This document shows, piece after piece, positions 1 through 64,000 of a stretch of DNA of 64,000 bases (the first letter of the stretch is position 1; every line of letters starts with the position of its first letter). Made by a program: the position numbers and the translations under genes. This DNA is from Geosiphon pyriformis (Eukaryota > Glomeromycota > Glomeromycetes > Archaeosporales > Geosiphonaceae): positions 24,053-88,052 of the forward strand of contig JAAOMT010000471.1 of NCBI GenBank assembly GCA_016748015.1. The letters are read 5' to 3'. Below the pieces are notes generated by a model. It did no database searches. It was not told the origin of the DNA and saw only the letters and a list, made by a program, of their open reading frames with translations.

Positions 1-1730
1 CAATTTTAATTTTTAAATTTGTCATGCTTATTTTGGTTTTTTTATATTTTCGGAATTAAAAAAGTATTTTATTCAAAATAAATAGCTTTTTTATTTATTT
101 TTTTAGCTGTTAATGACTGTATTTTTTATTTCAGATTTTTTAAATAATTATTTTTTGTATAAAAAATATGTAATGCTTATTTTAATTTGTAATAATATTT
201 AAGTTTAAAATATTAATATTAACAATTTTTTAAAAAACAAAATTTGATTATGTTTTGTTTGTATGTAACCAGTTATCTAAATTAGTTAAAACAATATTAT
301 ATTTTAAATAAAATATATTCTGGCTAATTTATTATATATATTACTAATTAAAAATGTTTATATTATTAATTAAACTTAAATAATTAAAAAATTGCAATTT
401 TTTTCTTTAATTTAATATTATTAAACTTGTTATTTTTGGTATAATCAAATTTATTTTATAAATTATGTTAACTTTAAAACTTTTTTTGTATATAATATTA
501 TTTAAATAGAAAAATAACAAAATAACAAAATTAATTAATTTTTTATTTTTATGTTTAATAAGTACAGTCCAATCACTATTTAATATATAAAAACAAATTA
601 AGTAAATCTAATTAAATATAATTCATATGTTTATTATATGTAATTAGTCATTTAAACCAATCAAGACAATATTATATACTTATATAAATTTCTATACTAT
701 TAATAAAACCTAAAATAAATGAACAAACTTTGTACAATTTAAAACTAACAGTAAAAAACTCATAAATACCAAGCAAATAAACAACATTAATTAGCAAAAC
801 ACTAAACAAATTTCAAAACCAACAGTTATTATACTTATATTATCAATCAAATTACATTTTTTTATATTTGCTCTAAACTTTGATCTAAACAACTATAACT
901 TACTACAATACTTTTTGATCAATAATAAACAAAATTAATCATTATTAAAACAGTTTTTTTTTATTACCAAAAATCAATACTGCCTTATTAATTCAGTTTT
1001 TAAAAACAAAGTTTTTACACAAAATTTTCAAAGAATAAATATATAATACTAAGAATAATAACAGAAAATAAAGTTCTATTAAAGACTTTTATAAATTAAT
1101 ATAATCCAGCAAAATTTTAGAATAAATAAAAACATTTGTTAAATACATAAAAACATAATTAGATAGTTTAATATTATTACATATTAAGCACAAAACATTT
1201 AAATAACTTTTATTATAAAGTTTTTTTTAATTATAATTAAAAAGCTTTTATAAACTGCTTTTATCAAATATATGCCAACACAGCTGAAGTCTTATTAGTA
1301 AATTTTAAAAACATATAAAAGTTTGGTTTGTTATATAAAATAATATTTAAACTTTTTAATAATATAATATATATACTAAATATAATTAAATCTTTCATAA
1401 TTAATTTTGGTAAATATAAATTATGCCTTTTTTCTTAGAATTGAATAATAAAATTAGAGTTTATATAAGTGTATAGTATAACTTTGTTTGGCTTAAGTTG
1501 CTGGTCACATGTAGTAAAAGTATAAATTGTATTTAATTTAAATCATTTAGTTTGGTTTTATATATTAGATAATAATTAGACTTTATTTGTTATTTTTTAT
1601 TATTATTAAGATTTAATAAGCACAGTTTAACTACTATCTAAAAATTGAAAACAAACTAAGTATTCTAAGACTAAATATAATTTACATGTTTTTTATATAT
1701 AACTAGTTACTTGAATCAGTTCAAACTATA
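1..1730. other. AT-rich gene-free DNA with decayed repeats
   Basis: No supportable gene. The stretch is A/T runs broken by decayed repeat copies, listed separately. It lies downstream of the C-terminal end of a minus-strand LINE ORF1 and may be that element's decayed 3' part, but no endonuclease or RT motif was recognised. Confidence 0.5.
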
Positions 1731-1735
1731 TTACA
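553..1735 (+). repeat. Two direct repeats of about 125 bp (553-676 and 1609-1735), plus a partial copy at 245-303
   Basis: The two segments align along their length: both begin TTTAATAAG(T/C)ACAGT and continue through a shared (A/T)ACTA(T)CTA-like stretch to a TAGT(C/T)A(T/C)TT(A/G)AA tail. Differences are mostly transitions. The tail alone recurs at 245-303. A much less decayed relative sits at 61,975-62,080, and an inverted partial copy at about 1,460-1,520. The 1609-1735 copy ends at the stop codon of the minus-strand LINE ORF1 fragment. This could be a LINE 3' end or an independent short repeat family. Confidence 0.5.
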
Positions 1736-2124
1736 TTAATACAATAAAAATAAACTTATTCAAAGCTGACATTTTTTGAATTATATTAAATAATCTAATA
1801 TTATAAAAAATTAATTTGATTAATTATTTAGCTGTTTTTAAGAAAACAGTTTTAATATTATTAGATTTATATGCCCAAAAAAACATTAAATTAAAAAATG
1901 TTTTATCATCAATGTTAACTAGAAAATCCAAATTATTAGACATGTTAATATTATTTATACAATACTTTTTTTTTAACAAAACCACTTTTTTTTTAACTTA
2001 TTAATAACTTTCCTAAAAAAACTCAAATAAACAATAAGTTTATTAATATTAAAATTAAAAACACTGCTTAAAACCAAATTATCTTTAATAATTTGTTTAA
2101 ATACAATAATCAAAGAGTTAACAG
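1731..2124 (-). pseudogene. Fossil LINE ORF1, C-terminal piece
   Basis: Read on the minus strand, this continues the ORF1 fragment at 13,425-12,043 once element A is removed. Across the junction the frame stays open (…LIIKPV then NSLIIVFKQIIKDNL…) and then reads, with decay stops, through VNIDDKTFFNLMFFW to IIQKMSALNK and a stop at 1733-1731. I recognise this as the end of an ORF1-like protein common in mycorrhizal fungal genomes. That identification is from memory and needs a search. Many expected G/C positions are A/T here, including stops at Trp and Gln positions. Confidence 0.6.
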
Positions 2125-3116
2125 TATTACCAAACGAAATTAGAGATATTATTTAGCATGAAATTATCTTTATAATTCCTATCATTAATTAACCTATATT
2201 ATTATTTCAAATTATTACTTATTATATTAGCAATATGTCCGAAATTATCATTTAATTAATAACCCAATTTGTATATAACACAAATGTAACCTAATTGTGA
2301 TGATCAATCATGCAATACCCCAAACTATGTAACATTCAAAAAGTTTGCCAAAATTTGTAGAAATTTGCCAAAATAATTGATAGTTCACCGAAATATCTAA
2401 TAGTTTACAGAAATAACTTGTAGTTCACCGAAATGTATCTTTAGTTCAGTGAAATTGTAGAAAAAGAGCAAAGTTCAAGTTCACAGAATAGTGTTACAAC
2501 AAGTTGTATAAAAGAAGAGTTTCTCTCTTTGAGAAAATGTATCTTACTTTAGATTTATCACTTAGAATCATTCCTACACACACAAAAAAAAGAAATAAAA
2601 TATCAAATAATTTGAAAAACCAATTTCTTTAAATATTGCACTTGGAAAATCTCCAAAAACCCAACTACGTTTTGAAATTGATTAGCTACCAATTTCAATA
2701 AACTGTTAGTGACTCCAGGCCTGGATAGAAAACGTTTCCCTTGACAAAATTCTATTTTTTTTACATTTCTTTTATTTTTCTTTTATTTTCTTTTATTATC
2801 ATAATCATTAAGGTAGCCTACAGATGAGAATTCCTGTAGAAAAGTTGACTTTCACAGCAAAATAACTACACATTTTTAGTGAGCTTCTAGATGAGCAATT
2901 TCTAGGAAAGAGTTGATGTTTAATACAACATAACTACATAAAAGCAACTGGCAAGGAATTGGTCATTCCACTCATAAGCCCAGCAGCTCAAATTATAGGA
3001 GATAATTTGAGGATAAATTCAGTTATTGGAGATTCAAACACTTTCCATAATCGTGAATTAACAGCAGTACAACAAACATACAAGAGTTAAGAGGAGACCA
3101 AAAACCTCCGGTAACA
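2125..3116 (+). repeat. 5' LTR of element A
   Basis: Pairs with 11,051-12,042 over its whole length. By eye I count about 43 substitutions and all but about two are transitions. It starts TATTACC (the partner has TGTTACC) and ends GGTAACA. Its U3 part (about 2,340-2,465) holds a short tandem repeat of TAGTTCACCGAAAT-like units spaced about 21-25 bp. A TATA box lies at 2507-2514. Confidence 0.93.
2507..2514 (+). promoter_or_regulatory. TATA box of the element A LTR
   Basis: TATAAAAG, also present in the 3' LTR at 11433-11440. It follows the U3 repeats and precedes a pyrimidine-rich stretch, the usual place for an LTR promoter. Confidence 0.6.
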
Positions 3117-3118
3117 TT

Positions 3119-3130
3119 TGGTGCTCTCCC
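3119..3130 (+). other. Putative primer-binding site, element A
   Basis: TGGTGCTCTCCC begins two bases after the LTR end. TGG would pair with a tRNA 3' CCA. Element B has the same TGGTGCTC start in the same place. The matching tRNA is not identified. Confidence 0.55.
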
Positions 3131-3161
3131 ACAGAAATAACACAGCAACAACAAATTCAAA

Positions 3162-4976
3162 GTGGCAACCACACCAGACACAGCAACTCTAGAGTATTAC
3201 CAGTCAATTTATACACACTGCAAGCAAAGATTCAACATTTCAGACGGAATTGAAGTTGTCAAGAAATCAGTATACCAATACATTGAAAACTGCATTAACA
3301 ATTATCTTTTTGGAAACTACAACATTTTAGAAGCTAGAAACAATCTCTACAATAATTTAGTGCACTATTTACAATTGAGAACAGAAGACCTGAACAGTAA
3401 AACACTTGCTATTTACTTTCAAGAACTTAATTTTAACATTATCAAGTACTGTGAAGAAACATATCCAGTGCAGTCTCAATACTCTATTGATTTCGAATCA
3501 GAGACAGAAACAAGCAATAAAGACAAACACAAATTGAAGCAATACTCAAAAACCACTTCAAATACTCTAATACTACCAAAAACAACTGCCAAACACTTAC
3601 AAACACCTGAACAAGGAACCAGTTCGAAACTTCCACTTATTATCACATCTTTTCCAGCTTCACTTGCACAAGCACAAACACCTAATTCACTCTTAAATTG
3701 ATTTGCAAGACCAGAAGATTTTACATCACTCAGAAGTCCTATCAGACAGCAAGAATCCCTTCAAACTAGTTCTAATCTTCTTGATTTTCTAACTGAAAAT
3801 CAAAGTGAACACTCTGAGATAGCAGTAAACAAAGAAAATGGCTCTGAAACATCTGAAGAAGAATCAATAGACAGCGAAAACAAAGAAAACAAAATAACAG
3901 CCTATATTGCAAAAATTCCCAAATTTAATGGAGAAAATATTGAGACCAGTCCCCAAGAATAGCTCAACCAAGTTACTAAAGCTGGAAATGTAAATGAATG
4001 GAATGCTGCCAGAATGTTAAGAACAATTCCCTACTTTCTCAAAGGAACAGCAGGCGAATGGTTTGAAAACTTGACCACCCCTTTTAATGACTGGACAGCT
4101 TTTAAAACTGCCTTCTTAGAACAATTCACCGATAACAACATCTCAATCACACTTCGAAATTGTTTTCACAATATCAAACAAGAACCCTCCAAATCTGTTA
4201 TGACTTATATTGGGAAATTCAACAAACTTCTCAGACAAATTTGCCAACTCGAAACTAATGATTATTATTCCGATGCTTAAATCTTGGATCAATTTATCAC
4301 TGGTCTAAAAGATAAACTAATTAAAAAGGTTCATCCACATGCCCCAGAAGATTTAAACTCTGCCATACAACATGCGAAAAGATATGAAATGGCTATAGAA
4401 GAGACCAATCACACAAAACTTGTAAATTTGACAATTGAAAAAACCAGCTCAGCAGCTGAGGAAAAAATTGACCAATTCACAAAGAAGATTGAAAACTATT
4501 TCACCAATCAACAACAACAGCAATCCCAAAGATATCAACCACCCCAAAGATGAAATCAAAATATCTTTGCACCACTTTCTAATAACCAGTCTCAGAATTG
4601 CCATTACTGTGGAATCTCTGGCCACTGGAAAAGAGATTGCAGAAAGCTACAACAAGACCAACAAAATAGGAGTAATCAACGTTACCCTCCACCACAGCAA
4701 TCTTATTATCAACCACCAACTTACTATCCACCAAGACCCCAATACCAAAGTAACTACTATTAGCCTGCCCCACAGCCAATCCCACAGCAATACCAATAGC
4801 CACCCTCACAACATTATCAAGTGCCTGCTCAAAGACTGATTCCACAAAATCAATTCACACCCCAAAGCCAATACCAAGTAAACAACAATAGAACCAGTTC
4901 AAACAACCAATTGGTTCCCTGAAATTCCACTCAATCAAGACCCAACCACTATTACACTCAACCCAGTTATTTAACA
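3162..4976 (+). pseudogene. gag: Element A ORF1, Gag region
   Basis: Reading frame opens at 3141. There is no in-frame ATG, and the first plausible start is the GTG at 3162, shared with element B (AAAGTGGCA). An N-terminal region of about 180 residues leads to a retrotransposon Gag core at about 4,010-4,280 (GEWFENL, FLEQFTD). A CX2CX4HX4C zinc knuckle (CHYCGISGHWKRDC) lies at 4599-4640, followed by a Gln/Pro/Tyr-rich linker. Gag would coat element RNA in virus-like particles. In-frame stops at 3699 (TGA), 3960 (TAG), 4278 (TAA), 4551 (TGA) and later sit where Trp or Gln fits, so the copy is dead. No frame change occurs within this part. Confidence 0.85.
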
Positions 4977-5525
4977 ATGCCAGAAGAACAGAATTTTTGC
5001 CATACTGCACCCTCGGAAGATAGAGCTACAGCACAACAACAAAATCTTTCTCATAACCACACCACTATTCTACCAGCCAGAATTGCTGAAAATGCCAATC
5101 TCTCTAATATATTCCCTTTCGAATTTGAAGCAAATGAATCACCATTTTTGCTTAGCAGTGCAGCAGTTAACAAGCAAAAAACCATCACTGCAATGTACAC
5201 AGAAGCTGAAGCAAAAGGAAAGCCAATTCACTTGATCCTAGACAGTGGATCCGCTGAAAGCATCATCACCTACCAGTTGATACAACAGTTAAAGAGAAAT
5301 GTTGACCGACCAGCTCAGACAGTAATTGTCACTGCTGATGGCATGAAAAAAACTCCAGTAGGAGAAATTGACAATTTTCTGTTCACTCTTGATGGAATCA
5401 CCATTCCAGTCAAAGTTCTTGTAATAGATGCTCCCCAGTATCAAGCCCTTGTCAGAAACAATTGGCTCCAAAAAGCCAATGCAAAATTAGACTGGGAAAC
5501 CCAAGAACTACAAATCTCTTACTAA
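4977..5525 (+). pseudogene. Element A ORF1, aspartic protease domain
   Basis: Continuous with Gag in the same frame. The retropepsin-like active site LILDSGSAESII has Asp at 5241-5243 and this Asp is intact. Downstream hydrophobic segments (VIVTADG, VKVLVIDAPQYQALVRNNWL) fit the retropepsin flap and C-terminal part and align closely with element B. It would cleave the Gag-Pol polyprotein. The frame ends at TAA 5523-5525, but the homologous sequence continues in the next frame from about 5,518. That marks a frameshift in this copy, since element B keeps one frame here. Confidence 0.85.
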
Positions 5526-6492
5526 GAACAATGCCCGAGTACTTGCCACTTGTGGTACATTCAACAAATGCTCCGAAAAAGCCCCAGCTTTTGAATTCGA
5601 ACCAGAAGAAGAAAAACAAACAATTGAAACATTCATGGCTCTTGGATCAATATCCAATTGGGCCGATGAAACTGAACAAGAACATTTTACGCCACACTCT
5701 GAACCCAAAACTCCTGGATAGAACATCCCTTACTCAAAGCCTGAACCAAGGAAACAACGCCCCTACATTTTCCTTAAATGTAAGAACTGCCACAAAAAAC
5801 TATCATCAATGGGAGCCTGCATTTCACCTAAAGAAGAATATGAAAATCATACTTGTTACTACTGTAAGGCTTGCCACAGAGAACGATGGGGCCATCTAAT
5901 AAAAAGAAGTGGAAAATGAGACAACACCCCTTGTTTGACTTGTGGAGATATGTTACCAGAAGAATGCAATTGGATTGATGTAGCAATGAGAGGAGGAGTC
6001 TGTGATCAAACCTGCCAATATGCTTTATCAATTTCAGAAAAAGTCAAAAGAGGAACACCCTTTGATGCAGCATACAACAGTGCTTTCAACAAACTGTACC
6101 ATTATTTTCATGATGCCAAAATGATTTTCGACCTAGCAATGGCTTTAATCAATGGAGCCACTCAAAAAAATGTTTGTCAAATGAAAGAATCAGAATACAT
6201 TGCATATACCTTTGAAATCACTGGATACAACTACAAAGATGAAGTAGAAGTATATCACCAAATTGCCAGTTACACTTACTCGACCAAAGAAGCTCAAGCT
6301 CAATGGCTAGAGCAAATGAATGTTAAATTGTGTGAAGAATGCATAATGCCCTGCAATAAGCAATGGTGCCCTGAATGCTATGCTCTTAGCATTCTCCTGC
6401 CCAGTGAAAATGATGAAAACAAAATTGAATTTGGAGAACCTGAAGCAACAGAAGAAATTGAAACAACACCCATCTATCTTATTAAAAATTAG
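5526..6492 (+). pseudogene. Element A ORF1, cysteine-rich module of unknown function
   Basis: Lies between protease and dUTPase in frame +1 relative to Gag. Cys pairs are spread through it: CKNCHKKLSSMGAC, CYYCKAC, PCLTCG, CDQTCQY and, near the end, LCEECIMPC…WCPEC. The first and last clusters look like zinc-binding ribbons; the middle is helical-looking with few Cys. Element B has a clearly related module in the same place, with KLSSMxAC, PCLACG, CNELCQY and LCDHCLIPC conserved although the spacers have diverged. Selection on the Cys pattern suggests a folded metal-binding domain. I do not recognise it as a named retroelement domain. Confidence 0.75.
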
Positions 6493-6970
6493 CCTGCCTT
6501 ACAACTCAAATACTTCAACAACAACAGACAAGGAATAAAATCTGAAAAAGCACATGAAATTGATGCTGGATATGACCTAAGATATCCAGACAAAAATACT
6601 CTTGTTCTCAAACCCAAATCTCTTACAAAAATCAACCTCAAAATTGCACTCAAAATCCCACCAGGAGCAATGATTCAAATCACCTCCCGGTCCTCTCTGG
6701 CAAGCAAAAGAATCAATGTCAGAGGAGGAATAATTGATGCTGGATATACTGGAGACATTACAGTAATGCTTCAAAATGAAACTGACAAATCATTTAAGAT
6801 CAAACATGCTGAAAAAATTGCCCAAGCTATTTACCTCCCCTAATCAACATTTCGGGTTTGCAACTAGTCAATCAAAGAGAACAATTAGGAAAAAGTAAGA
6901 GAAGAACCCAAGGTTTTGGTTCAACTGGACAATTCACAGTTCCAGTTAATATAGCTCTTAACACACCAAA
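6493..6970 (+). pseudogene. Element A ORF1, dUTPase domain
   Basis: Trimeric dUTPase motifs are in order: motif 1 DAGYDLRYP, motif 2 SRSSLASK, motif 3 GGIIDAGYTGDI with the catalytic Asp, motif 4 KIAQAIYLP, motif 5 TQGFGSTG. The family hydrolyses dUTP to dUMP and PPi, which would keep uracil out of element cDNA. It sits between the Cys-rich module and RT within one polyprotein. A missing base at about 6,840 moves the frame between motifs 4 and 5, so this copy is broken. A TAG at 6490 stands at a likely Trp site just before the domain. Confidence 0.88.
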
Positions 6971-8771
6971 TGAATCCTACCAAATTCTCAGACTTCTATA
7001 ATCAATTATCATCTCACCCTTTGGAGAACATCCAGAAATCTACACCTGCCCAAAGCCAACAACCACACAACAAATTTTTGAGTCCAATGAACAAGTCTGC
7101 TTAAAACATAATATTTCGATCCCAAACATTTATATTCTAGAAGAAACAAAAAAAGTCCGAGTTACTTTTTACAATCCCAAAAATTACTCCATAGTTCTAT
7201 TAAATAACTTAGAAATTGGAGTCATTCACAGTAACATCTTTCAATAAGAACTACCCTAGACAGTTCCCAATTTCTCGGAAATCATTAGACATTCACTACC
7301 AAAAAACAACCCAAACCCTAGCTCTGAAAACTACCATGTTGTCATGAAAAAACTATCTCAAATCAACATGGAACAATTTGAACCACAACAACAGAGCCAG
7401 CTCAAAGAACTAATTGTAGAATTTGCCAATATTTTTGCCAAAAACAACAATGACTTAGGAAGAATCAATTTGGTTCAACACCAAATTTATACAAGAGATG
7501 TCAAACCAAGAAGACAACAAGCATATTGAGTTGCTCCAAAAAGCCACCAATTCATCCGAGAAGAAGTACAATGAATGCTTAACAACAGGCTCATCCAACC
7601 CTCCATGAGTCCTTGGGCTTCACCTGTAGTGTTAGTTAAAAAGAAAAATGGAAAGATATGATTTTGTGTTGACTATCGACAACTCAACAGTGTTACAATT
7701 GGAGATATCTACCCCCTTCCCCAAATTGATGACATGTTAGATGTCCTTGGAAAATCCAAATACTTTTCAACATTAAATTTAGAAAGTGAATACTGGCAAG
7801 TTGCTATGGATCTCAAGAATCACCCCAAAACAGCATTTACAACACAAGAAAGAAACTACAAATTCAATGTAATGCCCTTTGGATTATGCAATGTGCCAGC
7901 AACATTTCAAAGACTCATGAATATTGTATATGCTGGATTTCTTTGGAAATCAGTAGTTGTCTACCTTGATGACACTGATGTTTATTTACCCTCTTTTGAA
8001 TTCCATCTAATTCACCTGTAAGAAGTTTTTCAACAATTACATAAAGCAGGATTAAAATTAAACATCAAGAAATGCTATTTTGGGAAAACAAGTTTGACCT
8101 TTCTTGGTCACATTGTTAGTGAAGAAGGAGTTAAGCCAGATCCAGGAAAAATCAGTGCTGTTAAAAATTTCAAAACTCCTTGAAATACCACAGAACTAAA
8201 AAGATTCATCGGATTAGCCTCTTACTATCAGAAGTTTATCAAAAGATTCTCAGAAATCACAAAACCTTTTAACCAGCTTAACACCAAAAACATCGAATAC
8301 AAATGGACTGCTGAATGCCAAAATGCATTTGAAGTCCTCAAAGAAAAACTAACGACAGCTCCAATTCTTGCCTACCCAGATTTCAGTAACTGATTCTGAT
8401 TAGCAACAGATGTCTCTTATACTGCCTTTGGTGCTATCCTATCACAATTGGATGACAATGGAAATGAGCAAGTAATTGTCTATACTAGCAGAACATTAAA
8501 ACTCACTGAAAAAAATTATCCTGCCACTAAATTGGAAACAGCAGCTGTAATTTGGGCCCTACATCATTTCAACCTTTACCTCCGGCCAAAGGAATTTGAT
8601 ATTATTACTAATAATATTGGACTCAAATGGCTTCAGAACAAAAATACTCAGCTGAACGCAAAACAAACCTGATGAACAGGATTTCTAGCAAACTATTGAT
8701 ACATAATACATTACAAACCAGGAAAACTCCACACCAATGTTGACTGTCTCTCCAGAATGAGACAAGATTAG
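6971..8771 (+). pseudogene. Element A ORF1, reverse transcriptase and RNase H
   Basis: A linker leads to RT: LIQPSMSPWASPVVLVKKKNGK, FCVDYRQLNSVT, VMPFGLCNVPATFQ and YLDD at 7962-7973. The motif A Asp is Asn (TLNLESEYW, AAT at 7776-7778), so one catalytic residue is lost. RNase H follows from about 8,390 (LATDVSYTAFGAIL, TKLETAAVIWAL, TNNIGLKWL) and also has an Asp-to-Asn change at the usual TDH. The ORF ends SRMRQD then TAG at 8769-8771. Element B stops at the homologous codon, so this looks like the true end of ORF1. Other stops, such as TGA in GKI(W)FCVDYRQ, are Trp or Arg sites. Confidence 0.9.
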
Positions 8772-8823
8772 AAAACACAAAAACCAACACTCAACTTAAC
8801 CAACCAAAAACAGCCAATAAACA

Positions 8824-10209
8824 ATGAATTTGGAAAACTACAACAATCTCAAACAATATTTAAAGACATTAACAATCTCAACAGATTGGTCTCCAGATGA
8901 AAAACATCAACTACAACAACAAGCCAAACAATATTTTCTACACAACAATATTATTTATTATCGAAATTTCAAAAACTCAGACAAACCACTCTGATTAATA
9001 CAAGAACAGAAAAAAGAGACTATATTATACAACATGTACTCAGATCTTTCATCAGCACACTTCGGAAAAGACAGCACCACCCAAAAAACACTAGAATACT
9101 ACTTTTGGCCTCGAATGAAAAAAGACATTTACAAATATGTCAAATCTTGTGATAGTTGTCAAAAAAGTAAAGAAACATGCCCTACTGAACCATTAAATCC
9201 AATCAAAGTTGGACAACCCTTTGACCGAGTTGGTATCAATTTAGTCAGACCACTATCTATCACCACTCAAGGAAACCATTATATTGCAGTAGCTGTAGAC
9301 TATCTTATTAAATGGCCCGAAGCCAGAGCCATTCAATGAGCAGATACAAAATTAGTAGCAAATTTCATTTACGAAGACATCATTTGTAGACATGGATGTC
9401 CAATTGAACTTTTATCCGATCAGAGGACACACTTTGTGAACAACCTGATACAAAAAATTTGCAAACAATTCAATGTCAAAAGACCTCTGTCTTCACCTTA
9501 CTATCCACAAACAAACGGATTTGTGGAACGTTTTAACAAAACATTGTGTGAGTCATTAGCCAAAGTCTCAACTGATTTTGAGCAAGAATGGGATATCTTT
9601 ATTCCATCAGTATTACTAGCATACAGAACACTAAAACAAGATACCACAAAACACACACCATTTAATTTAACTTATAGAAGAACAGCAACATTACCAATTA
9701 GTTTCACAGTAAAAACATACCCAGCACAGCCAATTGATGAAAACAATTTCCAGAAAACACTTCAATGAAGAGCCTATACACTTCTCAGCATGTTGAAAGA
9801 AAAACAACGAATAGCAGCCACCCATATTGAACACTCTCAAACTCAACAAAAAGAATGGCATGACAACAAATTGCCTCCAGTTACCAACAATTTTAAAGTT
9901 GGAAACAAAGTTTTTCTACACAGAACTAAAGCTGAAAAACAATGGAGTAGAAAATTTGAAAATAAATAGGATAAACCATTCTTTATCTATAAAATACTAG
10001 GCAATGGATCATACAAATTAAGACTTGATGACAAAATCTTAGCAAAAGTTGCACATGGAAATCGTTTAAAACATTATCATTCCAGAAACAATCTTAAACC
10101 ATTAATTCCACAAATTGGTACACATTCCCCTTTAGTCAATCCCGAAGATATTCCCTGAAACTTAGAACCAATAGTTGTCATTGAACAACCTTCCAACTTG
10201 AACACTTAA
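8824..10209 (+). pseudogene. Element A ORF2, integrase in its own reading frame
   Basis: Starts at ATG 8824, 52 bases after the RNase H stop and in the +1 frame. It would encode about 461 residues ending at TAA 10207-10209. Element B has the same ATG, frame offset and length. Domains: H2C2 zinc-binding region (AHFGKDSTT…CDSCQ; the first His appears changed to Tyr), DDE core with first Asp as Asn (GINLVRPL, 9238-9240), second Asp intact (9418-9420) and Glu intact (9526-9528), then a GPY/F-like tail (KPFFIYKILGNGSYKL). Integrase inserts element cDNA into the host genome. Stops at Trp and Arg sites plus the lost Asp inactivate it. Confidence 0.88.
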
Positions 10210-10404
10210 TTTAATTTTACTAGTTATTCTCTTATAATTTAAAAAAAAAAAAAAATAATTTCACAAAAACAAAACAAAACAAAACACTGAAAGACAAAAA
10301 TAACATAAAAACTCACATACCAAAAATAATTTCAATCTATTTTTCTCACTCAAATTTTTATAATAATTATCCCTCAAAATATTCAACAAATATCTCAAAA
10401 ATTA

Positions 10405-11082
10405 ATGCTAGCTTTAAAAACAATACCCGAATTATCCATCACTATTACAGAAAAACATATTAATTATACTCAAACAGAAATAGTTGCCAATTTAGCCCCA
10501 AATTCACGAAATTATCACCCTTACAAAAAGAACACAAGAAGTTACTCTGGAATTCATCTACCAAAACTCTTGAAACTTGCTTTCAGAGAAAATTTAATGT
10601 TTACTCTTATTAGTATTCCACCAAATGCTACTATTCAACAAAAACTTCAACTGTGTCTTAATGAAGAAAACCATGACTATACTCTAATATATAGATATTT
10701 CTACATTGGAAAAGCACTTCATGAACGAAAACAGGAGCTTACAGCAGCAAACCTCACAAAAGAAGCTATTTAAAAACAACTCTACAATGAATTCAAAACA
10801 ACAACTGGACCTACAAACAGTCGCTATAAACTAAGAGCTGCTTTTAGACTTTATGACCTATTCTATACCTGTAAAAACGTCCTACAAAACCCAATTTTAC
10901 AACCTTTGAAGATTCAATATATTGGAAAACTCACAGAACTGAAATTTCAACAATTTTCAGACCAAATTTCTTCAATAATTTTGAATTATTATCTGGAAAT
11001 TACAGACAGTACTTGGACTTCGACGGAGCTCAGTCTTGAGGAGGAGGTTATGTTACCAGACAAAATTAGAGATATTATTTAG
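10405..11082 (+). pseudogene. Element A ORF3, unknown protein between integrase and 3' LTR
   Basis: The open frame starts near ATG 10405 and ends at TAG 11080-11082, 32 bases inside the 3' LTR, with one internal TAA at 10771 at a probable Gln site. It would encode about 225 residues, mainly helical and charged, with no signal peptide, transmembrane segment or envelope-like feature. Element B has an alignable ORF in the same place: IPPNATIQQKLQ aligns with MAPTEELTKKNW, and TNSRYKLRAAFRLYDLF with TNSTLHVRIIYWLHNIF. It may be a third element protein. I cannot name its function. Confidence 0.65.
11038..11050 (+). other. Polypurine tract, element A
   Basis: GAGGAGGAGGTTA ends exactly at the 3' LTR start, the position of the plus-strand primer. 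Confidence 0.65.
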
Positions 11083-12042
11083 CATGAAATTATCTTTATA
11101 ATTCCTATCATTAATTAACCTATATTATTATTTCAAATTATCACTTATTATATTAGCAATATGTCCGAAATTATCATTTAATTAATAACCCAATTTGTAT
11201 ATAACACAAATGTAATCTAATTGTGATGATCAATTATGCAATACCCCGAACTATGTAACATTTAAAAAGTTTGCCAAAATTTGTAGAAATTCGCTGAAAT
11301 AATTGATAGTTCACCGAAATATCTAATAGTTTGCAGAAATAACTTGTAGTTTACTGAAATGTATCTTTAGTTTAGTGAAATTGTAGAAAAAGAGCAAAGT
11401 TCAAGTTCACAGAATAGTGTTACAACAAGTTGTATAAAAGAAAAGCTTCTCTCTTCGAAAAAATGTATCTTACTTTAGATTTATCACTTAGAACCATTCC
11501 TACACACACAAAAAAAAGAAATAAAATATCAAATAATTTGAAAAACCAATTTCTTTAAATATTGCACTTGAAAAATCTCCAAAAACCCAACTAAGTTTTG
11601 AAATTGATTAGCTACCAATTTCAGTAAACTGTTAGTGACTCCAGGCCTGAATAGAAAACGTTTCCCTTGACAGAATTCTATTTTTTTTACATTTTTTTTA
11701 TTTTTCTTTTCTTTTCTTTTATTATCATAATTATTAAGATAGCCTACAGACGAGAATTCCTGTAGAAGAGTTGACTTTCACAGCAAAGTAACTACACATT
11801 TTTAGTGAGCTTCCAGATGAGCAATTCCTGGGAAAGAGTTGATGTTTAATACAACATAACTATATAAAAGCAACTAGCAAGGAATTGGTCATTCCACTCA
11901 TAAGCCCAGCAGCTTAAATTATAAGAGATAATTTGAGGATAAATTCAGTTATTGGAGGTTCAAACACTTTCCATAATTGTGAATTAACAGCAGTACAACA
12001 AACATACAAGAGCTAAGAAGAGACCAAAAACTTCCGGTAACA
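11051..12042 (+). repeat. 3' LTR of element A
   Basis: Partner of 2125-3116 and the same 992 bp length. It starts TGTTACC and ends GGTAACA. TATA box at 11433-11440. Confidence 0.93.
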
Positions 12043-13425
12043 ATAGGCTTAATAATTAACTGAACCAATATAAAAAGTTTAGACAAATTAGATTTCAAAG
12101 AAAACAACTAAAAAAACATCAAAAAGTCATCAATAATTACAAAAAAGAAGACAAAAGTTATTAGAAATAAAAATCTAGAAGAGCTTAAAAAAGCAAAAGC
12201 TTTGACATAAAACTTAGCACTTACAAAATGTAATATAAATACTTTAGAAATTTTAGCACTTTTGAAAGAAAAAGATAGAGACATCTTACAGTTTACAGTC
12301 AGATAATTTACTTTTTAATATCTAAAATAGCTTAACAATTAGAGATTTTTTACTAAATACAACACTTTTTTAGTATATCAGTTTTAATAATCACAACATC
12401 TAAATAAACTTGAGATTCAAATATAATCAATGCAAATTGAGAATAATAACCAGAATTAAGAAAATAAAAAATAAAACATGTTTAACTATTAATTTGGGAA
12501 ATTATATTACTGATTTTAAAAGCAATACAACCAAAGAAAAAATTAACCAATTTGGTCTTAAACTTATTACAAAACAGAATAATTTTATTTTGATTTATCA
12601 AAAAAAAAATCTTAATATTATTTTTATCCACTAAAACTAATCAATAACTTAAAGCAAATACAGCAAAATCTAGTTTTTCAAAATAAACAATTATGTATTA
12701 CCAAACACTAACAAATTTTAGTACAACATAGATAATCTTACCAAACACACTAAAAGCTGTCCTAATATTAGCAACAGATATATTTAAAGACATATTATCC
12801 AATACAATAGCAGCAAAAAAAGAACTAGTCTCAAAAATCACCAAAAATTTGGCAATTTTAAGAGTAGTCAAATAAATAGAACTTGTAAACTTAACCAAAA
12901 AAACAGCTTTCAAAAACTTTTAAGAAGCAAACTTTACACAAAAAAGCTTTACATTGTTCTTTAACATTAATTTCACACCTAAAAAACCATATATCAATTA
13001 AAAAACAGTCTTAATATATAATAATTTAAACTTGAAAGTAGTATCAGACACCAAAATAAAAATTATTTATTTTGTAAACTTTTGATAACTAGATTTGATT
13101 TCTCAAGTACTACCAGCAGCAGCACTAAAAACTAACAAAAAAAATAAATCAGTTTCTATTTGATTAGTCCAGTTTCCAAAAACAAGTAATCTAATAGAAA
13201 ATTGTTGTTTTGTTTTAAAAACCAATAATAATTTGCCAAAAAAAACCATATTTGACAGTACAACCAGTGATTAATCTTGGCCCATTTTAAACAACATGCT
13301 AAATATTACAACAAAAATCTTATTTAAGATCTTATTAAAAACTACAAAGATAAACAGTTGCTTTTACTTTTTTGAAACTTTGGTTTTTTTGACTATTATT
13401 TTTAAAGAGATAATATTAAAGACAT
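12043..13425 (-). pseudogene. Fossil LINE ORF1, middle piece between the two LTR elements
   Basis: The minus strand reads, with decay stops, as an ORF1-like protein. An open segment MKAVFLVKFTSSIYLTTL… (12,913-12,698) is followed by LKFVSVW(stop)YIIVYFEKLD, LVDKNNIKIF, NQNKIILF, TCFIFYFLNSGYYSQF and a decayed Cys-rich zinc-knuckle area near 12,300. Further on, FVSAKFYVKAFAF leads to the element A insertion point, where the frame continues at 2124. I recognise it as the ORF1 of a LINE family abundant in mycorrhizal fungi. That is from memory, and tblastn would settle it. Stops fall on expected Trp and Gln positions. Confidence 0.65.
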
Positions 13426-13498
13426 TGTTACTCATAAAATGAAAAACAGATACAGGGAAAATAGTAGACCAATAAGTGAATAGTATGTAACACATAAG

Positions 13499-13690
13499 CA
13501 CATTGCTCAGCAATGTAGAGCAATAATAGAAATCATGACACATTGCTCAGCAATGTAGAGCAATATCAGAAAACACAGCACATTGCTTAACAATATGGAG
13601 CAATGTTAAAAAAATAAAAGCACATCACTCAGCAATGTAAACATTGCTCAAAAAATCATAGCATATTGCTCGGGAAGATGAGTGATTTTA
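13499..13690 (+). repeat. About 40-bp tandem repeats in U3 of element B
   Basis: Four to five imperfect units of CACATTGCTCAGCAAT followed by (G/A)TAGAGCAAT, spaced about 40 bp. Each holds the inverted repeat ATTGCT-C-AGCAAT. The 3' LTR carries the matching array at about 22,771-22,955. Position upstream of the TATA site suggests enhancer-like or protein-binding units. Confidence 0.75.
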
Positions 13691-13706
13691 TAGAACATTA
13701 ATTATG

Positions 13707-13715
13707 TATATATAG
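13707..13715 (+). promoter_or_regulatory. TATA-like element of the element B LTR
   Basis: TATATATAG just downstream of the U3 repeat array, also present in the 3' LTR. The region is AT-rich, so the call is moderate. Confidence 0.4.
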
Positions 13716-14312
13716 CAGTGTTAGAAGTAGAAAGAGCAGAATTCTTTAGTTAGAAATTTTCCATTCACAAATATTAAATAAAATAAATTATTTACCATTC
13801 AAATTCATTCTCCACTATCAACACTTCATGTTAATAGTAATTGATACTTAACCATGCTGGAACAATAACTCTTGATCATGGCTATTGATGAGACACTAAC
13901 TTGCATATTGTCTTGGCTCATTTCTTTATTTTTCTTTTATTTTTTTTTTTTCTTTGATTTTATTGTTGTATACTAACTGATTAAAGATTAAAGTACTAAG
14001 TAATTAACATCATGGATAGCCTGGTAAAAGACCCAAAAATAAGAGTAAAATTATATATATATTAATGGATAGCTTACCAGAAGGGCATAATTGTTAGAAT
14101 AAACCGGCCACCAAGCTGAAAACAAAAATTGGGAACACAATTCACCAACCAATTACATCATTATTAAATCTCTGTTCATTATACAAAGGACTCCACTCTA
14201 AAACCTTCAGATACAACCAATGTATTAGTATTATCAACATTGTCAAGATATTGAGTACCAAGTTATGGATTTGTTATTTGATTTGAGACCCCAAATAATC
14301 ATCTGTAACATT

Positions 14313-14324
14313 TGGTGCTCCCTG
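14313..14324 (+). other. Putative primer-binding site, element B
   Basis: TGGTGCTCCCTG starts two bases after the LTR end and shares TGGTGCTC with element A at the same position. Confidence 0.55.
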
Positions 14325-14371
14325 TGAGATATAATTTTACAGAGAACAGCACCAACCACAATCATCTAAAA

Positions 14372-16600
14372 GTGGCAGAATCAGAAATCATAGGAACAAA
14401 CCATTTAGGATTTGCCAAATACTTATTTCAACAGTACAGTCAACAATTAAGCTTAACCAACAACCATTATCCAGCAGAATTCACTTTTAACTTTTATGTT
14501 AACAAAAAGATCACAGACTGCTTAGGAAGAACAGTTGATATTGAATTAGCAAGAAAAAACTTTTATACAGAATTATTTCAACATATTAATTTACCAAGAA
14601 ACTATAGTTTCGCAATTATCAGGGAAATCAATCAAACTATTGAAAAGTACACTCAACAACAATTTCCCATTACCTATGCAGACAAAGGCAAAGGAAGATT
14701 GCAAACCCCAGCAGTAACACTAAAACAAATACAACCACACAATTGGAAGAAAACCTGAGTTGAATCATTCACCAATCTATCATACCATTATACACCAAGA
14801 AGTGCCATCAATATCTCATTAACAGGTGTGTCCACATCACATATGACATCAACATTTGGCCGACTCCCATTCCAGAGTAAATAAAAGAAAGCAGAGTTAT
14901 TAGAAACTTATGGCAATTATTTTGAAGGATTTAAAACATGATTACCAATGTTATCAGAATTCTGATCACCACCACCTTAACCAAATTTCAGAAACACGAG
15001 TCCTTGGGAAATAATGGAATCAGAAGAAGAGAAAGAAAAAAAATCTGAAGATCAAAAATTTACTTACCAGAATCCAATCACAGAAAACTCGGAATTTGGA
15101 ACCCCAAATTTTCAAACCCAGCAAAATTCAAATTTAGAAAATCTGAAAATTGGGACTCCAAATATTCAACTACTGCCAAATCAGAACAATCAAAACTCTG
15201 ATCTAATTAATCAACTAGACCTACCTCCCGTTATTATTATTAACCCACCACCAGTTGAACCAATTAGCCAGTCACTACAACAACCACACCAGTAGATTCA
15301 ACAGCCACTAGTACCACTTCAACAACCACCACAACCCAACTTAGATCTAATGGTATACGTATCAATAGCCAAACTCGAAAAATTCACTGGTGAAGAGAAC
15401 AATGCCCAAGTATGGCTAAATAATGTGGAGAAAGCCATTGCAGTTAATGGATGGAATAATGCCAGAGCCATGCAAGCCATTCCATATTTTCTCTAAAATA
15501 CTGCCAATTTATGGTACCAAAGCCTGGTCAACAAACTTCAAGATTTCAATGCATTCAAAATTGAGTTCTTAAGATACTTTAGCAACAATAACAGCATTAA
15601 CAAACTAGCAAACATATTCACTACCATCAAACAAGGAAAAAATGAAGCAGTCACTACTTACTTAGAACACTTCTACAGAAATCTGCACTAGATCCAAGTT
15701 ATTGACACCAATTATTTCACAGTAGCCCAAATCCTAAATCAGTTTATTTGCAGATTATGCAGTAGCATTCTGCAACGTATATGTCTATTGCATTTCATCA
15801 ATCTGCAAGCAGCCATCACAAACGCCCGAAATTTTGAAGCCACTGAATTCGAAGCTAACCACACCCAAGCTGTTAATCTAGTAATAAATAGATCATCTGA
15901 ATTGGATTCCAAATTGAAACAATTTAGTAATTCCATCAATCAGAAATTAGAGAGATACTTAGTTAACAATCACACAATTTATTAACCACCACAATGATGC
16001 AATAATTCTGGAAATGCAAATCATTTCCAGAATTAGTCGTGTCTATCATCATCGACCAATCAACAGTGATAACAAAAAACACATGTTTGCCACTATTGTG
16101 ATAAACAAGGACACCTACAAATCAATTGCTGCCATTGCTTAAATAACCAACAATTAGAAAATCAATATTGAAACCCCGATTGCCGGTTTTAAATTCCAAA
16201 TAACCTACCAAACTCAGAGCCATATTATTAGAATTACATATCTATAATGCAGTAGCCACTTTATCAACCACCAGTATATCAAGCACCAATTTATCAACCG
16301 ATAACACCGACAATTTATTAACTGTAGTCACAACTTATTTATCAGCCACAGTCTCAGGTAATCTATCAGCCCCAACAAATTTAAACACCACCACAGAACT
16401 TACCTCAAAACGGAACTCAAAGGCCAAGATTAATCCAGCAAAGCTGGAGATCATCAATGGTAGTTTACCAACTGATCTCCAGTTCTTTCACACAACCAGC
16501 AAAATCTTGACAATAGAATTCAGGCACCGAGTATGCCCAAAACCCAAATTTCCAGAACTATTTAAGTCTCCTGGTTATTTTAAAAGATGCCCAACTCAAT
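14372..16600 (+). pseudogene. gag: Element B ORF1, Gag region
   Basis: The frame opens after a TAA in the LTR end. As in element A there is no early in-frame ATG, and the shared AAAGTGGCA places a GTG at 14372. The N-terminal region (about 130 residues) aligns weakly with element A. The Gag core (LEKFTGEENNAQVWLNNVEK, NGWNNARAMQAIPYFL) spans about 15,350-15,980. A CX2CX4HX4C knuckle (CHYCDKQGHLQINC) lies at 16,088-16,129, followed by a Gln/Pro/Tyr-rich linker. Many TAG, TAA and TGA codons occur at probable Trp and Gln sites. No frame change was seen. Confidence 0.82.
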
Positions 16601-16739
16601 AATCCGGAGACCAACTAACAACTAACACTTACCAGCAACATTCTACCAGCTACTATTACCAAGAACAAATCACTGAATGCCATTTTCCCATTTAAACTCA
16701 AAAAACTGTCGACCACACCATTATTTAGTGAAACCACTC

Positions 16740-17073
16740 TGGAAGAAAAACCTATTACTGCCATGTATATTGATGCCAAAGTTGATAGCCATTCTATTAA
16801 ACTAATCCTAAACAGTGGATCAACTGGTAGCATCATTACAAAACAACTTATGGATCAATTAAGTTGTCAAGTTGATTGTGCTGCCAATGGTAGGATCATA
16901 ATTGCCAATGGAGCAACAAAAACTCTCATTGGTAAGATCAACAACTTTCCCATCAAAGTCAATAGTATCATGGTCCCAATCAAAGTACTGGTCATGGAAG
17001 CCACCCAATATGAAGCACTTATTGGTAATAATTGGCTATTCAAAACCAACGTGTTGCTTGATTGGAATATATA
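16740..17073 (+). pseudogene. Element B ORF1, aspartic protease domain with lost catalytic Asp
   Basis: Aligns with the element A protease through LILNSGSTGSIITKQL, KVLVMEATQYEALIGNNWL and LLDWN. The active-site D-S-G is N-S-G here (AAC at 16,811-16,813), a G-to-A change that should abolish proteolysis. A TAG at about 17,072 stands where element A has Gln, and the frame continues unchanged beyond it. Confidence 0.82.
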
Positions 17074-17089
17074 GGAGCTTCAAATTAGC

Positions 17090-18160
17090 CAGAATGGCTA
17101 ACACACATGCATACCAGCTACATATAACTATTTCAAAACCACCAATTCGACAACACCACTTATTGAATTTGAGAAAAAGAAAAAGAAACCTACCTGGAAA
17201 GCCTACCAAGTTTCTTGGGCTGACACAAAACACAATGAGCTATTACCAGTACCTTTATGGGATGACAACAGCAAAAGAAAGCAGAGCAAAGAACTTACCT
17301 GAAAAGCCGACCAAGCCTGGGAAACCAGCAATAACCAGGAAGAACAAATAAATTGGGAATGGAAAGAAGACAAAAAAGAAAAAGGAAAGGGGAAGGAAGA
17401 AGAACCAACAACTGACAGCAATCTCACTTATAATTTCTACACTACACTCTACCAATCCACTTATTGCCGCCCAAAACTGGTAAGCATTGATTGCGGCAAG
17501 AAATTGTCATCAATGAGTGCTTGTTGTGGTGATGATAAGGAGTACACTTCAGCAACAAAATTCTACTGCCACCCATGCATTATTGAATGCTTTGAAAGGC
17601 CAAAACAGGTTGGAAAATGGAACAATGAACCATGCTTGGCTTGTGGAGAAACTCTTTTGGACAAAGAAATGTGGAACAACATTTCTGGGTAAGGAGAAAC
17701 ATGCAATGAATTGTGTCAATACATGATTTTCATAAGTGATTGGGTAATAAAAAGAATGCTTATAGACACTGCCTATAGACAAGTCATCAAATGTCTAGAC
17801 AGATGTCCACACAATGATGACAAAATCTGGCGAATGGCACTCGCCAAAATCAAAGAAGTAACATCAAAAGAAATAAAAACAATTAAAAATAACCCACCTG
17901 AACCTATAGAACTTGACTGGAACCCAGAACCAGTTATAAATCTCCTAGATCCAGAACAATTCTACAAACATTATCAAAAGCTAGCACCTATAAGAAAAGA
18001 GCAAGAGCAATGCTTGGAAAAAATAAATACAAGACTATGTGATCATTGTTTAATTCCCTGTGACTTCTAATACTGTAATGAATGTGACCTTATTTACAAT
18101 CCATCACCATACATGATTCACACAATCCCAAAAAAAGACAAACCAATCAGCAGCTGCACA
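17090..18160 (+). pseudogene. Element B ORF1, cysteine-rich module of unknown function
   Basis: Same frame as the protease. After a Lys/Glu-rich linker come DCGKKLSSMSACC, FYCHPCIIEC, PCLACGETLL, CNELCQY and LCDHCLIPC…YCNEC, each matching a Cys group of element A in order. A region of about 80 residues with few Cys separates the clusters. A Ser/Asn-rich linker then leads to the dUTPase. The pattern is kept although the spacers have diverged, so it is probably a real metal-binding domain. Function unknown. Confidence 0.75.
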
Positions 18161-18319
18161 TCAGAATTGGAATCAGTTTTCAATCCTGATTTAAACTTTG
18201 ACAATAACAACAATAAAAATAACAGTTCCAGTTCCACTCAATATAGTAACAAAAATAACAATGATTTGGACTCTGATTCAAATCCCAAAACATTTATCGC
18301 ACTTTCTGATCTCATCAAG

Positions 18320-18800
18320 AAGCAGAAACTGAAATGGTTCAGTGATAACAATGAAAGTATCATGCCAGAATGTGTACATAATACTGATGCAGGGTTTGAT
18401 CTGAGATATCCAGAAAAAAATGCCATAAAAGTGGAACTTCACTCATGCACCTGCATTGATTTCAAAATAGCACTGAAGATCTCAGCAACAACTATGGTTC
18501 AACTAGCATCTAGGAGTAGCTTGGCGAAAAAGAAAATCAACATCAAAGGAGAGATAATTAATGCAAAATATGTAGGAAATATCATTGTTATGTTACAAAA
18601 TGACTTTAAAAAGGCCTATATCATAAAGTCAAATGAAAAGATAGCACAAGCAATATTCTTACCTCTGCTGAAAATAGCTCAATTAGTGTCAATAGAAAAC
18701 AGGAAGGAATTAGGGATTACAGTTAGAGGGATACAGGAATTTGGATTAATGGGTAGAATAGATATACCAGTTAATATGGCAGAAGAAGAAATTGCTGACA
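18320..18800 (+). pseudogene. Element B ORF1, dUTPase domain
   Basis: Motifs in one uninterrupted frame: DAGFDLRYP (1), SRSSLAKK (2), GEIINAKYVGNI (3), KIAQAIFLPL (4), RGIQEFGLMG (5). Motif 3 should carry the catalytic Asp but has Asn (AAT at 18,560-18,562), and motif 5 has lost part of its usual GFGSTG. It is therefore probably inactive in this copy, though clearly homologous to the dUTPase of element A and in the same place. Confidence 0.88.
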
Positions 18801-18895
18801 AAGGAAAAATTATCTCAACCTGTCAAACAATTTCCATTCTGCCATATGACCAGTATATATTAGCCATAAAAAAAGAAGTAAAAGATCAAGCTTAA

Positions 18896-20587
18896 TTGTT
18901 TGAAGCAGAAGCCACCATTTGTGAATCAGGAGAGATTGGACTCACCAATCTCTACATCTCAACCAACAGTCCCAAAAACATTAAAATTCTCATTTACAAC
19001 ACAACTGGAAACGTCATTGAAATACCAAAGAGAACTATTATTAAATATTTAACCACTGAAATTGAGGATCAACTACCAAACCACATTCCAGATTTTCCAC
19101 AGCTTTGCGAATACGTGGACATTATATCACTAACCATCTATGGACGAAATGAATGTTATCTGCTTCAACCAGAACAATTGGAACAGATAAACATGAAAAA
19201 TCTAGACTCACTTCAACAGATACAACTAAGGATGTTACTTAGCCAATTCAATAACATCTTTGCTAGTGAAAATGAATTTGGCCATACTAACATTATACAG
19301 CATCAAATTAAGACTGAAGATACAATGCCAATTAAACAAAGAGCATACAGAGTACCACCAGCTAGCCATGAGATCATTCATCAAGAAATCAATCAGATGT
19401 TTGACAATGGGCTAATTCAGCTATTAATAAGTCCATGATCATCACCAGTAGTACTAGTCCAGAAGAAGAATGAGAAGATCTATTTTTATGTGGATTATCA
19501 AAAACTGAATGGAGTAACTAAAAGTAATAGCTATCCAACTCCAAAGATTTAAGAATTATTCAATGCTTTTGGAAGAAATAGATGGTTTTCAACACTAGAT
19601 TTAGATAGTGGTTACTGGCAAGTAGCCATGGATCCAGCTGACAAAGAAAAAACAGCATTTACCACAAGAGAGGAGAATTTTGAGTTTGAAGTCATGCCAT
19701 TTGGCTTGATAAATGCTCCAGCAACATTCCAATGGCTCATAGAAATTGTCTATACTGGATTATTATGAAAATCAGTAGTTGTATACTTAGACAACACAAA
19801 TATATTCTCCAAAACATTTGATGACCATTTACATCATCTTTAACAAGTATTTGAAAGACTCAGATGAGCAGAATTGAAACTAAATGCCAACAAATACTTC
19901 TTTGGAAAAACCAAGCTTAAGTTTTTAGAACATATGGTGAGCAAAGATAGTATCAAAATGGATTCAGATGAGATTGCAATAGTAAAGAACTTTTCAGTAC
20001 CAACAAACTTGCCAGAACTAAGGGCATTTTTGGAATTCGCAGGCTACTATTACCATTTTATCAAGAACTTTTCTAAACTAGCTTAGCCATTTCACTATCT
20101 ACAAACCAAAAATGTGAAATATGAATGGACTGAAGCTTAACAAGAAGCATTTAACACATTAAGAAGAAAGCTTATCCAAGCTTCAGTATTGATGTATCCA
20201 GATTCCAACAAACTATTCATCATTACTATTGATGCATCAGGTCAAGCATTGGGAGCAGTACTATTACAAAAAAGACCAGATAGAAAAAAACATTCAGTAG
20301 CTTATGCCAGTAAAAGCTTAAGTCCAGCTGAAAAGAACTTTAGAACTCCAGCATTGGAACACTTAGCAATCTATTGGGCTGTCATCAAATAAAGAGAATA
20401 CTTGAACCAAAAGTTTGAAATATATATGGATCACAAGGAATTGACTTTAATCTAGAAGCAAGAATTTGGAAATGATTGCCATGCCAGATAGAAAATAAAA
20501 TTTTCACCATTCAATTACACAGTACATTATAAAAAAGGAAAAGACAATAGAAATGCTGATGGTTTGTCATGAATAAGACAAATCTAA
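18896..20587 (+). pseudogene. Element B ORF1, reverse transcriptase and RNase H
   Basis: The linker and RT align with element A: QIKTEDTMPIKQRAYRVPP, SSPVVLVQKK, YVDYQKLNGVT, STLDLDSGYWQ (motif A Asp intact), VMPFGLINAPATFQ. The YxDD box is YLDN, with the second Asp changed to Asn (AAC at 19,793-19,795). RNase H from about 20,210 has TIDASGQALGAVL, ALEHLAIYWAV and MDHKELTL, a better-kept set than in A. The ORF ends (W)IRQI then TAA at 20,585-20,587, the codon homologous to the ORF1 stop in A. Internal stops are mostly Trp, Gln and Arg sites. Confidence 0.88.
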
Positions 20588-20618
20588 AAACATTTCAACC
20601 CAAAAATATAACAAAAAG

Positions 20619-21995
20619 ATGAATACGCAAAAATACCAACAATTCCAGCATTATATAAATACTCAATTATTCAAGGAGAAATTATCTCAAAAAGAACAAA
20701 ACAACATAAAACAGCAATCAAAATATTTTATCAATCATCAAAATATACTTTACTAGAAAAACAGAAAAAATCCAAACCAATCAACCAAAGTAGTTATGGA
20801 ACCAGAAAAAAAAACAATATTGTTCAACATGCACTCAGATCCAACAGCAGGACATTTTCATAAAGAAGCAATTATAGAAAGAACCAAAAAAAGATACTAT
20901 TGGCCATCAATGTATTCAGACATCATCTAATATGTTCAGAATTGTGATACTTGTCAGAGAAGAGGTAGAACAAGACCAAGTAAACTATTAAGACCAATCA
21001 AAGTGGAACAACTATTTGATTGAATTGGAATTAATTTAGTTGGACCACTAACAATCACTAGCAAAAACAACAGATATATTGCAGTAACCATGGATTATCT
21101 CACTAAATGGCCAGAAGCAAAAGCCATTTAAAGAGCAGATGCAGAATCTGTTGCCGAATTTGTTCATCAAGATTTGATCTGTTGACACGGATGTCCAAAA
21201 AAACTACTATTAAATCAAAGAACCCACTTTGTGAACAGAACATTGACAGAATTAAGTCAAAGATTTAGAATTAAAAGACTCTTATTATTATCATACCATC
21301 CACAAACAAATGGACTAGTCAAAAGATTTAACAGAACATTGTGTAAAGCAATCACCAAAATCAGTCAAGAAAACCAAGACGAATGGGATTTAGTTATACC
21401 ATCAGTATTATTTGCTTATTGGGCAATAAGACAAGATACTACACAAGCAACACCATTTGAATTAGTATATGGTAGAATAGCAACATTATCAGTTAAGATA
21501 GAGGTTAACACATATCTAACTGAACCAATAACAGAAGCTAATTTCCAAGAAACATTGTTGAAAAAAACATATGACCTAATGGAAACACTAGAAAACAGAT
21601 AATAAAAAGCAGCTGATAACATTCAAAAGTCTTAAGAAAAGCAAAAAAAATGACACAATAACCAATTACCAGATAAACCAATTGAATTCAAGATTGGAGA
21701 CAAAGTACTTCTATATTGTACCAAAGTAGAAAAACAATAAAGTAGAAAATTCAATCCCAAATGGGACAGACCATTTCACATAGAAGAAATTCTTGGAAAT
21801 AGAGCTTATAAATTAAGATGGAACAACAAAATTTTAACCAAAACAGCACATAGTGATCAACTGAAATCTTATCACCAAATAGCATCATCATCTACCAATA
21901 ACATTCTACAATTGTAAGTACAACAAATACTAGTTCAACCAAATGAGATTCCACAAGATCTAGAACCAATCATAATCATTGGACCAAACATGTAA
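20619..21995 (+). pseudogene. Element B ORF2, integrase in its own reading frame
   Basis: ATG 20,619 starts MNTQKYQQFQHYI…, aligning from its first residue with MNLENYNNLKQYL… of element A. The ORF is in the +1 frame relative to RT-RNase H and ends at TAA 21,993-21,995 (about 458 residues; A has 461). The H2C2 region is kept (NMHSD, GHF, CDTCQ). All three acidic DDE residues are changed: Asn at 21,033-21,035, Asn at 21,213-21,215 and Lys at 21,321-21,323. A GPY/F-like tail follows (RPFHIEEILGNRAYKL). Integration activity should be absent. Confidence 0.88.
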
Positions 21996-22029
21996 AATCA
22001 AACAATAAAAAAATATATAAAGACACAGT

Positions 22030-22683
22030 ATATGCGACAAAGGCAATCAAAAAAAAAATAGAAATACCAGATTATAATTACACCATAGCTCAACAATTAT
22101 TTCAGGCCTTAAGTCAACAATCTTTAGACATAGAAATTATTGTTAACAACCAAACAATTTGTTACTGAAACACCAAAAGAAAGACAAAAAATACACCATA
22201 TCAGCAGTTACCAAAAACTGGTCAGATAACATAATAGAAAAAGTAAAGAACACTTTTGGAAAAATACCTATTATGGCACCAACAGAAGAACTTACAAAAA
22301 AAAATTGGAAGCAATAAACAAAACAACTTTCAATATCATATTATTACTACCAGTTAAGTCGAAAGTTAAATATTCAAGAGTTGTATATCAACAAATCCAA
22401 AAGGATATTTAACCAAAACATAATACAGCAAATTGAAGAATTTATTGGAAAAAAGACAAACTCAACACTACATGTGAGAATAATTTACTGACTGCACAAC
22501 ATATTTCAGAACTATCCAGAAATACTGTTATACTCTGACATGGAAACCATAACCATTAACCAATGGAGAAGAATGAACAATGTACAAGTAGAAGATGTGA
22601 AAAATAAAGTCGAACAAACAATACTAGAAAAAGAAGTATTAGAGCTAATTCAGAATGAAGATTTCGACAAAGCTCAATATTAA
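22030..22683 (+). pseudogene. Element B ORF3, unknown protein between integrase and 3' LTR
   Basis: Segments align with element A ORF3 in order: IEIPDYNYTIAQQLFQAL, then after a frame change KKDKKYTISAVTKNW, MAPTEELTKKNW, ISYYYQLSRKLNIQELY, TNSTLHVRIIYWLHNIF and a Glu-rich C-terminus ending at TAA 22,681-22,683. Stops at probable Trp sites and at least one frame change break it. Ending just before the purine tract supports its being the last gene of the element. Function unknown. Confidence 0.6.
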
Positions 22684-22699
22684 AAAAAGGAGGAGATAA
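22683..22699 (+). other. Polypurine tract, element B
   Basis: An A/G run with AAGGAGGAGATAA ends at the 3' LTR start. Confidence 0.65.
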
Positions 22700-23586
22700 T
22701 GTTACTTATAAAAAAAAAACAGATATAGGGAAAATAGTAGACCAATAAGCAAATAGTATATAGCATATGAGCACATTGCTCAGCAATATAGAGCAATAAT
22801 AGAAATCACAGCACATTGCTCAGCAATATAGAGCAATATCAGAAAACATGGCACATTGCTCAGCAATATGAAGTGATGTTAGAAAAATGAGAGCACATTA
22901 CTCAGCAATATGAACATTGCTCAAGAAATCATAGCACATTGCTCAGGAAAGTAAGTGATCTTATAGAACATCAATTATATATATATAGCAGTAGCATTAG
23001 AAGTAGAAAGAGCAGAATTTTTTAGTTAGAAATCTTCCATTCACAAATATTAAATAAAATAAATCATTCACCATTCAAATCTACTCTCTACTATCAACAT
23101 GAAATATTGATAGTAATTAATACTTAACCACACTCAAACAATAGCTCTTGATTATGGCTATTGACAAGACATTAACTTGCACATTGCCTTGGCTTATTTC
23201 TTTATTTTTCTTTTATTTTCTTTCTTTCTTTGATTTTATTGTTGTATACTAACTGATTAAAAATTAAAGCATTAAGTAATTAACGTCATGGATAGCCTGG
23301 TAAAAAACCCTGAAATAAGGGTAAAATTATATATATATTAATGGATAGCTTACCAAAAGGGCACAACTGCCAGAATAAACCAGCCACCAAGCTGAAGACA
23401 AAAATTGGAAACACAACTCACCAACCAATCACATTGTCATTGAATCTCTGTCTATTATACAAAGAACTCCACTCTAAAACCTTCAGATACAACTAATGTA
23501 TCAGTATTACCAGCATTATCAAGATATTGAGCACCAAGTTATGGATTTGTTATTTGATTTAAGATTCCAAATAATCATTTATAACA
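22700..23586 (+). repeat. 3' LTR of element B
   Basis: Starts TGTTACTTAT and ends ATAACA. It carries the same U3 array (about 22,771-22,955) as the 5' LTR. ACAT follows at 23,587. Confidence 0.92.
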
Positions 23587-24000
23587 ACATTAAATATAAA
23601 AACTATAATAAGAAAAACCAGCTTATTAACTAATCTGTTATTTAAAACTTTAGAGCTCTTAAAAAAGGTAAAACAACATTAGAACTAATTTAAGTGTATT
23701 TTTTTGAAAGAATTTTGACTAATAAAAAATCAGCCAAAAATAAAAAAATACTTTAATAACTACTAAAAATAGCTTTTTACTATTATTACTAAAAAAAAAG
23801 CTTCTAAAATGTTTAACTATCTGTTTCTATAACAAAAAGAACTTTTTTAATTGAAACTTTGTAAAATACCAAAAAAAAGATACCAGTTACAGTTTTTTTA
23901 TTTTTTGTTTTAGTTATTATTACAGATAATTATTTGAAATATTAGAACAAATAACAAAATCATAACTTGTTGCTCAATAGTTATTGATAATAGTAATTTC
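23587..24000 (-). pseudogene. Fossil LINE ORF1, N-terminal piece
   Basis: On the minus strand, VLNNRLVNKLVFLIIVF runs into the element B insertion point and continues in frame at 13,425 (…VFNIISLKIIVKKTKVSKK). The 5' limit is not visible in this much-decayed DNA. It is the upstream part of the ORF1 at 13,425-12,043 and 2,124-1,731. Confidence 0.5.
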
Positions 24001-25299
24001 TAAAGGTTTTAGTTAAGTTTTTTGTATAATAAACAAAAATTTAATTAATAGTTTCTTTTGTGAATTTTTTTTTTCAGTGTGATGATTGATTTATTCTAAC
24101 AGTTGTGTTCTTTTAATAAGCTATCTTTAAGTTTTCTATTTTTGTTTCCAAGTCTTTTATTAGGCTATTCTTGATATCAATTAGTAAACAACAAAGAAAA
24201 TAAAAAATAAAAAAATAAAAATAAAAATAAAAATTAATATTTTGTTAATAACTATAATTAAAAACTATTAGTCTAGTGTAATTAAGTATTGGTTTTTATT
24301 AACATAAAATGTTAATAGTATAGAATATATTAATATTTCTTTAATCAAGTAATAATAACATAGATTTAGATGATAATAAATGTTTTATTAATATATGTAT
24401 AATTTTATTTCAAGTTATAGAAAATTATCTTTTAAAGAGAAGAGCATTGTTGTTTTAAACTAAATTGTTTGTTTTTTTTGCTTTTAATATTTTTACTATA
24501 TATATAATTTGTATTATACAAAATTTTTTAAAATTTTTCAATTTCCTTGAAAAAAATTCTGTAATTTTACAATTTCTTAAAAGAAATTTTGGAATTTTGG
24601 AATCCTGTAATTTTTTGAGAAAAATCTTAGAATTTTTTTTTATTATGCCTATTTTTAATCAGTTATTTTATCTACTTATTATACTTCCTAATCTCTATAA
24701 GTAATATTGTAGTTATAAAATTAAAGAAATAAAGAATTTTTTATAATTTAATTTGTATTTTATTTATTAAATAATAATAAAATATTATGTAAAATTTTAG
24801 TCAAAACCAAATAAAAAACAAATTTATAAGACAAAATATTGTTTTTAATTTTGTTTATTTATAAAATTATAAATTATAATATAAAAAATTATAAGCTTTT
24901 TTTATTTATTTTATAAAAAATAACAATTTTATTAATAAAAATACGAAAATACTTTGCAAAAAAACTTTAATATTATTTTAACTTATTAATAAAAACATAA
25001 ATAATTTATTTTAAAAAAAATAAAAGTGCTAAAAAAATTTTTTTTTAAGTATTGATAATTTAGTTTTAAAATACTATTTAAACAGAAATAATATTTATAA
25101 AAATAAGTTTTTTAATTAATAAATAACTATTTATAATTAACAAAGTTTTAAATAATAATTTTATATCTTATAAAGTTTATATAAAATAATCTTTAATAAT
25201 TAATTAATATAAATAATTATTTTTTAAATTAAAATATTCAATATATTCAATATATTTTTTATAAGTATTAAACTAAAAAAAGTAAAAACTCTTTCTTTT
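24001..25299. other. AT-rich gene-free DNA between two LINE relics
   Basis: Mostly A/T homopolymer and ATTT-like runs. A frame at 24,465-24,704 is low-complexity Phe/Ile/Asn and is not credible as a gene. A short repeated AATTTTGGAATC-type motif near 24,560-24,640 is the only visible structure. Confidence 0.5.
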
Positions 25300-25389
25300 A
25301 TTGATTTTCTGATTACAATAAAAGTATAAAGTAGTTAAAGATATACACTTTTTTTTCTTTTTTTTTCTTTTGTTTTTGCAGTTCTTTCT

Positions 25390-27120
25390 TTTATTACATT
25401 TTTATTTATTACTAAAGAATTAATAGACTCTTTTGTTAATAGTTTTGGTTTTGGTTCAGCTAAATTAAAAATCCAGTCTGGCATTAAAAAAAAGTGTATT
25501 AAAAATATTTATTCTTATAGTTTTTCATACAAAAAGCTGAAAAAATCTGAAGCTATTAATAGTATAATAAACTTATTAGCTGGCTTTCTATTTATTAACA
25601 TATTATAAGCTAATAAAAATAATTATAAAAAATTTTAAAATAGTAAAGTAGATAACAAAAAACTAGTATTAGTAAAGTATCAAACATAAAAAATATAAAA
25701 AACACAATTGCAGAGAAAAAAAGTTACATAAATTTAAATACTTTTGAGATAAATAATATAATAGATAATATAATTTTAAAAAAGATGCAAACTAAAACAT
25801 ATATTTGGAACAGTTATTAAATATGCTTTTTTTAATAAATTAAGTAATAATAAAGACATATTAATATTTCTAGTGCTTAAGTTTGATGATTTCCAAAAAT
25901 TGCTATTGGTTGAGTTATAAAGCAAAAAAATTAGAAATTTTAGTTTAAAAAAATTTTTTGTATTAAATATTAAATTTTCTGTAATGTCTGACAAAACTTA
26001 TGAAAATAAGTTGTTGTTAATAAAAAATTTTTTTATCATATTAATAGTTTTAGAAGAGTATTAACTTTCTTAAAATTTCTAGATATTATTAAATCAATTT
26101 TTATATCTAAATTAAGCTTAAACAAAACAAAAAAATTGGCTGTTAGTAAAAAATTTTGGTAAATAATAATATTAAAAAACAAATAATTATACAAATCAGA
26201 AAATAATTGTTAAAAAAATTCCAGTTGATCTTCTTAAATTGGCTATAAAATCAGTATTCTTTAAGTTTAGTAAAATTGTTTCTATTAAGATACAATTTAT
26301 TGGTCTTTAACAAAAAGTTTTAGTTAAGTTTGAATTTGTTAATATAATTAATTTGGTTTTAGTTAAGTAATCAGTTTTTATAGATAAAAATTTTGTGTAT
26401 ATGGTTAAAGTTGTTAATAATAAACAAATATAAATATCTAAAAATTAATATTGGGCTTTATTATATATCTTATTAATTAATACTATTGTTTATAATTTTT
26501 CTGATTTGTTGACATTATATTATAAAAAAACTTGTTTTATTGATTGTAACTCAAGTTTATATAAATGTAATCAATATATAATTGTTTATTTTGTTAATAA
26601 AGCATTAAAAAAACTTGCTATTAGTTCTATTCCAGTTTTTAAGAATGTAAATTTGTACTAAACTGGCTTATTACTAGTTATTTGTGCTTAGATTACCAGT
26701 AATTCTTTGTTTTTTTTTTTTTTATATGAAATAGTTCCTTAAAAATTGACTTCTTTTTAGAAAAAAAATCTCTTCTGCTGGTTATATTGAAAATAAGTGA
26801 AAAAATTGCTGCTTTTAAGTACAATTTTACCAATCTCATAAAACAAATTGATAAGTTAGTTAAGAGATTAAATACACTTAAACTAACAGTTTTTTAGCTT
26901 AAATCTAGATATTAGTCATTGGTAACTTTTTTATTACAAAATTAAAAAATAAATACAATAATAAGTAAAAGTTTAAATGTGGCAATTAATAATATGATTA
27001 TTATAAAAACAGAGTTTTTTGATTTGTTAATTGCTTTCAAGTTGAAAGACAATATAAATAATCTGTCAAAAATAGTTATAAGCCTATTGGCCAAAATAAA
27101 AAATAAAAGCTTGAGTTTAA
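25390..27120 (+). pseudogene. LINE ORF1 relic
   Basis: Recognisable stretches are CIKNIYSYSFSYKKLKKSE near 25,490, KFLDIIKSIFISKLSLNK near 26,090, and KKIPVDLLKLAIKSVFFKF then FSKIVSIKIQFIGL near 26,220-26,310. LLTLYYKKTCFID and ALKKLAISSIPVFKNVNL follow up to about 26,660. They resemble the RNA-binding-like ORF1 of LINEs in mycorrhizal fungi (family identity from memory). Stops and frame changes throughout. Confidence 0.6.
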
Positions 27121-27129
27121 ACATTTCTA

Positions 27130-30100
27130 CTTAGCAATAACTAAACTGATTTGAAAAATTGCTATATGTAATATTCATATATTAATGTTTTTACTAAACA
27201 AAATAATATTATTTATTAATATATAGACTTAAATAATATAATTTCTATTATTACAAAAAATAAAATTGAAATCTAATATTAGACTATATATTATAAACAA
27301 GTTTGATAAGATGCAAATTTTTGCATTTAATTTGGATAAAAGTTTTCTTAATATTGAAATAACTATTATTATAAACAATTTTTTGGCTTAATATGTTTCA
27401 AAAATAGAAAAAATTTTTGGTTAAATTATTTTAGTACAGTTTTTATTCAAGAATAAACTTTTAGTTATAATTTTAGATTTGTATATTTATGTTTCTGTTA
27501 AAGCTAAATTTGATTAAACATTAAAAATCAATTCTTTCATTATTAAAGCAGTTAACTCTAATATTTTTATGGTTTTAAGTAAAAATTTCAATAAAAATAA
27601 GTCTAAAAAAAGTACAAGTTTTAAGTTTTGTGTGAACTTAGATTTGGTTAATTTTTTGATAAGTATTTTTTAGTTAAAACTTCAACTTGAAGTAATTTAT
27701 GATTGTTAGTTATAGAATTAACTTTGTGTCTGACTTTTTTAATACAAATTACTAGACAGTTTTGGTTTTGGTTGGCCTAAATAGTTTTTTAGATATTTAT
27801 TTAAATAGTATATACAAATAAATTAATAAAAATTGCTGAAAATCCAAGATAAGTAATGCAAATAAAATTAAATAAACATGCTTTAAAAAGTGTTTTTTTA
27901 ATAAACTATTAGTATTGAATAATAGATTCTTGAAAGCTAAGAGTTTTGGTAATTTGAATGAGATATAAAAGATATTAAAAAAGATAATAGTGAGTTTAGT
28001 TAATAAAATATTTTTTAAACAATAGTATAATAAGTTTAATTGTTTAAAAAATAAACAATCATCAAAGTTTTTCAAGTTAAAACTACTTGTTGTTAAGATT
28101 ATAAAAAGTTTGAGCTTAGAAAATATGTTTAAATTTGATTACTTTATCAAAACTTAGTTAATTATTAATAATACAGAGGCTTTTAAGATTATAAAAATAG
28201 TTCAAAATAATATAAATATAATAGCCATTATTAATTATTTATTAATAATTAAGAAAAAATATAGAAAATCTAAATATCATAAGTCTAAGACAACAAAAAA
28301 TGCATTAATAAAGAAAATTATTGAACAGTATATAAAAAATATTTGTTTAAATAAGAGATAAATGATTAGAAGTGTTTTAGAACAATTTTTTTACAAAGTT
28401 ATTTTGAATTATTTGGTTGTTAAAAAAAATTTGGTTTTAAAACTAAATAAGAATAAAAGTAAGATTAATAAAATTATAGAAGAATAAATAAAAAAAAGAA
28501 TTGTGTCTTAAAAGCTATTTAGTCTGTAACTTTAATAATATTCACTTTTGGTTTATATAAATAATAATATATTTTTTAGGATTATATATAAAGTTAGATT
28601 ACAGAAATTGGCTTTGGTTATCAATAGTCTATTTGATGACAAAGCTGTTAAGCTGTTTAATATATTAAATAAACTTTAAAAGCACTGTAACAAAACTGTG
28701 TTAAAATGTTTTCTAAATTTATTTAATTTATGTTTATTTCTTGGTAATGTTTTGGTTCTTTAGAAAAAGACATAAGTTTTAATGATTTCCAAATTTTATA
28801 AATAAAAAAGTGTCTTAATAAATATTTGATCTATTGTACTAATTGAAACAGCTAAAAATATTCTGTCAAAAATTTTTTTAGATTGAATTTTTTTTGCATG
28901 TAATGAGTTTAATATTCTTTGTAATGATAATTTTTTGGTTTTAAAGAGTACTATAACTCAGTTTTTTGTGTTTGCTATTGGTTTAATTATAAAAAATGCT
29001 TTAAAAAAAAGCTAAAAGCTTTGGTTGGTTTTGCAAAATATATATAAGACATATGATTTAGTTAGATACTATTACTTAAAAACTAGTTTGAAGCATGTTA
29101 AAATATGTAACAGATTTGTTAATTTCTTTGAAAATATATACATAAACAGAATCAACAGAATGATAACTAATTTTGGTCTTTTGAATAACTATAAAGTACA
29201 TAATAAACTGAATTAAAGTAAAATTTTTTTGCTACTTTTGTGAAAAATTTTTTACAATTCTTTTTTGTGCAAAGTAAAAAAACAAAAACACTTGTGTAGA
29301 TATAAGATTAACAAAAAATTTATGGCAAAAATAGACAGAATAGAGATTAGTAGAAAAAATTTTTATTTTTCATAGCTGGTACTTTTATTAATAATACAAT
29401 TTAGATTAATAATAGCCAAATTTCAACTCAGTATATTTTAAATATTGCTAGTGAATTTTTTAAGATTAATAATATTTTTATTAATAATAATAAAACAGTA
29501 ATTATTTCTATTAACTAAAGAATTGTAAGTGCTTTTTTACATATTAGTAGTTTATTGATTTTTATTACTTAGTATAACAAATCTTATAGGTATTTAAGAA
29601 TTTTTTTGTTAACTAAAAGTATATTAAAGATAAATCTTGTCAAAATATATTCGTATATTAAATATTTTTTTAAATTTGGTTCTTAAGAAAGTATTATTGA
29701 ACAAGTAGTTTTCATATTTGGTTTTAGTATTTTTGCAGCCCATAATTGACTATTGTATACAGTTTAGTTTTGTGTCTAAAAATATGTATTAAAATTCAAA
29801 TATTATAATGAAAAAAAGATTCAGATTTAAGGCCAATTTGTTAAAAATTTTTCTAATAAGACAATATATTATTTATTTCTGTACAAATTGAAATTTTTTA
29901 AATAAATACAAGTGAAAATAAAATTAGTTTTAACATTAATTTTGCTAATATTTTAAAAATTTTTGGCTGGTTGCTTAAGTATTGGTTTTTGAATTTACAG
30001 ATTCTAAATTAAACATCTATAAATTTATTACAATATCTAATTAAATTAAAAGTCAGTTTTATAAATAATTTCTTAGTAGATATGATAAAAATTTTTTAAT

Positions 30101-31560
30101 TATCAAAAATCTCTATACTTAATAATTTGTCTAATGTATTCCGTAGTTTTTAGTTATTATTTAATATCCAAAATTTTGAGTAATTTTTATTACTTTAAGA
30201 TAGTTAATTCTTTAAGACACTCTAATATTGTTTTTAAAAACAGATTATTAAACAAGCATAGATTAGTTATGAATTAGAAAACTTTTTATTATTAGAAAAA
30301 ATTGAGTTCTAGAAATTTAATGTCAGTATAGTTTGAAAAAATGTTAATGTACATAAGTAGTTTTCTTGTTAATGCTGATAAAATTGTCTTTAGCTTTAAC
30401 TGTTCAGATTTTCTTAATTTGATAGACTTTATAAATATTTGGGAATGCTTGTATAAGTTGTAGATAGGAGTAATAAATATTTATACTAATGGTTTAATAA
30501 AAAATTTAGGTATTATAAAGATAATTAGTGAGACAGTTGTTTATTTTCCAGAAATTAAAATAGATATAGATGTTAAAATATATGGATTGTTGCCTTTATA
30601 ATGTTAAAATTACAGATGATTGTCTTGGCCTTAGAGTGTATTCTTTTTTTTTGCTTAATAGTTTTGTATATAGACTGCTAAATAATTATAAATATATGCA
30701 TTTTAGAATTTTAGCTTCATATGCCAGATTACAGAAATAAGTTTTGGGTAAAAAAATACCATGTGACTAATTTGATTAAGTTTAAAAACATTGTAATAAA
30801 GTAGATAAAAATCAAAAACTATTTAAAAAATACTAAAAATAACTAGACAAATGCTTTTATATATAATATAGCACAGTTTTATTTGGTTTTTTCTGTGAAA
30901 ATTCGAAAAAAGTTTATTGTAACTAATTGTCTGGTTGTGTTAAACAATGTTTGTTATTTTATTTATAATCTTTTTTAGACTATTTATTGTGCTCAATAGA
31001 AAGCAAGTCCTAATGTCAATGTTTTAGATAGCTTATTTATCTAAAACATAGATTAAAATTGCACTGCTATGATTTGGCATTTGGATTTTTATTTTCTTTG
31101 CACATATTTGATATAAATAATTCATAGAAGACTGTCAGTTACAGTTAAAAAGAAGCTTTATAATAAAAATCACTTAAGTGTTTTGTGTTTAGCATATAAT
31201 AATGTTAAATTGTTGAATCATGTTTTTATGTATTCAAAGAATGTTTTTATATGTTCAAACATCTTATGTAATTACATAAAATTATAAAAGTTTTTATTAG
31301 TAACCTGTTTTCTATTGTTTTTACTGATATTATATGTTTTTTTTTGGATATTTCTAATGTTGAGTTGTATACAGTCTTGTGTAAAAATAATTTTAAAGTT
31401 AGATTAATTTCATATTATAAAGCATTTTTCTTTGTCAAAACTTTTCTAATTATAGCTTTTTTTGATAAAAAATCTAATTTGAGATATTGGCAATTATTTT
31501 TTTAAATTTATCCTAAATTAGGTTTATTGTAATTCCAAAAAGTTTTTTGACTATTTTCTT
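27130..31560 (+). pseudogene. LINE ORF2 relic: endonuclease, reverse transcriptase, RNase H
   Basis: Starts around KIAICNI near 27,160, like the CNIRG start of LINE endonucleases. NSFIIKAVNSNIFMVLSKNFN near 27,540 matches the GDFN-containing endonuclease core with the Asp lost. RT follows: KHCNKTVLKCFLNLFN, MISKFYK, VLIETAKNILSKIF, and an open segment at 29,025-29,216 (WLVLQNIYKTYDLVRYYYLK, RINRMITNFGLLN). RNase H is seen at about 30,470-30,660 (INIYTNGLIKNLG, LQMIVLALEC). A C-terminal IHRRLSVTVKKKLYN segment lies near 31,120. Reverse transcription at the target would be its role; it is thoroughly dead. Confidence 0.72.
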
Positions 31561-31750
31561 AAGTAATTATCATGAAAAAAGCAACTTTTGAATTATAGCT
31601 GAAAAAACATAGTTAGATTTTTTTTTTATGATAATTAATGCTCTTTCAAGTCAGTCGAAAAAAAAAATTGTGTTTTAATTAATAAAGCTGAAGAAATTAT
31701 TTTCTGGCAAAAAATAAATTATCAATATTATATGAATAAAAAAAAATTTT

Positions 31751-32819
31751 TAAGGAGTTTATCTTATCAATAAATAAGAATTTCAAACTATAATTTTGTT
31801 AAATCACATTTTCGAAAAGGCTAAAAATTTATTCACTTTATTTATATTGCATTAAAAACTATGCTTGTTATTATCCTATTGATATTTTTACTTTTAAATA
31901 AAAATCTTTTAATTTCTAATAACTTATTTGCATTTTTAATATATATTATTTATAAGAATACTTATTTAGTGTGTAAATACATCACACATATATCAATGTG
32001 TGTTATATATAATCTATTTTATGCTAAAACAGAAAACATAATATCACATGCTCACTTATTACAGCATGCTTTACAGTCAATAACCTTCACACTCAATTAA
32101 TATGTAATAGCCTATATAATACTTTTAAATATAAAATCAAAAACTAAATCTTCCTTAAAATTCTTTATCTATTCTAAGTTAAATATTGTCATCAATTGTG
32201 TAAATTCAATTCCAACTCTAAAAAAGATGGTTAAACCAAAAAAGTTTACAAAAATATTAAATATAATAAATAAAAGACTTATATTTTGTAAAAAATTAAG
32301 GTCTGAAATAAATTAATCTCTATATTTTTGTTATATTTCGGATAGCATCTTATGTCTCTTCTGAGTTAAGGCTTGTTGATTTAAGTTACAATTATCATAA
32401 GCAGTAATAACTCTTTTTTGAGATTCTTTTGCAATGTTATAATAAGCTAATGTATGTTTTTGATCACAGAATACTTTCTATTAATTACATCATAGTATAC
32501 ATGTATAGGATCTGTTTTATTCAAAAGTTTTTTCTTTTCAAATAATTTCACAGGAAATGATGGCAAAGCTGTATATATTGCTATACTTAATATGAAAAAT
32601 TCTTGCAAATTTTGGGTGTAAGACACTCAAAAACATCTTAAATATTACCAGACTGTAGAGAGTAATTAGCAAAACAATAGAATTCAAGATTAAAAATAAC
32701 AACTTTTAAGGATTTGTTTTCAAACAAAGATATTTTCAAAGTGTAAATTCCTATACACCAGATTTGAATCATTTATAAATATTGGGTTATTAACAACTCT
32801 AAAAAACATATGAAAACTA
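31751..32819. other. Gene-free AT-rich stretch
   Basis: A 79-codon ATG frame at 31,861-32,100 is hydrophobic and low complexity, with no family resemblance, so I do not call it. Nothing else is supportable. Confidence 0.45.
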
Positions 32820-33530
32820 TTTTCTAAGTAAGAGTTGTTTCATTCATTTTTAGAAAATTTCAGAGTTCCCTATCTATTTTAATAGTAATACCCAAATGCA
32901 TTTTGATTTTCTGTCTTTTTGTTTTTAAATAGTATTCAAATATTTCTAGATTTTTTGCTGTTCTCTATTTATTTTGACAATATATTTCAATATTGGTTTG
33001 TGAACTTAGATATCTTACTTTTTCTAGATCTTTCATTATTTCCAGTCTATTTGAATAATATGTTCTAAATTTGTTTTGTTTAAGTAACTTTCTGCTTCTA
33101 CTACTATTGAATAGAATTTAAATGCTTTTTCATTATTTCTTTTCTATTTTGATAACAATATCTAAGAGTGAATTGCACAAGTAAACTTCCCATCTCTACT
33201 GCTTTTAAATAGATTTCAAATGCTTTTTTAAAGATTTTCATTCTTACTCATTTATTATTATAACAAAGTCCAAAAATGTATTGTGTATTTAAATCTCTCC
33301 TTTCTGCTGTTTTTTCTCAATTTTTTAAAGTACCAATTCCATTATTATAATATTATGTAAGGCTGTATTGTGCAAATAAATCTCAACTACAGCTTTTGAA
33401 TAGAGCTTAAATGCTTTTTATCAATTTTATAAAGTATAGAGTAAGTTATTATAGCAATAACCTAAGAAAAATTTTTCAAAAAAAACTTTTCCTTTGCTGC
33501 TTTTTGCAATTTTAAAAATGTTTTTGTTAA
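32820..33530 (-). pseudogene. Sel1-repeat pseudogene
   Basis: The minus strand shows four to five decayed Sel1-like units of about 36 residues. Recognisable cores are KAFEIYLKAVEMGSLLVQF near 33,220, KAFKFYSIVVEAESYL near 33,120, KHLSSIQKLxVEI near 33,400 and LEIFEYYLKTKRQ near 32,940. They alternate with …YCYQN-type turns. Sel1 repeats form helical scaffolds for protein-protein contacts. In these fungi they are often fused to kinase domains, but none is seen here. Stops and frame shifts occur in every unit. Confidence 0.65.
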
Positions 33531-33807
33531 ATTAGAAATAATTTCCAATCTTATTTTCTAAAGAAAAGCCAGTCTATTAAACACTTTGAACTTTTTATTT
33601 TGTTTATAATTTACATAAATTGTTTTTTCTTAAAGTAAATACCATTAGACATTGATGCAATTCAATTAATAAAAAATATTGTTGGTAAAGATTTTAAGCA
33701 TTTTATATTTTCTTTTAGAAGTTAATCATTCATTTTTTTGGTCAATTTTTTCATATATATATGATAATAGTAAAAATACTATATAACAAATTCAAATAAA
33801 TACCAGA

Positions 33808-33948
33808 GTCTACAAGTGCAAGTTTTAAATTCGAATGTGGTAGAAGGTTTCTGAGCCTGCAAATACAAATTATAACTTTAAATATAGTGAAAGGTATTCA
33901 AGCCTACAAGTTCAAGTTATCATTTTGAATATAGTAAAAAGTATTTTG
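33808..33948 (+). repeat. Three tandem 47-bp repeats
   Basis: Units start GTCTACAAGT, GCCTGCAAAT and GCCTACAAGT, and run AAGTT…TTTGAATATAGT(A/G)AAAGGTAT. All are 47 bases. A period not divisible by three and poor frame continuity argue against coding. Confidence 0.7.
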
Positions 33949-34436
33949 GCTCTATGGATTAATATTCAAATAAGTTATTGTTTTTGTGGTGGCCAAACAA
34001 AAAACTTTATAAAATTTCTAATAGTCCATGTAAATAAGAAATAAGTAATGTATATATTACCAACTTAAATTAACAAAATATTATTTTGCACTAATTTGAA
34101 TGTGCCTATGAATCTATTTGTAGTCTACATAAAATTGGAACATTGAAAATAATATGATGGATTTCTTTTTGTAACAACAATATAAACTAATATTTAGAAA
34201 TTTATAAAGAGTGAACAAGTTTCTTTTGATGATGATATGATAAAGAAAAATATAATATATTTACAAAGGAGGCTTTCAAGTGATTTATCTTCTTTTTTTA
34301 TAGAAATTCATCAAAATATACCAGTTTGGTTATAAGTAATGATTCAATTATAATAGAATTGTTGTTACCTAAACAGCATGGTAAGAGCAACTTTGTTTTT
34401 TTTGTTCTAATCAACATTTTATTAAATTGATCCTTT

Positions 34437-35310
34437 AACAGAAACCAGCACGCTTCCAAACTTAATTCAAGATAATGCTATGAGTTTATTTCAGATTTTT
34501 CAGAAAAATATACAGAAAATTCAAGTATAAAATTTACACATGATAAAAAATGGAAGGAAATGAATAAAATTTTTATGGATATTACCCAAGACATTCTTGA
34601 TATATTGCAAGTAATTTTCAAGAAGATTTTTTATAAAATTTTTAAATTATTGATTTTTAGAGCTGATTTTTGGATAAATCCAGCATTTGGACTTGAACTT
34701 ATGAAAACCAAAGTGAAGGGACATATGTAACAGAAATATTAATCCCCTTATTTCAAGTATCATTAAAAGAGCTTCCATATAGGCAATTTGCCTTTATCAG
34801 CACGTAAAGTTTTATATTAAAAAAAGTTTTTTTATTACCAAAAGTTATGTTTTTAAAATTTTACTTTTAGTGCAGAGCGACAAAGTATAGCTAGTGCAAA
34901 GAGAAAAGGAGAAGAATATTTTGGAAAGCTACCAGATTATATGTATTTACAAAAACGGAAAGGTAAAATATTTAAGCTTGTATTTGGGTAATGCTTACAT
35001 TTATTTTGTAGCAATACTAAAAAAAAGAAAAAAAGAAATAAAATTGTGGTGAGAACCAATAATGGTATGTTTTGGAAAAAAATCAATTTGGTGTTTTAGG
35101 AATTCGAGTAGCAAGTAATATTTTATGATAAAAATTATTTTAAAACTCTATTATTTTTTATGATATTATAGATCCAGTTAAATTTACCTATTAGGAAAAA
35201 TCTTGATATACATTGATATTATTATCTAAAAAAACCACAAATTTCGATACAATGGTCTGAACAAGCTTTATTAAATTTACCCGAATTTGTTAAATCTACA
35301 GGTATTTATT
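34437..35310 (+). pseudogene. Decayed multi-exon gene of a family common in mycorrhizal fungi
   Basis: Coding-like blocks appear in order: FTHDKKWKEMNKIFMDI, ADFWINPAFGLELMK, SEGTYVTEILIPLFQVSLKE then LPYRQFAFIST, AERQSIASAKRKGEEYFGK, and EIKLW(stop) followed in another frame by NNGMFWKKNQFGVLGIRVAS. The last block is NLPIRKNLDIH. Intron-like GT…AG gaps separate several of them. I recall this as an expanded, uncharacterised family in Rhizophagus-like genomes, with no assigned function. Stops (such as TGA for Arg after KLW) and frame changes mark it as a pseudogene. Confidence 0.5.
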
Positions 35311-35514
35311 TTATTATGCTAAATTTCATTTATGAATATAACAAAATAAAGATCAAAATTTTTTTAGGATTTATTAGACATAGAAAAAATGCATAAAAAA
35401 TCTATATATTATAGAGATTTTATTTGTTTGATTTTTGCTTTATAGCATACCAAAAAATATCATAGATTGACTATTGTGATTGCATTTTGTAAATCATGAT
35501 CATGATCTTTTGGA

Positions 35515-36240
35515 TTGGTCAATCTATTAGGCTTAGAGTTTATGAGCATTGTATTCAAAAGCAGCAGAAGCGGAGATACAAAAGCACAGTGCAATCACGG
35601 AGTTTGTTATTTTGATAGAGAAGGAATGACCAAAAATTTAGAAAAATCATTTGAACTCTATTTCAAAGCAGCAGAAGTGGAAGATTTAGTTTCGCAATTA
35701 AATCTTGGAAACTGGTATCAAAAATGATTGGGAACAATGAAAAATTCCTAAAAGTGGGAAATACAAGTGAACATAACAATTATGGAATGTATTATCAAGA
35801 TAAATAGGGACCAACGAAAAAATATTTAACCTCCACTTAAAAACAGTTATCAAAATGGTTAAAAAGCATTTGAACTCTATTTAAAACCATCAGAGGAAAA
35901 TAACTTGAGTTTTCCTAGTGATTGATGACATGGAACATTTTATTTACAATTCCAAAATTAAAAGTTTAGATTTTGAAATTTTCTTTGATCACTTTCAAAT
36001 GGATTTAAGTGTTCTAAATGTGGCAACTTGGGTATCATCATTAGTGGATCTTCTATACGTCCATTTAGTGATACTGATAAAAATGATGTCAACATATTTA
36101 AAGCCAGTTCCCAAAGTGCCATTTCACATTTCTGAGATGGCTTGAATAAATTATCTCAATGAGATCAAATCTTTAGGTCACGTGGGAGTTGGATGATTTA
36201 TGCTGTTAAAAAAGATACATGGGAGAGGAATAATTCTATT
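35515..36240 (+). pseudogene. Sel1-repeat pseudogene with a C-terminal unknown segment
   Basis: Two to three Sel1 units: GDTKAQCNHGVCYFDREGM then KNLEKSFELYFKAAEVEDLVS and, after stops, KAFELYLKPSEENNL. They are followed from 35,918 by YNSKIKSLDFEIFFDHFQMD, NVATWxS and, in another frame, NDVNIFKASSQSAISHF. The second part resembles a domain often placed next to kinase domains in these fungi. No ATG fits, and several frame changes break the gene. It may belong with the kinase fragment downstream. Confidence 0.55.
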
Positions 36241-36539
36241 TTAGGATAAGAAAAATCAAAAGTATGAGCGAAATGGGTTACAAAAGTTGTTTTAAAACAT
36301 CTTAAAAATAGCCAAAATATGGAAATAATCCATACAAATGAAGTATTTTCTTTTAAGAAATTTAAAAAAATTTATTATTTCTATTTCTATTTCTTTTTCT
36401 ACCATCAAAAAATGCCCCTTGCAGATATCTTATAACCGATAAATTTTACCTTTTGCAAAACATGAAGACTTCAGCATTTCTAAAGAAGAACAAAACACAT
36501 TTACTTGAAGCATTTTTCTTTGTATTCTATATCAGGCCT

Positions 36540-36720
36540 AAGATTTATACACTGGTGTATGGGAACTTACATCCTGGCAATTTACTTATTTTAAAATCGA
36601 ATCTTTAAAAGTTGTTATTTCTGATCTTGTATTCTATCGTCCTGCCGATTACTCTTTGCGTTTTGGCAAAATTGATGGTAACATAGCTATTTAATTGGGT
36701 CTTGAATATCACTTTGGAAT
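36540..36720 (+). pseudogene. Kinase-domain fragment
   Basis: Reads YGNLHPGNLLI then, one frame over, KVVISDLVFYRPADYSL. These match the catalytic loop (HRDxHxGNxL) and DFG-region (ISDxGLxRP) of TKL kinases, with key residues changed. Only about 50 residues are recognisable. Probably the remains of the same decayed gene as the Sel1 units upstream. Confidence 0.5.
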
Positions 36721-37860
36721 AAAAATAAGAAAAATTGTATTTTATTAACCAAAAACAATTTGAATTCATTACAAGGCTAATAAAATATCTTGGCCTATAA
36801 GAACATTTGATTGAACCATTATATTAAGAGTTTAGAATAAGAAGTCTAAATTGCTTGAAAAAGCATCAATTAATTGATAAACAGCTATTTAATTATAAAT
36901 TTAATGATTTAAATCTTTAAACTTAAGAAGTAATTGGCTAAAGATAACTGAAAATATTATCTGATAATTGGTGTTTTTTCTGCTTTCAAAATCTTTTTTA
37001 GAAACGAATTTGATTAAAAAGTAAACAATATAGGCTAAATAATTTTAGCAAAGTAATTAATAAGATATCAATTGTAATAATCGTTGAAATGAATAAAAAA
37101 AGACAATTTTATTTTTCAATATCTTGCTATTTTTAATGTGAAATAGGGATTAGAGTTAAATTTCAATTAGCAATAAAAAATTGCAAAATTAAGTATAATT
37201 ATAAAAAGTATAATTTATTGTTATTAATGTATATTAAAATTTTTGATTTATAAAATGGGAAAATACTTTATTTATTTAGACGAATTATAAATATTCAGAA
37301 TAATATTTTTTATAATATTTTAGTTTTTAATTTTTTAAATTTAAATCTAAATGTTGATTTTCATTCTAATTTAATATTATTTGTAATTTAAGGTATATTT
37401 CAAAAAAATTAAATATTAAATTTATTTTGAATTTATAAAAATTATAGTATTATTTTATATTAAAAGAATGTATGTTAAGTTTCATCAATCTTTAATTTCA
37501 TTATTATGAAATATTAGAATTAAAGATATTGATAAGCAGCGGGAATTAATAGGTTTATAAATAATTTGATCGAATAATTTATGAAATGAAGTTTTCGATT
37601 GAAGCATTCAAAGTTAGTTTTAAAGAAAAATTGAGAGTAAACAAAATAAGAAATGAAAAGCAGCCGTTAATAAAACTTTTTTGTTTTAGTATTAGACAAA
37701 ATTAAACTAAGAAAAAATAATTATATTAATAAAATATCTATTATTAAAGCATAATATCAAAAATATTTTATTTCAATAGATTAAGTCTTTTAATATTTAG
37801 AAAATGAATTACATCTCAATTTTTAAAAATCTTTTTAATTCTTATATTGATTTTATTTAG
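36721..37860. other. Gene-free AT-rich stretch
   Basis: Nothing recognisable beyond A/T-rich DNA. Confidence 0.5.
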
Positions 37861-37883
37861 AGTCTTGAAATGTTATTTTCCCT

Positions 37884-37950
37884 GGTTCACAGGAACCCTA
37901 AAGCGGTTATTATTATTATTATAATTATTATTATTGTGTTGTTGTTGTTC
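37884..37950 (+). repeat. Small hairpin followed by TTA/TTG microsatellite
   Basis: GGTTCACAGGAACC (37,884-37,897) can fold on itself and is followed by CCTAAAGCGG and a (TTA)n(TTG)n run at 37,906-37,950. I recall similar units scattered in Rhizophagus intergenic DNA. The hairpin loosely resembles an RNA polymerase III B box, so a SINE tail is possible. Confidence 0.4.
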
Positions 37951-38219
37951 TACAAATAAATAAATTGAAATACTCGTTTAAGCAATGAGACGACCGGTAT
38001 TATAGCTACTAAATCTATTTATAGTTAAACTTGTGTAATCAATTTGTAGCAAATAATAGTTTCGATATTTTGTTATTTGATAACATAGAGAAGCAGCAGT
38101 ATAAAATAGGGACTCTGCCTTTTAAGAAATCACTTACTTTCTTAACGTACGATATAAAAAAGCTCTCTTCGAATTATAACCTCTTCACATTTAATATTTT
38201 ATCTCCGCTTATACACATC

Positions 38220-38679
38220 ATGGAAAACAAAGAAATCACAAGAACTCATTCAGAAATACATGATTGCAACCTGTGTTCACTCTGTCAAGAGAGTATTCTA
38301 AATAATAATTCTAATCGTTGTAGCGCATGCTGGTTCATATTTTTAAAAAAACTTTACCACGACTTTTCAAGCGGCAATAAAGATGTTGATGAAATAATTA
38401 AGAGTCCAATCTATATTCCACCTAATCGGTCTAACAGTTATAAGGCTAATTTTCTTTATTATGAATGGATTTCATGGGAGCGTTTGTCGAATATCAAAGA
38501 AATTGATAGAGGAGGATTCAGTAGAATTTATACAGCAACTATAATTGATGGATTAATTAATGAATATACTCTGAAACATTATGGTTCAATGGAATATAAA
38601 AGATGGAGATTAGAGGGTGATGTAGCAATAAAAATTATGTCAAAGAACAGTGAAGAAGTGTTTAAAGAGGTAAACAAAC

Positions 38680-38734
<55 letters not shown>

Positions 38735-39784
38735 GTTAATTCATATTAAATCAATTCATATTTACCTATTATTATTTATTTTTACTCTATATATTATCTA
38801 CTTACTTACTTTTTTACATTGTGTTGACAGTTAAATATTCAAAGAGTTATTGAAATTAATAACAGTGGCTATTTAAGTGATTATATCTCTTCAATCTATG
38901 GTATTACACAAAATGCTGAAACGCTCGAGTATGGAATTGTGATGGAGTTTGCCAAACATGGAGATATGCGAAAATATTTATCAACAAATTTTCATTTGAA
39001 GGGGTGGTTGGAAAAATTAGAGATTGCCCAGAGAATAGCTGAAGGACTTATTTCAATTCATTCTTCTGGTATAGTTCATCGTGACTTACACTCGGGCAAC
39101 ATCCTAAAATATGAATCTAGTTACGATATTTACGAGAGCATACAGATTCGCGACATCTGGTTATGTCAACCAGTAAACCATGAAGCAACCGCAACAACAG
39201 CAATAACAGCAACAAAAACAACAACAATAAAAACAGGAAAAGTCAAGAAGGAAAAAAAGATATATGGAGTGGTTCCATACATTCCACCAGAAGTTTTAAG
39301 AGGAGAAAAATTTACAATGGCTGGTGATATTTATAGTTTTGCCATGTTATTATGGGAATTAGCAACCGGAAAGCCTCCTTTTCATGATTGTTCTCATGAC
39401 GCCATCCTTATAATGGCTATTTTAAATGGTCAAAGACCTAAGATTACCTCTCCACTTATTCCACCTTGTATTACCGAAATAATTGTAAAGTGTTGGGATG
39501 TTAATCCTGAAAATCGTCCTACTGCGAAAGAAATTAGGGCCAAGTTGAGGGAACTTTTGAAGTTTTATATGCGTTTTAAGTCGAAATTTAGATATCAGGG
39601 AATTATAGATAAAGAGTATAAACAGTATTTAGAATCAGAGAAATACGTAAAAGAAATGGCAGAAGGCGACGACTCAACAACAAAAACAACAACAACAACA
39701 ACAACGAAAATGAGCATTCATCCAGGAGCAGTTTATACAAGTCGTATTTTAACTTTGCAAAAAATTGATTTTTCTAAAGGTTAG
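38220..39784 (+). CDS. TKL-type protein kinase with Cys-rich N-terminus (2 exons)
   Basis: Exons 38,220-38,669 and 38,831-39,784 join in phase to about 467 residues. Donor GTAAAC and acceptor TTGACAG bound a 161-bp intron. The N-terminus has CNLCSLCQ…CSAC, a probable small zinc site. Kinase elements: Gly loop RGGFSRIY, beta-3 Lys in VAIKIM, catalytic loop HRDLHSGNIL, a degenerate DFG (RDIWL, Asp kept), PYIPPEV, DIYSFAMLLWELATGKPPF, and CWDVNPENRPTAKEI. A Thr/Ala/Lys low-complexity insert lies in the activation segment, and a Thr run lies near the C-terminus. It should phosphorylate Ser/Thr (or Tyr); substrates are unknown. Activity is likely but the DFG change leaves doubt. ATG 38,220 is the first in frame. 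Confidence 0.88.
38681..38733 (+). repeat. (ATT)n microsatellite in the kinase intron
   Basis: About 17 near-perfect ATT units start ten bases after the splice donor and fill about a third of the intron. Confidence 0.9.
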
Positions 39785-40117
39785 TTCATCTATTTTATAT
39801 TAATTAATTCATTGATTTAATTATTTTACATGATATTTAAAATTTACATTAATTTGCATTAATTTACTTTTACATTAATTTACTTTATAAAAAAATTAGT
39901 CTATTTGCCTGTAGGTAAGTAAGAGTTAAAAAGTTAGAATATATATTTTTATAGTTATCCTATAATTTAACTATACAATCAATTATCTACTAGATTTTTT
40001 TATACTCAAATCAACCTTAAGATGGAATAACAAATTAGCCCCAAGTTGTTTAATTTCCTTGTAATAAAATATGATTTGAGAAAGACATTATCAATCTTAA
40101 TTTTCGAAAAATTACCG

Positions 40118-40760
40118 TAGACCACTGCCTATAGTACCCAGGGTATTATACATGCGTGGGGGTACTAAATATGAGGGATACTTTACAAGAGGATAATATG
40201 GCAGCAATTTTCTGGAGCTTTAACATCACAACTTCAATCATTAGATATAGCTCTTAATAAACTTTTCAAAAACTAAGATAATCAAATTAATATTTAATAA
40301 TTTTTATTACAGATTCATCGCATTTATAATGAATGGATCGCAAAAGAAATCAAAGAATACACTCCTTCTGGCAAAATCAAAATGACTACCCTGTACAACA
40401 ATTGCTGAATGAGTGAAATTTTATTAATTTAAAGATCATTAAAATTTCGAATGAAACTGATGGAAAAATTATTTCTCAATTTTTTGCCTGTAAAATCTAA
40501 TATTATTAACACTATCGGAATTCATTTTCAACAAGAAAGCAAAATACATGAAAATAATCATATTATAGAAAAGGAAGATTGTAATATTAATAAAAGTGAT
40601 GACGAAAGTTATGAAAATAATGCAACATGTATTAAAAGTTAAGAAGATTAAATATGTAACAACAAATAATAAACATATAAAATACCAGCATACAATTTTT
40701 TAAATTTAAAATTCTATAGTGTACCCAACCTTAATTAGGAATACTATAGACAGTGCCCTA
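40118..40760 (+). mobile_element. Pogo-like DNA transposon remnant with terminal inverted repeats
   Basis: The left end (from 40,118: TAGACCACTGCCTATAGTAC) and the reverse complement of the right end (40,741-40,760: TAGGGCACTGTCTATAGTAT) match at 16 of 20 bases. Between them lies the C-terminal end of a pogo/Tigger-like transposase. Size (about 640 bp) shows an internal deletion. TA is present near both ends, but exact boundaries are uncertain. Confidence 0.65.
40196..40642 (+). pseudogene. Pogo/Tigger-like transposase, C-terminal fragment
   Basis: QQFSGALTSQLQSLDIALNK then LFKN matches the conserved region before the last acidic residue of the pogo DDE core (LTxxLQPLDxxxNKxFK). An AT-rich gap ending in ACAG looks like a decayed intron. 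It is followed by IYNEWIAKEIKEYTPSGKIK, the usual C-terminal continuation. A last open segment (40,451-40,642) ends in an acidic Asn/Asp-rich tail. N-terminal DNA-binding and catalytic parts are missing. Confidence 0.6.
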
Positions 40761-43700
40761 CTGTCATCGTTTTTATTTTTCATTAACTGCATAATGAAAC
40801 TGGTACTTTTAAATACTGATGAACTTAAAAGACTTTACATAATAAAATTAAAAGAATAAATATAAATATGATTAATAAGAAATTGTTTGTATTGAAAATT
40901 TAAAGTACTCGGAATTCCAAAAATAAAACTTATATATCAGCACAGGGAATATGTGATAGACATCAAGGGTGATAAGTTTTATTATAAATAATTTAGGATT
41001 TCTCATGTTTTTACCAAGTTTTTTTTTAACTTTGATAATATTTAGTAGTAATTTTAATCTTTGACATCAAATTGCCAAAAATATCTGAGTTATTCAAAAT
41101 AAAGCTATAATTTGAAAGAAAAAAGCATCTTTGAATTCCCTTCTAAATTTTTAGAAGCAATGGATATTTTCTTAAACATTTTAAAAAATAAATGCACAAG
41201 CATTTTATTTCTCTATAGCATAATGATAGTTTATATTAGTAGAAACAGAAATAAATTTATTTCCAACAGTCATATATTTTAAAACTATCCAGAAAAAGTT
41301 TCACTTTTCTCGCAGTTAAATATTCTCTTGGAGAAAAGAGTGATGCCTAAATAGTTTAAGAGAACATTTTAATGATAAATCTGAAATAAATAGGTAATCA
41401 ATTAAAAATTAAATTAAATTAAAGTTGACATCCATTAAACATAATTAATTTTTTTAAACTAACTAATTTTTATTTTTATTAATTTAAAAAAAATTGTTAT
41501 TAATAAACTATAGTAATATAGAAACATTATGTTAAAATATTGTAATTTATTATTTAATTATTTCTAAAATAATAATAATAATAATATTATAGTCAATTAA
41601 AAGTTTTATTTATTACAAAAAAAAGGTTTTTGATGATTTTCTCAAAATAATTAATTTAGAGCTTTTACAAAATAACAAATTGAAATTTTATAATTAAAAT
41701 TAAACAATTTCAATTTTTCATTAATATTAAGTTTTTTTATTTAGTAATAATTACATTTACTTGTACTATATTATATAATCATATTAATTTAAAAAGAAAA
41801 CTTTATCTTATAATTTAAAATTAAAATTATGGATCTTAAATTCTAATAATATATTAATTAAATAACGAAAAATTATTAGGCTATTTTTATCAAAAAACTT
41901 TTAGTTATATGGTTCTGGGAAAAATATAGCTTTTTTATTCAAAATATTTAATACCAATTTTATAATATTTATAGAAACTAATATATAATTTTTTTCTAGA
42001 TTGAATACAAACAAACATATTATGAATATTAATTAATATAAAAAATGCACAATGTAAAATTTATTATAAACTATTAACTAAATCAATAAAATAAATTTAA
42101 ACATATTATGACTTTTTTAAATTTTACAATAAATATAAGGTTTTTTTAATAAAAATTTTTATAATCATTATATATTTAAGCAACATAAAAATAATTTATG
42201 TTTTTGGTAATAGTTAAAATATCATAAAGTTTTAAATAATAAAAATAATTTTATTTTTGATATGCTCTTTTAACTAGTAAAATTAATATAAATATAAATA
42301 TTTTGTCAATATCAGCTTTTTTTCAATAATAGCTTTCATAAAATCTTTGTTATTTGTTAGCATGAATCATTAAATGTTTAATTATTTATAAAAAATTCTA
42401 TTTTTGAATTATTCATTACTATGATAATTGACAAAGTCAGTCAGTATTCTTAAACAGGTTTTATAAAATTATTAAATATTTATTTAATTTTAAAATTTAA
42501 AAAAGATTATTATTGCGGCATAGTCAATGGCAAAACTAAAATACTTTGTGATTTTTCATTTTGTCTATAAACTATAATTGGCTAAGAAAATACTCTAACT
42601 ATTTGCAAATACACAATATTGTGCTCAGGTGGCTGAAAACCTCAAACTTAGAAAATTAAAGTGACACGAATCTATTTACCTATAAATTTTAACCACTTCT
42701 TATTACTTTTTTTAATACTTAAAACATTCACAGTTAAATTAATAGATAATGCAAATGTACTTTTTACAAGATTGTCTGCCGAAAAAAATCTAATTTCTTT
42801 AAATGCAACAATTAAAACACTTTATAGATAAATAAAATGAATCCAGAAAAAAATTTCAAGAGAGTGATAGTAATAATGGAACAGAGTATTGAATTTCTGT
42901 TTTTGATTGTGGTTAGAAAAATTTTAAAATATATAGATTTAGGGAAGAACATTTTCAATTATTGATTTAAAATTATTTCAATTTATTTTTTTTCGAATTC
43001 ATTTTTAATTTAAACACTATTTTCAAACTCAAAAAATTTAAAAATTAAAATGATCCATAAAGTAAATCAATTGCAAATGAAAATTTAAAATAACACATTT
43101 TCAACATTTAAAATATTTTGACTTTTAAATTGAATTGAACAAGAATTAGATTAGAAACTAATATGCAAAATAAATTTATTAAGTAGAACAATAATTTGTT
43201 TATTTCCATTGTAATTTTTTTTGGACAACTTAACATTAATATTTGAAATGACAAAGGTACACCCCAGACTCAGACTAGGGGCTTTGATACTTTTTCATAT
43301 CATATCATAATATCAAACAAAAACCAGTTGAATCTGTTAATAAAGTAAAAAAAAAATATTATTCTATTTTTTTTTTGAATAAATGCGTGTTCAAATCATT
43401 CAAGTTTTTAAATTAAAATATTATAGTATTTAGATATATATATATAAATCTGTTAAATAGAAAAAAATTTGAATCAAAGAATTTTTTTTTAAAATAAAAC
43501 TTAAATTTATTTTGTTTTTTAATATAGCATTCTTTATAAATGCATACAATTAAGCTATTATTTTTTGTTGAGCTGACAACACAAATTTAAATTCAACATA
43601 ATATAAATTATCGTTTTAAATCTAATTTAGATTCAGCGCTCAATTAACTATTTTTGTCGAATAAAAAAATACTCAAATTATCTCTTAATAATAGTGAGTG

Positions 43701-44070
43701 AAATAAATAAGATATTCAGTTTTTGATCGGGAAATTAATTGAGATATCGTAAAAAATATCTGAGAGCTTTAATATTCATTTTTATTAGCTTCTCCTGGAT
43801 CGATTCAAAATAACTACACTTTTTCAAGAATAACAAATTCAACTAATATTAAACTGGAATTTCAAAATGTGGGCTTTTTAAAAATTTTGAATGAATTTTA
43901 TTTAATTATTAATATTGAGAAAACATTTGATAAATAAAGTCATGAGGATCAAGAAATCACAGATGATGCCCATATTAGATGGTAAATGGAAGAATTACTA
44001 ATATTCATATAAATAATTTCCTCTGAACCTAAAATCGTAATTCATTCAAAATTCACAAGAAATTCTGAAT
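40761..44070. other. Gene-free AT-rich stretch
   Basis: About 3.3 kb of A/T-rich DNA without a supportable gene. A (AAT)n run lies at about 41,570-41,587. A single GC-richer patch at about 43,255-43,285 (ACACCCCAGACTCAGACTAG) has weak dyad symmetry. The final 100 bases should contain the P450 promoter. Confidence 0.5.
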
Positions 44071-46153
44071 ATGGCTTTCTTATACTTTATTGCCTTGATT
44101 GCCGCATTTTACTTTTATAAAATCGTATTCTCGAAATCAAAAATCAATGATGGAAAGCATTTGCCTGTACCACCAGGCGGTATTCCGTTTTTTGGTAAAA
44201 TCTTTAGTTTTTTTCTTTACAGAAAATTCCAAAATTTTTAATTTGATTGAAATTTTATTAGGACATATGTTTTTGCTGGGAATGGATATGCATAAAAAGT
44301 TTGCATCATTTTTTAATTTCATATTTATTAGAATTACTGTACATGTTGAAATCACTCATTTTTGTCAATACACATTAATTCTTTACAGATTTGCTGAATG
44401 GAGTGAAACTTGTGGTGAAATTTTCATGATTCATTTGGGTCCTATGCGTTGGATTATCCTCAACAGCCCTAAAGTCGTTGACGAACTGCTTCAAAAACGT
44501 GACTCTTCTTTTTTTTTAATCTAAGAGCTTACCAATTATTTCCAAATTAATCATTTTATCAATGAATATAGGAAGTGCAATCTATTCCTCGCGTCCATAT
44601 AACCATTTGTTTCTTCTTTCTTCACGCGACAGAAGTATTCTTTTTTCACCTTATAATGCATGGTGTAAAAAAATAATGCCTTTAGGTTAGAAAACGAATC
44701 TTTGCTTTCATTTTTTTCCAATAATAATTTTCTAAGATACTTTTTAATTTTTTGCCTTCAATAGCATACGGTTTTTTATCTCAACGAAAAGTCGAATCTT
44801 ACTCTAATAATATAGCAGAATGCACCCGTGACCTAGTTTCCAAGATTTTAAAGGATACTAATGGATCTGAAGGAATTGATCTTTCAAATTATCTCCGTTT
44901 CACATCATTTAACATTATTTTGAATGTTCTTTTTGCAATTAAATTAGAAAATTTTGAAGATATCCTTTATATAAAGTTAGATCAATTCTTTAAAAAATAC
45001 ATTGGACGGGGGACTTTTAAAAATTTGATTCCAAGTCGGTATCCATTCTTATTTTGGTTTCCTCCCTTCCGAAGTGAGCTTGAAGAAACTCTTCGATTAC
45101 GTGAAGAGTGGGAAGCAGTAACGCGAGGCTTGTTGGAAAGGGTAAAAAATGATCCGGCAAAGAAACTATCTGTTGCTCAAGATTTTTTGAGGAAGCAAGA
45201 TGAAGGGCTAATTGATGAATTGGATGTGATTAAACTGTGTGAAGATTTTTTGTTGGCAGGAACAGTACGTTAAAAATAACATTTCATATTATATCTAATT
45301 GTTTTTGTAAAAATATTAACCTTTTAATAATATTTTTTTTATATGTAAAAATAGGAAACCGTGGCAACTAACTTATATTGGCTTATTGCAAATTTGGCTA
45401 ATAATCCAGACTTTCAGCAAAAAGCTCATGAAGAATTAGATAGAGTAGTTGGGCATGAACGTTTGCCAACTACTTCCGACTTTAGCTCCCTTCCATATAT
45501 CCAATCGCTCATTAAAGAAACTCTTCGTCAGGCTCCTGTGGTTTATATATTTTTCGATATATTACTGAATTTCTGCTGTTTCAAGAACTCATGAATGATT
45601 CTTCTGTTTTTCTAGCTCCCAATAATATTTAGATATCTTGAGCAAGATGATACATATATGGGTTATCAGATTCCAAAAAATTCAATAATTATTTTGAATA
45701 TTTATGCCTTAAACTCTGACAAGACTCGGTACGAAAACCCCGATATTTTCAATCCAGATCGATTTATGGATTCAAAGGAACGTTTCGCCATTTCGGCCAA
45801 AGGCTCGTATCAAAATCGAGATCATTATACATTTTCGGTTGGAAGAAGAATATGTACAGGAATTTATTTAGTAAGTTTGAATGTATATTATAGATCTTCA
45901 AGTACAATATCTTTTTTAACAAAACTTTGGACAGGCTGAGGTCGAACTACTTTATCTCTCAAGTACGCTACTTTGGGCTTTCAAATTCGAAAATCCAAAT
46001 CAAGATGCAATGGGAAAATCTATCCCTATTGATTTAAGCCCTTCTCCTAAAACTTTGGTTCAAAATCCTAATCCTTATAAAGTCCGAATCATTCCGAGGC
46101 ATCCCGAAACCAAGGCTATGCTCCTAAGCAAAATTTTCCAAGACCAAAATTAA
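44071..46153 (+). CDS. Cytochrome P450 monooxygenase (8 exons)
   Basis: Exons 44,071-44,194; 44,262-44,298; 44,389-44,498; 44,572-44,685; 44,765-45,264; 45,355-45,540; 45,616-45,870; 45,935-46,153. They join in phase to about 514 residues with GT-AG introns of roughly 64-90 bp, a normal length. An N-terminal membrane anchor (FLYFIALIAAFYFY) precedes the Pro-rich hinge PVPPGG. Helix I has AGTETVAT, helix K has KETLR (ExxR), and NPDRF follows. The haem loop FSVGRRICTG fits FxxGxRxCxG with its Cys ligand. It should use O2 and reductase electrons to hydroxylate a lipophilic substrate at the ER membrane. The substrate and subfamily are not identifiable. No lesion seen. Confidence 0.93.
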
Positions 46154-47316
46154 AAGCAAATGTTTCTCCACAAGGTCTTTATTGTCAATTTAGGTAGCTC
46201 TAGCATCTTTGGTATCATTTAAATATAACATTGTAACAAGTTTTCTAAATTATTAAGAGAATAAAGTTATAAACAAATACAAGCTTAGCCAGAAACTAAC
46301 TTCGGATGCTTCAATTGAAAACTTTCGGATCATTACTTAGTCGATTAAGATATTCATAAATCAATTATTAATGTATTTAGGTGAGTTAACATTAAATCAA
46401 AATGCCATTTAGGAATTATCGCGCAATCTTTTTTCACTTGGTCAATAAAACAATTTTAGAAGAATATATTTCATTTATAAAAAAGAACTGTAGAAAATAA
46501 ATAAAGCAGCTAAGAGTGATATCTTGTATTTCAAAACCCATAATATTTTTTTGAACTTTGAGAAATTATATCAATTTGTTCAACTAATTTCAGTTCAGAG
46601 AAAATATTGAGCAAGCATAAAATTTAGAATTCTAATTATCTTTTTAACAAAAAAATTAATGCAATATGTCATTCTATTTTCTTGTAAAATAGAAATCAAC
46701 AAGAAGCAACATAACAAAACTTTATTGAAAGCTACTATGAATGTTTTTTACATTGTCAGTTGGAACTTGAAAAAATTGTACTATTAACCAGGCCAAAACT
46801 TTTCGTGCTGGATATAATGTGCCAATCAAGATCTATCTTTTCTTTACTTTTTATTAATAGTGAAGTCTGTATGAGGCTAGTCAATTGTCTTGAAATTTTT
46901 CTTTGTGTCAAAATTAATCAACTCCAAAGTCTTTTGCTTATTATAACAACATCATAACAATGTAGAAAGAACTCAAAATTTTCACATCTCACTCTCAATA
47001 GTAAAGCAACTAAAACAGCGATCAATGAATATTATGCTGAATTAATAAATAGTCAAGAAAATTACTTCTCTATATTAAGCTATTTGCTTCTGCTGCAGTA
47101 CCAAAAATATGTGATGCAAACATAATACAACAATTCAAAAAACTAAACCTTATGCCTCAATCCTAATAAAAGATCTCGATACAGAATCAGATTGAAATGG
47201 CCCGAATAAAAAGCATAAAAAATTTAAGTTATTTGATAAGTTATTTTAATCGGAAATTGATTGACTTTTTGTAATTTCAGTCTTTAAAACGGTCAACAAT
47301 CCTTTTTTTCTATATA
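46154..47316. other. Gene-free stretch after the P450 gene
   Basis: AT-rich, with no family resemblance in any frame. A 65-codon frame at 46,760-46,957 lacks an ATG context and any recognisable domain. Confidence 0.45.
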
Positions 47317-47541
47317 TTAATACACAAAATTCTGGTCTAAATACTCGATTACTATAAATTGGACTTTAAAACCTGTTAGAATTTGCATCGCAGCATTTTC
47401 AAGAGCTTCGATAAAGTTAACAAGGGAATTATCTTTTAAACTTTCCAAAAGATCCTTATCTTCTTGGATTAAAAAGAGCCAAGTTTTGTAAGTGTTGTGA
47501 TCACTAAGATAGTACACAGTGTAAAATTTTTGCCGCCGCAA
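47317..47541 (-). CDS. Possible 3' exon of an unknown gene
   Basis: An open frame of 74 codons with balanced composition (FLIQEDKDLLESLKDNSLV, FIEALENAAMQIL) that ends DQNFVY-stop. It has no ATG, so it would be a last exon. A possible acceptor AG lies just upstream (TTGAG, about 47,545). No upstream exon or family was recognised. It lies downstream of the oxidoreductase on the same strand. Confidence 0.3.
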   Translation of the reverse strand: MRRQKFYTVYYLSDHNTYKTWLFLIQEDKDLLESLKDNSLVNFIEALENAAMQILTGFKVQFIVIEYLDQNFVY

Positions 47542-47738
47542 TGCTCAACTTCTAATGTTTATTAATATGCTAATTCGAATAATGTGATTATAAATCAATA
47601 ATGTAAAGAAATTAGAAAGGAACGAAGAATTGACTTAAAAACATCCGAAAAAAGCTAAAGCATAGCTAATATATATTATATCAATTTATGTGAAATCTGA
47701 AATTTAGCATAACTTACAAATATTTTTGTACATTAAAA

Positions 47739-49102
<1,364 letters not shown>

Positions 49103-49430
49103 GATTGAAAGAAATTCTCAAGTCTTGTAGGAATATTTTCCTTGACAATTTAATTTATATTTTTCTTTGATCATAACATTATGATTTAATCGTGGGAAGA
49201 TCTTATTTCTGGGCGTAAAACAAGGCAATCATATTTCCGTCACGATAAAAAAAATTTCCTAACCATGTATATTTTGATTCGAATTTTAAAGTAAATGATT
49301 GGTTTTCGAAAAAAGGCAAGGACTGTTATTTTAGCCATATTTATACATGTATTAAAACGTTTAAAAGCATAACTTACAGCTATCTATTCAATCTAGATAG
49401 GTGAAGAGGGTATTCTTTTCAAAATTACAG

Positions 49431-49782
49431 TGCTCTGCCAATAGGTGCCAAAGATGTTCAAGATTAGATCAAACAACAGAAGACTAAATTATCATTATTA
49501 ATCTCCAGAATTGATTTTATTGAACACTCGCGGGATACTTTTGAAAGAAGAATTCATAACCAACTTTTGCATCCAAAGAATGGGTCGCAAATTCTGGGGA
49601 TATCTATAAAAGATTTATTGAAAGCATCCCAAAAGGCATTATGGAATGTATATAAAAAAGGAAATCCAGCAGTAATATTAAAAATGAATTCAAACGATAC
49701 TTGTACCAGGGCAGTATATTCTTCTTTAGTAAAAATATACGGAGAATCCCAATTTATAAATGACATTTTTCTTATCATTTGA
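49431..49782 (+). pseudogene. Orphan coding-like exon, unknown protein
   Basis: After a possible acceptor (TTACAG, ending 49,430) one frame reads ALPIGAKDVQD, a TAG, then IKQQKTKLSLLISRIDFIE and continues to …LLKASQKALWNVYKKGN and CTRAVYSSLVKIYGESQ. Composition is like a real protein, with many Lys, Asp, Glu and Gln, unlike its surroundings. One internal stop (49,465) and no recognisable start make a decayed or partial gene most likely. No family recognised. Confidence 0.35.
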
Positions 49783-50822
49783 AATATTGAATTGATGTGT
49801 CGTAGCACATTTTTTCCAAAGACTTGAGTACATTGTTAAAATTTGAAAGTAAGGCTTTTTATTTCCCATATTTCGGGAAAATTTTAAATGCATAGAGTAA
49901 TTTTTAAAAATAAATTTTTTGTTCATATTTTAAGAAAGTTTTATATAAAAATTTTATTGATAAAAAATAAAAATTATAATTTAATTTTATCAAATATTAA
50001 TTCATATTAATAATACAAAATTAGAAAAATTACAAAATCAACTATTTGTAAAAAAATTAATAGTATGAATTGAAGATTTATTCTAAAAAAAAATTTTTTA
50101 TAAGCATAATTTTATTTTTGGGATATATTTTTACAATATATAATGTGTTAACTTTTTAAAATACAAAAAATATGTATTCAAGATTGTATTGAAAAAAATT
50201 TAAACATGTACACCGGGAATTAAGAAAATAACAGAAAAATAATTTATATTTGTTTTTTCATTTTCCACTTTTCAGCAGACATTTTGGAATCTCTTGAATA
50301 TTTTGATTATAGAGTTTTTATTATAAATTTTTCTAATTGGTATTTTGGTTAATAATATATTTACATTTTTTAATTCTAATTCTAAAAATATAATTTGTTT
50401 AATATTATCTTTTGTGATTAGTTGAAGATATTTTAAGCTTAATTTTTGGAAATTTTAAAAGACAATTAATAAAATTAAATGTAAATTAGTACTAATGTAA
50501 CTTTTTAAATTAAATGTTTCTTTAATCGATTTTATAAAAATATGTTCAAGTGCTCCGGAAAATGATAAAATTATGTATATTAAATGAATCTTGCTAAATT
50601 AATGATATTTGATATCTCATAACAAACTACAGATTTCAAAAAAGTTTTTGCCTATCATTGAGAAATATTTGTTAATTGTTTCAAATCATCTACGAAAAAA
50701 TTAATTCCGGCGCTGATAATCTCTGAATAATTTTAAATATCGAGTTAAAAAATTAATTTTCTTCTCTTTTTGAATTGAGCAGTTTATTTAGCAAACTTTT
50801 TTCAGAATAAACATAAAGAGAA
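49783..50822. other. Gene-free AT-rich stretch
   Basis: No supportable gene. It must contain the promoter of the lipase-like gene, but no clear element stands out from the A/T background. Confidence 0.45.
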
Positions 50823-52197
50823 ATGTATAGAATTCAAAGAAATTCTATTAAATATTTTCGATTTTTTTCAATAAAATTAAACCCATTCTATTTCGCTTCA
50901 TTCATTTTGATATTCGTATTCTTTATTTTAACAACAATTTCTTTCCATTTGAATTGTTTAAAATTCCGAAATACTTTAAAGAATTTCCAAAATTCAAAAC
51001 GAAATAAACTTTATCCTTTTGAAAATATTCCAAAATCAATCAAGAAACTTTCAAGATCACCTCGAATCCCATTTTTATCAAAAACATCACAAATTGATAA
51101 TGATCATATTTTCTATAAAAGAACAGACAATGGTAAAGAACCATACCTTAAAAAACGACCATTTGATAGCACTCAAAGAGACGAGATTGAACTATTAAAA
51201 ATGAACGCTCTATGTGCTAATACGCCCTATTGTTTGCCACCCTTCTTAATTGATCCTGTTGGAAGCTTTGTGAAACATGGCGAATACATCTTTGGTATTT
51301 TATAATCATTCAGTGCTTTTTATTCTTAAGAGTCTGAAGACTCCTCAATTCAAATGACTTTTTCACTATTTCATATTCAATGAAATGTAACAGGTAACGT
51401 AGTGAAAGATATTGTATTAAAAAAGATTGTTGTATATTTCAAAGCCCCTATTTTAAGTAAAGCCGACTGGGAAAATAGAAGAAATGAGTTGGTACCATTC
51501 AGTGTTCCAGGAATGTCAACAAATGCATTAGTACTAGTTGATAAAGAATGGTTTGGCGAGGTATACATTATAATGACTGCTATACTATCAAAAATATATG
51601 ATAATCTAGAAGACGAGAGATTCACGAATATTACTTTTTGTGGACATGGCGTGGGTGGTGGTGAGTGATTTACATTTTTTTGTTCACGAAAACTTTTTCC
51701 TTTAGTAATTTTGATTTTCAAAATTAATAGCATATGCAGCGATAGCGGGTTTATCATTTACGATTATGGATTTTATTGGATCTCATCCACCCCATTTTAA
51801 AAAACTCAAAAAATCACTTAATATTTCCATCTATACTTATGGTCAGCCAAGAACGGGAAATATAATGTTTGCCAGAATGATGAATGATTTGGCAAAGGTT
51901 ACAAGAGTTACTCGCCGGAATGATTACGTCCCACATTTTCTTCCAATTGAAAATCCACGCTCAATAATGCAACATCATGGAAGAGAAATATGGATTGGAC
52001 CAATAGATTGTGAATGTCCTGAAGATAAAGAATTTGTTTTATTTGATGGAGAAGCTGTATGGGATTGTGGAATAGCCAAAGAAATTTTCAATTTAGAAAG
52101 ATATTCATCCAGAATAAACCACTTTATTTCGGAAAAGTTTTGGATTCCTGGAGATGATATGGCAGGGGAGAATAAGGTTAGTAGTAGAAGATATTTA

Positions 52198-52228
<31 letters not shown>

Positions 52229-52412
52229 GGCATGTTTTTTATTTCAAAATTTGTGAGTTTAATAAAGCTTCAGAATTGATTTATTCAATTAAATAAAAAT
52301 TTAGGAATGTAATTCTGGACAATTGATCGCAGGTGAGAATAGCATTCAAGAACATTACGGCCCTTATTTTGGTATTACAATGGGTGATTGCAGTGGATTT
52401 TTCAATAGATAA
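50823..52412 (+). CDS. Class-3 lipase-like protein with Gly at the nucleophile (4 exons)
   Basis: Exons 50,823-51,294; 51,394-51,660; 51,731-52,176; 52,305-52,412 join in phase to about 430 residues. An N-terminal hydrophobic span (FASFILIFVFFILTTISF) suggests a signal anchor. The alpha/beta-hydrolase core includes FCGHGVGGAYAAIAGL at the exon 2/3 joint, where family members have GHSLGG. The Ser nucleophile is Gly (GGC at about 51,648-51,650). The Asp region (RNDYVPHFLP) and the later HHGREIWIG remain. Lipase_3 proteins hydrolyse acylglycerols. Loss of Ser suggests a non-catalytic or altered role, unless a nearby residue substitutes. No frame damage, so it appears to be maintained. Confidence 0.85.
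52198..52228 (+). repeat. (TAT)n microsatellite in lipase intron 3
   Basis: About ten TAT/ATT units in the 128-bp third intron, shortly after the splice donor. Confidence 0.85.
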
Positions 52413-52631
52413 ATTATCTTTGAAATACTTTTGTAAATGAAAAGTTTTTTCTGCTTGAGAAACTAGTTTTTTTATATCCTTTATGAAAATTTTAAGAGTT
52501 AAAGCCAGTTTTTTGTAATAAGGTCTATAATTCAAACATAAAAGTACGTGTAATTTTTTTGCATGAATAATTATCTAAATATTAAAATATTTAGAAATTG
52601 TTGAAAGAGAAATTTTTTAAAATACAAAAGG

Positions 52632-52824
52632 TAAAAGGGGGTATTTGGGCGAAGGGAAGTATTATGACGAAATTAACAACTTGTGATGGGTTGTGATAAA
52701 AGAGTATAAAAAATGCTATTTTTCCAGATGAGAAAATTTCATAGTTTCATAAGTCTTATTCTCACATGTGGATTTATTTTGCTAAATTTGTCACAATACT
52801 CTATTCACTTAAATACCCCTTTTA
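52632..52824. mobile_element. MITE-like element of about 193 bp
   Basis: Left end TAAAAGGGGGTATTT and the reverse complement of the right end TAAAAGGGGTATTT start an inverted repeat alignable for about 45 bp (later part: AGTATTATGACGAAATT versus GTATTGTGACAAATTT). The outer TA on both sides fits a TA target duplication, as in Stowaway/mariner-type elements. The interior encodes nothing. It lies 220 bp downstream of the lipase-like gene. Confidence 0.7.
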
Positions 52825-53640
52825 CATAATATTTAATTTTAGCTTTTTAAATTAATTAGTTATTTAAAAATACTATCAATAAATTAATTTTATTCACATT
52901 CCATATATTATTCACAAAATTTATTTCAAACTATTTTTATTTTGAAAATAGACTAAAAAATACATTTTGTATATAATTTATTTTTCAATAATTGTTTATT
53001 CAATAATTTTTTTTACTAAAGCTACCAGCTCTAGCCACATATTTAAAGTAAAGTTTTTCTTTGATTTTAGCAAGTTAATACAACACAATTTAATCAAAAA
53101 ATTATTTAAAAATTGCTTTATCATAAAAGAATTCCAAATTTTAATATTAACTTGATATTCAGTTTTAAATCGTTCACTGTTTTTAATGTCTTTTACCTCA
53201 ATTATTAAATGAATATTAATGCTAATACATACAAATATACTAATCAACATATTCAGAATTTCAAACCACTTGGAAATATTTTTAATACTAGAATTATAGA
53301 TGGTCAATTTTATACAGAAATTCTTCAAAATTACTTACCAGAGATTAGGCGGTTTCAGTAAGATATTAATCCAAAAAATAAAAGTTGGATTACTCAATAT
53401 CTAAGTATTTTGAAATTTAGAACTACAACAAATTTGGTTAGATTTTATGCTAGCTTCAAAAGAATTTAATAAGAATAAAAATATACTATTAAATTCTAGA
53501 GTTTTCCAAGAAAAATGCTTTGTCTTAGAAGACAAGAGATCACAAAAGAGGTAGTAAAAAACGAAATATTTTCAAAGTTTTATCCGTATTCTAGATAATT
53601 ATTTAATTAAATTAATTTTATCGACTTGCTTAAATCCGAG
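52825..53640. other. Gene-free AT-rich stretch
   Basis: Overlapping frames on both strands at 52,967-53,328 are Ile/Lys/Asn/Phe-rich and not credible as genes. Confidence 0.45.
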
Positions 53641-53649
53641 ATAAACTTT

Positions 53650-54240
53650 ATGCAAACGAGAACCAAGAAAATTATTTGTAAGCTTGTTATTGAAGCTATC
53701 ACCGATATTTAAAAAAGCGTTTAGGACTAGCGAAGACTATCTGAAACCTTAGAACTAAATTAGGCATCTCAAAAAAAGATTATCAATGAGCTATTGAAAC
53801 CAGTGGAGTGTAATTCAATTTTAAGTTTTAATTTAACTAAAAATAACAATAAGCATAGTTCGCGTTTTGCAGTCAGTTGAGTCTGAATTCCGTTTCGGAG
53901 ATCTTTATCAGTTTAAGGAATATAAATAATGAAATCTAACCTTTAAAAATTTTAATGATTTTGGGCCGAATATCAAGGTTTAGGATTTTTAAAGTTTAAT
54001 TATTCATAAAATTCATAAAGCAATTTCTTAATCAGAGCTTATCCAAACGAGGGCCAAGGAAATTAGATTAAACTTGTTACTGAAGCCATCTAATTTTATG
54101 CATATAGAAAAATTTCATATAAATTTATCTATAAGCTATTGAAACTAGCAGAGTGTAACTCAATTTTAAGTTTTCATTTAAACTAAAAATGGCAATAATA
54201 TAATGAAAAGCATACTTCGTCTTTTTTGCTAATTAAGTGA
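53650..54240 (+). repeat. Two diverged direct repeats (53,650-53,880 and 54,042-54,240)
   Basis: Shared blocks in the same order: CAAACGAG(A/G)(A/G)CCAAG(A/G)AAATTA, AACTTGTTA(T/C)TGAAGC, GCTATTGAAAC(C/T)AG, and AGAGTGTAA(T/C)TCAATTTTAA followed by GTTTT(A/C)ATTTAA. The second copy is about 390 bp away and has a deletion in the middle. It may be duplicated remains of one gene or element; no protein family was recognised. Confidence 0.6.
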
Positions 54241-54289
54241 TTTAAATGAGGAAGTCTAACCTTTATTAAGCAAGCATCTATTTTTTATT

Positions 54290-55030
54290 TATTAGCAAAG
54301 ACGAACTCTTTAAAAGATTTTCTTTACTCATACAAAGATATTCAAAGTTTGATAATACTTTCCGCGTTACTTGAAAAATCAGTATCCTCAACTTCATTAA
54401 TTGAAGATGCAACTTTAACCCTCGACAGGTTTGACTATTTTTCCAGCTAGTGAATATTTAAAAGTTACTGAATTAATGAAAAAATATCTCACGAGCAATC
54501 AGAAAACACCTGAAGATTTGTTCCGATTGCTTGAATAAGAAAAATCCAAAGCGTTTGATAGATAATATTTTACTCGGCTTTTCTTTAGAACATTGGATTG
54601 AAACTATTACTAATTTAATAAAAGCATTTCTAATATTTCAGAAAGCAGCGAATGCAAAAGATTCTTTGGGACAATTTTACTTTAGTTATGGAATTGGTAC
54701 TTCAAAAGATCATAGAAAAGCATTTGAACTCTATTCAAAAAAGGGGCAGAGGCAGGAGACATAAATGCCTATTTTTATCAAAATGGAGAAGGAACAACGA
54801 AAAACTTTGAAAAAGCATTTGAATTCTATTCAAATGCAGCAGAGGAGGGATACAAAAGCACAATACAATCTTGGAAATTGTTATGAATTATGGAGAAGGA
54901 ACAACGAAGAATGAGCAAAAAGCATTTGAACTCTATTCAAAAGCAGCAAAGGCGGAACATTCAGATACACAACTTAATCTTGCATATTTTTATCTAAATG
55001 GAGGAGCAACAACAGAAAAGTATTTGAAAG
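54290..55030 (+). pseudogene. Sel1-repeat pseudogene
   Basis: An N-terminal helical part (YKDIQSLIILSALLEKSVSS, then EYLKVTELMKKYL) precedes Sel1 units: AKDSLGQFYFSYGIGTSKDH, KAFELYSKK, then GDINAYFYQNGEGTTKNFEK, AFEFYSNAAEEGYKST, and further KAFELYSKAAK-like units with frame changes. A TAG at 54,450 and several shifts break it. Sel1 repeats act as protein-binding scaffolds. Three Sel1 relics in this window, in different orientations, suggest local turnover of this gene type. Confidence 0.65.
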
Positions 55031-55146
55031 CAAAAGCTAATGAATGAAAATCACCTTTACTAATTAAGTTAGCTTACTACCTTCACAACTTTATACTAAA
55101 ATATTATTGAAAATCTCCGAGTTAGCAGACATTACAAGGAATTTTT

Positions 55147-55237
55147 ATCATCATAATCATCATCATCATCATCATCATTATCATTGTCATCATCATTATT
55201 ATTGTCATCATCATTATTATTGTCATCATCATTCTTG
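55147..55237 (+). repeat. (ATC/ATT)n microsatellite
   Basis: About 90 bp of trinucleotide repeats (ATCATC, ATTATT, GTCATC) in intergenic DNA. Confidence 0.9.
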
Positions 55238-55239
55238 TC

Positions 55240-56593
55240 TTTACAAAGCGAAATCCTTTAAACCCGAAAATTGAATAAGATTTTAAATTTAAACTTAAAT
55301 TTTATTATAAGACATGTCTTTTTGCTAAGTCTGAATATGTATAAAAAGTAATTAGACTTTAATTATTTTAAATCGCTTATTTTATTAAAATATATATTTG
55401 TTAATTTAGGTTTGCTAACAGGCATTTGGAACATGATTTACTTTCAATAACACAATTCTTATTTAACAGTAAAAAGGAAGAAAATTAAATTTAATAAGAT
55501 CATTCAATGGTAGGTATAAAAAAAATAAGCAAAATTTAAGAATTGGAATAATAATAATAATAATAATTTCACTATTTTTAACCGCTAAAAATTCTGGTAT
55601 TAACGATCAAGTCAATGATTAAAAGTCAATAATTAGGTTATTGACTTTCTTAAAAATTAACTAATTATTCAAAAATACACTTTTACCACTTCCCTCAGTA
55701 CAAAATAAGTATCAATAAATATTAAATATCTATTTTTTAAAGTTTAACTTTTTAAAAATATATATGTTTTTGCAATATTACAATTCTTATTTCAGCAAAT
55801 ATATTAAAATCATTCAAAGTTTTATTGTCAGGAAGGATGGTTTGTTTTCACAACCCTATTTATTTAGCATTAAATCTTTTGAATTATTACTTTAAACAAA
55901 CATATTTGTTATATTCCAGAAATTAATTTAAATATATCATCATTATTTGAATTTTTAATTATTTAAGTTGGAATTGTACATTTAATATATTTTAAAATAA
56001 TATTTTAATCAACCACTATATGTGTCAAAATTCTTTAAATAAGAATCTTAAAGCTATCCACGGTTACCATATGCTCTTGTCAAATATTTATTCTCGAAAT
56101 TTTTATTTCTTCTGTAAGAAATTATTTAATAAACTATAATGAGTCTAATATCGTTGTTGATATGGTTTTTCAAACTGAAGAATTGAAAATTATTAATTAT
56201 TTATAATATTACGAAAGACATTAAAATTAATAATAAAACCTATGATATTAAATTTTGATAAATGTAAAAAACAATTCTAAAATGGGCAAAAAATGTTGAC
56301 GCAAGGGAAGTATTTCAGGCCAATTTCGTTATTATTATTAACTTAGTTTCATTAAAGAGCTATTTTAAAAACTCTATCAATAGAATAATTTCCTTTTTAA
56401 AAACAATATATTCAAAAATAAAACCCATTAATTTCCTCGTTGATTTTTAATCATGTGAATGAAAAAAAGGTGAGAATAAAATCAATAGATCATTCTTCTT
56501 TCTTAACAATCCTCAGGGACAGCTATGGTTAAATGGTTTTGATTGAATAGCATGTAAAATGATAAATCCTTGGCAATCAAATTAAAGCGAAAG
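55240..56593. other. Gene-free AT-rich stretch
   Basis: A short (AAT)n run lies at about 55,549-55,567. No supportable gene; this is the 3' flank of the minus-strand pseudokinase gene. Confidence 0.5.
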
Positions 56594-58100
56594 TTAAACC
56601 TGTTTCTGAACATGATCCTCCAATGGAACTGGTTCTGGATACTGAGCACGAAGCTGTATAATTGACCGATCCGTGAAAAAACCTAAAAAATAATTTATGC
56701 TTTTCAATGCTTTATTTTAATTTGAAAAGAAATCTCAATTATTATTATGAAAATTACTTACTATTATCACTGACTAGGACCGAGGCGCTGTTTTCAGTTG
56801 ATTGATTGACAGGGTCGTTGACATCTGAGAGAGATTGACGTGAGGGATTCATTACAGGAAACTTTATTAATCGAGTAACATAAATTGCCTGAGGATGAGA
56901 TTTGAGAACTGGCAACATCTTATCAGGATTTGTGTCTAATCCTTTATTCTTAAACATTTTCTTTCGCAGGTTCTCAGCAATCCTAAATACCGCCTTTTCT
57001 TTGGAATAAAGATGCCAATCTCTTAGAATCTCTACTAATTCCGAAAACGTTGGCCTCTGCTCATATTCTGACCAACATCTTTCCATCAATTTACAATAGC
57101 ATGGTGGTGTATGTGAATTTGGTTTTGGATGAAGAAGACCTTGGCGAATATTTTTTACAAACTCAAAATCCCGTGGTTGCTTGTAAAACGGGGGTCGATT
57201 GGCGGCAAATTCCCACATTAACATTCCAAAGGTATATATATCAGACTGGGGGTAATAGCGATTTCCTTCATCAAGTATCTCTGGTGCAAAGAAGGGCAAT
57301 ATATCAAATTGATAATAACCGATCACTGGAACTAGCTGATGTGAGTCAGGGAAACCAAATTCTTCCAGAGAAATTTCAATATGCGACTTTACAATTTTGA
57401 TGGTAGTGTTTTGAAGTTCTTTTCTTGGGTTATTTCTATCGTGGAACTCTTCCAATCCACAGGCGATCGAATACAAGATGGCAATTTTCTTTTGCCATTC
57501 AAGACTTATCCAGTGATGGGAAACATAATGCCTTACATCCCACTCACAGGTTTCTGAGACCATCATCAGGTTTTTATTGCTACGTGTGACACCAAACAAT
57601 CTAACCATTAGACCGTTTTGAGTTCGAGCATAATAATGAAGCTTGAGCTGCGAAAAATCATTAATGTGAGTTTTCAGCGGTGACTTTAAGTTTAACCTAT
57701 TTTGAAATTTAATATGAACCTCTTTCAAAAAATTACTTGGTGTACTACCCAATTGACAAAGTGCCACCTTGATTAAAGGGCGTTTGGCAACAAATCTTTT
57801 TTCATCCACGTCCCAAGCCTCTAATGGTCCAGTTTGCCAATTGGCAGAGTAAATAGTTCCAACTTCAACTTTATCATACTGGAGGAAATTGAGGAAATCT
57901 TTAAATGGAATAAATTCTAAATACTCGGTAACTTCGTTTGCTTGTTTTTGTGTGAGTTTGATAAAATCATCAATCTCCTCATCACCCGTCGTCCAATTAT
58001 CAAAATTCTCCTCAAAATGGCGTGATTGGCATGGTTTACACCACCACGTGTTGTCACCAAGTCGTTGGTCGCATTCCGGGCAATAATGACGTTCATTCAT
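56594..58100 (-). CDS. TKL-type pseudokinase with Cys-rich N-terminus (2 exons)
   Basis: Exons 58,100-56,762 and 56,682-56,594 (donor GTAAGT, acceptor TTTTAG) join in phase to about 475 residues. The N-terminus CPECDQRLGDNTWWCKPC is a CX2C…CX2C zinc-ribbon-like module similar to that of the kinase at 38,220. The kinase fold is recognisable by SDIYTFGMLMWEFAANRPPF and CWSEYEQRPTFSELV. The beta-3 VAIK Lys is not evident, HRDxxxxN is replaced by HDRNNPRKEL, and DFG by EEFGF. Catalysis is unlikely, so a scaffold or regulator role is inferred. No frame damage. The upstream TTG-initiated extension is not needed, since ATG 58,100 fits. Confidence 0.88.
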
Positions 58101-59126
58101 GAAGAAAACGGTTTTCAACCAAATTTTAACACATGAACCGATTGAACGGAGGAAGGTAAACTGATTAAATAGTTGACTAAATAGTACAAAAAAGGACTTG
58201 GTAGTTGCGCCACTTATCCGTTCTAAGGATCTTATTTAGTGTTACAAAATTGTGTGTGATTCCGGGAAAAGTGTCCTAGAATTCGGTTGTTGACTTCTTT
58301 TTGCTGTGCTCTAGTCTGAAGGTCTTTTATAATTTTAGTTCGTCAATACAACCCATTTTTGATGAATTTATTTAATAATAACTACATATTAGTGTGATTG
58401 TTAACTGTAAAAAATCAGATGACACATTTATTTGGTATGAAATTCAATTAAAAATAATGATACTCAGCTTCTTTTTTTGCGACCATAAGAGTTTATCGTT
58501 AAAGCAATAGATCAATAAGCCAAATACCGTACTTTAAAGAAACAAGAGTTGGGTACAATTTCGTCTTTCTGGATAAACTCTTTTTGGATAACATGTTGCC
58601 AGAAAACAATCGTTTTTGTGTTGAATTTCATCGCTTTTGCTGATTGATAATCTTTTTATTTACAATTATATACCTTTTAAAGAGCTTAAATGACAAGAGA
58701 AATCGGAACGAACAATCGGATTTTTAAATAAATAACGTTATGTCTAAATTAAATATTGTCATAATCAAATAATAAATAATGAACAACTTTCCTCATGAAA
58801 ATGGTTGCTAATAATGAATTTTAAATCGAATGAATGAGCCGTATCCTTCAATACCCACCTTCGGCCGGCATAAAAGCACCAGAAACAAAGTTGAATTAAC
58901 ATTTCAAACGCAGATGACAGTTAATATTGCAAAGGAGGACACCATAACCATCGAATAAGGTTGCTGTTCTTGTAATTGATTTTTTTGAAAATATGTCATA
59001 GAAGTGATTCATTAAGTTATTAATAATTGAAAAATTCAATATTCCTTTCGACATGCATACCATATAAATTTTTAGATTACTCTTTTCTCTCTCGTTTTTA
59101 TAAAATTTATCATAAAAAAACATTTA
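58101..59126. other. Intergenic region upstream of the pseudokinase gene
   Basis: GC content is higher near 58,100-58,340 (probable promoter of the minus-strand gene) and near 58,840-58,960. The latter has GGCATAAAAGCACC and, 40 bases on, ATGACAGTTAATATTGC (58,913), which could be the first exon of a small plus-strand gene ending at 59,302. I could not join the two in phase. Confidence 0.4.
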
Positions 59127-59302
59127 GAAAAAAAGAAAAATTGAGCCCTATTCGAGAAATTAAGCTCGAAAGAAGTACGACACCCATCGTCTTCCATCGC
59201 AGTACTAATAAGGCTATTATTAGCTTAATCTTAAGATCTGATGTCACAAAGTGGGCAGTAATTGGTTTTGAGCAGACTAAAGAGTTGTTAATAGAGAAAT
59301 AA
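59127..59302 (+). CDS. Possible last exon of a small unknown gene
   Basis: After a possible acceptor (ATTTAG, ending 59,126) an open frame reads KKEKLSPIREIKLERSTTPI, VFHRSTNKAIISLILRSDVT and KWAVIGFEQTKELLIEK to a TAA at 59,300-59,302. Composition and codon use look like coding sequence, in contrast to the AT-rich DNA that follows. No family recognised. The first exon may lie near 58,913. Confidence 0.4.
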
Positions 59303-60764
59303 ATTCTATTTATGATTATTAATAAGTTATAGATATTGCAATCAATGATGTAAAGTAAAATAATATAGTGATGATTAACTAAAGAGTGATTAATTAAATG
59401 AATGATGGAATTAAAAGAATAATTAACAACACGATAATAATATAATTGGAAGAATAATTAACTAGAAAATATGAAAGATAATATGACTAAAAAAATGAAA
59501 TATAGTTAAAAAGTAATAAAGATTATTTTTAATAAATATTATAATTTAAATAACTAAGGCCAAGATTTGGAAGCCACTTGTAAATTATGGTTAAAAACAA
59601 TATTAATTGGAAACTATGTAATTTTATTACATAATGTAAAATTAATCATGCAGTTCTTTTAGCAATAATTATTTTATTACAAGTTAAAAAAGTGTAAATT
59701 CATTTACAATAATTAAAAAAGAGTTAAATTTAATAAAATTCATTGAAATTGATTTTTATTGTTAAATAAATACTGGAAATAATTATAATAGTTTATAAAA
59801 TTAATATCTTGTTGCTTTTGTTTTTATACATATATTACAAAATTATAGTAAAATATCTAGTATTTATTATTGAACAATAATTCATATTTAAATTAAAATT
59901 TAATAATAATTATTTTTAAAAATTTTTAAAGATTATGTAATTGTTTAACTAAAGATTATGTTTTATTTTTTTTAATAATATCGTATTTATAAAACAGATA
60001 AAAAACTTGTAATTATCATTATTTTTTGTTGATTAAAAATCGTATTTTCTTTTTTAACAATAAATTTGGCTTTTTTTGCTGTATTTCAAATTATATTTAA
60101 TTATATAACCAAAATGTTTGTTTTTTATTGAACACTAAAGTAATAATAAAATTTTATAAAATTTCTGCATTTTTTTGAAAATATTGCTATTTTTTATTTT
60201 AAATAAATAATACATAATAATAATAAATAAATATTAATATTAAATTTTTCAAAGTTTAATACTTTAACAAAGTAAAATTCACCTATTTTATCTGATATTT
60301 ACAAATTTAAATCATAAACATAACTTTTGCATTTTTTGTACGACATTAAACTAACTAAAAACTAGAAACCAGTTCTAATGCACTTATTTTACAAATACAG
60401 TAATTCAAATTTTTATCATCAAATATTAAACTTAATAATAGATTAAAAAGTTTCAAAAATCTATTTTTAAATTTATTATTAATAAAATATTATAATTTTT
60501 CCCATATTTAAAACTTAATAATTATATTTATAAAAATTTGCGAATAATATTTTAATTTATATCAATTATCTGTAATTAAATATATTAATTAAAAAAAAAC
60601 AATAAAATTTAAATTACTTAAAATTAAATTTTATAAATTTATTTAATTATAATAAAGCTATTTTAATGATTAAATTATTTACAACACTATTTATTAGTAA
60701 ATTGAAACTTCTATATATTATAAAACAAATTTAATTACCAAAAATCTATACAAATTTTAATTAT

Positions 60765-61080
60765 GAAATATTAGATCAGCTAATAAACTACCTTTTGCTT
60801 CTATCACATTCCTAACCCTTTTTGGCATCGAATTAATCTTTCATAAAAATCAATTTCGAATGTTATTCCAGCCAATTTGTAATTTTTCCACTATTAAAAA
60901 GTATAGTAGACAGTCTATGTATATCTATTTTGTTCCATAAAGGCTTAATTAAATTTAAGCCATCAGACTAAAATAATCAGTCAAAAATGCGATTCCATTA
61001 GGGCAGTGTGTTTTTTGGATTATTATTTTTTAGAAAAGAATTTCATTCTTATTCAGCATCGTCTTCAAAAGCAGACTTGA
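60765..61080 (-). pseudogene. Tc1/mariner-type transposase relic, C-terminal part
   Basis: The minus strand reads NNPKNTL (from a DNDPKHT-type motif), then SDGLNLIKPLWNKIDI, matching SPDLNPIEHLWxxL with the last catalytic Glu as Lys. It continues ITNWLE and, after frame changes, MKD…FDAKKG…ECDRSKR, the (M)P(R)RVxxVIxAKGG end. Stops and shifts throughout. No inverted repeats were identified around it. Confidence 0.6.
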
Positions 61081-63816
61081 TAGATTTTCATTTGCAACTT
61101 ACCTATTCCACTCATAGTAATACAAAAATTTGAGGCATTCAAATAAATTGAAAATTATTTTACTTATAATTATTAAAATCTTAAGCATTTATATTTATCT
61201 TTAAGCTCTTTCATCAATTCATTGATACGATCATAATGAAATAAAAACGTTTAAGTTTTTATCATTCATTATTATTATTATTACACATAATATGATCACA
61301 AAGTAATTTGTTTATTTTATATGTAAAAAAATATTTGAATCCGATAATAACAAATGAATTGCTATAATTTTATATATTTATAATATAATTTGATATTTAA
61401 AATTATAAAATAAATTGAATAAATCATCGAATTAAAAATATTTTTATCTCGATTTGAATGGGAATTAATACAAATTATACAAATAAATAAATAAATAGAA
61501 CATAATTAAATGTTAATATATAGTTATTTTTTGCTATTAAACAAATTATAATTAAAAATAAATAAATAATAATGATCATAAAAATATTGTAAAATCAATA
61601 TTATTATGAAAAAATTAATTTTTATTGCGATAATTATTTTTTTATATTATATATATAAATGATTTTTTATACATTATTTTAATTAATTGTATTATTCTAA
61701 TTTGATTTAATATATTATTTTATAAAATACAAAATAAAAATATATATAATAATAACACATATTTGGTTTAAGTTAACAAATTTTCAATTATATTTGAATA
61801 AAAGTTTTTCAATATCTTAAATATTAATAAAATATTGAATAGTAATATTTTTTGCTACCAGTTTTGTTAATTGAAAAGTTTTATTTTTTTTTGGCTTTTA
61901 TGTTTAGATCTATTAAACCATTTTGAACATGTTAAATAAAGTAATAATTTAGCTTGTTTGCTATTATTCATTATTTACTAAGTATGATCCAACCACTATC
62001 TACGATTACGTAACAGAAATGATACATAGTAGACATAACTCACGTGTTATATACATGTGACCAGACAACCGGATTTTTAATTAATTTAATTTTTTATTTA
62101 TGTTATTATTTGTTATATTTATAAATTCCAATCGTATATCTTTTAAATTAGATTATTATTACATTTTTTCAATTAATTAAAACATTTCAAAACTAAAAAC
62201 AGAGAATAATACAATTGAAAATAGAAAAATAACTACTGATAATTAAACCAAAAGCTTTGTTAAAAATAAAAGTATGCTACCTAGTCAAGAATAAAGTTAA
62301 GAAATGATTTTCGACCAAGGCAAACATATTATAATAAAAATCAGCTAACTCCGAAATTGTGATGCCTAAATAAAAAATTTATGTTCATATTATTGCTATT
62401 TTTTAATGTAGATGGAAACCATTAAAAAAATTGGGGCAGTTAAGTGTTAACTAAGAAAATAGATCTTAATGAATATGTTTAAAGCATATCCATCAAATTT
62501 TGAATTTAATTCATTTGTTTCCTGGCGTTTAACTGGTGATTAAGTGTTTTGAAAACGGAATCAAATTAAGATATTATAAAATCAAGCAATAAAAATAATT
62601 TTTAAAATTACTGAGCTTATAACGAAACTCATTAATAGAAATAATATAACAGGCATAGGGTTTTAATAATAAAAAACTTCGTTGAAAATAATGCTGATAA
62701 TAATATTTGATTTGGTCAAGCATGAAATTTTAAAATACGAAATATGGTATATCCTCAATAAAAATATTGATATTAGTAGGAATAAAAAGTAGCAATTGGT
62801 TTGGGGAGATTAAGTGTTGTTAATAAAGAAAGAAATTGCATGTATAAATATTAATAGGTAATTATAATATAAAAAATAGCATTTTTTTTGGTAAGACCAT
62901 AATTGAATTATTATTTGCAAATTTTCATAAACAAAAAATCTGCTTAATAATTTCCATGATAATTAATTATGTATTTTTAAAATTTTATTGAATTTTCTGT
63001 TTTGTATAAATTTGTAAACAAAAAACTCAAAATATATGAATTTTTTGCTTCAAATAATTTAAATAACTAAGGCTAACATTTAGAAACAACTTGTAAATTA
63101 TGGTTAAAATCAATATTATCTGGAAGACTAGAGTTTGTTCATTATTAAAATTAATTGATTATTTATGCTTTATTTATTTCAATAATATTGTGTTTATAAA
63201 ACAGATAAAAACATTCTCAAAATATCCCTTTCTTTTAGATTTCTTTTGTCCAGAATTGCTGTGCTGTTATCAGCTATAGTTTAATGCAATCATTGGGAAA
63301 CAATATTAAAATTATAAAAATTAAATTAAATAAAAAAACAATAAAAATAGCTCAATTAAATTGTTATAAAAATAAAAAATCTTATCTAAAAACAAAATAA
63401 AACAGAATTAAATAAAAAATAATTATTAAAAAATTGTATATAGATTGCAACTAATATAATACTTATTTATTATGCAATTTATACTTTCAATTTTTTTTTG
63501 AAATTAAAAGTCTTGTCAAATAATAAACCAAGCTCAAAAATGTAAATAACAATTTACTATTAAATATAATATTAAAAATCTGTTGAAAAATTAATCCTTG
63601 GCTATTAATTATACAACATATTAAAAAATTTTAAAAAAATTAGTTTGTTTCAAAAAAATCAAAAACTTATAAACGTGAAAAGCTTTGTTATAATAAATTA
63701 TTTTCTGTTACACATTAAAAATAATTACATTATATTGATAATTTTTTCAAATTTCAAATTTTATATAAATAATATTTTATATTTTTAAGATATTTAATAT
63801 TGGGCGCTAAAATTAC
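61081..63816. other. Gene-free AT-rich stretch with repeat copies
   Basis: No supportable gene. It contains the repeat copy at 61,975-62,080 and the right member of the 75-bp direct repeat pair. Confidence 0.5.
61975..62080 (+). repeat. Less decayed copy of the left-end repeat
   Basis: ACTAAGTATGATCCAACCAC then TATCTACGATTACG and GTTATATACATGTGACCAG align with the copies at 553-676 and 1,609-1,735. It keeps several CG and CA sites that read TA or TG there. Confidence 0.5.
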
Positions 63817-63886
63817 CTATCATACGAATTTCTGGTGCTGTTTTCTTTTTCATACGTTCTAGCGCTTTTCTAGACAGTTGATGCAT
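63817..63886 (-). CDS. Possible short first exon near the window edge
   Basis: ATG at 63,886, directly after an in-frame TGA, opens MHQLSRKALERMKKKTAPEI then RMI. It ends at a good donor (GTAATT) at 63,816. The DNA from 63,790 to 64,000 is clearly more GC-rich than its left neighbour. No second exon was found and no family recognised, so this is tentative. It might equally be the edge of a gene lying beyond the window. Confidence 0.25.
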
Positions 63887-64000
63887 TCATCGTACATTAA
63901 ATCAATCAGAACTGGTGACAGCATTGTTGATTTTCGGCTCGAAAGGGGATGTACCACGTTCATTATCACCTTTTAGTGTATGATTTGGCTATCAAGTTCG

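Follow-up and report, generated by a model that had tools for sequence, protein, structure and literature searches.

Trimeric dUTPases split dUTP, so uracil stays out of newly made DNA. Several groups of retroelements have acquired a dUTPase, which in certain groups is adjoined by a zinc-binding part; the nucleocapsid (NC) part of the betaretroviral NC-dUTPase binds zinc. In MMTV and MPMV, the available text of PMC8961515 describes a fusion protein of the particle that combines the nucleocapsid with a trimeric dUTPase, and the accessible part of a review of LTR elements likens the betaretroviral dUTPase to that of fungal chromoviruses (PMC2774666). Among fungal Ty3/Gypsy elements, PosPlaTy3-5 of Postia placenta carries a dUTPase between the protease (PR) and the reverse transcriptase (RT), and dUTPase elements of Phanerochaete and Tuber are cited in the same excerpt (PMC2864245). 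The order PR-dUTPase-RT is also given for Juno, Vesta and TelKA of bdelloid rotifers in the available sections of PMC5408684. Finally, Entomophthora muscae is reported, in the part of PMC11105155 at hand, to be enriched for dUTPase domains among its transposon-related families.

The dUTPase family of Geosiphon pyriformis analysed here resembles the PosPlaTy3-5 group in having a Ty3/Gypsy pol with the dUTPase between PR and RT. It differs in that a Cys-rich module precedes the dUTPase, which the available description of the PosPlaTy3-5 group, our sole basis of comparison, does not mention (PMC2864245). A supplement legend there speaks of chromodomain elements; in a broken Geosiphon copy, the two end pieces of integrase that were scanned contained no chromodomain. 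Juno has an extra zinc knuckle adjoining its dUTPase, much as a putative zinc-type part adjoins the Geosiphon dUTPase; according to the accessible text, however, the knuckle follows the enzyme, whereas the Geosiphon module precedes it and, over about 200 residues, is made up of Cys pairs and helices (PMC5408684). In MMTV and MPMV the partner is the Gag nucleocapsid, as far as the excerpted text goes (PMC8961515), whereas in Geosiphon the Gag zinc knuckle and the module are distinct parts. The initial annotation had noted that the usual Ty3/Gypsy order lacks a dUTPase; the fungal and rotifer reports in hand already describe elements that carry one (PMC2864245, PMC5408684). The PR-dUTPase-RT order is thus a known arrangement, here in a further host lineage, and the new part is the Cys-rich module. 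The accessible open-access literature yielded no description of dUTPase elements in Geosiphon or of a Cys-rich module before a dUTPase.

Element A and its domain order

Our analysis covered a 64,000-nt stretch of the G. pyriformis genome, hereafter the window. Element A, a decayed copy of a Ty3/Gypsy retrotransposon, occupies window positions 2125-12042 (+), and the PR-RT-RH-IN order together with LTRs, by which Ty3/Gypsy elements (Metaviridae) are recognised, is present (Table 1). Its LTRs are 95.7% identical, with 43 mismatches in a 990-nt alignment. The five bases on either side, AACAG (2120-2124) and ATAGG (12043-12047), do not form a clean target-site duplication by eye. As the initial annotation had proposed, PR, RT and integrase flank the pair formed by the Cys-rich module and the dUTPase. 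A CCHC zinc-knuckle-like stretch was seen by eye near 4600-4650, within the gag region. Elsewhere in the window, open frames at 38025-39781 (+) and 51715-52293 (+) resemble a protein kinase region and a lipase-like gene, as judged by eye from the first 60 residues.

Table 1. Features of elements A and B in the window (E values from Pfam profile searches).
Feature	Position	Strand	Basis and remarks
5' LTR of element A	2125..3116	+	starts TATTACC, finishes GGTAACA; exact ends by eye
gag region of A, broken	3162..4850	+	approximate ends; BLAST of subfamily L capsid against frame 2 of A, 38% over 178 aa
aspartic protease (PR) of A	4923..5522	+	LILDSGSA; PF13650 E 5.8e-9
linker from PR to Cys core	5524..5778	+	three-frame translation; frame differs from PR; in-frame stop 5719
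Cys-rich module core of A	5779..6378	+	CxxC units, helical middle, CxxC units; in-frame stop 5917
tail from module to dUTPase	6379..6492	+	stop at 6490
dUTPase of A	6493..6930	+	PF00692 E 4.5e-19
reverse transcriptase (RT) piece of A	7662..8018	+	PF00078 E 1.4e-17; subfamily L RT against A, 59% over 230 aa
integrase (IN) of A, H2C2 zinc domain and catalytic core pieces	8995..9765	+	PF17921 E 6.8e-18 (8995-9336), over cut-off
third ORF, 3' of integrase	10330..11037	+	recurs in genome
3' LTR of element A	11051..12042	+	alignment to 5' copy; ends by eye
element B	13420..23586	+	LTRs 13420-14310 and 22694-23586, 87.9% identical
PR of element B	16619-17071	+	order as in A
Cys module of element B	about 17486-18085	+	order as in A
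dUTPase motifs of element B	18386-18754	+	dUTPase E 5.9e-18, 65.3 bits

The core pieces of the integrase matched PF13683 (7e-6) and PF00665 (2.5e-5), both under their cut-offs. Two scanned pieces of the third ORF matched no Pfam family; its 122-aa piece has at least 150 copies in the genome, many of them open over 230-290 aa, so this ORF looks to be maintained by the family. Because the reading frame changes at the PR/module border (5523) and the stops listed in Table 1 are joined by another at 6841, this copy of element A is dead.

The dUTPase domain

In element A, window 6493-6840 matched the Pfam dUTPase profile (68.9 bits against a cut-off of 22), which bears out the identification made from the letters. 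The corresponding scores for element B and for a third subfamily, L, were 65.3 and 77.9 bits. Motifs I-IV of element A lie in one frame (6562-6576, 6685-6702, 6724-6747 and 6814-6831) and motif V lies at 6909-6929. The initial annotation had counted all five motifs between PR and RT; they are all there and in order, with the qualification that motif V is in a different frame from the others. In element B, motif III reads GEIINAKY, against GGIIDAGY in A, and motif V is degenerate. In L011, a copy of subfamily L, one frame covers positions 5-128 of the 129 profile positions of PF00692.

Abundance and coupling of module and dUTPase

Of 3181 first-look candidates, 150 were scored and all 150 passed the cut-off, so the genome holds at least 150 dUTPase loci; the published repeat share of Geosiphon is 64.35%, according to the portion of PMC9453076 available. 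Matches to the module numbered at least 121 with the subfamily L query, at least 150 with that of window element A and at least 150 with the B-type query; these are lower bounds, and the three lists may overlap. The pair therefore goes far beyond the two loci in which it had first been noticed, and the recurrence of the arrangement throughout the genome rules out a chance ORF or an artefact.

The module lay directly upstream of the dUTPase in each of the 81 matches examined among the 150 scored. For 63 of these, the module list contains an entry on the same strand whose start precedes that of the dUTPase by 396-1008 nt. This coordinate comparison, which used the first 44 of the 150 B-type module matches, revealed no case of the reverse order (dUTPase, then module) within 1500 nt. 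Eighteen further loci had no partner in the coordinate list, and inspection found the module in all 18 (L009, L014 and L016; L052-L054; and 12 of 12 more loci, among which the module of L064 was weak at 37.5 bits). Eight dUTPase loci that were cut out from the genome, and are counted among the 81, all carried the module.

Element B, subfamily L and shared ancestry

Element B has the domain order of A, with module and dUTPase in the same sequence as originally noted, in one frame broken by stops. It is probably older than A, because its LTRs are less alike (Table 1). Three tandem 40-nt repeats occur at window 13499-13618, inside its LTR.

In L011, Gag, PR, module, dUTPase and linker lie in a single open frame of 1433 aa, and the breaks in the window copies are therefore decay. 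The protease of L011 has DSK in place of the expected DSG. In a PDB sequence search, judged by score only, the best match to its RT was the RT of Ty3 of Saccharomyces at 287 bits, the next enzyme of another kind scoring 189; this RT is thus closer to Ty3 than to retroviral or caulimoviral RTs. To our knowledge, Ty3 has neither the dUTPase nor the module.

By BLAST, the identities of subfamily L to A and B, respectively, were 38% and 49% for capsid, 61% and 57% for PR, 40% and 40% for the module, 53% and 54% for dUTPase, 59% and 57% for RT, and 51% and 45% for RNase H. The linkers of L that follow PR and precede RT matched those of B (38% and 36%) and not those of A at E 1e-3. Since the three subfamilies are collinear and the divergence of the module is similar in extent to that of its neighbouring domains, module and dUTPase were probably both present in the common ancestor of the three and inherited together, in line with the earlier proposal that both were acquired before A and B separated. 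The stretch between dUTPase and RT (window 7010-7250 and 18896-19435, and the end of P0001) is common to L and B (36%) and, by eye, to A. A 180-aa piece of B that includes this stretch matched Spuma_A9PTase (E 2.4e-5, 25 bits, cut-off 21).

The Cys-rich module

About 320 codons separate the PR stop from the dUTPase in element A, and the Cys core takes up 200 of them. Read by eye in the frame that opens at 5524, the core runs from a first CxxC at 5779 to a last one ending at 6378. Its N-terminal part has the pattern C-x2-C-x9-C-x14-C-x2-C-x19-C-x2-C-x19-C-x3-C, its middle consists of 105 residues without conserved Cys that are predicted to be helical, and its C-terminal part reads C-x2-C-x3-C-x4-C-x2-C. 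By eye, all 14 Cys are retained in element A, while the first is lost in B.

To gauge conservation, we compared 22 divergent rows of the alignment, each 30-41% identical to the reference. A row was counted as divergent only if its aligned positions exceeded 90, a limit that removed at least one short row (window 17486-17689). The 14 Cys positions were kept in 207/227 cases, as against 1060/3348 for other residues; adding three variable Cys positions, which had been set aside after inspection, gives 209/277. The proposal of a real, conserved Cys-rich module before the dUTPase thus stood up to the comparison. An unfolded spacer with chance cysteines would be in keeping with the poor confidence of the models across much of the Cys parts, yet it is very improbable given this retention of Cys in divergent rows, the confidently modelled helices (pLDDT block means of 81-96 over residues 81-150) and the conservation of the module in three subfamilies. 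Because the Cys are conserved, metal binding by the module is plausible.

We found no relative of the module in Pfam or the PDB. None of three linker and Cys-rich pieces of element A reached the cut-off of any Pfam family, and linker piece 5524-5712 matched no family. When 28 module members were compared with Pfam, no family other than dUTPase and DCD matched more than one of the 28; the best single-member matches included NMD3 (E 0.0081) and XPA_N (E 0.07), and no CCHC family matched at E 0.1. An identity with cytochrome c, suggested for one piece (E 8e-4, below the cut-off), was set aside as a chance CxxC. In a protein search, all of the 120 listed proteins, from 576 at E 1, were from Geosiphon; because the method depends on 5-residue words in common, it could overlook distant relatives in other Glomeromycotina. 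On these comparisons the module is a real, conserved and as yet unassigned domain, with Geosiphon as its sole source within the reach of the searches and among the proteins listed. Set against the NC-dUTPase fusions, its position after PR, its Cys-only pattern and the lack of a CCHC match mark it as something other than a CCHC nucleocapsid.

Structure models of the module were weak (mean pLDDT 51 and 67.5), with the last Cys pair and the bulk of the first Cys part among the least certain regions. With these models, Foldseek returned nothing at or below E 0.001, and it listed PHD and RING chains at E 2.0 to 5.8. The charge of the single A module considered was -1.0 in the first zinc part, -6.0 in the helical part and -8.3 in the last part, and the values for the single B module were -1.2 and -13.3; in the one L protein the first part was basic (+7.8), L being the only type with this property.

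These features bear on two other ways of reading the module. One is that the element captured a RING- or PHD-like zinc domain, either host-factor-binding or of the chromatin/ubiquitin type, which directs the element or its proteins within the host cell; the position of the domain beside the dUTPase would then be incidental. An interaction domain would fit the spacing of the Cys pairs and the helical part, protein contacts would fit the neutral to acidic charge of the A and B examples, and the PHD and RING chains point the same way, though only at the E values just given. We nevertheless regard such a capture as unlikely, since sequence and fold searches gave no significant match and the module adjoins every one of the 81 dUTPases examined. 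Alternatively, a second nucleocapsid-like nucleic-acid binder might tether the dUTPase to the template, for which the NC-dUTPase fusions (PMC8961515) and Juno (PMC5408684) offer precedents in the sections available, and with which the basic first part of the L example agrees. The neutral to acidic A and B modules, one of each, weaken the case for such a tether, and we consider it decidedly unlikely.

Selection and decay

Among recent subfamily L copies, pN/pS of the module was 0.34 in frame; the other two frames gave 0.53 and 0.93 (29/30 loci). The dUTPase (0.62 against 0.50 and 0.50; 22/30 loci), PR (0.50 against 0.43 and 0.94; 26/30 loci) and the linker joining PR to the module (0.71 against 0.44 and 0.48; 29/30 loci) gave no clear in-frame signal. 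Such a lack of signal would be predicted if most of the differences postdate insertion.

In the same subfamily, C>T and G>A changes were equally frequent (0.0339 and 0.0355 per site, 30 loci). Since this spectrum is strand-symmetric, decay looks double-stranded, which points to a RIP-like or deamination process acting on double-stranded DNA after insertion. In L019-L048, C>T and G>A were about 4 to 16 times as frequent as other changes and somewhat higher at CpG. Many in-frame stops in the copies are TGA. Uracil-driven, strand-biased hypermutation was considered as their source and discarded, C>T being equal to G>A. The decay spectrum neither supports nor refutes dUTPase function; the protection of cDNA from uracil put forward in the initial annotation would follow from the chemistry of the enzyme.

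Discussion

Domain order, abundance, the coupling of module to dUTPase and the conservation of the Cys are direct observations on the copies. The explanation that we favour, with a probability of roughly 0.55, is that they belong to an old Ty3/Gypsy family in which the module is a metal-binding accessory domain that holds an active dUTPase in the particle. The loci would be degenerate copies of one large, old family with the layout Gag-PR-[Cys-rich module]-dUTPase-RT-RH-IN plus a third ORF. Its polyprotein would yield a module-dUTPase polypeptide in the particle, where the trimeric-type dUTPase would destroy dUTP during reverse transcription. The module, probably with a helical core surrounded by three Cys4 zinc sites, would hold the dUTPase there via protein or nucleic-acid contacts. 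Besides the direct observations, the in-frame pN/pS of the module speaks for this explanation, as do the independent precedents, in the available text, of a zinc part next to the dUTPase in MMTV and MPMV (PMC8961515) and in Juno (PMC5408684). On the best reading, the module would be a multi-zinc accessory domain that is fused ahead of the dUTPase and works like the betaretroviral nucleocapsid-dUTPase fusions, though unrelated to them.

Counted against this explanation are the weak models, the charge of the A and B modules, the missing in-frame signal in the dUTPase, PR and PR-module linker of recent copies, the substitutions in motifs III and V of element B and the DSK of L011. More specifically, we propose, tentatively, that the module may be a new zinc-binding family, invented in Geosiphon or captured by it, that is an obligate N-terminal partner of the dUTPase and has converged on the nucleocapsid-dUTPase fusions from an unrelated domain.

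For Geosiphon, the module would add a protein domain that matches no catalogued family here, at no fewer than 150 places in the genome, and it may be a new metal-binding part. For retroelements that carry a dUTPase, an unrelated Cys-rich partner would provide an independent test of whether the enzyme needs a partner that retains it in the particle.
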